Origin: Candidatus Colivicinus equi
Lineage (GTDB): Bacteria; Bacillota_I; Bacilli_A; Erysipelotrichales; Erysipelotrichaceae
DNA length: 42,906 nucleotides
Assembly: GCA_018064825.1 (NCBI GenBank)
Contig: JAGHUL010000006.1
Coordinates: 1-42,906, forward strand
Direction: 5' to 3'
Shown here: positions 1-42,906 of the stretch, piece after piece
Layout of the letters: each line of letters begins with the position of its first letter
Numbering within the stretch: the first letter of the stretch is position 1
Made by a program: the position numbers and the translations under genes
The notes under the pieces: generated by a model
Database searches by the model: none
What the model was told of the DNA's origin: nothing
The model's input: only the letters and a program-made list of their open reading frames with translations

Positions 1-74
1 AGATGTTTCTGACCTTTCTTTATGTAGGCATACATGAAGAATTGGTCTTTGGGCAAGTGAGAACGCACATATTT

Positions 75-258
75 TCAGTCTAATTTTTTAAGATAGTATA
101 CTAAAATGTTCCGCTTTCCTCTTACGTTATAGTCTGATTAATCAAAAAGAGAAATATCAGTAGTATCGATATATTCCGTATCTAAGCCAGAAAAATAGTC
201 TGATGTAAGAGTCAGGGAAGTTGCCCTAAGGATTTATGCATTAATAGAAAGGAGTCAA
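75..258 (+). ncRNA. Candidate IS110 bridge RNA / non-coding leader
   Basis: In the IS110 group, a structured guide RNA is transcribed from the non-coding left end just before the recombinase gene. This leader is non-coding and shows three spaced copies of AGTCTRAT (77-84, 131-138, 197-204) and a short hairpin AGGG-AAGTTG-CCCT around 214-227. The repeats could belong to the loops or strands of such an RNA. This rests on position and weak repeat structure only, with no covariance evidence. It could equally be plain promoter/leader sequence. Confidence 0.25.
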
Positions 259-260
259 TA

Positions 261-1481
261 ATGAATGGACCAGTAATTACTGTAGATGTATCAAAAGGAA
301 GTTGCCACTATCAACCATATGTAGAGAATGGTAAACCTATGTTCAAAGCAAAAATTCTTCATGACACCATTGAAGGATTTGAAGATTTGTCTAAGACAAT
401 GGAAAAGTTAAAGGAGAAATCAAGTAACAACAATGTAGTAGTTGTCTTTGAAGCAACAGGTGTGTATCACAGATGCTTACAAAAGTATTTAGATGATAAA
501 AGTATTACTTATTACATCATTTCACCACTTATGTCTGCGGCTTACAGGAAAACTAATATCAACGCTAATAAGACAGATTCTTTAGATTGTGGACATATAG
601 CTAAATGTTTCTATGGTGAACAAGATTTAAGAGTTTATAAGAAACAAGCTGATATCTATGAGGATCTAAGACATACCAATAGATATTATGAATCTGAACT
701 TAATTTCTTACGACAAAGAAAAACAAGTTTTAGAGCCTTATTAGATGTTATATATCCTCGTATTGATAAGTGTTTTAAAGGCTATGCGAGTTTATATGAT
801 GAAGTTCCTATGATGGTATTAAAGATGTATCCTCATCCAAAATTACTTCTTAAACATAAAGAAGAAACCATCGTTAAAACTATTGAAAACAAAGTTCATC
901 ATGAAAAGAAATTTGTAAGGCAAATAGTTAATAAGATGTATGAAGCAGCAAGTAAGTGTTATTCAGGATGTGATGAAAACGATGTAGAGGTTATTAGACT
1001 TAAAGAATCAATTGTTTCGTTACAAGAACAAGAAAGTAAATGTAACGCTATCTTAAATGAACTTATTAATAAAGCTATGGAAGTCCCTTACTTTAAATCA
1101 GTCGCAAGCATTATAGGTGTTGGTTTAAATCTGGCATCAAGGATAGTAGCTGAGATTGGTGATATATCTAGATTTAACAGCAGAAGAGCAATAAGTGCTT
1201 ACGCAGGATTAAATCCTAAGATTAGACAATCTGGTGATGAAGATGGTACACACTTAGCTATTTCTAAAAAAGGTAATCGTCATTTAAGATGTCTTTTGTA
1301 TCTAGGAGCTAGTAGTAACTATAGACTTAAGAAACATGATAAGTTATATGAATTTAACCAAAAGAAAAGGCAGCAATCCATTTTTCCTTTAAAATCAAAA
1401 GCTGCCAATATCGCTACCGCGCATAAATTACTCGTAATAATTTACGCTTTAAGCAAAAATAATCAGGAATATAATTCCTAA
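261..1481 (+). CDS. IS110-family transposase (DEDD recombinase)
   Basis: This 406-residue protein has the two-domain layout of IS110 recombinases. An N-terminal RuvC-like DEDD domain carries Asp9 (TVDVSKG), Glu64 (VFEATGVYH), Asp106 and Asp109 (NKTDSLD). A coiled central segment follows. The C-terminal Transposase_20 domain has a helix-hairpin-helix-like stretch (IIGVGLNLASRIVAEIG, about 284-300) and the RQSG motif with Ser324, which matches the family's catalytic serine. The length is normal and all key residues are present, so the gene looks intact and potentially active. The start is supported by AAAGGAG about 8 bases upstream. In this family the enzyme acts with a bridge RNA that pairs donor and target DNA. 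Confidence 0.93.
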   Translation: MNGPVITVDVSKGSCHYQPYVENGKPMFKAKILHDTIEGFEDLSKTMEKLKEKSSNNNVVVVFEATGVYHRCLQKYLDDKSITYYIISPLMSAAYRKTNINANKTDSLDCGHIAKCFYGEQDLRVYKKQADIYEDLRHTNRYYESELNFLRQRKTSFRALLDVIYPRIDKCFKGYASLYDEVPMMVLKMYPHPKLLLKHKEETIVKTIENKVHHEKKFVRQIVNKMYEAASKCYSGCDENDVEVIRLKESIVSLQEQESKCNAILNELINKAMEVPYFKSVASIIGVGLNLASRIVAEIGDISRFNSRRAISAYAGLNPKIRQSGDEDGTHLAISKKGNRHLRCLLYLGASSNYRLKKHDKLYEFNQKKRQQSIFPLKSKAANIATAHKLLVIIYALSKNNQEYNS

Positions 1482-1510
1482 TTACATTTTAAATCATCAT
1501 TTACTAATTT

Positions 1511-1535
1511 AGAAGATAAATTCTTCTCTTTTAGT
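1511..1535 (+). terminator. Weak hairpin after the IS110 transposase
   Basis: A perfect 6-bp stem AGAAGA/TCTTCT (1511-1516 with 1522-1527, 5-base loop) is followed by CTTTTAG. The stem is short and AT-rich and the T tract is interrupted, so it is at best a weak terminator. The remaining sequence to 1665 is AT-rich with nothing I can identify. Confidence 0.3.
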
Positions 1536-1665
1536 TATGTATAATATCGCCAAAAAATAATTTTTCATTTTTTATCAAAAAGCACTTGATTTAAGTTATC
1601 AAATTTAGTATTGTTGAGTCTTATTAACCATTCTCGAACACAGCTACAAGCTTCTGATAAATATT

Positions 1666-1699
1666 AAAAACCAACCCCTTTTATGAAAGGTTGGTTTTT
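1666..1699. terminator. Bidirectional terminator between IS110 and the phosphatase gene
   Basis: AAAAACCAA (1666-1674) pairs with TTGGTTTTT (1691-1699), with further CC/GG and TTT/AAA pairing inside. The flanking A and T tracts let it work on both strands. The stop codon of the minus-strand phosphatase gene (1681-1683) lies within this hairpin. Confidence 0.75.
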
Positions 1700-2874
1700 A
1701 GTTTTGTGATTTCTTCTTCAGAAAGTCCAATTGAAATAAGATATTTTTGGGCAGCTTCCTTTAAATTGCTTTTCATAGGATCTACACCAAGAACGCTATT
1801 CAAATTTTTGTTCAAGTTACCATTAAGTACCATATCATATACTTCGTCATTTGGACTTATTTTGTAGTAATTGATGAAACTTTGCATATAGTCTTGTGCA
1901 ATTTCATCATAACTCGCATCCATTAGACTTTCTAATATCGCGACTACAATTCCTGCCCTGGCTTTGCCCTCATCACAGAAGATACAATACGTTCCAGGAT
2001 TATCTATCATGAAGCGAAGAGTTTCGGCTAGCTTGTCACAATTTTCTTTAGCTGTAAAATCCATGGATGCTGCAACCGCAATATATTTTTGACTTATAAA
2101 GTAACTATCATTAATTCCTTCGTATTCTAAGACCGAAGTATCGCTATCTGCTAAGTCTATAAAGACATCAACTCCAGCGTTTTTAGCTGAAGTATCGGCG
2201 TAAATGTTTCGGCCATGTTCAGGATTAGTTAAAGAGGAACTACGGAATAAAACACCATCCCCAATTTCTCCAGCAGTTACTTTTCTGAAGTTGGCAAATT
2301 CTTCATCACTTAGTTCACTATAATCTTCACGTGAATCGGTATATGTCATGCTACGAATAGTGAACTGCTCAAGATAACCTGCCTTTTCTTTAAGAGAGAT
2401 GTTAAAGCAAATATTTTCAGACATTCCATCAAGGTATTGCCATTCATAGCTTTTATCTTCATGGACAATTTTCTCTGCGATGTTATATGTTTGCGCAAAG
2501 TTGCCCATATTGATAGCTAACTCAGTTTCTTCCATGCCTTCATCTATTTGTAAAAACAAACCTGGACATCCTGAATCTACATCTGAAAAAGATACACAAA
2601 GAGGGACGTCCACACTAACATCGCTAAAACTTATTGTTAATATATCGCCATATTCAAAAGCATCTAGTACTTTAGAATGTTCAAGATTAATCTTTACATT
2701 GCCATACTTTGATATTTCTAAAATACCATCAGCGCATATTTCTTTAACAGCATCTTGTGTAGTGTCTGGTTTCGCTTGATTAGATGATTGCCTTGTAACG
2801 TACGTTACTAATAAGGTCACGATTAATAAAAGTGTTATTAATATAACTATGTTTTTTCTTTTTAAAATATGCAT
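1681..2874 (-). CDS. Membrane-anchored tyrosine phosphatase-like protein with SAM-hydrolase C-terminal-like domain
   Basis: This 397-residue protein starts with one membrane segment (about residues 8-27), which should place the rest outside the membrane. Residues about 46-135 (GILEISKYGNVKINL onward) resemble the C-terminal beta domain of SAM hydroxide adenosyltransferases. Residues about 190-350 are a tyrosine/dual-specificity phosphatase domain (FRSSSLTNPEHGRNIYAD; P-loop CDEGKARAG). The CX5R loop is intact with Cys300 and Arg306. The usual His before the Cys is Phe299 and the usual D-R-T is A-R-A, so activity may be altered. The gene lies 34 bases downstream of the GH3 gene and is probably cotranscribed with it. 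The phosphatase fold is a firm call. The substrate is unknown. Confidence 0.75.
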   Translation of the reverse strand: MHILKRKNIVILITLLLIVTLLVTYVTRQSSNQAKPDTTQDAVKEICADGILEISKYGNVKINLEHSKVLDAFEYGDILTISFSDVSVDVPLCVSFSDVDSGCPGLFLQIDEGMEETELAINMGNFAQTYNIAEKIVHEDKSYEWQYLDGMSENICFNISLKEKAGYLEQFTIRSMTYTDSREDYSELSDEEFANFRKVTAGEIGDGVLFRSSSLTNPEHGRNIYADTSAKNAGVDVFIDLADSDTSVLEYEGINDSYFISQKYIAVAASMDFTAKENCDKLAETLRFMIDNPGTYCIFCDEGKARAGIVVAILESLMDASYDEIAQDYMQSFINYYKISPNDEVYDMVLNGNLNKNLNSVLGVDPMKSNLKEAAQKYLISIGLSEEEITKLKTNLS

Positions 2875-2908
2875 TCTCTTTATATTCCTTTTTCTTCCTT
2901 GTTATCAA

Positions 2909-5452
2909 TTACTTATAGAATTTAATGAAAGCTTTGATTACATGAAGCGCATTGTGTTGAAGAATGGCTTTTGATATCTTTCCTTCTTCGTATGCCTTAT
3001 ATAGTTTATCAATATGTTCCTTATCACCATCACTAATCCAGTTTGAACCTGCTTTCGCAATTTCTATTTCATCAATAGTTGAATATGAGAACCAGTCAGT
3101 CATTATGATGCCATCAAATCCTAATTCATCTCTTACGAATCCTTGCATCAACTCACTTGATTCAGCTGGATAGATACCATTAAGAGCGTTATAACAATTC
3201 ATAACACTTATTGGTTTGTGTGTTCTAAAAGCATACTCAAAGTTCTTTAAATATATTTCTCTTAGTGCTCTTTCACTGACGATTGATTCTTGTGATTTTC
3301 TTAATGTTTCTGCATTGTTTGCGAACATGTGTTTATATGTTGCGCCAACTCCATTTTCTTCTAATCCTTTTCCTTGATTTCCTGCCATTGTTCCAGAAAG
3401 GAATGGGTCTTCTGAGTAATATTCCGCATTTCTACCATTTAGAATATTTCTATGAATATTAAAACCTGGGCCAAGGTTAATAACGATATTGTTTTCAACA
3501 GACTCTGTAGCTATTACCTTACCAATCATATATGCAATGTCTTTGTTGAAAGTTGCACCAATTGAGCTAGGCTGTGGGAAACCGATGTTTGGTTTAACCA
3601 TGTTGATGCCTGCGCTCGCATCAGATACTTCTAATGGTTTTATTCCATATTTGTCTATTTGTGCAAGTGCTCCAGCGCAGCCATCTTCTCCATCGTGCCA
3701 ATGATTGCCACCGTTGTAGTTAAGCACACATAATTCATAGGCATCCATTTGGCTAATGAAATTATTCAATAATGATTCATCTTTTTTAACATCATCGAAC
3801 ATTATTGTTTCGCCAGCATATGGCTCTAATTCTTTTGGATTAAATTCTTGACGCCTTGTTTTGATGCTTAGTCTATCTTCATATTTTATTTTTCTTGATA
3901 AACTATCAATATTTGGATTGTCTTTGCTTAGTACTTTAAATTCTTCTACAGGCAATCCTACATGATTAACTTTCTTAACAGTTTTATCTTCTAAGACATC
4001 GAAACTTGTGAATACTTTAGAATTATTTAAACTATTGCCAACATACAATTCATATTGTCCTTTAACTAGTGTATATTCGCCATTTACGAAATTAGCTATA
4101 GTGAATTCATCAATATCAATATGAATGATTTGTGATTCGCTTGGTTCTAATAGTTTACTCTTTTCAAACGCACATAACGATCTGTTTACTATTTCGTATC
4201 TATCTTGATTAACTTTTACGTAAACCTCTATTACTTCTTTACCAGCGCATGTACCGGTATTAGTTACTTTGATATCTAACGATCTATCTTCATTAAATGA
4301 AACTAATTCTATATTGAAGTTTGTATAAGATAAACCATGTCCGAAACAATATGCAACTTTTTTATCAAATGAATCAAAGTATCTATATCCTACATAGATA
4401 TCTTCTAGATAATATGTTTTAATCGCAGCGGTTTTCTCAAATGGATTTTCTTCATTTTCATCAGGAACAATGAAGTTTTTTGAAGCAGGTGTATCAAAAT
4501 AATCATAAGGGAATGTAGTTGGAAGCTTACCACTAGGATTGTTTCTTCCATCTAGTGTTTCTACTAAAGCATAAGAAGCAAGCATTCCTGCAAATCCTGT
4601 ATAGATTACAGAATCGATATCATATTCATCAATGAATCCCATCTCTGTTGGATAACCGCAATTTAATATTAAAACTGTCTTATCATATACTTCACTTACA
4701 TTTTTGATAAGTTGTCTCTCATTGTCTGATAAATAGTATTCGCCTTTAATAGGCCTATTATCAATGTTTTCTCCTGATCTTCTTGTGATATAAATAATGC
4801 CTATATCACTTTTATCTTTTGTTTTAATTAGTGTTTCTTTATCAACTATTGCATTTCTATCTTCTTTATAAATATTGTGTATTTCTTCATTTAGTGTAAA
4901 TTCACTATAGTCATAAATTGCATCAACAAAACTTGGACACCATCTTGGATTGATTTTAGGTGAACCAAAACTAGTAATTCTAAATGAATCAACGTCACCG
5001 AATATATTTAGTACTTCATCTTTTCTTAGAGGTAGTATATTATCTTTATTTTTCAATAAGACAAAAGATTCTCTAGCAGCTATCAAGGCTTTTTCGTCAT
5101 CATCTTTATATTTAGGATCTTGTACCCTTTTCTTAATTGTTCTAATAACAAACTTTGTATCAGGTACTAATGTTCCATCAATTTCCTTATAGTCCTTAAG
5201 TTCAACGACGTATTCCTTATCGAACTCTTTCATTACTTCTCCAGCGCTTATGGATAATTTATAATCTTGGTCGCCTCTAAAGAACGTTGATTTCGATACT
5301 TTTACACCATCAATATATGTGTCGCCAACTTCTCCAATTTGTCCTTCAACAAAAATGGTAATTGTCCTATCGTTGTGAACGCGCTCCGAAGAGTCTCCAT
5401 CAATCAGTTCCAAATCAAAGGGTTTAATTTTATCTGTTAAAAACTTAATCAT
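2909..5452 (-). CDS. Glycoside hydrolase family 3, domain-permuted (beta-glucosidase type)
   Basis: The protein has 847 residues when started at the ATG at 5452, which has a strong GAGGAGG 7 bases upstream. An upstream in-frame start at 5509 lacks a comparable site. The domain order is reversed from most GH3 enzymes. The (alpha/beta)6 C-type domain comes first (ESFVLLKNKDNILPLRK), then a fibronectin III-like domain, then the catalytic (beta/alpha)8 barrel at the C-terminal end with KHMFANNAE and the nucleophile in GIIMTDWFS (about Asp786). This order is known from rumen and gut Firmicutes beta-glucosidases. There is no signal peptide, so it probably acts on imported oligosaccharides. It lacks the NagZ signature, so a role in the nearby MurNAc pathway is not supported. 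Confidence 0.9.
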   Translation of the reverse strand: MIKFLTDKIKPFDLELIDGDSSERVHNDRTITIFVEGQIGEVGDTYIDGVKVSKSTFFRGDQDYKLSISAGEVMKEFDKEYVVELKDYKEIDGTLVPDTKFVIRTIKKRVQDPKYKDDDEKALIAARESFVLLKNKDNILPLRKDEVLNIFGDVDSFRITSFGSPKINPRWCPSFVDAIYDYSEFTLNEEIHNIYKEDRNAIVDKETLIKTKDKSDIGIIYITRRSGENIDNRPIKGEYYLSDNERQLIKNVSEVYDKTVLILNCGYPTEMGFIDEYDIDSVIYTGFAGMLASYALVETLDGRNNPSGKLPTTFPYDYFDTPASKNFIVPDENEENPFEKTAAIKTYYLEDIYVGYRYFDSFDKKVAYCFGHGLSYTNFNIELVSFNEDRSLDIKVTNTGTCAGKEVIEVYVKVNQDRYEIVNRSLCAFEKSKLLEPSESQIIHIDIDEFTIANFVNGEYTLVKGQYELYVGNSLNNSKVFTSFDVLEDKTVKKVNHVGLPVEEFKVLSKDNPNIDSLSRKIKYEDRLSIKTRRQEFNPKELEPYAGETIMFDDVKKDESLLNNFISQMDAYELCVLNYNGGNHWHDGEDGCAGALAQIDKYGIKPLEVSDASAGINMVKPNIGFPQPSSIGATFNKDIAYMIGKVIATESVENNIVINLGPGFNIHRNILNGRNAEYYSEDPFLSGTMAGNQGKGLEENGVGATYKHMFANNAETLRKSQESIVSERALREIYLKNFEYAFRTHKPISVMNCYNALNGIYPAESSELMQGFVRDELGFDGIIMTDWFSYSTIDEIEIAKAGSNWISDGDKEHIDKLYKAYEEGKISKAILQHNALHVIKAFIKFYK

Positions 5453-5607
5453 TTCAAAGCCTCCTCGTGTAGTAATAATAGTATCGTTATTTGTAGTTGT
5501 TCCATACATATTCTATCAAAAAGAATGTGTCTACAGCGTCTTATGCCTTTATTATGTAGCGATAATTTCGAATGAGTAGTATAGTCTAATTATTAGTAGG
5601 TTAATCT

Positions 5608-6057
5608 ATGTATAAAGTTGAAAAGATTGAGATTACAAATTCCATCATGAAAGAACTAATTGATCTTTCTGATAAGTGGAGAAAAGAAGCAATATCTTAT
5701 GGCATTGTCACTAATACTAAGGAAGACTTTGTGGGGAAAGATATTTATGTTGCATTCAATTCAAGGCAAAGAATTGTAGCTTATCTTTTGTGCAGTTTTT
5801 ATGTTGAAAATAAAGAATTTCCAACAATTCCAAAGAAAAGCAAAGTATGTTATGTAGACGAATTATATGTTGAAAAAAGATATAGAAGCAAGGGCATTGG
5901 CAGAACACTCTTTACCAAAATGAATGAAGATATAAAAAACAAATGTGATTATATAAAACTTGTAACTTCAACCAAGGATCATGAAAGAATAATTCATTTC
6001 TACGAAGATATACTAGATATGAATTTTTGGTCAGCCTGTTTCTTTAAAAAGTTATAA
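5608..6057 (+). CDS. GNAT-family N-acetyltransferase
   Basis: This 149-residue protein is a single GNAT domain. The acetyl-CoA-binding motif A is clear (VDELYVEKRYRSKGIGRTLF, with R-x-x-G-x-G), followed by a C-terminal HFYEDILDMNFW segment typical of the fold. The size suits small-molecule or peptide acetyltransferases. It starts a plus-strand pair with the oxidoreductase 10 bases downstream and diverges from the GH3 gene. The start has only a weak ribosome site (TAGGTT). The substrate cannot be deduced. Confidence 0.85.
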   Translation: MYKVEKIEITNSIMKELIDLSDKWRKEAISYGIVTNTKEDFVGKDIYVAFNSRQRIVAYLLCSFYVENKEFPTIPKKSKVCYVDELYVEKRYRSKGIGRTLFTKMNEDIKNKCDYIKLVTSTKDHERIIHFYEDILDMNFWSACFFKKL

Positions 6058-6067
6058 TTAAAACGTA

Positions 6068-7009
6068 ATGTACAAATATGGAATAGTATCAACCGCAAGC
6101 ATCACAAAGCGCTTCATCGATGGCTTAAGAAAAGCAGGAGATGAAGTAATTTGTATTGGTTCTAGAAACATTGAAAAAGCAAAACAATTTGCGAACGAAA
6201 ATTCAATAGACAAATATTATGGTTCATACGAAGAAGTATATGAAGATAACGATGTGGATATCGTCTATATTCCTGTGATTAATAATCTTCACTATGCTTG
6301 TGCTAAAGACGCTTTAAATCATAAGAAGAATGTTGTATTAGAAAAACCATTTACCATAACAGCAGATCAAGCGAAAGAACTTTATGAAATCGCAAGAAAG
6401 AACAATTGTTTCTTATTTGAGGGTGTTAAAAATCTTTTCGTACCATCAACTGCTTTTGTGAAAGAAAACATAGCTAAGATAGGCAAGGTAAGTAGTATTA
6501 CAACAAAACAAGGAATTAAGAAACCTTTTCCTGAAGGACATTGGATGTATGATATCTCGCAAGGTGGTGGAGCTTATATCGGTTCTGCTTCCTATGTTTT
6601 CCATTACTTACATTACTTGTTTAATGAAGATATAACCAATATCAACGGCAGTTATGTACCATCAAGTAAATCTGATTTAATTTGTGATTTTTGTTTTGAT
6701 TTAGGAGATATAAAAGTAAATTCAATAATAGATATGAGCAAAGATTTAGACAACACTTGTGTTATTACCGGTACGAACGGAAAGATAACAATTGATGAAT
6801 TTTGGCGCTCTCACCATGTATTAGTTGAAGAAAATGATGGAAATAAATGCGAATTTAAAGATGAAGGAAATGAATTTGTATATGAAGCAAAACATATTCA
6901 AGATTGTCTAAACAAAGGATTATTGGTTAGTCCTGTAATTGGTGAAAAAGATAGCGTCAATGAAGTTAAAAACATTACATACCTGTATAAGGAATGGGGC
7001 CTAATCTAA
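6068..7009 (+). CDS. Gfo/Idh/MocA-family NAD(P)-dependent oxidoreductase
   Basis: This 313-residue protein has an N-terminal Rossmann domain (YGIVSTASITKRFIDGL; SRNIEKAKQFA, residues about 2-50), the family EKP motif in VVLEKPFT, and a C-terminal alpha/beta dimerisation domain (QGGGAYIGSASYVFHYLHYL). The family oxidises or reduces sugars, sugar acids and related polyols. Here the first glycine motif is degenerate (G-I-V-S-T-A), as in the dihydrodiol-dehydrogenase-like branch. It lies 10 bases after the GNAT gene and is likely cotranscribed. The substrate is unknown. Confidence 0.85.
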   Translation: MYKYGIVSTASITKRFIDGLRKAGDEVICIGSRNIEKAKQFANENSIDKYYGSYEEVYEDNDVDIVYIPVINNLHYACAKDALNHKKNVVLEKPFTITADQAKELYEIARKNNCFLFEGVKNLFVPSTAFVKENIAKIGKVSSITTKQGIKKPFPEGHWMYDISQGGGAYIGSASYVFHYLHYLFNEDITNINGSYVPSSKSDLICDFCFDLGDIKVNSIIDMSKDLDNTCVITGTNGKITIDEFWRSHHVLVEENDGNKCEFKDEGNEFVYEAKHIQDCLNKGLLVSPVIGEKDSVNEVKNITYLYKEWGLI

Positions 7010-7132
7010 CGCGTTCCACAAATAGTGATAATGATAATACAAATCTAAAAAGCATATAGTTGGTTGTGTATCATAATAATTAAACTGCTGATGGTATATT
7101 GCAATTTTGATCAATCAAGATAAATGGTTGCG

Positions 7133-7161
7133 TTTACATTTGGCAAAGAAAATGCTAAACT
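7133..7161 (+). promoter_or_regulatory. Promoter of the MurNAc operon
   Basis: A -35 box TTTACA (7133-7138) is separated by exactly 17 bases from a -10 box TAAACT (7156-7161). Transcription would begin near 7168, directly in front of the antiterminator site. The -35 overlaps a poor cre-like match (TGGTTGCGTTTACA, about three mismatches), so catabolite control is possible but weakly supported. The preceding 7010-7130 holds nothing else I recognise. Confidence 0.6.
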
Positions 7162-7169
7162 GATTTTGT

Positions 7170-7204
7170 AATGTGTTACTTTTAGTGTATTTAAGAGGCA
7201 AGAA
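7170..7204 (+). promoter_or_regulatory. Ribonucleic antiterminator (RAT) site for the BglG-type regulator
   Basis: The leader contains GTGTTACT (7173-7180) and, about 16 bases later, AGGCAAGA (7196-7203). These match the conserved halves of BglG/SacY/LicT antiterminator hairpins (GGATTGTTACT...AGGCAAAACC). The 3' half overlaps the 5' arm of the following terminator, so the two structures are mutually exclusive. The cognate regulator is encoded at 7724 in the same operon, so this is probably autogenous, sugar-induced antitermination. Confidence 0.75.
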
Positions 7205-7229
7205 TTACAATGATTCTTGCTTTTTGTTT
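7198..7229 (+). terminator. Leader attenuator terminator of the MurNAc operon
   Basis: A perfect 8-bp stem GCAAGAAT/ATTCTTGC (7198-7205 with 7213-7220) is followed by TTTTTGTTT. It sits between the operon promoter and the first gene and shares its first arm with the RAT element. This is the classic arrangement for PTS-controlled antitermination. Confidence 0.85.
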
Positions 7230-7289
7230 CCTTTTAAAAGCAAGGTCACGCGATGAAAGGAAGGCTAAAAGCTACATGGTAAAAAAAGT

Positions 7290-7727
7290 ATGGTAATTAA
7301 TTCTCCGTGTAAAGGAACAGTAAAAGACTTAAAGTACGCAAAAGACAAAGTATTTTCGCAGTACATGATGGGTGTTGGTTTTTATGTGGAAACAGATGAC
7401 AAAGATATTCTTTCGCCAGTGGAAGGTAAGATCAGTTATGTTGCTGAAACAAAACATGCGATATTAATTGAATCAGAAGATGTTAACATCATGGTTCATG
7501 TCGGCCTTGATACATGTGCTCTTAAGGGTTCGCCTTTTACTGTTTTCGTAGATGAAGGTGAATCTGTGAAAGTTGGCCAAAAACTTATGGAGGTAGACCA
7601 CGAGTTAATTAAACAAAACGGTTTAAATAGTGATGTAATTGTTGTTTTGGTTGAAAACAATGACACTTCTCTTTTAGACGATTTGGTTGATTTTGTAGAG
7701 GCTGGGAATGTGGTCATCAATCGATGA
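7290..7727 (+). CDS. PTS glucose-type EIIA component
   Basis: This 145-residue stand-alone EIIA of the glucose superfamily has the N-terminal LSPVEGKI motif, His56 in ETKHAI and the phosphorylated His70 in IMVHVGLDT. It passes phosphate from HPr to the EIIB domain of the MurP-like permease encoded at 8570, which has no EIIA domain. The start is unusual. The best ribosome site (AAAGGAAGG, 7256-7264) is about 25 bases before this ATG but about 12 bases before an ATG at 7276 that opens a 6-codon frame (M-V-K-K-V-W-stop) through seven A residues. The gene ends ...CGATGATG, overlapping the antiterminator start. Confidence 0.9.
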   Translation: MVINSPCKGTVKDLKYAKDKVFSQYMMGVGFYVETDDKDILSPVEGKISYVAETKHAILIESEDVNIMVHVGLDTCALKGSPFTVFVDEGESVKVGQKLMEVDHELIKQNGLNSDVIVVLVENNDTSLLDDLVDFVEAGNVVINR

Positions 7728-8557
7728 TGCAGTTAAAAATTGTTAAAATACTAAACAATAGTACAGTACTTGTTGACGACAATGGTAAACAAAAAATATG
7801 TATGGGCAATGGTATTGGCTTTTCTAAAAAACCAGGTGATTTAATCAACAACGATAATATTGAAAAGATATTTGAAAGCACTGATAATGTTTTCATCAAA
7901 AAAATGACAGAATCAGTAAAGAAGATAAATGAAAAATATTATTATGTTGTAGACAAAATCATTGAATATGCAAACAAAACATTAGATCAAAAGATGCCTG
8001 ACTTTATGTATATTACTTTGGCTGATCACTTATTCTTTGCGAAAGAAAGATTTGAAAAAGGAATCGTTGTTCCTTGCCCAATGAAGACAGAAATAAAGAT
8101 TCTTTATAAAAAAGAATTCTTGGTCGCAAGCAAGGCAGTAGAGATAGCTAATAAAGAATTGGGCACAAACTTTGATGATAATGAATCAGGCTTAATTGCC
8201 ATGCATATTATGAATGTCACCATGAATTCAGATAATAGCAACCATTCCTTCCTAATTTCTGTTGTTTCTGAAATTGTAGAAATAATATCCAACTACTTCG
8301 ATATCGAACTTGATGAAAATTCACTTGCTTACGCAAGATTAATTACACACCTACATTTTTTAAGTCTTAGAATGTTCAACAATGATACCAATCCATTGCA
8401 TACACCAATATTTAGTCTTGACAGTTCTTTGGTTAAGGCGAGATGTTGTGCAGATGAAGTATCTAAATATTTGAAAAATAACTACAATTATAAGCTTTCA
8501 AATAATGAATTGCTTTACCTTGCTTTACACATTCAAAATTGTGTAGATAATGCCTAG
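7724..8557 (+). CDS. BglG/LicT-family transcriptional antiterminator
   Basis: This 277-residue protein has the standard architecture. A small RNA-binding CAT domain (about 1-55; KILNNSTVLVDDNGKQKICMGNGIGF) is followed by two PTS regulation domains with their conserved histidines: PRD1 (TLADHLFFAKER and LIAMHIMN) and PRD2 (LITHLHFLSLRM and LALHIQN). Phosphorylation by the PTS sets its dimer state and so its binding to the leader RAT at 7170-7204. It overlaps the end of the EIIA gene and precedes the permease. This explains how a MurNAc operon can be induced without a MurR repressor. Start choice between ATG 7724 and ATG 7727 is open. Confidence 0.92.
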   Translation: MMQLKIVKILNNSTVLVDDNGKQKICMGNGIGFSKKPGDLINNDNIEKIFESTDNVFIKKMTESVKKINEKYYYVVDKIIEYANKTLDQKMPDFMYITLADHLFFAKERFEKGIVVPCPMKTEIKILYKKEFLVASKAVEIANKELGTNFDDNESGLIAMHIMNVTMNSDNSNHSFLISVVSEIVEIISNYFDIELDENSLAYARLITHLHFLSLRMFNNDTNPLHTPIFSLDSSLVKARCCADEVSKYLKNNYNYKLSNNELLYLALHIQNCVDNA

Positions 8558-8569
8558 AAAGGGGAAAAA

Positions 8570-9901
8570 ATGAGTAATCGTGAAATCGCTGAGTTATTAG
8601 TAGAAAAACTTGGTGGAAAAGAAAATTTGAAGTCTATCGAAAACTGTATGACACGTATTCGTCTAATTGTTAAAGATGTTAATAAGTGTGATGCAGAAGG
8701 CCTAAAAGCCGTTGAGGGAGTATTAGGCGTATCTTGTGAAGATGAATCTGTACAAGTTGTTGTAGGTCCAGGTAAGTCTAAAAAATTATCAGGCGAAATG
8801 TCTGATTTAACTGGTGTAAGATCTTTAGAGGTTGATGAAGCATCTGTTAGAAAAGCAGAAGCTAAGAAGAAAAATGCTACGCCATTTAAATTATTCTTAA
8901 AGAGAATTGCTAATATTTTTGTGCCATTAATTCCAGCGTTTATGGGATGTGGTTTGTTACTAGCCATTTATGAATTCTCTGCAGTGTTCGCTCCTGATTT
9001 CTACGCTTCATCTATGGGACATATTTTAGGTGCTGTTGCTGCTTCTATCTTCGATATTATGAAGATTATCGTTGGTTACAATGCAGCTAGAGAATTTGGT
9101 GGTTCTGCTGTTATTGGCGCCGTATTAGCATATATCTTAGGTGCTGGCGCAATCGACGGTATCCAAATGCTAGGCGTAACATTCGTTGCCGGTAGAGGCG
9201 GCGTTATTTCTGTATTAGCAGTTGCTATTGTCGGTGCTATGCTTGAAAAAGTAATTAGAAAGCATATGCCTGATGCTTTAGATACATTCGTTACTCCACT
9301 TGTTACTATTTTTGTGATGACATTTGCCGGATTATTAATTCTTCAACCAGTTTGTGGTTTTGTTTCAGAAGCAGTTGGTAATTTTGTAACTTACATTATC
9401 TATAATGTTCCTGCTCTAGCTGGTTTAGCTACTTTAGTTTACTTACCACTAGTTGCTACAGGTATGCATCATGGCTTAATAGCTGTCAACGCACAATTAA
9501 TTGCTGATTTTGGTGTAACTTACTTATTACCAGTTACTTGTATGGCTGGTGCTGGTCAAGTTGGCGCTTCTCTATATGTTTTATTAAAAACTAAAAATAA
9601 AAAATTAAAGAGAACTACAATTAACGCTTTACCTGCTGGCATCTTAGGTATTGGAGAACCATTGATGTGGGGTGTTACTATTCCTTTAGGCAAACCATTC
9701 ATTGCTTCTTGTATCGGTGGTGCTATCGGTGGTAGTGTAATGGCTATTATGAAAGTTGCTGCTTTAATTCCTGAATTATCAGGTATTCAATTAGCGTTAA
9801 TTACTAATGCTCCATTAAAATACTTGGTTGGTTTATTGACATCATATGTAGCAGGATTTGTTGTATGTATGATATTAGGATTTGACGATCCAGAAGAATA
9901 A
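8570..9901 (+). CDS. murP: PTS N-acetylmuramic acid-type EIIBC (MurP-like)
   Basis: This 443-residue permease has an N-terminal EIIB domain with the phosphorylated cysteine Cys26 in ENCMTRIRL and the VQVVVGPGKSKK segment close to E. coli MurP. A hydrophobic EIIC domain of about ten membrane segments follows (from about residue 110; GIGEPLMWGVTIPL near the C-terminus). It lacks EIIA, as MurP does, and the EIIA is supplied by the first gene of the operon. MurQ at the operon end supports MurNAc as substrate, imported as MurNAc 6-phosphate. An AAAGGGG ribosome site lies just upstream. A related muropeptide or anhydro sugar cannot be excluded. Confidence 0.85.
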   Translation: MSNREIAELLVEKLGGKENLKSIENCMTRIRLIVKDVNKCDAEGLKAVEGVLGVSCEDESVQVVVGPGKSKKLSGEMSDLTGVRSLEVDEASVRKAEAKKKNATPFKLFLKRIANIFVPLIPAFMGCGLLLAIYEFSAVFAPDFYASSMGHILGAVAASIFDIMKIIVGYNAAREFGGSAVIGAVLAYILGAGAIDGIQMLGVTFVAGRGGVISVLAVAIVGAMLEKVIRKHMPDALDTFVTPLVTIFVMTFAGLLILQPVCGFVSEAVGNFVTYIIYNVPALAGLATLVYLPLVATGMHHGLIAVNAQLIADFGVTYLLPVTCMAGAGQVGASLYVLLKTKNKKLKRTTINALPAGILGIGEPLMWGVTIPLGKPFIASCIGGAIGGSVMAIMKVAALIPELSGIQLALITNAPLKYLVGLLTSYVAGFVVCMILGFDDPEE

Positions 9902-9908
9902 AGAATCT

Positions 9909-9936
9909 AGGAAGAGGCTATAGCCTCTTCCTGTTT
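9909..9936 (+). terminator. Perfect 24-base palindrome after murP (intra-operon terminator or processing hairpin)
   Basis: Bases 9909-9932 form a perfect inverted repeat with arms AGGAAGAGGCTA and TAGCCTCTTCCT, followed by GTTTT. It lies between murP and the next gene of the same operon, whose ribosome site starts two bases further on. The T run is short, so partial termination or 3'-end protection of the PTS transcript is more likely than a full stop. Confidence 0.6.
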
Positions 9937-9950
9937 TGAAGGAGAAAAGA

Positions 9951-10889
9951 ATGAAATATATAAATTACAATCAAAATTATGAAAACGAAGTAATAGAGTT
10001 ATGGAATAAATGTTTGTATTTTGACCAAATCACAATTGATATTTTTAGACAAAAAGCAATATTTGATGATAACTTTGATTCTAATTTATGTTGGTTATCG
10101 CTAGATAATGAAAAGGTTGTCGGTTTCATTATGGCTACCAAAAGGAAGTTTCCGTATTTAGAAAGAGGTCTAGAACCTGACCGTGGATGGATTAATGTAA
10201 TGTTTGTTGATCCAGAATATCGTAGACAATCAATAGGAAAAACCCTTTATTTAAAAGCAGAAGAAGCATTGAAAGAAAAAGGCACAAAAGAAATTACACT
10301 TGCAATGTATTCACCAAGTTATTTCTTCGGTGGTGTTGACGAGGTTCATTACCCTGAAGCAGAATCGTTTTTTAAGGAAATGGGCTATGATGCTAAAGAA
10401 CTTCATTACTCTATGGGAATGGATTTAACAGATTTTAATTTGAGCGAAAAAATAAGACAAAAGAAAATTGAATTAGAGAATAAGGGATATAAATTTACGC
10501 GTTTCAATTACAATAGATGTTTAGAAATGCTTGAGTTTTTGAAAAATGAATTCGGTGGCGGGTGGAAACGCAACGCCTTATTAGCAATGCGTAATAATCT
10601 TGCGGAAGAATTAATTATTATGGTTCTAGATGAGAATGATAAGATATGTGGTTTTTCAATGAGTGCAATTGATGGAAACTTGGAACGCTTTGGTCCAATT
10701 GGCGTTGCTGAAAGTAAAAGAAACGATGGCATCGGTTCAGTTCTTTTGAACTATAGTTTTGAATGTATGCATGAACGCGGCATTAATAGAATGTTTTTCA
10801 TGACAACAGATGAACCTGGGAAAAGATATTATGAAAGAAATGGATTAGAAATTATTCGCACAATTCGTAATTATAGAAAGGCAATATGA
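9951..10889 (+). CDS. Tandem GNAT-domain acetyltransferase
   Basis: This 312-residue protein has two GNAT domains. The N-terminal one has a full acetyl-CoA motif (NVMFVDPEYRRQSIGKTLYL, residues about 82-101). The C-terminal one has GPIGVAESKRNDGIGSVLL (about 246-264) and RYYERNGL. The ATG at 9951 is preferred over an upstream TTG because GAAGGAG lies 6-12 bases before it. It sits between murP and murQ and overlaps the next gene by ATGA, which suggests a role tied to amino-sugar or muropeptide handling. No substrate can be named. Confidence 0.85.
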   Translation: MKYINYNQNYENEVIELWNKCLYFDQITIDIFRQKAIFDDNFDSNLCWLSLDNEKVVGFIMATKRKFPYLERGLEPDRGWINVMFVDPEYRRQSIGKTLYLKAEEALKEKGTKEITLAMYSPSYFFGGVDEVHYPEAESFFKEMGYDAKELHYSMGMDLTDFNLSEKIRQKKIELENKGYKFTRFNYNRCLEMLEFLKNEFGGGWKRNALLAMRNNLAEELIIMVLDENDKICGFSMSAIDGNLERFGPIGVAESKRNDGIGSVLLNYSFECMHERGINRMFFMTTDEPGKRYYERNGLEIIRTIRNYRKAI

Positions 10890-11458
10890 GATTATTACCA
10901 AATATAAAGCAATATAAAGAGATGATAGATTACGACTATCGTTATTTATGTGCTTTCAAAAACAAAACTGAAATGCCCAAATCATATCTCAAGGGTTATG
11001 AATGGAAAGTAACAGAAACTTATCGAAAATTTCAAGCAAACCAAAACACAATATGGAAGAAGTATTATGAAAGAAAACTTAAAAAATTAGAATATAAAAC
11101 AGGTATCAATTTTGAGAATAATACGAGTATTGGCAAAGGCTTTATTATAGGCCATTGGGGAACGATTGTTTTAAATGGGAAAGCACACTATGGAAGTCAA
11201 TTTTTTGTAACCCATAACGTTACTGTAGGTAGAGATATTCGTGGCAAGAGAAAGGGTGTTCCGACTTTTGGCGATCGTGTAGTCATAAGAACCAACTCAA
11301 CAGTTGTGGGCAATATTCATATTGGTAATGACGTATTAATTGCTCCAAACACTTTTGTAAATTTTGATGTACCAGATCATAGCGTTGTAATAGGAAATCC
11401 GGCAACTATTCATCACAAAGATAATGCTACACAAGGACATCTTCCAGAAATTGATTAA
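10886..11458 (+). CDS. Hexapeptide-repeat acyltransferase (serine acetyltransferase-like)
   Basis: This 190-residue protein has an alpha-helical N-terminus (1-65) and a left-handed beta-helix of hexapeptide repeats (about 70-178; TGINFENNTSIGKGFIIGHWG, GDRVVIRTNSTVVGNIHIG). A His in VTHNVTVG is in the position of the catalytic His of serine/galactoside acetyltransferases. The ending VIGNPATIHHK is typical of the fold. Translation is coupled to the GNAT gene by a 4-base overlap. Within a MurNAc operon, a sugar or peptide O- or N-acetyl donor role is plausible but unproven. It is shorter than typical CysE proteins. Confidence 0.8.
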   Translation: MRLLPNIKQYKEMIDYDYRYLCAFKNKTEMPKSYLKGYEWKVTETYRKFQANQNTIWKKYYERKLKKLEYKTGINFENNTSIGKGFIIGHWGTIVLNGKAHYGSQFFVTHNVTVGRDIRGKRKGVPTFGDRVVIRTNSTVVGNIHIGNDVLIAPNTFVNFDVPDHSVVIGNPATIHHKDNATQGHLPEID

Positions 11459-11472
11459 TAAGAAGGAGAAAA

Positions 11473-12366
11473 ATGGTAAATATTAAAAATTTAGGAACAG
11501 AACAAAGAAATCAAAAAACACTTCATTTAGACGAACTATCAGCTCTCGAGATTGTTAGTATTATGAATGAAGAAGACTTAAATGTTGTTGCAGGTGTTAA
11601 ACAAGCTCTTCCACAAATTGCTGCGACAATACCGGCGATGGTAGAAACATTAAAGAACGGTGGAAGAATAGTTTACGTTGGTGCTGGTACTTCTGGCAGA
11701 ACAGGAATTATAGATGCTGTAGAATGTGGCCCAACCTTTGGTTGTACTAATGAATTCTTGGGCCTGATTGCTGGAGGGAATAACGCCGTATTTAAAGCTG
11801 TAGAAGGTGCCGAAGATAGAAAGGATTTGTGCGTTCAAGATTTGAAGGACAACAAATTTTCAAGTAAAGATATGCTTATAGCAGTTGCAGCAAGTGGTCG
11901 AACTCCTTATGCAATCGGTGGAGTGGAATATGCAAAATCACTAAACGCAAAAACAGCTTGTGTATGTTGCAATATCAACACTGAACTAGGGGCGGTTGTA
12001 GATTATCCAATTGAATGCTCTGCTGGACCAGAAATCTTAACAGGATCAACAAGATTAAAATCTGGGACTTGCCAAAAAATAATTATTAATATGCTTTCAA
12101 CAGCAACGATGGTTGGCATGGGAAAAGTATACAAAAACTTGATGGTTGATATGACGCCAACAAATGAAAAGCTTATTGAAAGATGCAGACACATTGTTAT
12201 GTCTGCAACTGATTGTAGTCGTGAGGTTGCCGACGCAACGTTGAAACAAACAACAAACAATAACGTTAAAGAAGCAATCGTCATGATATTACTTAACGTT
12301 GATAATAAAACCGCTAGAGAAAAACTTATGGCAAATGGCGGCTTTATTTCTAAAGCAATTAAATAG
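11473..12366 (+). CDS. murQ: N-acetylmuramic acid 6-phosphate etherase
   Basis: This 297-residue SIS-domain enzyme matches MurQ throughout: TEQRN near the N-terminus, YVGAGTSGRTGIIDAVECGPTFG (about 67-89), AVEGAEDRKD, AVAASGRTPYAIGG, the stretch from EILTGSTRLK through SGTCQKIIINML, and VDMTPTNEKL. It removes D-lactate from MurNAc 6-phosphate to give GlcNAc 6-phosphate, the step after MurP import. The ribosome site AAGGAG is ideal. It is the last gene of the operon, followed by a terminator. No deacetylase or deaminase is present here, so GlcNAc-6-P must be processed by genes elsewhere. Confidence 0.96.
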   Translation: MVNIKNLGTEQRNQKTLHLDELSALEIVSIMNEEDLNVVAGVKQALPQIAATIPAMVETLKNGGRIVYVGAGTSGRTGIIDAVECGPTFGCTNEFLGLIAGGNNAVFKAVEGAEDRKDLCVQDLKDNKFSSKDMLIAVAASGRTPYAIGGVEYAKSLNAKTACVCCNINTELGAVVDYPIECSAGPEILTGSTRLKSGTCQKIIINMLSTATMVGMGKVYKNLMVDMTPTNEKLIERCRHIVMSATDCSREVADATLKQTTNNNVKEAIVMILLNVDNKTAREKLMANGGFISKAIK

Positions 12367-12396
12367 AATCGAATCATCATTCATAGCAACAAGAAG

Positions 12397-12438
12397 CTGC
12401 AACAAAGCGTACTAGCAAGTAGAATGTTGCAGTTTTTT
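12397..12438 (+). terminator. Terminator of the MurNAc operon
   Basis: CTGCAACA (12397-12404) pairs with TGTTGCAG (12425-12432), followed by six T residues. The 20-base loop can pair further around CTAGCAAGTAG. It lies 31 bases after the murQ stop. Confidence 0.85.
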
Positions 12439-12471
12439 ATTGTGATAAGTGATTGGCATCGCGACATTTCT

Positions 12472-12921
12472 TTAGAAAAACATCTTTTTGTATAAGTCTT
12501 TTTGGCTCAATTTTGAACGAATGTTTTTCGCGTCTCTAATTCTTTCGATAGCGTTTAACGGATCTATGGAATGATATGGTTCATAAAGTTTAGCCAAATC
12601 TTCGCAATTAATATTTTTGTATATATTTCTACTTGTTTCTTCATATACATATGACCAGCATCTATATATGTAACCAATCCAATACATTACATCATAATGA
12701 ATTTTGTTTTTCCCAATATTTACTAGTTTTTTATTGTTGAGTTCAAATAATATATCGTCAATATTAAAAATAAAATTTCTGTCTATTATTTCACATGAAT
12801 ATGAATTCATAAAAGCTTTTGCAAAAGAAGAACTTGAGCCATTAAATGATGTAATCGATTGTGCAAATAATCTTCCTTGCTCTTTTGCAAGTTCTAACCC
12901 TTTACTATCAAATTGTCTCAT
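12472..12921 (-). CDS. Putative antitoxin partner of the DUF3990-like protein
   Basis: This 149-residue soluble protein overlaps the upstream gene by ATGA, so the two are translated together. I recognise the pattern (MYWIGYIYRCWSYVYEETS, LAKLYEPYHSIDPLNAIERI) as a small Firmicutes family commonly encoded next to ADP-ribosyltransferase-like toxins, but cannot name a Pfam domain. It has no obvious DNA-binding motif, which the partner protein carries instead. An antitoxin role is inferred from overlap, gene order and family memory. It could instead be another accessory protein of the same module. Confidence 0.6.
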   Translation of the reverse strand: MRQFDSKGLELAKEQGRLFAQSITSFNGSSSSFAKAFMNSYSCEIIDRNFIFNIDDILFELNNKKLVNIGKNKIHYDVMYWIGYIYRCWSYVYEETSRNIYKNINCEDLAKLYEPYHSIDPLNAIERIRDAKNIRSKLSQKDLYKKMFF

Positions 12922-13775
12922 TTAAGAAGTTCCTCGATGTACTTGCCTATACCTGCGAATTCTCTTTGGGCCATTTTTGTTTTCTGTGAACCAATTTCGT
13001 CGTTAGCTTTCTTTTCTATAAGATAATCTGCTTTTTCGCTTTCGCATAAATAACATTGTTCTAGAATGGATAAAGATTTTAATGCTTTATTCGTTTTAAA
13101 AACATATTGCTTGCCAAGGTTGGTAGCACCCAAAGCACTCAAACATTGTTTGTCAGTAATTATTCCATCAATAAAATTTTCAATGATTAGATACATATTA
13201 TTATCTGCGATAGGAGCGACGATAATGTCAGCACTATCGACTTTATTTATTATTGATAAAATCTTTTTACTGTTTGCGAAATTAGGAATCCTATTACGAT
13301 AAAACGCAATCGCCAGCATCCATTCTTCTGTAACGTCAAACTTAATAACATTTAGTTTAGGATTTACTTTGTACTCGCATACATAGACGTTACTATTTGG
13401 ATAGCCTGCAACAAATGTTGCTGATTGATATAAACTTTCTCCTAAATAAAAGCCCTTGCCAAAATCATTGTTTGTTTTTGAATATGATATATCAAGATTT
13501 GTAACTATTTTGTTTTTTGCTCCGTGAAATAGTATTTTTTTATTATCGTTTTCTAAATCCTTATAAATTTGTCCCTTGATCTTGTTAAAAAATATGTTGT
13601 TTTTATATGCATACTCATAAACAACTGACAACGAGTTGTTAGAGATGCTATCTTCGTTATGTTTCCAATAATTAAAAGTAGAACGAGGTTTATTTAATTG
13701 TTTAGATAGTTGAGTGTCAGATAAAGAAAGGTATTCTTTAATAAATTCTATGTCTTTTATTATGTTGTATTTCAT
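12918..13775 (-). CDS. HTH + DUF3990 ADP-ribosyltransferase-like protein (likely toxin)
   Basis: The protein has 285 residues when started at the ATG at 13775. A longer TTG frame reaches 13823 but reads through the operator repeats. The N-terminus has a helix-turn-helix-like segment (LSDTQLSKQLNKPRSTFNYW, 17-36). Residues about 80-230 match the DUF3990/mono-ADP-ribosyltransferase fold: ILFHGAKN (81-88) with the NAD-site His, then DFGKGFYLGES (104-114). The C-terminus is charged. With the co-translated downstream gene and the palindromic operator, this looks like a toxin-antitoxin unit in which the toxin gene comes first and carries its own DNA-binding domain. The target of modification is unknown. 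Confidence 0.7.
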   Translation of the reverse strand: MKYNIIKDIEFIKEYLSLSDTQLSKQLNKPRSTFNYWKHNEDSISNNSLSVVYEYAYKNNIFFNKIKGQIYKDLENDNKKILFHGAKNKIVTNLDISYSKTNNDFGKGFYLGESLYQSATFVAGYPNSNVYVCEYKVNPKLNVIKFDVTEEWMLAIAFYRNRIPNFANSKKILSIINKVDSADIIVAPIADNNMYLIIENFIDGIITDKQCLSALGATNLGKQYVFKTNKALKSLSILEQCYLCESEKADYLIEKKANDEIGSQKTKMAQREFAGIGKYIEELLK

Positions 13776-13783
13776 GACTATAG

Positions 13784-13825
13784 TGTACAATATTGTACAT
13801 AATATCTCAAGAGAATTGTACAATT
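13784..13825 (-). promoter_or_regulatory. Operator region of the toxin-antitoxin unit
   Basis: A 16-base perfect palindrome TGTACAATATTGTACA (13784-13799) lies 9 bases upstream of the toxin start. A second 12-base palindrome AATTGTACAATT (13814-13825) lies 15 bases further. Both are built from the core TTGTACAA. Their position over the presumed promoter suggests autorepression, most likely through the N-terminal HTH of the toxin or the TA complex. Confidence 0.65.
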
Positions 13826-13930
13826 AAATTACCATTAGTAAGTTTGACTGCAACCTCTTCTATACAAGTAATCATCATATACACTACCATTGAATCTTGG
13901 ATTAGTTATTCCCAAAATAGTATCTCAAGT

Positions 13931-13959
13931 TTGTTATGAAAGCGTTTTAATAATATAAT
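13931..13959 (+). promoter_or_regulatory. Promoter with cre site for the yhf-dha operon
   Basis: TTGTTA (-35, 13931-13936), a 17-base spacer and TATAAT (-10, 13954-13959) form a strong promoter. The spacer begins with TGAAAGCGTTTTAA (13937-13950), a near-perfect catabolite-responsive element (consensus TGWAANCGNTNNCA, one mismatch). CcpA bound here would block the promoter. Nothing else is recognisable in 13830-13930. Confidence 0.75.
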
Positions 13960-13983
13960 ATGGTTAACACTGTATTGATAAAT

Positions 13984-14367
13984 ATGAATAAAAATAGCGT
14001 AAAATGTCCGAGATGTGGCAAAGAATACGACCTTACTCTTAAGCAAATATATAAGGGTGTAAGTTGTCCACATTGCAACAAAAAAATGATGATGGATGAT
14101 AAAACGAAGAAGCGTCTTAAATATATACGCTATCTATTCGTTTTGGCTGTATCTATCGCAACAATGTATCCTCTAGTAAAGTTGATGAAGGATTTGGATG
14201 GTGTAACTATGCTTATCGTATTGGGTATGTTGGCAGTAGTCTTTGCTTTAGCACAGGTTGCAGATAAGGTGTGCGGATATTTGCTATATCACACGTTTGG
14301 TTTTACTTACGTGGAATATGTAGAAACGCCCGTAAAAAAAGATAATAGAACAGGAAAGAAGAAATAA
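13984..14367 (+). CDS. Zinc-ribbon protein with two membrane segments
   Basis: The protein has 127 residues from the ATG at 13984. The in-frame ATG at 13960 abuts the -10 box and would lie upstream of the transcription start. Four cysteines (Cys8, Cys11, Cys28, Cys31; CPRCGKEYD and CPHCNKK) form a zinc ribbon, followed by two hydrophobic helices (about 48-65 and 73-95) and a basic tail. It is the first gene of the yhf-like operon and overlaps the PRD gene by one base (TAATG). No E. coli yhf counterpart is known to me. A regulatory or transporter-accessory role is a guess. The start lacks a good Shine-Dalgarno. Confidence 0.65.
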   Translation: MNKNSVKCPRCGKEYDLTLKQIYKGVSCPHCNKKMMMDDKTKKRLKYIRYLFVLAVSIATMYPLVKLMKDLDGVTMLIVLGMLAVVFALAQVADKVCGYLLYHTFGFTYVEYVETPVKKDNRTGKKK

Positions 14368-14747
14368 TGGATTTTACAGAGAGATTAGAGCTTTATAAAG
14401 AAGGCGGAATGATTGATGATAAAGCAGTTGAAGATGTAAATGCAATCATCAAAATGTTTAAAGACGAATATGGCGTAGAGTTACAAGAAGAAAACGCAGA
14501 TACGTTTATTGCGCACATCTGTGCAGCATATTCTAGAAATGTAACTAAAGAAGAAGTTGAGGCTTTACCTGATGTTGTTAAGAACGAACTTATGAGGTTA
14601 GACACTTATGAGCAGAGTTTAGAAATTTTAAACAGGTTAGTAGAAGTTACGCAAAATCCTTTGAACCAAGTAGAAAAGGATTATGCTTTACTTCATATTA
14701 ATAATTTGATTGCAAGATTTAAGGGGGAAAATAATTGGAACAAATAA
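14367..14747 (+). CDS. yhfY: PRD domain protein (YhfY-like)
   Basis: This 126-residue protein is a single PTS regulation domain with a conserved His50 in TFIAHICAAYSR and a second in YALLHINNLIARF. It has no DNA- or RNA-binding domain, matching the small stand-alone PRD proteins such as E. coli YhfY. Such proteins can be phosphorylated by PTS components and may sense PTS flux for the operon. Here a PTS link is supplied by dhaM downstream. It is followed after 40 bases by the transporter gene. Confidence 0.75.
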   Translation: MDFTERLELYKEGGMIDDKAVEDVNAIIKMFKDEYGVELQEENADTFIAHICAAYSRNVTKEEVEALPDVVKNELMRLDTYEQSLEILNRLVEVTQNPLNQVEKDYALLHINNLIARFKGENNWNK

Positions 14748-14787
14748 ATCTGTAATCTAAAACGTAAATAAGGAGGAAAAATATATC

Positions 14788-16101
14788 ATGATTGAATTTA
14801 CGTTCCCTGCAATTGGCAGAGCTATCATCTTGATTGCTATTTGTGCTTGGGCAGCATTGCTTTCTCACAAATGTATCTCTAACTTCAATGATGGTGCTAG
14901 ACCTGTATTCCCAGAATTAATGGAAGGTCGTATGAGCCGTACAGAATTCGCAGTTGTAGTAACTGGTATGGGATTCGGTTGGGTTCTTGCAGGATTCTCA
15001 CAATGGTTAGGTTATGGCTTAATTGCTTGTCACTTGACATTAATTGCTACAGACTGTTTAGGTGCTTGGGCTCCTAATAAGTGGGTTGCTATTGGTTTAG
15101 GTGCTGCATGGGGTGCTATATGTTTCTGGGGTACTGAAGGTATCAACGCTGCATTTACTGCTTTACCATACAACTTCTTAAACGATTTAACTAACATCTC
15201 TACACCAGCTCTACCAGTATTCTGTATGTATCCAGCTGTTGCTGTTGCTGGTCAATACAATGCTAAGAGAGGTATTATCACTGGTGCTATCCAAGCTGCT
15301 GTATATATCTTATGTACAATTGTTGGTTCTATCCAATTCACAAACTTCTCAGTAGCTCTATATCCATACACATTCGCTATGTTAGCAGGTATGATCTGCT
15401 TAGTAGTATATGCTGTTTCTGGAAAGAAAGAAGAAGCTATTGAAACTTCTGCTGAAGAAGAAAACTTATTTGAAAAGAATGCTGAAAGAATTAAATCAAA
15501 TTGGTTATACTTATGTATCCAAGGTGCTTTAAACGCTCTAGGTATTGCAACATTATCACAAGCTTATCAACCAGCTACATTATCAGCTGCAGTTCTTGCA
15601 GGTAATATGTCAGTATTCAAGGTTGCTATGATTGGTGTAATTATTGCGTTCATTCCACTTATCGTTTCAACTTCATTAGCAACAGGTGTTTACCAAGCCG
15701 TAGGTCTAACTGCTGTTATGCTTGCAGGTTCATTCTTTACTGGAACAAATCTATGGTTCTTAGCACCAATCGTTGGTTTCGTTGTTGAATTCATTGAAAT
15801 CCAAATCTTAGGTTTATTAGGTAAACTATTAGCTAAATTCCCAGGCTTATCACAATCTGGTGATCATATCCGTGATGCAATGATTTCTTGTATCGGATTA
15901 GCATTATTAATCGGTTCATTCATGGCTGCAAACGCTACTTGGGGCGCTGTAGGTCTATGTATCGTTGGTGGTTTCTACACAATCAACGAAGTAACTGGTC
16001 AACGTCTTCCAAAGACAGCTGTTGGTCCAATTGCTGCTGTTACAGTAGGCATCTTATACAACTTAATGATCCTTCTTGGTTTCGTTACTTTAGCTGCATA
16101 A
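14788..16101 (+). CDS. yhfT: YhfT-family membrane transporter
   Basis: This 437-residue protein is almost entirely hydrophobic, with about ten to twelve membrane segments and one polar cytoplasmic loop (about 210-235, EEAIETSAEEENLFEKNAER). Size and pattern match YhfT, the predicted transporter of the E. coli yhf cluster. Neighbours YhfU, Php, YhfX, YhfS and YhfW confirm the assignment. The ribosome site AAGGAGGA is ideal, suggesting high expression. The substrate is unknown. The adjacent YhfU may be a partner, because the pair is always together in this gene set as I know it. Confidence 0.85.
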   Translation: MIEFTFPAIGRAIILIAICAWAALLSHKCISNFNDGARPVFPELMEGRMSRTEFAVVVTGMGFGWVLAGFSQWLGYGLIACHLTLIATDCLGAWAPNKWVAIGLGAAWGAICFWGTEGINAAFTALPYNFLNDLTNISTPALPVFCMYPAVAVAGQYNAKRGIITGAIQAAVYILCTIVGSIQFTNFSVALYPYTFAMLAGMICLVVYAVSGKKEEAIETSAEEENLFEKNAERIKSNWLYLCIQGALNALGIATLSQAYQPATLSAAVLAGNMSVFKVAMIGVIIAFIPLIVSTSLATGVYQAVGLTAVMLAGSFFTGTNLWFLAPIVGFVVEFIEIQILGLLGKLLAKFPGLSQSGDHIRDAMISCIGLALLIGSFMAANATWGAVGLCIVGGFYTINEVTGQRLPKTAVGPIAAVTVGILYNLMILLGFVTLAA

Positions 16102-16112
16102 GGAGTTAGTAT

Positions 16113-16493
16113 ATGTTAAAAATTGAATGTTGTGGCTTATCAGCTACTCAAACTAAACAAATTATTGAGAAAAATTTTGCTGGTCAAGCAGAAGCTCTTT
16201 CAGTGTCAGATATGATTGCTGCTAGAAGAGTTAAAAATGGTGAGACTGACTTCTATCTTGGAAGTTGTCAAACAGGTGGCGGAGGCAGCTTAGCTACTGC
16301 TATTATGGTTCTTGGATATTCAAATTGCTTAGTAGTATCTAGACAAGGTAAATGTCCAACACCAAAAGAAATACGTCATATGGTTTATGCTGGAAAACAT
16401 AAAGCATTTGGTTATGTTAAAGAACATACAGATGTTGTTGTACCTGCAGTTGTACAAGCTTTAGTTGATAGAGCAGAAGGAAAACCTGAATAG
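16113..16493 (+). CDS. yhfU: YhfU-like small glycine-rich protein (DUF2620)
   Basis: This 126-residue soluble protein is rich in glycine around LGSCQTGGGGSLATAIM (about 49-65) and has Cys residues in CCGLSATQ and GKCPTPKEI. It resembles E. coli YhfU in size and neighbourhood. It follows yhfT by 11 bases with its own AAGGAG site. Its fold recalls PTS EIIB-like or periplasmic-binding-like alpha/beta proteins, but no phosphorylation motif is clear. The function is unknown and it is probably a transporter partner. Confidence 0.75.
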   Translation: MLKIECCGLSATQTKQIIEKNFAGQAEALSVSDMIAARRVKNGETDFYLGSCQTGGGGSLATAIMVLGYSNCLVVSRQGKCPTPKEIRHMVYAGKHKAFGYVKEHTDVVVPAVVQALVDRAEGKPE

Positions 16494-16504
16494 ACATTTA
16501 ATTA

Positions 16505-16533
16505 AAGAACCGCCCTTAACTAGGGCGGTTCTT
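16505..16533 (+). other. GC-rich intra-operon hairpin between yhfU and php
   Basis: AAGAACCGCCCT (16505-16516) pairs perfectly with AGGGCGGTTCTT (16522-16533) around a 5-base loop. It is not followed by a T run, so it is probably an RNA stabiliser or processing site rather than a terminator. It separates the transport genes from the enzyme genes. Confidence 0.7.
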
Positions 16534-16549
16534 ACATTGGAGGTAAGTT

Positions 16550-17461
16550 ATGATTCGTAGTGTATATGGAGATATTAAAAAAGAAGATCTTGGCGTAACA
16601 ATGTGCCATGAACATTTTATTGTTGATTTAAGTATAGTAAGAAAAGATGACGAATCTAAGATTGAGACAATTGAAGAAGTAGTACCTGAAATAAAAAAGA
16701 TGATGGATTTAGGAGCTCAATCCGCAATAGAAGTTACAACAAACGATATGTATCGTGATGTTAAAAAATTGAAAGAAATTAGTGAAATAACTAAATTAAA
16801 TATAGTAGCAGCAACAGGATTCTATTTATCAGAATATCATCCTGATTGGTTAACAAATGCAACAGCAGAAGAAATTGCTGATGTAATGGTAAAAGATTTA
16901 ACTGAAGGTATCGATGGAACAGATATTAAAGCTGGTGTCATTGGTGAAATCGCAAGTAGTAAAGATTCTTTTGTTGGTCAAGAAAAGAAAGTATTAATTG
17001 CTAGTGCTATTGCACATACTAAAACTGGTGCAGCAGTAACTACGCACACAGGCAAATTTACTGCGATAGAAACTATTGAAACATTAATTAATAATGGTGT
17101 TACACCAGATAAGATTGTAATTGGTCATCAAGATTTGATTGACGATACTGATTATCACTTAAATATATTAAAGTATGGTGTAAATATTGGCTTTGATACA
17201 TGTGGCAAAGTATCATATCAATTAGATGAAACTAGAGCTAAAAATATAATTAAAATAATTGAAGCCGGATATGGTGATCACGTAATGCTTAGTAACGATA
17301 TTTCTAGAAGAACTTATTTCACAACATACGGCAAATTTGGTTACACTGCTGTTTTAGGAAGAGTTGTACCAATGTTGAAGGAATATGGATGTTCTCAAGA
17401 AAACATAAAGAAATTATTAGTAGATAATCCAGCAAGAATATTTAATAACGATAGGTGGTAA
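16550..17461 (+). CDS. php: Phosphotriesterase-family hydrolase (Php)
   Basis: This 303-residue amidohydrolase-superfamily TIM barrel has a full set of binuclear-metal ligands: His20 and His22 (MCHEHF), Glu133 (GVIGEIASS, bridging Glu in place of the carbamylated Lys of true phosphotriesterases), His166 (TTHTGK), His193 (IGHQD) and Asp250 (LSNDISRR). This is the Php/lactonase branch, whose known members hydrolyse lactones or phospho-lactones rather than organophosphates. An ideal GGAGG site precedes it. In the yhf context it probably opens a lactone, ester or amide in the pathway substrate. The actual substrate is not known. Confidence 0.88.
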   Translation: MIRSVYGDIKKEDLGVTMCHEHFIVDLSIVRKDDESKIETIEEVVPEIKKMMDLGAQSAIEVTTNDMYRDVKKLKEISEITKLNIVAATGFYLSEYHPDWLTNATAEEIADVMVKDLTEGIDGTDIKAGVIGEIASSKDSFVGQEKKVLIASAIAHTKTGAAVTTHTGKFTAIETIETLINNGVTPDKIVIGHQDLIDDTDYHLNILKYGVNIGFDTCGKVSYQLDETRAKNIIKIIEAGYGDHVMLSNDISRRTYFTTYGKFGYTAVLGRVVPMLKEYGCSQENIKKLLVDNPARIFNNDRW

Positions 17462-17464
17462 TTT

Positions 17465-18613
17465 ATGTTTGTTGAAAGACTATTAGAAAATAATCCAAAG
17501 TTAATAGAAGCTAGTTTATCGTTGTATAAACAAGGCTTGTTGATGCCAAATACTTATGTACTAGATTACGATGCTTTTTTGGATAACGGCAAGGCGATGT
17601 TAGAAGAAGCTAAGAAATATGACATTAAATTATTTTATATGTTGAAGCAAATCGGTAGAAATCCTTTAATAGCAAAAGGTCTTGATGAGCTGGGCTTTGC
17701 GGGATGTGTTGCTGTTGATTTTGATGAAGCTATGACAATGAAAAATAATGGATGTAAACTTGGTCATGTCGGCCATTTGGTTCAAATTCCACGTAATCTA
17801 ATAAAAGACACATTAGAAGCAAAACCAGAATATATAACAGTATATTCGATGCAGAAAATCTTGGATATTAATGAAGAGGCTAAGAAGTCAGGTATCGTTC
17901 AAAAATTGTGCATAAGAATAACAGATGAAGATTCTGATTTATATTCTGGCCAAATAGGAGGCTTTTCTAGTAGTCATTTAAAGTGTCTTGTTAAAGAAAT
18001 TGAAAAGTTGGATAACGTTAAAGTTGGTGGCTTAACAGTATTCCCTGCCTTGCTATATGATGGACAAGACAAAAAAATACAACCAACAAAAAACATTAAC
18101 GCAATGAATAGAGCCAAGGCTGTTATGGAAGAATTAGGTTACAAAGATTTAATGATAAATATGCCTAGTTGCACTTGCGTAAATTCTATACCACTTATAA
18201 AACAAATAGGTGGAACTCATGGTGAACCAGGACACGGTTTATCTGGTACCACTCCACTTCATAAGGATACAAAGCAAATCGAAAAAGTAGCTTATCTATA
18301 TCTATCAGAAGTGTCTCATAATTTTGATAAACACGCTTATATTTATGGTGGTGGTCATTATCGTAGATCACATATGGAAAACGCATTGGTTGGTTATGAT
18401 TTAAAGAAGGCAAAAGTATGCGCTCCAAGCACAGAATCAATTGATTATCACTATGAATTAGACCAAAATTATGATGTGAATGAACCGGTAATAATGTGTT
18501 ATCGTACACAAGTCTTTACAACTAGATCACACGTTGCAGTTGTTAAAGGAATAAGTAGAGATAACGTTGAATTACTAGGTATCTATAATGGCTTAGGCCA
18601 AAGAGAAAAATAA
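17465..18613 (+). CDS. yhfX: PLP-dependent alanine racemase-fold enzyme (YhfX)
   Basis: This 382-residue fold type III PLP protein has the PLP lysine as Lys61 in LFYMLKQIGRNP at the end of the first barrel strand, followed by a TIM barrel (GHVGHLVQIP, LCIRITDEDSD, GGLTVFPALL, GEPGHGLSGTTPLH) and a C-terminal beta domain. This is the arrangement of YhfX. The fold covers racemases, D-amino acid dehydratases or aldolases and decarboxylases, so the reaction is uncertain. It starts 3 bases after php, and the amidase-like gene begins one base after its stop codon. Confidence 0.82.
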   Translation: MFVERLLENNPKLIEASLSLYKQGLLMPNTYVLDYDAFLDNGKAMLEEAKKYDIKLFYMLKQIGRNPLIAKGLDELGFAGCVAVDFDEAMTMKNNGCKLGHVGHLVQIPRNLIKDTLEAKPEYITVYSMQKILDINEEAKKSGIVQKLCIRITDEDSDLYSGQIGGFSSSHLKCLVKEIEKLDNVKVGGLTVFPALLYDGQDKKIQPTKNINAMNRAKAVMEELGYKDLMINMPSCTCVNSIPLIKQIGGTHGEPGHGLSGTTPLHKDTKQIEKVAYLYLSEVSHNFDKHAYIYGGGHYRRSHMENALVGYDLKKAKVCAPSTESIDYHYELDQNYDVNEPVIMCYRTQVFTTRSHVAVVKGISRDNVELLGIYNGLGQREK

Positions 18614-18614
18614 G

Positions 18615-19583
18615 ATGAAAGGCAATTACGAAAAGCAACATAAGACAGCACTATTAAATCCGTATAAATCTGTTATTGAAGTATTCGATGCGAACCCCGA
18701 TAACTATTTAGTAGGAATTAAAAATGTGTCATCAATCCCTAATACTTTAATGCATAAGTTAGAATCTTACGGTTTTTCATTACACACAATTGATAAAAAA
18801 TCACAACTTGCAGGAAGAGCTGTTGATACAGAATTAATTAATCCTATTAGTGGTAATTATATGTCTGGATCATCAAGCGGAACAGCAATCAATGTTTTTG
18901 CGGGAATCAATGATTTAGGCATAGGAAATGATGGTGGTGGATCAGTATTAGCTCCTGCAATTTGCGTTAATATTTTAGGATTCATTTCTAAAAAAATAGA
19001 AGAAGACCGTGTTCAAAACATTAAAAAGAATACTGATGGAATTGTTGCTGGTAACTCAATTGGTTTTATGGCAAGAGATAGACAAATACTATTAAAAGCA
19101 ATTGAAGTATCAACAGGTATTAAACAAGGTAATGAAATAGGCTTAGTATATTCAGATAAAAAATATGATGGTATAGATTCTAAAGTTATTGAAGTGATGG
19201 AATGCCACACTGAAAGAAAAACATTAACCAATTATTTAAAAAACACATTAAGCGAGTGTGATGTGTTCATAGTTAGTGAAGGTCCTATTGATATCAATGG
19301 ATTTGGTGACTCTTTATTTGGACATTTTGACGAAAGAACTAAAGCCATTCAGGAAGCAGCCAATAAAGGATATGTGAGAGTAGCAAACATTGCCGAAGCT
19401 ACTGCTCTTGCAATTCCTCAAAAAGGTTTAGGTATGACAACATTGTTAATGTGCGAATCGAAAAAAGAAAAAATAGAAAAATTATTAAAGTGTGCTAGTT
19501 TAATTGAAGACGTTCATGATGAATTAATCGAAAGATACTTCTTAAATTTAGATAATTATTTTATGGAGGGATATCAAAAATGA
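18615..19583 (+). CDS. Compact amidase-signature family protein in the yhf operon
   Basis: This 322-residue protein has the amidase signature: Lys36 (LVGIKNVSS), a Ser-rich cis-Ser region 84-90 (SGSSSGT) and Ser110 in GIGNDGGGSVLAPA, which lines up with the GTDTGGS nucleophile. The Ser-cisSer-Lys triad is therefore retained. At 322 residues it is much shorter than usual amidases (about 450-500), and the missing part is the C-terminal substrate-shaping region. The E. coli yhf cluster has no such gene to my knowledge. It overlaps yhfS by 4 bases (ATGA). It probably hydrolyses an amide in the same pathway. Confidence 0.75.
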   Translation: MKGNYEKQHKTALLNPYKSVIEVFDANPDNYLVGIKNVSSIPNTLMHKLESYGFSLHTIDKKSQLAGRAVDTELINPISGNYMSGSSSGTAINVFAGINDLGIGNDGGGSVLAPAICVNILGFISKKIEEDRVQNIKKNTDGIVAGNSIGFMARDRQILLKAIEVSTGIKQGNEIGLVYSDKKYDGIDSKVIEVMECHTERKTLTNYLKNTLSECDVFIVSEGPIDINGFGDSLFGHFDERTKAIQEAANKGYVRVANIAEATALAIPQKGLGMTTLLMCESKKEKIEKLLKCASLIEDVHDELIERYFLNLDNYFMEGYQK

Positions 19584-20674
19584 AAGTATACCCATTAAAA
19601 AGCATTACGATAGAACAAGCTCAAGAGAAACAATTCAAAATGGTTGAATGCTTGTTACATCACTTTACAGGTAGCGAATTATTATCAAGAGGCGACTTAG
19701 GTGTTAACAAACTAGAAAACAAACCTATCTATACAGCAAAAGTTGAAAAAGTCATCGCCGAATTTTTTGATGCTGAAGATGCCATACTCGTTAGAGGTAG
19801 TGGCACAGGAGCAATTAGATATGGGCTTGCAGGCATGATAAAAGCTGGTTCAAAATTATTGATTCACGATGCTCCCGCATATTCAACAACACAAACGAGC
19901 ATTGGAATGTTCGGTTTAAAAACTGTAGTAGCAAATTTTAATGATATTAACGAATTAAAAAAAGTCATTGCTGAAAATCCTGATATCGAAGGCGCACTAA
20001 TTCAATACTCAAGACAAAAGCCAGATGATAGTTATGAAATCAGTGAAGTAATCAAAACAATAAAAGAATCAATTGATGTTCCTATTCTAGTTGATGACAA
20101 TTACGTAGTTATGAAAGTCGATAAAGTTGGATATGAATTGGGGGCTGATCTGACGTGCTTCTCATGTTTTAAACTTCAAGGTCCTGAAGGCATTGGTTGT
20201 ATAGTTGGTAAAAAAGATATTATCGCCAAGATAAAGAAGATGCATTATTCTGGAGGTTGCCAAGTCCAAGGACATGAAGCTCTAGATGTTATTAGAGGAT
20301 TGGTATATTCACCAGTGATGCTTGCGATTGGAGCAAGAGAAGCTGAAAAAGTTCTTGAGTTATCTAAGAACATAAAAGGAATAAAAGATGCATTCATTGC
20401 TAACGCACAATCAAAAGTTATTATGTTCGAACTTGAAGAACCTATCGCAAAGCAAGTTATTATCGAAGCTGGAAAACGAGGAGCATTACCTAACCCAGTA
20501 GGTTCCGAATCAAAATATGAAATTGCTCCTTTGTTCTATAAAGCATCTGGAACATTCTTAAAAATTAATCCAGTATACATAGACACAATGATTAGAGTAA
20601 ATCCTAATCGTGCTAGCGCAGAAACCGTTTTGAAAATATTAGATGAAAGCATTAAAGCTGTCAAAGGTGAATAG
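19580..20674 (+). CDS. yhfS: PLP-dependent aminotransferase-like enzyme (YhfS)
   Basis: This 364-residue fold type I PLP enzyme has the PLP-phosphate loop RGSGTGAIRYGL (72-83), the Asp pair in PILVDDNYVV (about 172-173) and the Schiff-base lysine Lys198 in CFSCFKLQGPEGIG. Length and context match E. coli YhfS. Related proteins include Cys/Met-metabolism lyases and selenocysteine-synthase-like enzymes, so lyase or aldol chemistry is as likely as transamination. Overlaps at both ends (amidase ATGA, yhfW immediately after the stop) show tight translational coupling. Confidence 0.82.
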   Translation: MKVYPLKSITIEQAQEKQFKMVECLLHHFTGSELLSRGDLGVNKLENKPIYTAKVEKVIAEFFDAEDAILVRGSGTGAIRYGLAGMIKAGSKLLIHDAPAYSTTQTSIGMFGLKTVVANFNDINELKKVIAENPDIEGALIQYSRQKPDDSYEISEVIKTIKESIDVPILVDDNYVVMKVDKVGYELGADLTCFSCFKLQGPEGIGCIVGKKDIIAKIKKMHYSGGCQVQGHEALDVIRGLVYSPVMLAIGAREAEKVLELSKNIKGIKDAFIANAQSKVIMFELEEPIAKQVIIEAGKRGALPNPVGSESKYEIAPLFYKASGTFLKINPVYIDTMIRVNPNRASAETVLKILDESIKAVKGE

Positions 20675-21892
20675 ATGAAGAGAAGGTTTATTGTAGTTGT
20701 ATTAGATGGTTTTGGCATGGGCGCAATGAACGACGCCTCTATTGCTAGACCAGGCGACGAAACAGCTGGAACTCTAAGAAGCATTTTAGAAGACTATCCT
20801 GATTTGAAATTGCCAAACCTAGAGAAGCTGGGTTTAATGAACGCTTATGGTAAAGAATCAAATTTGATGAAATATAGTCCTGAGGCTAATTATGGCAAAT
20901 CAGAATTAATGCATTATGGTGCTGATACATTTATGGGGCATCAGGAAATTATGGGAACACTTCCTAAAAAGCCTGATGTTCAGCCGTTTCAAACAAAAGT
21001 AGATGTTGTTTATAATCATTTAAAAGAAAATGGTTACAAAGTAGAATATGTTGAAAAGCAAGGTTTAAGATATGTTGTTGCTGAAGATTATGTAACCGTA
21101 GCTGATAATTTGGAAGCAGATTTAGGTATGTGCTACAACGTCACTGCTCCATTAGATTATTGTCCTTTTGAAAAAGAACTAGAAATTGCGGAATGTGTAA
21201 GAGAAGTTGTTACTGTAGGCAGAGTAATCGTATTTGGTGGAACAGGAAACAATATGCAGGATTTGTGGAATGCCGAAGAAATAAGAGAAGGCAAATTTAT
21301 AGGTATTGCTTCAGCTAAATCTAAATCTTATGAACAAGGATATGAATGTCGTCACTTAGGTTATGGTGTAAACAAAAATGTCCAAGCGCCAACAATCCTT
21401 ACAAGAAATAATATCCCTTGCATCTTAATTGGAAAGGTTGCTGATATCGTTGCTAATGATAATGGCGAATCTATTTCTTGTGTTCCTACATCAGAATGTA
21501 TGGAATTAACATATGAAGCTATGCAAAAAATTGATGAAGGATTCATATGCACAAATGTTCAAGAGACAGATCTTGCAGGTCACTCACAATCGACAAAAGA
21601 ATATAAGCACATTCTAGAAATTGCTGATAAAGGATTTGAAAAAATCCTTGCTGAATTAAGAGATGATGATGTCTTAGTAGTAATGGCAGATCATGGAAAT
21701 GATCCAAAGATTGGTTCAAGTCGCCACACAAGAGAATGCGTTCCACTACTTATTAAGCACAAAGACATAAAAGGTGTTAACATCGGTTTAAGAAAGAGTC
21801 TATCTGATGTTGGTGCGTCTGTTTGTGATTATTTTGACGTCGAAGCACCTGACAATGGAACATCATTCTTAGATTTAATAAAGTATATTTAA
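20675..21892 (+). CDS. yhfW: Phosphopentomutase-like metalloenzyme (YhfW)
   Basis: This 405-residue alkaline-phosphatase-superfamily enzyme is close to phosphopentomutase: Asp11 in VVLDGFG, Thr85 in GADTFMGHQEIMGT (aligns with the phosphorylated Thr of phosphopentomutase), MADHGNDP and SSRHTRECVPLL for the two metal ions, and GTSFLDLI at the end. All catalytic positions I can check are kept, so it should be active on a phosphorylated compound. In the yhf set its substrate is unknown and need not be a pentose. AAAGGTGA precedes the start. Confidence 0.85.
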   Translation: MKRRFIVVVLDGFGMGAMNDASIARPGDETAGTLRSILEDYPDLKLPNLEKLGLMNAYGKESNLMKYSPEANYGKSELMHYGADTFMGHQEIMGTLPKKPDVQPFQTKVDVVYNHLKENGYKVEYVEKQGLRYVVAEDYVTVADNLEADLGMCYNVTAPLDYCPFEKELEIAECVREVVTVGRVIVFGGTGNNMQDLWNAEEIREGKFIGIASAKSKSYEQGYECRHLGYGVNKNVQAPTILTRNNIPCILIGKVADIVANDNGESISCVPTSECMELTYEAMQKIDEGFICTNVQETDLAGHSQSTKEYKHILEIADKGFEKILAELRDDDVLVVMADHGNDPKIGSSRHTRECVPLLIKHKDIKGVNIGLRKSLSDVGASVCDYFDVEAPDNGTSFLDLIKYI

Positions 21893-21942
21893 AATGCTTG
21901 TTAGTACAAAAAACCAATTAGTTTATGGTGAAAGGAGAAAAG

Positions 21943-22935
21943 ATGAAAAAGTTTATTAATGATGCAAACAATGTTGAAGATGAAATGATATCAGGAATGA
22001 TTAAAGCTTACCCAGACAAATTAGATAAGCTTGATTGTGGCGATGTTGTTGTTAGAAAAACAAAGAAAGTAGATAAAGTCGCTTTGGTGTCTGGTGGTGG
22101 CTCAGGTCACGAACCTGCTCATGCTGGATATGTTGGCGAAGGAATGTTGGATGCTGCAGTATGTGGTAAAGTATTTACTTCTCCTACACCAGACAAAGTA
22201 TATGAAGCAATTAAAGCTGTTAATGCAAATAAAGGTGTTTTATTAATTATCAAGAATTACACAGGCGATATTATGAATTTCGAAATGGCTATGGAAATGG
22301 CCGAGATGGATGGCATCGAAGTAGAAAAGGTTGTTGTAGCAGATGATGTTGCTGTTCAAAATAGTTTATATACTGTTGGTAGACGTGGTGTTGCTGGAAC
22401 TGTTTTTGTTCATAAGATTGCAGGTGCTTTAGCAGAACAAGGCACAAGCTTACAAGAAGTAAAAGCAATAGCAGAAAAAGTAATAGCAAATGTTAGAACA
22501 ATGGGTGTTGCTTTATCTCCATGTACAGTACCAGCAGCTGGTGTGCCAGGATTTGTAATTGAAGATAATCAAATGGAAATGGGAATTGGAATCCATGGTG
22601 AACCAGGTGTTTATAAGCAAGAAATCAAAACAGCAAACGAAATTGCTGATGAACTAGTGACAAAGATTTTGGAAGATTACGATTTTACAAATGGCGAAGT
22701 TGCAGTAATGGTAAATGGCTCAGGCGCAACTCCATATATGGAATTATGTATCGTAAATAATCGCGTTGCTGATGTGCTAAAAGAAAAAGGTGTTAACGTA
22801 TATAGAACATATATCGGAAATTACATGACATCACTAGAGATGGCTGGCTTATCATTAACATTATTAAAGTTAGATGAACAAACAAAACAATTATTAGATC
22901 AAAAAGCAGACACAATTGGTCTTAAGGAATTTTAA
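21943..22935 (+). CDS. dhaK: Dihydroxyacetone kinase subunit DhaK
   Basis: The protein has 330 residues from the ATG at 21943, which has AAAGGAG six bases before. An in-frame ATG at 21925 would include that site in the coding region. DhaK features are clear: GGGSGHEPAHAGYVG, the TSPTPDKVYEAIKA region, KNYTGDIMNFEMA, and the substrate-binding histidine in GIGIHGEPGVY. It binds dihydroxyacetone covalently and receives phosphate from the ADP held by DhaL. It follows yhfW after 50 bases without a terminator, so it is probably on the yhf transcript. Confidence 0.95.
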   Translation: MKKFINDANNVEDEMISGMIKAYPDKLDKLDCGDVVVRKTKKVDKVALVSGGGSGHEPAHAGYVGEGMLDAAVCGKVFTSPTPDKVYEAIKAVNANKGVLLIIKNYTGDIMNFEMAMEMAEMDGIEVEKVVVADDVAVQNSLYTVGRRGVAGTVFVHKIAGALAEQGTSLQEVKAIAEKVIANVRTMGVALSPCTVPAAGVPGFVIEDNQMEMGIGIHGEPGVYKQEIKTANEIADELVTKILEDYDFTNGEVAVMVNGSGATPYMELCIVNNRVADVLKEKGVNVYRTYIGNYMTSLEMAGLSLTLLKLDEQTKQLLDQKADTIGLKEF

Positions 22936-22936
22936 A

Positions 22937-23548
22937 GTGATAAACAATAAAAAAGTAATTGAGATTCTTCATAATATCTCACTAAAAATCAATGAACAAA
23001 AAGATTATTTAACTATGTTAGATAATGAAATTGGTGATGGCGATCATGGCATTAATTTGGCTAGAGGTTTTGTTGAGGTTGATAAAAAATTAGAATCTAT
23101 ATCAGATAAAGATATCGGTACAATCCTAAAAACTACCGGAATGACTTTAGTTTCAACAGTTGGCGGAGCTTCTGGTCCGTTATATGGAACGGCTTTTATG
23201 TATGCTGGAAAACAAGTTGGTGATAAATCAGAAATCGATATTAATGATTTCAAAGATATTTTAAAAGTTGCTATAGATGGTGTTAAGGTTCGTGGCAAAG
23301 CAGAACAAGGTGAAAAGACAATGCTTGATGCTATGATTCCTGCTTATAATTCCATGAGTGAAGAACAAGATGCTAAAGTAGCTTTATTAAAAGGTGTTGA
23401 TGCTGCTAAAAAGGGTGTTGAATACACAAAGACAATTATTGCGACTAAAGGTAGAGCATCTTACTTAGGTGAAAGAAGTTTAGGGCATCAAGATCCTGGT
23501 GCAACTTCATTCACATTTATGTTAGAAGTTATTGCGGAGTCATTATAA
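22937..23548 (+). CDS. dhaL: Dihydroxyacetone kinase subunit DhaL
   Basis: The protein has 203 residues from a GTG at 22937, one base after the dhaK stop, with TTAAGGAA about 9 bases upstream. Magnesium-ADP ligands are visible in DNEIGDGDHGINLARGF (about 34-50). GGASGPLYGTAFMYAG and SLGHQDPGATSF near the end are typical DhaL. In PTS-dependent systems the bound ADP is a cofactor rephosphorylated by DhaM. It overlaps dhaM by one base. Confidence 0.94.
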   Translation: MINNKKVIEILHNISLKINEQKDYLTMLDNEIGDGDHGINLARGFVEVDKKLESISDKDIGTILKTTGMTLVSTVGGASGPLYGTAFMYAGKQVGDKSEIDINDFKDILKVAIDGVKVRGKAEQGEKTMLDAMIPAYNSMSEEQDAKVALLKGVDAAKKGVEYTKTIIATKGRASYLGERSLGHQDPGATSFTFMLEVIAESL

Positions 23549-23904
23549 TGGTTGGAATTGTAATTGTATCTCATTCTAAATTATTAGCTGAGGGCGTTAT
23601 TGATTTAGTTAGGATGACATCTAAAAAAGTCAAAATTGCTGCAGCAGGTGGATTAGAAAATGGCGAATATGGAACTTCATATGATTTGATTAATAAAGCT
23701 ATTGATGAAGTATACAGTGAAGACGGCGCCATAATATTTGTGGACTTAGGTTCATCAATAATGACATCTGAAATGGTAATAGAAGATAGAAACAATCCAA
23801 AGATTGTATTATCTAAAGCCGATTTAGTTAATGGCGCGTTTGCTGCAAGCATATATGCAGAAAACAATGCCACTTTAGAAGAAATAATAAGTAAGGTAGA
23901 GTAG
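23548..23904 (+). CDS. dhaM: PTS-dependent dihydroxyacetone kinase phosphotransferase subunit DhaM (EIIA-Man type)
   Basis: This 118-residue single EIIA(Man)-fold domain has the phosphorylated His9 in IVIVSHSKLLAEG, AGGLENGEYGTS and IFVDLGSSIMTSEM. Unlike E. coli DhaM it has no fused HPr and EI-like domains, so it takes phosphate from the cell's general HPr. It is the last gene of the long yhf-dha operon, with a terminator 28 bases later. It links the whole operon to PTS flux, as do the PRD protein and the cre site at its start. Confidence 0.94.
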   Translation: MVGIVIVSHSKLLAEGVIDLVRMTSKKVKIAAAGGLENGEYGTSYDLINKAIDEVYSEDGAIIFVDLGSSIMTSEMVIEDRNNPKIVLSKADLVNGAFAASIYAENNATLEEIISKVE

Positions 23905-23931
23905 AGAAAAACATTATTGGTAAAAATGATG

Positions 23932-23958
23932 GAACGGGGTATGATAATCCCGTTTTTT
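23932..23958 (+). terminator. Terminator of the yhf-dha operon
   Basis: AACGGG (23933-23938) pairs with CCCGTT (23949-23954), followed by a T run. It lies between dhaM and the ABC exporter genes. Confidence 0.85.
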
Positions 23959-23982
23959 GATATATAGTATTAAAGGAACATT

Positions 23983-25716
23983 ATGTTTAAGTTATTATTT
24001 AAATACACTAAAGATGGATGGTGGGCCGCAGTTCTTGGCCCAATCTTTACAATTGCCGAAGTATTCTTTGATGCTTATATCCCACTAGTAATGGCCGATA
24101 TTATTGATGTCGGTATTTATGAATTGGGTGGCGATATTGAATACATCACAAAGAAGGGTGTATACATGGTTGCGATGGCTTTGCTTGCAGCCTTGTGTGG
24201 TGCTCTAAGTGGCTTGTTGTCATCTATCTCTTCAACAAAATTTGTTAAGAATATTAGAAATGCAATGTATCGTAAAATTCAAACATTTGATTTTGCGAAT
24301 ATCGAGAAATTCCCAGTCTCAACTATCGTAATGCGTTTAACTACAGATATGCGTATGATGAGAATGGCATATGTGCAAATAGTTCGAATGGCAATGCGTG
24401 CACCATTTAATTTGGCGCTTAGTGCATATAACGCATATAAACTAAATTCGACTATCTCTTTTGTATTTGCAATTATTCTTCCTATTTTAGGATTGATTTT
24501 ATACTTGATTACAATGACTTCACATCCTCGTTTTAGAAAGATGATGTTGAGGTTTGATGATCTTGATGAAAAGCTTGATGAAAACATTAATGGCATAAGA
24601 GTTGTGAAAACTTTCGTTAGAGAAGAATACGAAAATGAGGATTTTAATAAATCATCAGAAGCTGTATTAAAAGCACAAAGACATGCTGAAAATATTGTTA
24701 TCTTGAATAGGCCTGCATTTGAACTTGCTATGTATATCTGTATGATTGCTGTGGCTTGGATTGGTGGAAAGGCTATCATTGGTGGATCAATGCCTACTGG
24801 TGACTTTATGGCTTATCTATCTTATGTTAAAGCTATCTTATTCTCATTGTTGATGCTTTCAAATGTTGTTATGCAAGTTGTAATGGCAGAAGCTTCAATT
24901 GATAGAGCAAATGAAGTATTAGATGAAGAGCCAAGCATCAGCGATATAAATGCAAATTCAGAATTAGAAGTTGATGAGGGATCAATTGAATTTAGAAATG
25001 TTTCTTTTAAATATTCTAAAGATGCAGAAAATGATGTTCTTGAAAATATAAATTTAAAAATAAATCCAGGAGAAGTTGTTGGTATCTTAGGACCTACTGG
25101 TGCTGGAAAGACTTCTTTAGTTCAACTAATTCCAAGATTATACGATATCAGTGAAGGAGAATTGTTGATTGGTGGTCACGATATCAAGGAATATAAACTT
25201 GATAAATTAAGAGAAGCTATTGCAATGGTTCTTCAGAAGAACACACTTTTCTCTGGCAGTGTTAGAGAAAACATGAAATGGGGCAATCCTAACGCTAGTG
25301 ATGAAGAAATAATTGAAGCATGTAAAGATGCTCAAGCCCATGATTTTATCGTTGCTCATAGAGACGGCTACGATCGTGAATTGGGTCAAGGCGGAACAAA
25401 TGTTTCTGGTGGTCAAAAACAAAGGCTATGCATTGCGCGCGCTTTATTAAGAAAACCTAAAATAATTATTCTTGATGATTCAACTAGCGCCGTTGATACC
25501 GATACTGATCATCGTATCCAATTAGCTTTTAAAGAAAAATTAAGTGGCATGACTACGATTATCATTGCACAAAGAGTTGCGTCTGTTAAAGAAGCAAATC
25601 GCATCATCATTATGGAAGATGGTAAGATTTCCGATATTGGTACTCATGATGAATTAATGGAAAGAAATGTTGTATATCATGACTTGTATACAACGCAAAT
25701 GGAAGGAGCCGAATAA
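23983..25716 (+). CDS. Heterodimeric ABC exporter subunit 1 (degenerate Walker B site)
   Basis: This 577-residue half-transporter has six membrane segments (about 15-310) followed by a nucleotide-binding domain: Walker A GPTGAGKTSL, Q-loop VLQKNTLF, signature VSGGQKQR and Walker B IIILDDSTSAVD. The catalytic Glu after Walker B is Asp, while the signature is canonical. This is the pattern of the non-catalytic partner in exporters such as TM287/288 or BmrCD. The partner follows 2 bases downstream. The likely role is export of drugs, peptides or lipids. Confidence 0.92.
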   Translation: MFKLLFKYTKDGWWAAVLGPIFTIAEVFFDAYIPLVMADIIDVGIYELGGDIEYITKKGVYMVAMALLAALCGALSGLLSSISSTKFVKNIRNAMYRKIQTFDFANIEKFPVSTIVMRLTTDMRMMRMAYVQIVRMAMRAPFNLALSAYNAYKLNSTISFVFAIILPILGLILYLITMTSHPRFRKMMLRFDDLDEKLDENINGIRVVKTFVREEYENEDFNKSSEAVLKAQRHAENIVILNRPAFELAMYICMIAVAWIGGKAIIGGSMPTGDFMAYLSYVKAILFSLLMLSNVVMQVVMAEASIDRANEVLDEEPSISDINANSELEVDEGSIEFRNVSFKYSKDAENDVLENINLKINPGEVVGILGPTGAGKTSLVQLIPRLYDISEGELLIGGHDIKEYKLDKLREAIAMVLQKNTLFSGSVRENMKWGNPNASDEEIIEACKDAQAHDFIVAHRDGYDRELGQGGTNVSGGQKQRLCIARALLRKPKIIILDDSTSAVDTDTDHRIQLAFKEKLSGMTTIIIAQRVASVKEANRIIIMEDGKISDIGTHDELMERNVVYHDLYTTQMEGAE

Positions 25717-25718
25717 TT

Positions 25719-27566
25719 ATGGCAAAGACTAATTATAGGCAACTTCGTACATCACGTGCTAACGATGTTTGGGGCACAACTAAAAGAACATTTTCATATA
25801 TCGGCATACATTATAAGTGGAGATTTGTTTTATTTGTTTTCTTCACACTGCTATCAAGTTTAGCTGGTGTTGTATCTTCTTATTTATTCACACCAATCTT
25901 AAATGATTGCATCATTCCTTATATTGGTGTCACTAATCCTGATTTAACAAATTTAATTAGGATGCTGACATTATTGGCTGTTGTTTATATTGTTGGTGTT
26001 ACTTCATCTTATACTTTCAATAAATTGATTTCTATTATCTCAACAGGCGTGCTTCATGATATGCGTACTGATTTGTTTAGAGTAATGGAGAAATTGCCGC
26101 TACGTTTCTTTGATGGAAGAACGCATGGCGAAGTGATGAACTATTACACGAACGATATAGACACAATCAGACCAATGATTGCTCAAGCGTTCCCGGCATT
26201 AATTGAAACCATAGTAAGCATAGTTGGGTGTTTCTCATTAATGTTAACTTTGAATATACAATTAACTGCTATTGTTTTTGCGATGCTTATTGTTATCTTT
26301 ATAGTTACTTATATTTTGGCAAAAGGCTCTAGAAAAACTTTCGCAGGCTTACAAAGAGAAGTATCTAACATCAATGGTTATGCTCAAGAAATGTTTGCGG
26401 GACAAAAAGTTATTAAAGTATTTAATCATGAAGATGAAGCTGTTGAAGGTTTCGAAAAAATATCAGATCAATTATATATTTACGCTGTTAGATCAAATGC
26501 TTATGCTTCAATGTTGATGCCAATAAATGCATCACTATCATATGCAACATACGCTATTGTTGCCGTAGTTGGTGGCATGATGTGCATTAATGGTGTTATT
26601 AGAATTGGTGATTTAGCATCATTCTTATTATTCACTAGACAATTTGCAGGGCCAATATCAAATATTTCACAACAGTTTAATGGCATCATGATGTCATTAG
26701 CTGGAGCCGAAAGAGTATTTGAAGTTATGGATATGGAAGCCGAATTAGATGAAGGCAAGGCAACATTAATTAAAAATGGTGCTGGATCTTGGTCATGGAA
26801 GAAAGCTGATGGCGAGTTAGTTCCACTTAGGGGTGACATCAGATTCAACAATCTATCGTTTGGCTATACTGATGAAAAGCTAGTACTAAAGAATATTTCT
26901 TTGTATGCAAAACCTGGACAAAAGATTGCCTTTGTTGGTTCAACTGGTGCAGGCAAAACAACAATTACAAGTTTGATTAATAGATTCTACGATATTGATG
27001 ACGATAACGGAAACATTACTTATGATGGAATTCCTGTTAAAGATATTAGAAAAGATGATCTTAGAAGATCAGTAGGTGTCGTTCTTCAAGATACTAATTT
27101 GTTCTCTGGAACGATTATGGACAATATCAGATATGGTAGATTAGACGCTACTGATGAAGAATGCATCGCTGCTGCAAAAAGATGTAATGCTAGTTCGTTT
27201 ATTGAGAGATTACCTCACGGATATCAAACGATGCTTACTGCTAATGGCGCCAATTTGTCTCAAGGTCAAAGACAGTTATTAAATATAGCGCGTTGTGCTG
27301 TTGCTGATCCTCCAGTAATGGTCTTGGACGAAGCGACTTCATCTATTGATACACATACTGAAAAGTTGATAGAAAAAGGTATGGATGAATTAATGAATGG
27401 TAGAACAACATTTGTTATTGCCCATCGACTATCAACGGTTAGAAACGCCAACGCAATAATAGTTCTAGAACATGGCGAAATAGTTGAAAGAGGGGATCAC
27501 GAAGAACTGTTGAAACAAAAAGGTAGATATTATCAGTTGTATACTGGTAAAGCAGAATTAGATTAA
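25719..27566 (+). CDS. Heterodimeric ABC exporter subunit 2 (catalytic Walker B, degenerate signature)
   Basis: This 615-residue protein has six membrane segments (about 35-330) and a nucleotide-binding domain with Walker A GSTGAGKTT, Walker B MVLDEATSSID (catalytic Glu present) and an altered signature LSQGQRQ. It complements the first subunit: the site formed by its Walker motifs and the partner's VSGGQ is complete, and the other site is degenerate. A small insertion before the nucleotide domain (GAGSWSWKKADGELVPLRGD) is typical of this subunit type. No regulator gene is adjacent. Confidence 0.93.
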   Translation: MAKTNYRQLRTSRANDVWGTTKRTFSYIGIHYKWRFVLFVFFTLLSSLAGVVSSYLFTPILNDCIIPYIGVTNPDLTNLIRMLTLLAVVYIVGVTSSYTFNKLISIISTGVLHDMRTDLFRVMEKLPLRFFDGRTHGEVMNYYTNDIDTIRPMIAQAFPALIETIVSIVGCFSLMLTLNIQLTAIVFAMLIVIFIVTYILAKGSRKTFAGLQREVSNINGYAQEMFAGQKVIKVFNHEDEAVEGFEKISDQLYIYAVRSNAYASMLMPINASLSYATYAIVAVVGGMMCINGVIRIGDLASFLLFTRQFAGPISNISQQFNGIMMSLAGAERVFEVMDMEAELDEGKATLIKNGAGSWSWKKADGELVPLRGDIRFNNLSFGYTDEKLVLKNISLYAKPGQKIAFVGSTGAGKTTITSLINRFYDIDDDNGNITYDGIPVKDIRKDDLRRSVGVVLQDTNLFSGTIMDNIRYGRLDATDEECIAAAKRCNASSFIERLPHGYQTMLTANGANLSQGQRQLLNIARCAVADPPVMVLDEATSSIDTHTEKLIEKGMDELMNGRTTFVIAHRLSTVRNANAIIVLEHGEIVERGDHEELLKQKGRYYQLYTGKAELD

Positions 27567-27571
27567 TTATT

Positions 27572-27610
27572 AACGCTTTTATGGAAATCTATAAAAGCGT
27601 TTTATTTTTA
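27572..27610 (+). terminator. Terminator after the ABC exporter operon
   Basis: AACGCTTTTAT (27572-27582) pairs with ATAAAAGCGTT (27591-27601), an 11-bp stem, followed by TTATTTTTA. It lies between convergent genes. Confidence 0.8.
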
Positions 27611-27617
27611 CATTTCA

Positions 27618-28517
27618 TTAAAACAAATCCAAATTATTATCTAAATATATCTCTTCTCTAACCCTTAATTGATATTCAGGTTTGGTCATATAGTAAAGAA
27701 TGAATTCTAGAATCAAGGCACTACCAAGACTTCTTCCTTCAATTTTAAAATTAGAAAATCCCATTGGCATATAAACATTAACAATATCTTTAACACTGAT
27801 AAAACCTGGATTATTCATTGCGCTAGAAAAGCGATATCCTTCATTTGAATTTGGTGATGAACAAATATGATCATCACAATCTTCACCTAGACATTTGCGA
27901 CTAACATTTTCATAACAAGCTTTTCTATCGTTGCATCCAAAATTACAACATTCGTTACAAAGAAATTCGACTTTATTCTTTTCGTCTTGATTTAGTTTGG
28001 TTAAGTTATCAAAATCTTTATTTAAACGAAAATCTGGAACGACATATTTAAAATCCTCGTTTCTTATTTCATTTAACAAAACATCAAAATCCAAGATGAC
28101 TTTCGTTGTTGAAGAAACAAAATAGAAATTTGGATATTTATTTTTTATGTAATTTAGTAGAAGTTTCGAATAGATAATTATTCCATTTGTTACTGAATCA
28201 CTTTTTTCAAACAGTTCACATAACTTGTTGCACTTATAATCGTTTAAATGTTTTTCTTGCAATAAGGAATTACTGAAAGTTAGTCGTGATGAAATACCAT
28301 ATTTATTCATCAAATCATAAACTTCTTTTGGAGTATTATCGCCAAAGCCAACTCTACCACCACCCCATAAGCAATCAGCAGGTGCGCCATATATTGAACC
28401 AATTTCGCACCATTCATAAAAGTACTCGCGATGTTCAAAGAATAGCGGTAAAAATCTACGATACAATTCGTAGAATTCAAACAAGCCAGGTAGATGATAG
28501 TATGCTTTATTGTTCAT
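27618..28517 (-). CDS. Cys-rich peptidase U32-like protein
   Basis: The protein has 299 residues from the ATG at 28517. A longer frame from 28580 would overlap the pseudouridine synthase gene by 74 bases. The C-terminal half holds eight cysteines (187, 190, 191, 195, 201, 209, 214, 219; CNECCNFGC, KCLGEDCDDHIC) and ends with SNFKIEGRSLG, which recalls the FKIEGR motif of U32-family proteins. Those include iron-sulphur enzymes of RNA and quinone modification. YGAPADCLWGGGRVGFG near the N-terminus could line a barrel. A metal or iron-sulphur centre is likely and the reaction is unknown. It overlaps the rRNA pseudouridine synthase gene by 11 bases. Confidence 0.6.
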   Translation of the reverse strand: MNNKAYYHLPGLFEFYELYRRFLPLFFEHREYFYEWCEIGSIYGAPADCLWGGGRVGFGDNTPKEVYDLMNKYGISSRLTFSNSLLQEKHLNDYKCNKLCELFEKSDSVTNGIIIYSKLLLNYIKNKYPNFYFVSSTTKVILDFDVLLNEIRNEDFKYVVPDFRLNKDFDNLTKLNQDEKNKVEFLCNECCNFGCNDRKACYENVSRKCLGEDCDDHICSSPNSNEGYRFSSAMNNPGFISVKDIVNVYMPMGFSNFKIEGRSLGSALILEFILYYMTKPEYQLRVREEIYLDNNLDLF

Positions 28518-29214
28518 TGTTGTTGTGTAATTTTGCGATTTCGTTTTGTTTAAGAAGTCTATATTGTCCTTCTTCAACATCTAAACATAGATGCATAAAT
28601 CTAATCCTTTTTAAAGAGATGACATGATATCCTAGCGCTAAACACATACGTCTAATTTGTCTATTATAGCCTTGTTTAAGAATGATATTAAAATTGTTTT
28701 TTCCCATTTGTTTTATTTGACAAGGCAGGGTTACTACATACTTATTAGTAACAGGATTGTATATCTTAACACCATCTTTCATTTTCGATAAAAAATCAGA
28801 TGTGATTGGCTTATCAACACGAACAACATATTCTTTCTCATGCCCGTTTTCTACTCTAAGACACTCATTTACTAAGTCGCCATTGTTAGTAAGAAGAATT
28901 AAACCTTGCGAGTCTTTATCTAGCCTTCCGATTGGGAATATACGTTCAGGATAATTAATAAAATCTATGATGTTTTCCTTAACTTTGTGCTCAGTTGTAC
29001 AAGTGATACCTTTTGGTTTATTGAATAATAAAACTATTTCGTTATTGTTGCTTTCAATTAGTTTTCCATCTAGAAAAACTTCATCACCTTCATTTACTAT
29101 GGATGAAAGAACTGCGGTCTTGCCGTTTATAGTAACTAAACCTTTTTCAATGTATTCTTCTGCTTTTCTTCTTGAACATAGTCCTGAAGAAGCAATATAT
29201 TTGTTTATACGCAT
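28507..29214 (-). CDS. rluF: 23S rRNA pseudouridine synthase, RluF/RsuA family
   Basis: This 235-residue protein has an N-terminal S4 RNA-binding domain (MRINKYIASSGLCSRRKAEE, 1-20 onward to about 60) and a pseudouridine synthase domain with the catalytic Asp in IGRLDKDSQGLILLTN, KEYVVRV, and QGYNRQIRRMC. The RluF-like subtype is inferred from length and the order of motifs. RluB/E or RsuA are alternatives. It diverges from agaS and is the first gene of a two-gene minus-strand unit. Confidence 0.85.
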   Translation of the reverse strand: MRINKYIASSGLCSRRKAEEYIEKGLVTINGKTAVLSSIVNEGDEVFLDGKLIESNNNEIVLLFNKPKGITCTTEHKVKENIIDFINYPERIFPIGRLDKDSQGLILLTNNGDLVNECLRVENGHEKEYVVRVDKPITSDFLSKMKDGVKIYNPVTNKYVVTLPCQIKQMGKNNFNIILKQGYNRQIRRMCLALGYHVISLKRIRFMHLCLDVEEGQYRLLKQNEIAKLHNNNEQ

Positions 29215-29239
29215 ATTTACAAGTTCAGTTTAACACACC

Positions 29240-29268
29240 TACACAAAGTGATATTAATTTTCTATAAT
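29240..29268 (+). promoter_or_regulatory. Promoter of agaS
   Basis: TACACA (29240-29245), a 17-base spacer and TATAAT (29263-29268) form a plausible promoter 39 bases before the agaS start. The -35 matches four of six consensus bases. No copy of the LacI operator found at 35188 and 35298 is visible here. Confidence 0.5.
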
Positions 29269-29307
29269 TTGTAGTAGATGGGTTTATGTCAACAAAGGAG
29301 AAAATTT

Positions 29308-30483
29308 ATGGTATTCAACAAAACAGAAAATCAATGGAAAGAACTAGGTGCTTATTGGACATCTAAAGAAATTTTTCAACAACCAGAAACTTGGATTAAG
29401 ACGTTCAATCAAGTTAAAGCAGAAGCTAAGCAAATTAAGGATTTAATTGATAAGGTTATTACTCAAGAAGATTACGATATTATTTTAACTGGTGCTGGTA
29501 CTTCTGAATTTGTAGGAAATTCTATTTTCCCTTATCTATCACCATTAAATAATTTTAAAGTAAAATCTTTTGGAACAACTGATATAGTTGCTTGTCCTGA
29601 AGCTTATATTTCTAGAACAAAACCTACATTACTAGTTTCATTCGGTAGATCAGGTAATTCTCCTGAATCTGTTGCGGCAGTTGAAGCTGCTAATACCGTA
29701 TGTGAAAATATATATCATTTATTCGTGACATGTAATCATGATGGAGCTTTATCTAAATATGCAGAAGGTAAAGATAATTGCTATGCAATTAATTTAACTC
29801 CAGAAACTCATGACCAATCATTTGCCATGACTTCATCATATTCAAATATGTATCTTGCGACAGTATTGTCTTTCTTAACTGATAAGTTAGATGAATTAGA
29901 ACCAGTAATAAACGAGATAGTAAATAACACTGTAAAATTCCATCAAGATGCATACCAAATTGTTATTGAAAAGATAGTTAAAGAATTTGATTTCCAAAGA
30001 ATTGTATATTTAGGATCAAACTGCTTAAAAGGTGTTTCTCAAGAATCAGCCTTAAAGTGTTGCGAACTTACTGCTGGTAAGATTATGACAACATTTGATA
30101 CAACCATGGGATTTAGACATGGGCCTAAATCAGTAGTATGTCCAGGTTCTCTACAAGTTATTTATTTATCTGATGACCCTTATACAAGAAAATATGATGT
30201 TGATATCGTAAAAGAAATGTCACCTGAAAGAGATGGCAATAAGATTTTAGTTGTATCTTCTTATTATGATGAAGAAGTTGCTAAACTAGCTGACTATTTC
30301 ATTTCGTTCAGCAATAGTAGTAGATACAACAATGTGTTCTTAGGATTGGAATATATTAACGTTGCTCAAACCATTGCCTTATTAAAATCTATCAAGATGG
30401 GAATTAAACCTGATACACCATGTCCATCAGGCAAGGTTAATAGAGTTGTTAAGGGTGTAGTAATTTACCCTTATACTAAATAA
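29308..30483 (+). CDS. agaS: SIS-domain galactosamine-6-phosphate deaminase/isomerase (AgaS)
   Basis: The protein has 391 residues from the ATG at 29308, with AAAGGAGA just upstream. A frame from 29278 lacks a site. It has two SIS domains: LTGAGTSEFVGNSIFPYL, SFGRSGNSPESVAAVE, CNHDGALSKYA and ETHDQSFAMTSS in the first, and YLGSNCLKGVSQESALKCCELTAGK and GFRHGPKS in the second. It converts galactosamine 6-phosphate to tagatose 6-phosphate and ammonia. The product feeds the KbaZ/GatZ protein encoded next. No GalNAc-6-P deacetylase is visible in the window. Confidence 0.9.
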   Translation: MVFNKTENQWKELGAYWTSKEIFQQPETWIKTFNQVKAEAKQIKDLIDKVITQEDYDIILTGAGTSEFVGNSIFPYLSPLNNFKVKSFGTTDIVACPEAYISRTKPTLLVSFGRSGNSPESVAAVEAANTVCENIYHLFVTCNHDGALSKYAEGKDNCYAINLTPETHDQSFAMTSSYSNMYLATVLSFLTDKLDELEPVINEIVNNTVKFHQDAYQIVIEKIVKEFDFQRIVYLGSNCLKGVSQESALKCCELTAGKIMTTFDTTMGFRHGPKSVVCPGSLQVIYLSDDPYTRKYDVDIVKEMSPERDGNKILVVSSYYDEEVAKLADYFISFSNSSRYNNVFLGLEYINVAQTIALLKSIKMGIKPDTPCPSGKVNRVVKGVVIYPYTK

Positions 30484-30587
30484 TTAGTTTTTAATAATAT
30501 ATTGATTCAAAAAGATATTTTAAATAGTGTTATAAGTATTTTTTTTGATATTGATGAAATGCATTAAAAAGGAAGAGGAATAATTTT

Positions 30588-31907
30588 ATGTCAGAACAGA
30601 AACATCCATTATTACAAATTATTGATTATCAAAAAAATGGTGAAGCAGTTGGGATTTATTCTGCGTGTACAGCTAACGAATATGTTTTACGTGCATGTTT
30701 ACAAAGAGCAAAAGAAACTAATTCATATTGCTTAATTGAAGCTACAGCAAATCAAGTTGATCAATATGGTGGATATACAGGAATGAAACCAGCCGATTTT
30801 AAATTGTTTGTTGAAAGACTAGCAAAAGAAGAAAACATCGGAATGGATAGAGTTATTTTGGGTGGAGATCACTTAGGCCCATTAACGTTTGCTCATCTAA
30901 ACGAAGAAGAAGCGATGAAAGAAGCTATGGTTCTTGTCCACGATTATGTAAGAGCTGGCTTCTCAAAGATTCATATTGATACTTCAATGAAAGTAAAAGA
31001 CGATGATCAAAACACAAGATTAACTGATGAAACCATCGCTAGACGTGGCGCAATGCTTGCTAGAGTTTGTGAAGATGCATATAAAGAGTTATTAAAAGAA
31101 GATCCAAGTGCTTTGCATCCTGTTTATATCATTGGTTCAGAAGTACCAATTCCTGGTGGTTCACAAGATAGTAAAGATGCTGGTGTTGAGGTGACAAAAC
31201 CTGAAGATTTTAAAGCAACATATAAAGCATTCGAAAAAGCATTTAATGATTATGGAGTAAATGAAGCATTTGATCATGTAATTGCTATTGTTGTTCAACC
31301 TGGTGTTGAAGAAAAAGACGCTGGATGTACTGAATATGATAGAACTAAAGCCGTTGATTTAATGAATGCAATTAAAGAATATCCAAAGTTAGTATTTGAA
31401 GGGCATTCTACAGATTATCAAACAAAAATCAAATTAAGAGAATTGGTTGAAGATGGTGTTGGCATTTTAAAAGTTGGCCCAGGTTTAACATTTGCTTATA
31501 GAGAAGCGCTATTTGCATTAGCTTATGCAGAAAAAGAGTGTATTGATGCAGATAAACAATCGCATTTCATGGAAGTTCTAGATAAAGAAATGGTTCAAGA
31601 ACCAAAGTATTATCAAAAGCATTATCATGGTACAGATAAAGAGATTGCATTAAAGAGAAAATATTCATTCTCTGATAGATGCCGTTATTATTTACCTAAA
31701 CCTGCCGTTAATGAAGCAATCAACAAATTGCTTGATAACTTCAAGAATGGTGTACCACTAAATCTATTATCACAATTCTTACCAAGACAATATACAAAAG
31801 TTAGAGAAGGAATAATAGATAATAAACCTGAATGTATAATTAAAGATCATATCATTGATACAGTAGATGATTATCTATATGCATCTAGACAAGAAAAATT
31901 GAAATAA
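30588..31907 (+). CDS. kbaZ: KbaZ/GatZ-family protein (tagatose-bisphosphate aldolase subunit or tagatose-6-P 4-epimerase)
   Basis: This 439-residue protein matches the GatZ/KbaZ family throughout (GIYSACTANEYVLRA, EATANQVDQYGGYTGM, VILGGDHLGPL, FEGHSTDYQT, KVGPGLTFAYREALFAL, RYYLPKPAVNEAI). In enterics it is the non-catalytic chaperone-like subunit of a class II aldolase. Here neither GatY/KbaY nor a tagatose-6-P kinase is encoded nearby. Some homologues are reported to epimerise tagatose 6-phosphate and fructose 6-phosphate directly, which would make an AgaS-KbaZ pathway complete. The 104-base gap before it may hold its own promoter. The ribosome site is AAGGAAGAGG. Confidence 0.88.
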   Translation: MSEQKHPLLQIIDYQKNGEAVGIYSACTANEYVLRACLQRAKETNSYCLIEATANQVDQYGGYTGMKPADFKLFVERLAKEENIGMDRVILGGDHLGPLTFAHLNEEEAMKEAMVLVHDYVRAGFSKIHIDTSMKVKDDDQNTRLTDETIARRGAMLARVCEDAYKELLKEDPSALHPVYIIGSEVPIPGGSQDSKDAGVEVTKPEDFKATYKAFEKAFNDYGVNEAFDHVIAIVVQPGVEEKDAGCTEYDRTKAVDLMNAIKEYPKLVFEGHSTDYQTKIKLRELVEDGVGILKVGPGLTFAYREALFALAYAEKECIDADKQSHFMEVLDKEMVQEPKYYQKHYHGTDKEIALKRKYSFSDRCRYYLPKPAVNEAINKLLDNFKNGVPLNLLSQFLPRQYTKVREGIIDNKPECIIKDHIIDTVDDYLYASRQEKLK

Positions 31908-31917
31908 AAGGGGAGCT

Positions 31918-33201
31918 ATGAGTAAAACTCTATCAGCCATTTTAATTGGTGCAGGATTACGTGGGAAAGAATACACGGATATTATGTTGGAACTTGGCGA
32001 TAGGTATAAAGTTATCGCTGTTGCTGAACCAATTGAAAGTAGACGTAATTACATAAAGCAAAAGCACAACATTCCTGATGAGTTGTGTTTTGATAATTAT
32101 GATTCATTATTAAATCTTGGAAAAATTGCGGATTTCGCAATCGTTTCTACAATGGATAGGCAACACTATGATCCAGCTATGAAAGCTATTTCATTAAAGT
32201 ATGATCTATTGCTTGAAAAACCTGTTTCAAGCATTCCAGAAGAATGTTTAAAGATTGCTGAATATGCTGAAGAAATGAATGTAAAAGTATTAGTATGTCA
32301 CGTTCTAAGATATAGTGATATGTTTGTTAAAATCAAAGAATTACTTTTAGACAATACGATTGGTGATATTGTATCTATCAATCACGAGGAATGTGTAGGC
32401 AACGTTCATCAAAGTCATAGTTTCGTAAGAGGAAACTGGGGAAATTCAAAACGCAGTTCATGCATGTTGTTACAAAAGTCTTGTCACGATATGGATATCC
32501 TTCAATGGTTAATTGGAAAGAAGTGTAAGAAGGTTCAATCTTTTGGTTCGCTAACTTATTTCACTAAAGAACACGCACCTAAAGATTCGCCAGATTATTG
32601 TATAGAAGGCTGTCCAGAAAAGAATTGCCCATACAATGCAGTAAAACTTTATTTGGATGATAAAGATAACGATTGGTTTAGAACTGCTGCAACTAGACAA
32701 GCCAATCCAACAGATGAAATGGTTATTGAAGCACTTCACAATACTCAATATGGAAAGTGTGTATATAAATGCGATAACGATGTAGTTGATCATCAAACAG
32801 TTAATTTACTTTTTGAAGATGGAGTTACAGCAACTTTCACGATGAATGCTTTTAACAAAGGTGGTCGCTTCATCCATATCATGGGAACTAAAGGAGAACT
32901 ACGTGCGGCAATTGATGGTGAATCTCCAATAAGTGTCTATGATTTTGAAACAAAGGAAACAAAAGAATATAACATAATATCTACTGACGGTATTAATGCA
33001 GGACATGGTGGAGGAGATTATGGTATCGTGGTTACGCTTTATGATTATCTTGGTGAGAACTATAATGGTTATCTTGCATCTGGCATAACTACTTCAGTCA
33101 ATAATCACTTCATTGTATTTGCAGCCGAAGAATCTCGCTTAACTAATACAGTCGTTGATTTAAATGAATATGTTGCTAAACTAAAAAATAACATTAAATA
33201 G
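31918..33201 (+). CDS. Gfo/Idh/MocA-family protein with Cys cluster and GH109-like motif
   Basis: The protein has 427 residues. The Rossmann motif is LIGAGLRGKEYT (9-20), the EKP motif is at 100-102 (LLLEKPVSS), and the substrate loop is in KSCHDMDILQWL (187-198). A Cys-rich insertion (CIEGCPEKNCPY; Cys228, 232, 237, plus Cys281 and 285) may bind metal. AGHGGGD (361-367) resembles the HGG-D motif of GH109 NAD-dependent glycosidases. An oxidoreductase or a redox-neutral alpha-N-acetylgalactosaminidase are both possible, and the AgaS neighbourhood makes the latter attractive. It starts 10 bases after kbaZ with a GGGAG site. Confidence 0.8.
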   Translation: MSKTLSAILIGAGLRGKEYTDIMLELGDRYKVIAVAEPIESRRNYIKQKHNIPDELCFDNYDSLLNLGKIADFAIVSTMDRQHYDPAMKAISLKYDLLLEKPVSSIPEECLKIAEYAEEMNVKVLVCHVLRYSDMFVKIKELLLDNTIGDIVSINHEECVGNVHQSHSFVRGNWGNSKRSSCMLLQKSCHDMDILQWLIGKKCKKVQSFGSLTYFTKEHAPKDSPDYCIEGCPEKNCPYNAVKLYLDDKDNDWFRTAATRQANPTDEMVIEALHNTQYGKCVYKCDNDVVDHQTVNLLFEDGVTATFTMNAFNKGGRFIHIMGTKGELRAAIDGESPISVYDFETKETKEYNIISTDGINAGHGGGDYGIVVTLYDYLGENYNGYLASGITTSVNNHFIVFAAEESRLTNTVVDLNEYVAKLKNNIK

Positions 33202-33202
33202 A

Positions 33203-33236
33203 AAAAAGCGTTGCTTGTTATGCAACGCTTGTTTTT
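33203..33236. terminator. Bidirectional terminator between convergent genes
   Basis: AAGCGTTGC (33206-33214) pairs with GCAACGCTT (33222-33230), with an A tract before and GTTTTT after. The stop codon of the minus-strand kinase (33218-33220) is in the loop. Confidence 0.85.
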
Positions 33237-34186
33237 AAATTATTAATTACAGTTTCATCAATTGCTACGCCATCATTTTTTAAGGCAAGAACTAATGAAC
33301 CATCTTCTGGTCCTAAAGCAGGGCTTACTAATTGCATCTTACCTTTTAATAGTTTTTCTCCTAATGGTTTAACAATCTTATCTCCCATTTTGAAGACGCC
33401 ACCAGTGTAGCTTACTTTTACTTCTTTTGTGAATCCAATATTTTTGTAAATGGTATTTACGATATCCGCTAATTCTGTGCTTGCATCTTCTAGCATCTTC
33501 ATCGCATATGGATCTTTAACTTCATATAGTTCGTCGATAAGAACTGATAACGATGCCATCTTTGATCTATCCATTTTCCATTTTTCAATAATGATAGAAA
33601 TTACTTCACCATCATCTTTTACTTGAAGATGTCTTCTTAATGCTTCATATAAAGGAGTTCTTTCATCACGACCATCAGCTTGTCTAGTAAATTCATGAAG
33701 GATTTCTCTAGCAAACCAATATCCACTTCCTTCATCAGAACCTAGTGCATGATGCCATCCACCACAAGATACAGTTTCATCTGTTTCGCTATTATAGCCA
33801 AAACCTATAGAACCTGTTCCTGCAACAATGTTGATTCCATCTTCGCCACATAGTGCACCTGCTAAAGCATTTACACCATCGTTTCCAATGTTATATTTTA
33901 TTGGCCCCATAGCTTTCGTTACAGCTTCTTTAATTCTTACGACATCATCTTTTACATCACCGAATCCAGGTGAGCCTACAAATGCACATGCAATTTGTTC
34001 TTTACTGATATTAGCTTTTTTGCAAACTTCAGCAATTCCTTCTGATAATACTTGAGTTACACCATCTAAACCGATTTGTAGATAATGGCTTGTTCCAGTT
34101 TCGGCACAAGCAATTTTTTTACCTTGCTTATCGCAAATGATAAACTTAGTTTTTGTTCCACCACCATCAATTCCCAAATAATACAT
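33218..34186 (-). CDS. BadF/BadG-type hexosamine kinase (GlcNAc kinase family)
   Basis: This 322-residue ASKHA-fold kinase has the phosphate-1 loop GIDGGGTKTKFIICD (4-18), the adenosine-side GTGSIGFGYN and the GGWHHALGSDEGSGYW segment typical of eukaryote-like N-acetylglucosamine kinases. It has no ROK zinc motif. It is translationally coupled to the LacI-type regulator (TAATG overlap, AGGAGG inside the regulator gene). Given AgaS and the GH4/ABC genes nearby, it may phosphorylate GalNAc, galactosamine or GlcNAc released inside the cell. Substrate choice is inference. Confidence 0.85.
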   Translation of the reverse strand: MYYLGIDGGGTKTKFIICDKQGKKIACAETGTSHYLQIGLDGVTQVLSEGIAEVCKKANISKEQIACAFVGSPGFGDVKDDVVRIKEAVTKAMGPIKYNIGNDGVNALAGALCGEDGINIVAGTGSIGFGYNSETDETVSCGGWHHALGSDEGSGYWFAREILHEFTRQADGRDERTPLYEALRRHLQVKDDGEVISIIIEKWKMDRSKMASLSVLIDELYEVKDPYAMKMLEDASTELADIVNTIYKNIGFTKEVKVSYTGGVFKMGDKIVKPLGEKLLKGKMQLVSPALGPEDGSLVLALKNDGVAIDETVINNLKTSVA

Positions 34187-35187
34187 TATTTAATCCTCCT
34201 CGTTGATTCTCTGATTATTAATTCTGTTGGGTAAGAAATCTTATATGTTTCTTTATCGTTGTTGTTCATGATTTCTATCAATCTCTCTATAGCTTTTTTG
34301 CCTATTTCTACCATTGGTAAATCTACAGTAGTAAGAGATGGATCTGAATGTGTTGCTATTGGTAAGTTGTTGAAGCCCATTACACCGATATCTTTTGGAC
34401 AATTGTAGCCGAGTTTTTTTAATTCAACAATTGTTGCGTTTGCTAATGTGTCGTCGCCAACAAATATTACATCTGGTGGTTTATCTAAACTCATTAATTC
34501 ACGTGTTTGTTCTACACACAAGTTTAAATCACTTTTACAATCCTTTATTATTGAAGAATCATACTTGATTTTATTTTTCATAAGAACTTCTCTATATGCA
34601 TTCATTCTTATTGAATCTTCAAGCGGGGTAACAGGAGACGATTCTCCAATTACAGCTATTCTTTTATATCCACACTTAATTAGATAATTAAATGCTTTGG
34701 TGTTTGCGATTCGATGATCAAAACCAATAGAGTTAACTTCTTCAGATGTTTCATCATAGTCAACGTAGACAATATTTGGAATTTTCTTTTTTATCTTATT
34801 TAGCATATCAATTGGAATTTTTTCCATGATAACTAATCCTTTAATTCCACTATTAATAAATTCTTTAAAGATAAGTTCGTTTTGTAATTCTGAAAAATGT
34901 CTAACGTGTGAAAATATGATGTTATGTTTTTCTGCCTCATATTCACATGATGCGAGTATGTTGGTGTAGAAGGGGTCAGAATATTTTTCAGCACCAATTG
35001 ATAAAATACAGCCGATATTTGTTATTTTTGTTTTTCTATTTGGTTTGTATTTAAGTTCCTCTACAGCATTAATTACCGCTAATCTAGTAGACTCTTTCGT
35101 ATGAAAAGTAGGGTCATTATTTAAGATCCTTGATACAGTAGTTATAGATACATTAGTTTTTTTAGCAATTTCTCTTATATTTGCCAT
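34186..35187 (-). CDS. LacI-family transcriptional regulator
   Basis: The protein has 333 residues from the ATG at 35187. The longer frame to 35232 would read across the operator. The N-terminal helix-turn-helix is ANIREIAKKTNVSITTVSRI (2-21) with a hinge helix near 45-60. A periplasmic-binding-like effector domain follows (FDHRIANTKAFNYLIKCGYK, DVIFVGDDTLANATIVELK). It is divergent from the GH4 gene. The same 15-base palindrome lies next to both promoters, which supports autoregulation and control of GH4, the importer and the beta-helix gene. The inducer is probably an imported sugar. Confidence 0.92.
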   Translation of the reverse strand: MANIREIAKKTNVSITTVSRILNNDPTFHTKESTRLAVINAVEELKYKPNRKTKITNIGCILSIGAEKYSDPFYTNILASCEYEAEKHNIIFSHVRHFSELQNELIFKEFINSGIKGLVIMEKIPIDMLNKIKKKIPNIVYVDYDETSEEVNSIGFDHRIANTKAFNYLIKCGYKRIAVIGESSPVTPLEDSIRMNAYREVLMKNKIKYDSSIIKDCKSDLNLCVEQTRELMSLDKPPDVIFVGDDTLANATIVELKKLGYNCPKDIGVMGFNNLPIATHSDPSLTTVDLPMVEIGKKAIERLIEIMNNNDKETYKISYPTELIIRESTRRIK

Positions 35188-35202
35188 TTGTTTACTAAAC
35201 AA
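35188..35202. promoter_or_regulatory. LacI-type operator, copy 1 (regulator side)
   Basis: The perfect palindrome TTGTTTACTAAACAA lies immediately upstream of the regulator start. An identical copy lies at 35298-35312. The two centres are 110 bases apart, suitable for looping or for independent repression. Confidence 0.85.
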
Positions 35203-35239
35203 TATTTTATAAAGATTATTAAATAAAGTCAAATATCAA

Positions 35240-35281
35240 TTGACTTTATTGCAATTTAATACTAAAATGAAAGCACTTACA
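35240..35281 (+). promoter_or_regulatory. Promoter and cre site of the GH4-ABC operon
   Basis: TTGACT (35240-35245), a 17-base spacer and TAAAAT (35263-35268) form a near-consensus promoter. TGAAAGCACTTACA (35268-35281) fits the cre consensus with one mismatch and covers the transcription start. This predicts CcpA repression in addition to LacI-type control. Confidence 0.8.
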
Positions 35282-35297
35282 AAGTAAACGTGTAAAT

Positions 35298-35312
35298 TTG
35301 TTTACTAAACAA
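35298..35312. promoter_or_regulatory. LacI-type operator, copy 2 (GH4 side)
   Basis: An exact second copy of TTGTTTACTAAACAA lies downstream of the promoter and just before the ribosome site (GAAGG) of the GH4 gene. Binding here would block elongation. Confidence 0.85.
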
Positions 35313-35323
35313 GAAGGTGCGAT

Positions 35324-36649
35324 ATGAGAAAATTTACATTTATTGGTGCAGGCTCACTAGGATTCACAAGAGATCTTGTCAGAGATTTGTTGACTTTTGA
35401 AGCTTTCGATGACTGCGAAATTATGCTTATGGACATTAATGAAAAACGTCTTGAGTATTCTAGAAGAGGTTGTCAAAAGATTGTTGATGCTGGTCATCAC
35501 AAAGCAACAGTAAAAGCAACAACAGACAGAAAAGAAGCTTTGAAAGATGCTGATGGTGTTTTAATCACAATCTTACAAGGTGGAGTTGAAGTGTGGAAAC
35601 ATGATGTATTGATTCCAGAAAAGTATGGAGTAGATATTTGTGTTGGTGACACAAGAGGTCCAAGTGGAATATTCAGATTCTTAAGAACAGCTCCTGTTAT
35701 GTTAGATATTATTAGAGATTGCGAAAAGTTATGTCCAAACGCAATTATCTTGAATTATACAAACCCAATGGCTATGCTTGTTTCTTATCTTCAAACTCAA
35801 ACTAAGATGAAGGTTACAGGCTTATGTCACTCAGTTCAAGGAACAGCTGAAATGCTTGCTGGTTGGCTTGGATTAAAGAAAGAAGAACTTCAATATCAAT
35901 GTGCTGGTATTAACCACCAAGCATTCTACTTGAAGTTAGAACATGATGGAAAAGATATTTATCCAGAATTGTTCGAAGCAATCAAGAGAGAAGAAGTTGC
36001 TAACGAAGAACCTGTAAGAATTGAAATGTTTAAATATTTAAAATATTTCCCAACAGAATCTTCTGGTCACAACTCTGAATACAATCCTTGGTTCAGAAAG
36101 AGAAAAGATTTAATTGAAAAATATTGTACACATGGTACAGGATGGAACCCAGGTGCACATGCTTATATCTTAAAAGAATATACAGATAGAGAAGATACAT
36201 GGGAAAAAGAATATACTGACTGGTTGAACAGTGAAGAAATTGAACTTGAAAGAGGCGAAGAATATGCTTCTTGTATATTCAACGCTATCTTCGGTGATCA
36301 CACACCATTCCCATTCAATGCCAATTTAAGAAACGAAGGCTATATTACAAATATTGATCAAGGCGCATGTGTTGAAGTACCAGTAATCGCAGATGAAAAA
36401 GGTATCAACGTTGTTGGTCCAGTTACATTACCACAACACCTAAGCGCATTTGTTGGCCATTCTGCAAAGGTTGAAGAACTAGCAGTTAAGGCAGCAATTG
36501 AAGGCGATCCAAACTTAGTATTCGAAGCATGCTTATTGGATCCATTAACAGCTAGCGTTTGTAGCATGGAAGAAATCCATAATATGGTTCAAGAAATGCT
36601 AGATCAAAACGCTTCATATTTGACTTACTTCAAATCATTAAAAATATAA
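35324..36649 (+). CDS. GH4-family NAD/Mn-dependent glycosidase (alpha-galactosidase MelA-like)
   Basis: This 441-residue protein has the GH4 Rossmann motif FIGAGSLGFTRDL (6-18), NYTNPMAM (144-151), the metal-binding Cys168-His169 in GLCHSVQG, and CAGINHQAF (193-201). The set resembles MelA alpha-galactosidases and the related alpha-galacturonidases (LplD type). GH4 enzymes act in the cytoplasm by a redox-elimination mechanism needing NAD and Mn. It is the first gene of an operon with a sugar importer, so it should cleave the imported glycoside. An alpha-galactoside is favoured and a galacturonide is possible. Confidence 0.88.
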   Translation: MRKFTFIGAGSLGFTRDLVRDLLTFEAFDDCEIMLMDINEKRLEYSRRGCQKIVDAGHHKATVKATTDRKEALKDADGVLITILQGGVEVWKHDVLIPEKYGVDICVGDTRGPSGIFRFLRTAPVMLDIIRDCEKLCPNAIILNYTNPMAMLVSYLQTQTKMKVTGLCHSVQGTAEMLAGWLGLKKEELQYQCAGINHQAFYLKLEHDGKDIYPELFEAIKREEVANEEPVRIEMFKYLKYFPTESSGHNSEYNPWFRKRKDLIEKYCTHGTGWNPGAHAYILKEYTDREDTWEKEYTDWLNSEEIELERGEEYASCIFNAIFGDHTPFPFNANLRNEGYITNIDQGACVEVPVIADEKGINVVGPVTLPQHLSAFVGHSAKVEELAVKAAIEGDPNLVFEACLLDPLTASVCSMEEIHNMVQEMLDQNASYLTYFKSLKI

Positions 36650-36667
36650 AAAAGGAGGAAAAATGAG

Positions 36668-37963
36668 ATGAAGAAATTATTGACAGTACTACTTGCAATG
36701 TTTATGCTAGTTGCATTAGTAGGATGTTCATCAGGCGGAAGTTCAAACTCTGAAACTGAAACTGAATCTGGTGATATTGAACTAGTATTCTGGGCTCACA
36801 CAGAGAACGCTTGGATTGAATCTTACAAGAATGTAATCGCTGCATTCGAAGCAGAAAATCCAGGTATCAAGATTAGACTTGAAGATTTCCCATATGATGA
36901 ATTCGAAGCTAAGACTCTAACAAGTTTAGCATCTAAAGAAGGCGGCGCTGATATTTATGAACTATGGGGTGGTTGGGGTGTTGACTACGCTTCAACTGGC
37001 GCATTCGCAGCTATGCCAGACGCTTTAGCAGAAGAAATCATTAGAGACTCTTATCCTTCAACAATCGGTGCTCTTCAATATGATGGCAAATTATATGGTA
37101 TGCCATTCGAATTCAATATTGAATACGGAGCAATGCTAGTTAACAATGAACTACTAGCAGAAGCTGGTTTACAACCTGCTACTACTTGGGCTGAATGGAT
37201 GGATCAAGCTCACAAGTTAACAAAAGAAGAAAATGGTGTTCTAACTAGAAAAGGTATCGACTTCATGAACGCTGATGGATTAGCTTATATTTATACAGCT
37301 ATGATGTTACAAAGTGGCGTTAATTACCAAAACGAAGATGGAACATTCAATTTCAATAACGAAGTTGGTAAGAAAGCATTCAAAGAAATCGCTGATCTAG
37401 TTGTTGGTGACAACAGAGTTACTGAACTTGGTGAACTTGCTGACCCAGGCGTTATCGGTTACGAAGAACTATACAAAGGCATCACTGCTTACGTTCCACG
37501 TGGACCTTGGGCTATCAATGCTGGTTCTGACACATTCGGTTTAACTTTAGGTCAAGAATATGATTATATACCAATGCCTTGGTATGGTGATACAAAAGCA
37601 TTTGCTGCTGAAACTGGTTGGTCACTAGCTGTTAACTCAAAGAGTGCTAATCAAGAAGCTGCATTCAAATTTGTTGAATTCTTCTTCCAAGATGAAAGAA
37701 TTCTAAGTCACAACATTGCTTGTGCACAAATCCCTGCAAAGAAATCAGTTGCTCAAAGTGCTGCATACGTTGAAGCTTGCCCATATGCTAAACCATTAGT
37801 AGACATTCTTGAATATGGACAATTCATCGGTTTATTCAATACAGACCGTTTCAAAGAAGCTCTATACACTACATTAATTGACTACGTTCAAGGTGGCGTA
37901 TATGGTTCAATCGATGAAGCTGTAGCTGATATTGAAACTAAATGTAACGCTATTAATCAATAA
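36668..37963 (+). CDS. Sugar ABC transporter substrate-binding lipoprotein
   Basis: This 431-residue protein has a lipoprotein signal peptide (MKKLLTVLLAMFMLVALVGC; lipobox LVGC, Cys20) and a Ser/Glu-rich linker, then a family 1 extracellular binding domain (LVFWAHTENAWIESYKNVIAAFE, LYGMPFEFNIEYGAMLVNNELL, YVPRGPWAINAG, ETGWSLAVNSKS). It captures an oligosaccharide for the two permeases. AAGGAGG precedes the start. A 14-bp hairpin follows the gene, probably keeping its mRNA more abundant than the permease part. Confidence 0.93.
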   Translation: MKKLLTVLLAMFMLVALVGCSSGGSSNSETETESGDIELVFWAHTENAWIESYKNVIAAFEAENPGIKIRLEDFPYDEFEAKTLTSLASKEGGADIYELWGGWGVDYASTGAFAAMPDALAEEIIRDSYPSTIGALQYDGKLYGMPFEFNIEYGAMLVNNELLAEAGLQPATTWAEWMDQAHKLTKEENGVLTRKGIDFMNADGLAYIYTAMMLQSGVNYQNEDGTFNFNNEVGKKAFKEIADLVVGDNRVTELGELADPGVIGYEELYKGITAYVPRGPWAINAGSDTFGLTLGQEYDYIPMPWYGDTKAFAAETGWSLAVNSKSANQEAAFKFVEFFFQDERILSHNIACAQIPAKKSVAQSAAYVEACPYAKPLVDILEYGQFIGLFNTDRFKEALYTTLIDYVQGGVYGSIDEAVADIETKCNAINQ

Positions 37964-37975
37964 GATATGATTATT

Positions 37976-38013
37976 CACAAGAAAGAGTTGAAAAACTCTT
38001 TCTTGTGTTTTTT
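37976..38013 (+). terminator. Strong hairpin after the binding-protein gene
   Basis: CACAAGAAAGAGTT (37976-37989) pairs perfectly with AACTCTTTCTTGTG (37994-38007) over a GAAA tetraloop, followed by six T residues. It lies inside the operon and likely causes partial termination. Confidence 0.85.
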
Positions 38014-38026
38014 GTGAGGTAATATT

Positions 38027-38905
38027 ATGAAAAACAAAAATAACAAATTTGTCTTAGCGACAGTTATTCCGCTATTTACTGAAGTCGCAATATTTATGGT
38101 AATACCAATCATTGGTACTTTGTTGATTTCTTTTATGGATTATTCTCCATTAAGAGACAGCAATATGTTTGTTGGTATTGAAAATTATAAAGCATTACTA
38201 ACTGACGAGTCCTTTATCATTGCACTAAAGAATACTCTTTTCTTTACGTTTGTTGCAGTTGCTATAAATATTGTCATTTCCCTTGCTATTGCTTTTCTAA
38301 TAAGCCAATTAAGATCTAATAAAACAAGAAGCTTTTTCAGAATGATGATGTTCTTACCTTGTATTGCTCCAATGGTTGCATCATCTGTTGTTTGGGTTAG
38401 AACTATTTTCCCTAAAAACGGTTTATTAAATCAGTTACTGATTGCACTTGGTGCTAATGCTATTTCATTTACTGGTGACGCAAATTATTTGATGTCTTCG
38501 GTAATAGTATTCACATTATGGGCCGATTTAGGATATAACATCATCCTATTCTGCGCTGGTATTGATGGAATTCCAACCGATATTTATGAAGCTGCAGAAC
38601 TTGATGGCGCAAGCCAATTGAAGAGATTCTTCAAAATTACTCTTCCTCTATTAGCAAGAACTATGGCGTTCGTTACACTTATGACTTTGATTTCATATTT
38701 CCAAATGTTCGCTCAATTTGAAGTCTTAGCTGTAAAAGGCGGACCAAAACAATCAGGCTTAGTATTAACAAGCTATATCTATAAGACAGCATTTGGTTAT
38801 AGAAAGATGGGTTACGCTGCTGCTATTTCTGTTGTGTTATTTATCGTTATATTAATTGTAAGTATTATTCAAAAACGTATGGATAAAGTGGATTGGGAGT
38901 ATTAA
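38027..38905 (+). CDS. Sugar ABC transporter permease (MalF type)
   Basis: This 292-residue protein has six membrane segments and the cytoplasmic EAA loop EAAELDGASQLKRFFKITLP (about 187-206) that docks the ATPase. The first segment follows FVLATVIPLFTEVAIFMV, as in MalF/UgpA-type permeases. It pairs with the second permease one base downstream. The GTGAGG ribosome site lies just after the preceding hairpin. Confidence 0.93.
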   Translation: MKNKNNKFVLATVIPLFTEVAIFMVIPIIGTLLISFMDYSPLRDSNMFVGIENYKALLTDESFIIALKNTLFFTFVAVAINIVISLAIAFLISQLRSNKTRSFFRMMMFLPCIAPMVASSVVWVRTIFPKNGLLNQLLIALGANAISFTGDANYLMSSVIVFTLWADLGYNIILFCAGIDGIPTDIYEAAELDGASQLKRFFKITLPLLARTMAFVTLMTLISYFQMFAQFEVLAVKGGPKQSGLVLTSYIYKTAFGYRKMGYAAAISVVLFIVILIVSIIQKRMDKVDWEY

Positions 38906-38906
38906 T

Positions 38907-39743
38907 ATGAAAAAAGTCGGAAAAAGAGATGATAACAAATTAAAAATCATAGCAATTATTGTATTAGTTATTGCATCTATTATCGTTGTTATTCCATATG
39001 TTTGGATGCTTTCAAATTCACTAAAAACAACAAAAGAAGCAATAATGAGTCCTAATACATTAATTCCTGCTGAACCAACAGTTGAAGGATATAAAACGGT
39101 ATTAACTAAATCTCCTTTCTTCTCATGGTTAAAGAACTCGTTAATTGTTACTGGTGTAAATACTCTTGTTGTTTTATTTACAAGTACAATTCTTGGATAT
39201 ATCTTTGCAAGATTTGAGTTTAAGGGAAAGAAATTCTTATTCTCTGTTTTAATGTATACAATGATGGTTCCAGCTCAAGTAACTATGATCACATCATTCT
39301 TATTGATTGATAGTGTTGGCTTATATGATAGTTTGCTTGCCTTGATTGTTCCTGCAATAGTAAGTGCGTTTGGTGTATATCTATGTAAGCAATATATAGA
39401 AGAAATTCCAAAGAGCTTAATTGAATCCGCAAGAATTGATGGCGCAGGAGACTTTATGATTTATTGGAAGATAGTTATTCCTCAAATCAGACCTGCAATT
39501 GGTTCTTTAGCAATCTTTACATTCTTACAATATTGGAATGATTATCTAAATCCATTACTATACTTATCAAGTACAGACAGAATGACATTGCCATTAGCGT
39601 TAAGTTATTTCTCTACACAACACACATCAGATTTAAGTGCTACAATGGCAGCTGCTGCATTAATTATGATCCCTTCATCAATTGTCTTCATCATCTTCCA
39701 AAAACAATTTGTTAAGGGTATCGCAATGACAGGTATGAAGTAA
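38907..39743 (+). CDS. Sugar ABC transporter permease (MalG type)
   Basis: This 278-residue protein has six membrane segments, WMLSNSLKTTKEA after the first, and the EAA-type loop ESARIDGAGDFMIYWKIVIP (about 172-191). It is the MalG-like partner of the preceding permease. No ATP-binding subunit is encoded in the window, so a shared MsmX/MsmK-type ATPase from elsewhere is expected. Confidence 0.93.
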   Translation: MKKVGKRDDNKLKIIAIIVLVIASIIVVIPYVWMLSNSLKTTKEAIMSPNTLIPAEPTVEGYKTVLTKSPFFSWLKNSLIVTGVNTLVVLFTSTILGYIFARFEFKGKKFLFSVLMYTMMVPAQVTMITSFLLIDSVGLYDSLLALIVPAIVSAFGVYLCKQYIEEIPKSLIESARIDGAGDFMIYWKIVIPQIRPAIGSLAIFTFLQYWNDYLNPLLYLSSTDRMTLPLALSYFSTQHTSDLSATMAAAALIMIPSSIVFIIFQKQFVKGIAMTGMK

Positions 39744-39780
39744 TTTTTATACCGATAACTAAAAGAATTATAAATAAAAT

Positions 39781-39806
39781 GATGGCACAATATAATTTGT
39801 GCCATC
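39781..39806 (+). other. Intergenic hairpin between the permease and beta-helix genes
   Basis: GATGGCACAA (39781-39790) pairs with TTGTGCCATC (39797-39806) around a TATAAT loop. No T run follows, so it is more likely an RNA processing or stability element than a terminator. Confidence 0.5.
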
Positions 39807-39838
39807 TTAAATAATAGAATGAATACGAGGTATATGTT

Positions 39839-41545
39839 ATGAAACAAATTCATGTAGATCAAAAAAGTACTAACAACATTTGTGATGGAAGTTTAAACGC
39901 TCCATACAAAAATGTTGCTGATGCAATCAAACACATCGAAAAAGGAAGCGAAGTAATAATTCACGAAGGAATATACGAGCCTTTCGTTGTGAATAAAGAA
40001 GCTTCAGGTACAAAAGACGAACCAGTTATTATTCGTGGTGCAGAAAATCAAAAGGTTATTATTCAAGGCATTTTCGATGAAGAAGCAATTACTGTATATT
40101 TAGAAAATGTTGAGAATATAACTCTTAATAATTTAGAAGTAATCGGTGGTGGTTTAGGAATATATGCAGTATCTACTCCTGCCATTGGTTCAAAGACACT
40201 TGAAAATATTACTATTTCAAATTGTGTTGTTCACGGTGTTAGAGGAATGCATGGTATCGCGGTATATGCCAAGAATGATTTAGCGCCAATTAAGAATTTA
40301 GTAATGAAGAATTGTGAAGTATACGATTGCCGTTTAGATTCTAGTGAATCAACAGTATTTAATGGCAATATTGATGGTTTCACTATTTGTGATAATAAGA
40401 TCCACGACAATAACAACATCGGCATCGATATGATTGGTTTTGAAGGAAAAGCAAAACACGATGAATCATATGAAGGCAATCCTTATGATGTTGACTATGT
40501 CAGAAATGGTAAGTGCTTCAACAATTTTGTTTATAATATTTCAGCATTTGATAATGAGGCATACTTTGAAAATCCATTAGCTTCTATTAGAGATACACAG
40601 GGCGAATATAATTTGTGTGCTAATGGAATTTACGTCGATGGCGGACAGCACATAGAAATATATGATAATTTCGTTTATAACTGTGATATTGGTATGGAAG
40701 TCGCAACTGAGCATTCTCCTGATGATAACGAATTATTTAAAGTGGGAAATGTTATTGCCCACGACAATGTTGTGTGTGGATGCATTGGCTATAGTGGTTT
40801 AGGCTTTGGCGGTTATGCAAAAAACCTAGGCTTTACTGAAGAATGTAATTTCTATAACAACACTTTCATTGATAATAACATCGGCATGATAGTACAACGT
40901 ACTAGAGAAAACAATATAAAAAATAATATCTTTATTGGCGGACAACTAGGCATCGAATTTAATCACGATGTACGTGATGAAGATCAAGTAAATAATTTTG
41001 ATAACAACATTTTCTGTACTGATAAAGAAGTAAAAGATTATTTTGATTTAGCAGGCAAAGATTTGAATTATTTAATGAAGAATAATTTAGATAAACAATT
41101 ATTCACGACTAATAGAGATGAAGTGATTGCGGATTTTGTTTCTTGTAAAGAAGGAATAGGTTCAAACTATCTTCCAAATAAGATTCAAAAAGAAAGCTAT
41201 AAGAAGTATGTCGAAATCGGATTACCAGGAAATAAAAAAGCCGAAGCATTCATTAATGATAACTTCAAAACGATAGATCTAAGTTTGATTAAAACCACAC
41301 ACAGCAATGTATGTGCTTATATTAATGATTCTTTAAAAGAAAACGATATGGAAAACGCGTTTGTTGAATTGATTAAAGTTAATGGCCAAGACAATTTAAT
41401 ATCATCACTTAGAAACGAAGAGAACGGAGATATTAAAGATATCACAAACATTAATGATGATGTAACAATCGAGTTCCATCTAAGATATAAGTATGATGAA
41501 AACTCATATGCTCATAGCTGGATAAGAAATATAAAAATAAAGTAA
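39839..41545 (+). CDS. Cytosolic right-handed parallel beta-helix protein
   Basis: The protein has 568 residues. Residues about 1-380 are successive beta-helix coils (GSEVIIHEGIYEPFVV, NITLNNLEVIGGGLGIYAV, NCEVYDCRL, IYDNFVYNCDIGMEVATEHS, NNTFIDNNIGMIVQRTREN), as in pectate-lyase-fold and GH110/GH28-like enzymes. A C-terminal region (about 430-568) appears non-helical. There is no signal peptide, so it acts inside the cell on imported oligosaccharide, together with GH4. Acidic clusters (DRD-like, ATEHSPDDNE) may be catalytic or calcium-binding. Lyase, glycosidase and epimerase activities all remain possible. Confidence 0.8.
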   Translation: MKQIHVDQKSTNNICDGSLNAPYKNVADAIKHIEKGSEVIIHEGIYEPFVVNKEASGTKDEPVIIRGAENQKVIIQGIFDEEAITVYLENVENITLNNLEVIGGGLGIYAVSTPAIGSKTLENITISNCVVHGVRGMHGIAVYAKNDLAPIKNLVMKNCEVYDCRLDSSESTVFNGNIDGFTICDNKIHDNNNIGIDMIGFEGKAKHDESYEGNPYDVDYVRNGKCFNNFVYNISAFDNEAYFENPLASIRDTQGEYNLCANGIYVDGGQHIEIYDNFVYNCDIGMEVATEHSPDDNELFKVGNVIAHDNVVCGCIGYSGLGFGGYAKNLGFTEECNFYNNTFIDNNIGMIVQRTRENNIKNNIFIGGQLGIEFNHDVRDEDQVNNFDNNIFCTDKEVKDYFDLAGKDLNYLMKNNLDKQLFTTNRDEVIADFVSCKEGIGSNYLPNKIQKESYKKYVEIGLPGNKKAEAFINDNFKTIDLSLIKTTHSNVCAYINDSLKENDMENAFVELIKVNGQDNLISSLRNEENGDIKDITNINDDVTIEFHLRYKYDENSYAHSWIRNIKIK

Positions 41546-41549
41546 ATGA

Positions 41550-41581
41550 AAAAGCACCCTCATTATGCGGGTGCTTTTAAT
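41550..41581. terminator. Bidirectional terminator after the beta-helix gene
   Basis: AAAAGCACCC (41550-41559) pairs with GGGTGCTTTT (41569-41578), with A and T tracts on the two sides. It separates convergent transcription units. Confidence 0.88.
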
Positions 41582-41604
41582 AAGATTAATTCGTGGAATA
41601 TCTT

Positions 41605-42243
41605 TTATAGAATATCTAATAACTCTTTAATCTGATAGATGGTTTTTACATCATCGTGTGTTTCGTTAACTCTAGAAACATATATTGCTTCTAAGCCAGC
41701 ATTGATAGCACCAACGATGTCTCTAGAATAAGAATCACCAATATATAAACATTCTTTTTCTTTTAAATTCATTTGTTTGCAAGCATATTGGAATATTCTA
41801 GGATCTGGTTTTCTGATGCCTATTTCACTAGAGATTAAAGTATAGTCCATCAAGTAATATAAATTCACATGATCAAGTTTACGTTTTTGAGATTCGTAAT
41901 CACCATTTGTAACAATAGCTAAACGATACTTATCTTTTAAAGCTGTTAATGTCGAAATAACATCATCAAATAAGTAAACAACACTGCCGCTTTCTTTACT
42001 CCAATTTTCCGCAAATTCTTTAGCAGTAAATTCTTTAATATTGTATTTATCTATCAATTTTGTGAATGAATCAATTCTCTCAATCTTTCCGCCATCATCA
42101 AAAAACAAAGCATCTTTTACTAAAGTATTGACGTATTCTTCATCGTCGTAATATTTACGGAATGTCCTATACAACATCTCTGTAAATGCTCTTTGTCTAT
42201 CAATTAGTGTGTTGTCTAAATCAAATAATAATGCTTTAATCAT
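41605..42243 (-). CDS. HAD-superfamily hydrolase (YjjG/subfamily IA type)
   Basis: This 212-residue protein has HAD motif I DLDNTLID (8-15), motif II IVTNGD, the motif III lysine in IRKPDPRIFQYAC and motif IV LYIGDSYSRDIVGA. An alpha-helical C1 cap follows motif I. The layout matches YjjG-like nucleotidases and general sugar-phosphate phosphatases, and the substrate is unknown. It is monocistronic, divergent from the GNAT gene with a 53-base gap. Confidence 0.88.
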   Translation of the reverse strand: MIKALLFDLDNTLIDRQRAFTEMLYRTFRKYYDDEEYVNTLVKDALFFDDGGKIERIDSFTKLIDKYNIKEFTAKEFAENWSKESGSVVYLFDDVISTLTALKDKYRLAIVTNGDYESQKRKLDHVNLYYLMDYTLISSEIGIRKPDPRIFQYACKQMNLKEKECLYIGDSYSRDIVGAINAGLEAIYVSRVNETHDDVKTIYQIKELLDIL

Positions 42244-42279
42244 ACTATTATTCTATCATTATCAAATTCGTAATATCGG

Positions 42280-42285
42280 TATAAT
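42280..42285 (+). promoter_or_regulatory. -10 box of the GNAT-HAD unit
   Basis: TATAAT lies 11 bases before the GNAT start. No convincing -35 is seen at 16-18 bases upstream. The transcript would have a very short leader. Confidence 0.4.
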
Positions 42286-42296
42286 AGAAATATATT

Positions 42297-42785
42297 ATGT
42301 CAGAAGAATATATAGTTAGAAAGCTTGAATACAAAGATATAGATGAAATCTATTCTTTATGCAAAGAAAACAAAAGATTTTATGAATTTTGTCCTCCTAT
42401 GGTGAGTATAGAATCAATTAAGGATGACATGTTTATTTTGCCCAAAGGAAAGACCCTAAAAGATAAATATTATGAAGGATTCTATAAAGGCGATAAATTA
42501 GTCGCAATTATTGATTTAATTACTAACTATCCAGATGAAGAAACATGCTTCATTGGATTCTTTATGGTCGATATCAATGTTCAAAATAAAGGCATAGGTA
42601 GTTACATTATTAACGCAGTATGTGATGAACTAAAAAGGAATAATTATAAGAATGTTAGATTAGCTTGGATAGAAGATGATAAAAAAGCTGAATATTTTTG
42701 GCATAAGAATGGATTTAAAGATTTAGAAAAGAAATTAGATCAAAACAGCCACAATGTTATTGAAGCAATAAGAGTTTTAATATAA
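42297..42785 (+). CDS. GNAT-family N-acetyltransferase
   Basis: This 162-residue single GNAT domain has IGFFMVDINVQNKGIGSYI (about 82-100, with the Q-x-x-G-x-G/A acetyl-CoA loop) and AEYFWHKNGFKDLEKK near the C-terminus. The start is close to a -10 box and has no Shine-Dalgarno, so it may be translated from a nearly leaderless mRNA. The stop overlaps the next gene's possible ATG (TAATG). The substrate is unknown. Confidence 0.85.
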   Translation: MSEEYIVRKLEYKDIDEIYSLCKENKRFYEFCPPMVSIESIKDDMFILPKGKTLKDKYYEGFYKGDKLVAIIDLITNYPDEETCFIGFFMVDINVQNKGIGSYIINAVCDELKRNNYKNVRLAWIEDDKKAEYFWHKNGFKDLEKKLDQNSHNVIEAIRVLI

Positions 42786-42906
42786 TGGTATTGGATATGA
42801 AAAATATAATTTGGGATATGGATGGAACATTAATAGATTCATATGAATCAATTGTTGACGAAATTGAAATTGTTTTAAGCAACTTCAAACAATCTTATCC
42901 AAGAGA
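42785..42906 (+). CDS. HAD-superfamily hydrolase, N-terminal fragment (cut by window end)
   Basis: The reading frame from ATG 42785 (alternative ATG 42797) encodes MVLDMKNIIWDMDGTLIDSY and continues to the window edge. DMDGTLIDS is HAD motif I of beta-phosphoglucomutase/phosphoglycolate phosphatase-like proteins. The one-base overlap with the GNAT stop suggests coupling and favours 42785. The rest of the gene lies outside the window. Confidence 0.8.
   Translation, partial: MVLDMKNIIWDMDGTLIDSYESIVDEIEIVLSNFKQSYPR

What the first reader, a model, noticed from the sequence alone, without database searches (positions are those of the whole stretch)
13931..23958. A yhf-type operon joined to PTS dihydroxyacetone kinase: a probable uncharacterised catabolic pathway
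Seven genes match the E. coli yhf set (YhfY, T, U, Php, X, S, W), which has no established substrate. Here they are in one direction with minimal gaps, have gained a zinc-ribbon membrane protein and an amidase-signature enzyme, and run without a terminator into dhaKLM. Linkage to DhaKLM suggests that the pathway releases dihydroxyacetone or a similar ketone, which would be the first clue to the end product. A possible order is import (YhfT/U), amide cleavage, lactone or ester opening (Php), PLP chemistry (YhfX, YhfS), a phosphomutase-like step (YhfW) and phosphorylation (DhaKLM).
Basis: partly seen in the sequence, partly recalled or inferred. Interest (0 to 1): 0.85.

Follow-up and report, generated by a model that had tools for sequence, protein, structure and literature searches.

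The report
Bacillota yhf operon with added dhaKLM
A set of genes of unknown purpose, known from E. coli, is intact in this gut-type bacterium together with an extra amidase gene; the dihydroxyacetone-kinase genes behind it look like a local addition, and comparison with relatives points, moderately, to an amino-sugar breakdown product instead.

The parts
13931..13959 (+). sigma-70-like promoter match TTGTTA-17-TATAAT in front of the operon
   Evidence: 46 such matches found in the stretch, mean 47.4 in shuffles, so weak on its own
13960..14367 (+). small protein with an N-terminal CxxC zinc ribbon and hydrophobic segments (by inspection)
   Evidence: zinc-ribbon models, all below cut-off; matched in 19 of 45 Bacillota loci, 0 of 47 Pseudomonadota
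14367..14747 (+). YhfY, single PRD domain; His50 in 70 of 70 homologues
   Evidence: (PF00874 22.5 bits, just under its cut-off of 23)
14788..16101 (+). YhfT, polytopic membrane protein, probable importer (inferred)
   Evidence: PF10797 345.8 bits; model pLDDT 88; no clear fold match
16113..16493 (+). YhfU (DUF2620), RpiB/LacAB-like fold; Cys52 in 85 of 85 homologues
16505..16533 (+). 12-bp hairpin between the transport and enzyme genes; stems recur in relatives with different letters
16550..17461 (+). Php, phosphotriesterase-family metallohydrolase; H20 H22 E133 H166 H193 D250 kept
17465..18613 (+). YhfX, alanine-racemase-like PLP enzyme; K61 in 81 of 81
   Evidence: (PDB 4kbx)
18615..19583 (+). 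short amidase-signature enzyme; K36, S86, S88, S110 in 32 of 32
19580..20674 (+). YhfS, fold-type-I PLP enzyme; K198 in 72 of 72
   Evidence: (PDB 4j8l)
20675..21892 (+). YhfW, phosphopentomutase-like; metal-ligand positions kept, Thr/Ser85 kept, middle (cap) part not aligned to phosphopentomutase
21943..22935 (+). dhaK, joined to yhf in this genome only among the loci examined
22925..23548 (+). dhaL
23548..23904 (+). dhaM, EIIA-man domain only
23933..23958 (+). terminator-like hairpin (AACGGG, loop 10, CCCGTT, T-run) behind dhaM
   Evidence: sequence and fold

Best explanation
This is the Bacillota form of the orphan yhf catabolic operon. Shown here: the genes form one conserved unit whose catalytic residues are kept, the amidase is a regular Bacillota member, and dhaKLM is joined to it in this genome only among those examined. 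Inferred: YhfT imports a nitrogen-containing sugar derivative under PTS control (PRD protein YhfY). The amidase and Php open amide and ester or lactone bonds. YhfX and YhfS do PLP chemistry on the amino-acid-like part. YhfU (RpiB-like) and YhfW (phosphopentomutase-like) rearrange the sugar phosphate. The sugar part leaves as glucosamine 6-phosphate or a close analogue, drained by NagB, which some lineages place directly behind yhfW. In some Pseudomonadota a phosphatase with a signal-peptide-like start may first remove a phosphate outside the membrane. DhaKLM here is a co-transcribed passenger, or serves a side product in this strain only.
Against: nagB is joined to 4 of 45 Bacillota loci only. 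The count of recurrent families in flanking runs (4 in two or more lineages, 1 in three) is not clearly above a control drawn from other genes of the same loci (mean 2.79, maximum 6; a three-lineage family in 225 of 500 draws); in that pool the only three-lineage family looks like ABC ATPases, so the weight rests on nagB being a low-copy gene. No control was run for the phosphatases, which follow yhfT in 4 of 17 loci without yhfS. nagB is common anyway (17 of 19 yhf genomes searched). L103 and the Hungatella loci lack php and amidase, and 14 of 41 long Pseudomonadota loci lack yhfS, so no single fixed pathway fits all. YhfU lacks RpiB's His-Asn pair in the profile alignment. YhfT gave no clear fold. 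PsuG and PfkB behind yhfW in L058 point to pentose, not hexosamine.
Confidence: 0.4

Rival explanations
1. The pathway releases dihydroxyacetone or a similar ketone that DhaKLM phosphorylates.
For: dhaKLM follows yhfW after 50 bp with no terminator match, and a terminator-like hairpin follows dhaM; it is the only Dak1 match of the genome.
Against: dhaK near yhf in 1 of 45 and 0 of 47 loci; absent from 18 of 21 other yhfT-positive genomes; the closest relative seen, G018 (YhfT 88% identical, 91% complete), has no dhaK and another gene behind yhfW. Caveat: several genus assemblies are only 71-80% complete.
Confidence: 0.07
2. Pentose or nucleoside route: YhfW acts as a true phosphopentomutase (ribose 1-phosphate to 5-phosphate) and YhfU as a ribose-5-phosphate-type isomerase, so a phosphorylated, amide- or amino-acid-bearing nucleoside is dephosphorylated outside, imported and broken down to pentose phosphate.
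For: YhfW keeps phosphopentomutase metal-ligand positions and Thr/Ser85 and passes NF009049 (560.9 against 254); YhfU RpiB fold; PsuG and PfkB behind yhfW in L058; zwf-like and gnd-like genes (by inspection) and a PF10282 gene (tested for L118) in front of L118/L119; acid phosphatases. By inspection a nucleoside-hydrolase-like gene lies about 5.4 kb from the L046 cluster and a uridine-phosphorylase-like gene about 7.9 kb from L045, neither in the flanking runs.
Against: YhfW is below the deoB cut-off (142 against 341 bits) and its cap does not align; YhfU lacks RpiB's His-Asn pair; nagB, not a nucleoside enzyme, is what recurs in the runs.
Confidence: 0.25
3. YhfU is not an enzyme but a soluble partner of YhfT (sensor or phosphoryl acceptor), like the Gly_rich_SFCGS protein next to the DUF4310/DUF4311-like membrane pair.
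Against: YhfU against SFCGS gave probability 21 (with 4 SFCGS sequences) and YhfT against DUF4310/4311-like alignments under 1; the RpiB rows stand well above EIIB.
Confidence: 0.3

Closest known systems
E. coli K-12 yhfS, yhfT, yhfU, php, yhfW, yhfX, yhfY, yhfZ (b3376-b3383), annotated as putative or uncharacterised
   Same: Seven orthologous genes in one run, catalytic residues kept
   Different: Different gene order; amidase and zinc-ribbon protein added; yhfZ regulator absent from the window and from its genome assembly; dhaKLM behind
PTS-dependent dihydroxyacetone kinase DhaKLM
   Same: DhaK and DhaM over their NCBIfam cut-offs, DhaL over Pfam's
   Different: DhaM is the EIIA domain only (118 aa); linked to yhf only here
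Ribose-5-phosphate isomerase B / LacAB (for YhfU)
   Different: His-Asn pair not kept in the alignment; no Pfam PF02502 match up to E 0.01
Phosphopentomutase DeoB (for YhfW)
   Same: Metal-ligand positions and Thr/Ser85 kept
   Different: Cap region not aligned; below the deoB cut-off
Gly_rich_SFCGS/DUF4310-4312-like gene clusters with DgaE-like PLP enzyme and amidohydrolase
   Same: Small PRD-like gene, glycine-rich RpiB-like protein, membrane genes, metallohydrolase and PLP enzyme in one run (by inspection; only PF14272 was tested)
   Different: Membrane proteins not demonstrably homologous; different PLP enzyme and an aldolase-like gene

Membership tests
yhf operon (E. coli type) | YhfT (PF10797) and YhfU (PF10941) together | tested here: met
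   345.8 and 104.2 bits, cut-offs 26.1 and 25
yhf operon (E. coli type) | Php, YhfX, YhfS, YhfW orthologues with catalytic residues | tested here: met
yhf operon (E. coli type) | YhfZ regulator in the cluster (34 of 45 Bacillota, 41 of 47 Pseudomonadota loci) | tested here: not met
   none in the window; PF14503 has no match in the own genome (assembly 96% complete)
DhaKLM PTS-dependent dihydroxyacetone kinase | DhaK, DhaL, DhaM families over curated cut-offs | tested here: met
   an enzyme I is present in the genome
dhaKLM as part of the yhf pathway | adjacency or co-occurrence in relatives | tested here: not met
RpiB/LacAB sugar-phosphate isomerase (YhfU) | RpiB fold | tested here: met
RpiB/LacAB sugar-phosphate isomerase (YhfU) | active-site Cys loop | tested here: met
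   Cys52 85 of 85, aligned to RpiB Cys65; its role as base is recalled
RpiB/LacAB sugar-phosphate isomerase (YhfU) | His98-Asn99 pair | tested here: not met
   aligned to Met-Val, in a low-identity alignment
Phosphopentomutase (YhfW) | metal ligands and nucleophile | tested here: met
   D11, D84, D299, H303, D339, H340, H351 in 71 of 71; Thr/Ser85 in 71 of 71 (ligand and nucleophile roles recalled)
Phosphopentomutase (YhfW) | PRK12383 model NF009049 | tested here: met
   560.9 against 254 bits
Phosphopentomutase (YhfW) | deoB equivalog cut-off | tested here: not met
   TIGR01696 142.2 against 341.2
Phosphotriesterase family (Php) | PF02126 and binuclear metal ligands | tested here: met
Php equivalog (NF007373, PRK09875) | equivalog cut-off | tested here: not met
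   226.3 against 486 bits
Phospho-furanose lactonase (NF045706) | equivalog cut-off | tested here: not met
   140.1 against 630 bits
Amidase signature | Lys, cis-Ser, Ser triad | tested here: met
   K36, S86/S88, S110 in 32 of 32; triad assignment recalled; only 48 residues match PF01425
PRD domain (YhfY) | PF00874 cut-off | tested here: not met
   22.5 against 23 bits; E 0.00014, full-length match, His50 in 70 of 70
PTS permease (YhfT) | EIIC fold | tested here: inconclusive

The most novel reading that the evidence does not exclude
yhf is an unrecognised pathway for an extracellular phosphate-ester or amide conjugate of an amino sugar. A secreted phosphatase (in some species) and YhfT bring it in; an amidase, a phosphotriesterase-fold hydrolase, two PLP enzymes, an RpiB-fold isomerase (YhfU, a new isomerase subfamily) and a phosphopentomutase-fold hexosamine phosphomutase (YhfW) deliver glucosamine 6-phosphate to NagB. 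A conserved mRNA hairpin sets the ratio of transporter to enzymes.
Probability: 0.2. Interest if true: 0.7.

Novelty: new variant of a known kind. Interest (0 to 1): 0.42.

Why it matters
The yhf genes are present in E. coli K-12, and proteins named Php, YhfS and YhfX have solved structures, yet I saw no function for them in the searches made. The comparison turns a misleading clue (dihydroxyacetone) into testable ones: YhfU as an RpiB-like isomerase, YhfW with NagB on hexosamine phosphates, and a phosphorylated extracellular precursor. All three can be tested with purified E. coli K-12 proteins.

Tried and rejected
DHA as end product: set aside. murQ 1.6 kb upstream of the operon as evidence for a muramate substrate: set aside as window-specific, since no other yhf locus searched matched it and two reversed genes lie between. 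YhfT as a split DUF4310/4311 relative: probability under 1 (4 sequences on the other side). YhfT as a PTS EIIC: no match listed, inconclusive. Statistical excess of recurrent neighbours as such: not found. The first control (mean 2.62 families in two lineages; a three-lineage family in 118 of 300 draws) held antisense ORFs over yhf genes; leaving these out did not change the result (mean 2.79; 225 of 500). Rows dropped: L042 and L045 and L104 (no yhfT ORF kept); runs were cut at four genes a side and 250 bp gaps or three genes and 400 bp. Rfam over 12300-24100 at gathering scores: nothing. Foreign base composition of dhaKLM: GC is even over the run. No solved relative of the amidase at E 0.001. 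Literature: searches for yhf gene names, DUF2620 and PDB codes, and for dhaKLM with yhf, showed no functional study of the E. coli-type genes (listings and starts of abstracts only, at most 30 papers listed per search; no paper was opened). One search was a lactonase search (listing only).
Full report
OBSERVATION. The window is contig C62 of a 1.69-Mb, 130-contig assembly (96% complete, 5.4% contaminated). From 13960 to 23904 lie twelve genes on one strand: zinc-ribbon protein, yhfY, yhfT, yhfU, php, yhfX, amidase, yhfS, yhfW, dhaK, dhaL, dhaM. Seven match E. coli K-12 yhf proteins at 22-52% identity. Gaps are -11 to 56 bp. The yhfW-dhaK gap is 50 bp with GAAAGGAG before the ATG at 21943 and no terminator-like match. 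Behind dhaM lies a stem of AACGGG/CCCGTT with a T-run, ending at 23958, then two ABC-exporter-like genes (by inspection). GC content is even across it.

DHAKLM IS LOCAL. In the genus, yhfT occurs in 11 of 36 genomes including this one. Of the 10 others (71-99% complete), 8 have no dhaK and 2 have one on another contig, without yhf genes beside it in the stretches read. Of 15 yhfT-negative genomes in the same call (14 of 25 in the genus and one of the family), 4 have dhaK, so no association shows. A scan of one genome per species gave 79 named yhfT loci with up to 10 kb on each side (the best 80 of 92 confirmed stretches were kept). With E. coli K-12, 11 loci from a phylum-wide sample (13 of 392 genomes) and the window, I examined 92 loci: 45 Bacillota (one of them, L127, has yhfT alone) and 47 Pseudomonadota. 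dhaK lies near yhf in 1 of 45 (the window) and 0 of 47 (among loci of 14 kb or more, 1 of 32 and 0 of 41). Some loci end at a contig edge before yhfW: yhfW is seen in 37 of 45 and 37 of 47. Of 11 further yhfT-positive genomes at 95% completeness or better, 1 has dhaK, far away. So 18 of 21 other genomes tested have yhfT but no dhaK, as far as the assemblies go.

WHAT IS CONSERVED. The amidase is in 33 of 45 Bacillota loci and 0 of 47 Pseudomonadota; the zinc-ribbon protein in 19 of 45, all in the window's own YhfT lineage; yhfZ in 34 of 45, but not in the window, and PF14503 has no match in its assembly. In four of the 10 genus mates (L021, L023, L024, L027) a second php and a second yhfS follow yhfW. 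Catalytic residues are kept: Php ligands in at least 87 of 88, YhfX K61 81 of 81, YhfS K198 72 of 72, YhfW ligand positions 71 of 71 with Thr or Ser at 85, amidase K36, S86, S88, S110 32 of 32, YhfY His50 70 of 70. These were computed on ORFs kept by length and score, not on all loci.

CLUES TO THE PRODUCT. Among 122 genes in co-directional runs next to Bacillota yhf clusters (43 of 45 loci, nine YhfT lineages at 60% identity), the only family in three lineages is nagB: directly behind yhfW in Geosporobacter (overlapping it) and in two class mates (10 and 17 bp), and behind HPr-EI in Alicyclobacillus shizuokensis. All four pass TIGR00502. The two class mates carry a second nagB. HPr, a HAD phosphatase and a PF10282 lactonase occur in two lineages; dhaK in one. 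A control drawn from other genes of the same loci shows that recurrence as such is not clearly in excess (mean 2.79, maximum 6, against 4 families in two lineages; a three-lineage family in 225 of 500 draws, the only one in the pool looking like ABC ATPases). So nagB counts because it is a low-copy gene (one to three matches in the genomes that have it), and the inference stays moderate. MupG-like genes (L061, L103) and a ChbG-like gene (L120; below cut-off) fit the amino-sugar theme; PsuG-PfkB (L058) does not.

In Pseudomonadota (46 of 47 loci, seven YhfT lineages at 80% identity, 98 flanking genes) the only families shared by two lineages are phosphatases with signal-peptide-like starts: PAP2 type behind yhfT in L076, L089, L093 and acid phosphatase B type in L084, L089 (Pfam was run on the L076, L084_11 and L089_11 proteins, the other two PAP2 members are assigned by clustering). 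All four loci lack yhfS in what is seen (L093 starts inside the cluster); they are 4 of 17 loci without yhfS. L084 adds a KdgM-type porin. This suggests that the precursor outside the membrane is a phosphate ester. No control was run for this.

HAIRPIN. Between yhfU and php, at 16505-16533, is a 12-bp hairpin. In Bacillota, gaps of 20 bp or more between a transport gene (yhfT/U) and the next enzyme gene have a helix of 8 bp or more in 23 of 30 cases (median z -3.2; z of -3 or below in 17), against 16 of 58 other gaps (median z -0.15; 5). Stem letters differ between loci while a stem stays. In Enterobacteriaceae hairpins appear instead between yhfY and yhfX, again before the first enzyme gene, mostly with weaker z. 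Related sequences are not independent, and the Hungatella loci (L113, L115) have none. The likely role, inferred, is partial termination or message stabilisation that favours transporter over enzymes.

VERDICT. Real, conserved, apparently uncharacterised operon; dhaKLM linkage local in what was examined; better clues found. No function was seen in the searches listed (listings only).

Noticed in passing
window 16505-16533 and the yhfT/U-to-enzyme gaps of relatives: Hairpin kept in structure but not in letters at the boundary of transport and enzyme genes (23 of 30 Bacillota gaps of 20 bp or more).
   Followed up: partly
L076 11341-12213, L089 11326-13029, L093 2803-3648, L084 11297-12926: PAP2 and acid-phosphatase-B genes with signal-peptide-like starts, and a KdgM porin in L084, behind yhfT in loci without yhfS.
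   Followed up: partly
L183 6362-7719 (G002 contig 44): Remnant of a yhf operon: a php gene, then a short ORF that begins like yhfX and ends like yhfW, as after a deletion; this genome gave no yhfT match.
   Followed up: no
L053/L020 (closest relative, G018): A second yhfU-yhfT pair, nearer to the E. coli type, sits between yhfZ and the main operon.
   Followed up: no
L068 and L111 (Enterovibrio sp. ZSDZ35): One genome shows two partial sets on two contigs: U-T-X-W on one and Z-Y-php-U-T on the other.
   Followed up: no
L149-L152, L165-L168: Gly_rich_SFCGS proteins (PF14272) look RpiB-like (probability 69) and lie in runs with a small PRD-like gene, DUF4310-4312-like genes, an amidohydrolase and a DgaE-like PLP enzyme (by inspection).
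   Followed up: partly
window 7290-12366: A separate PTS and murQ cluster: EIIA, BglG-type antiterminator, EIIBC, N-acetylmuramic acid 6-phosphate etherase.
   Followed up: partly
window 12472-13823, - strand: Reversed DUF3990 gene and a small partner in front of the operon, where many relatives have yhfZ; possibly an inserted module that displaced the regulator.
   Followed up: no
L046 2783-3700 and L045 2-565: Nucleoside-hydrolase-like and uridine-phosphorylase-like genes 5-8 kb from yhf clusters (by inspection).
   Followed up: no
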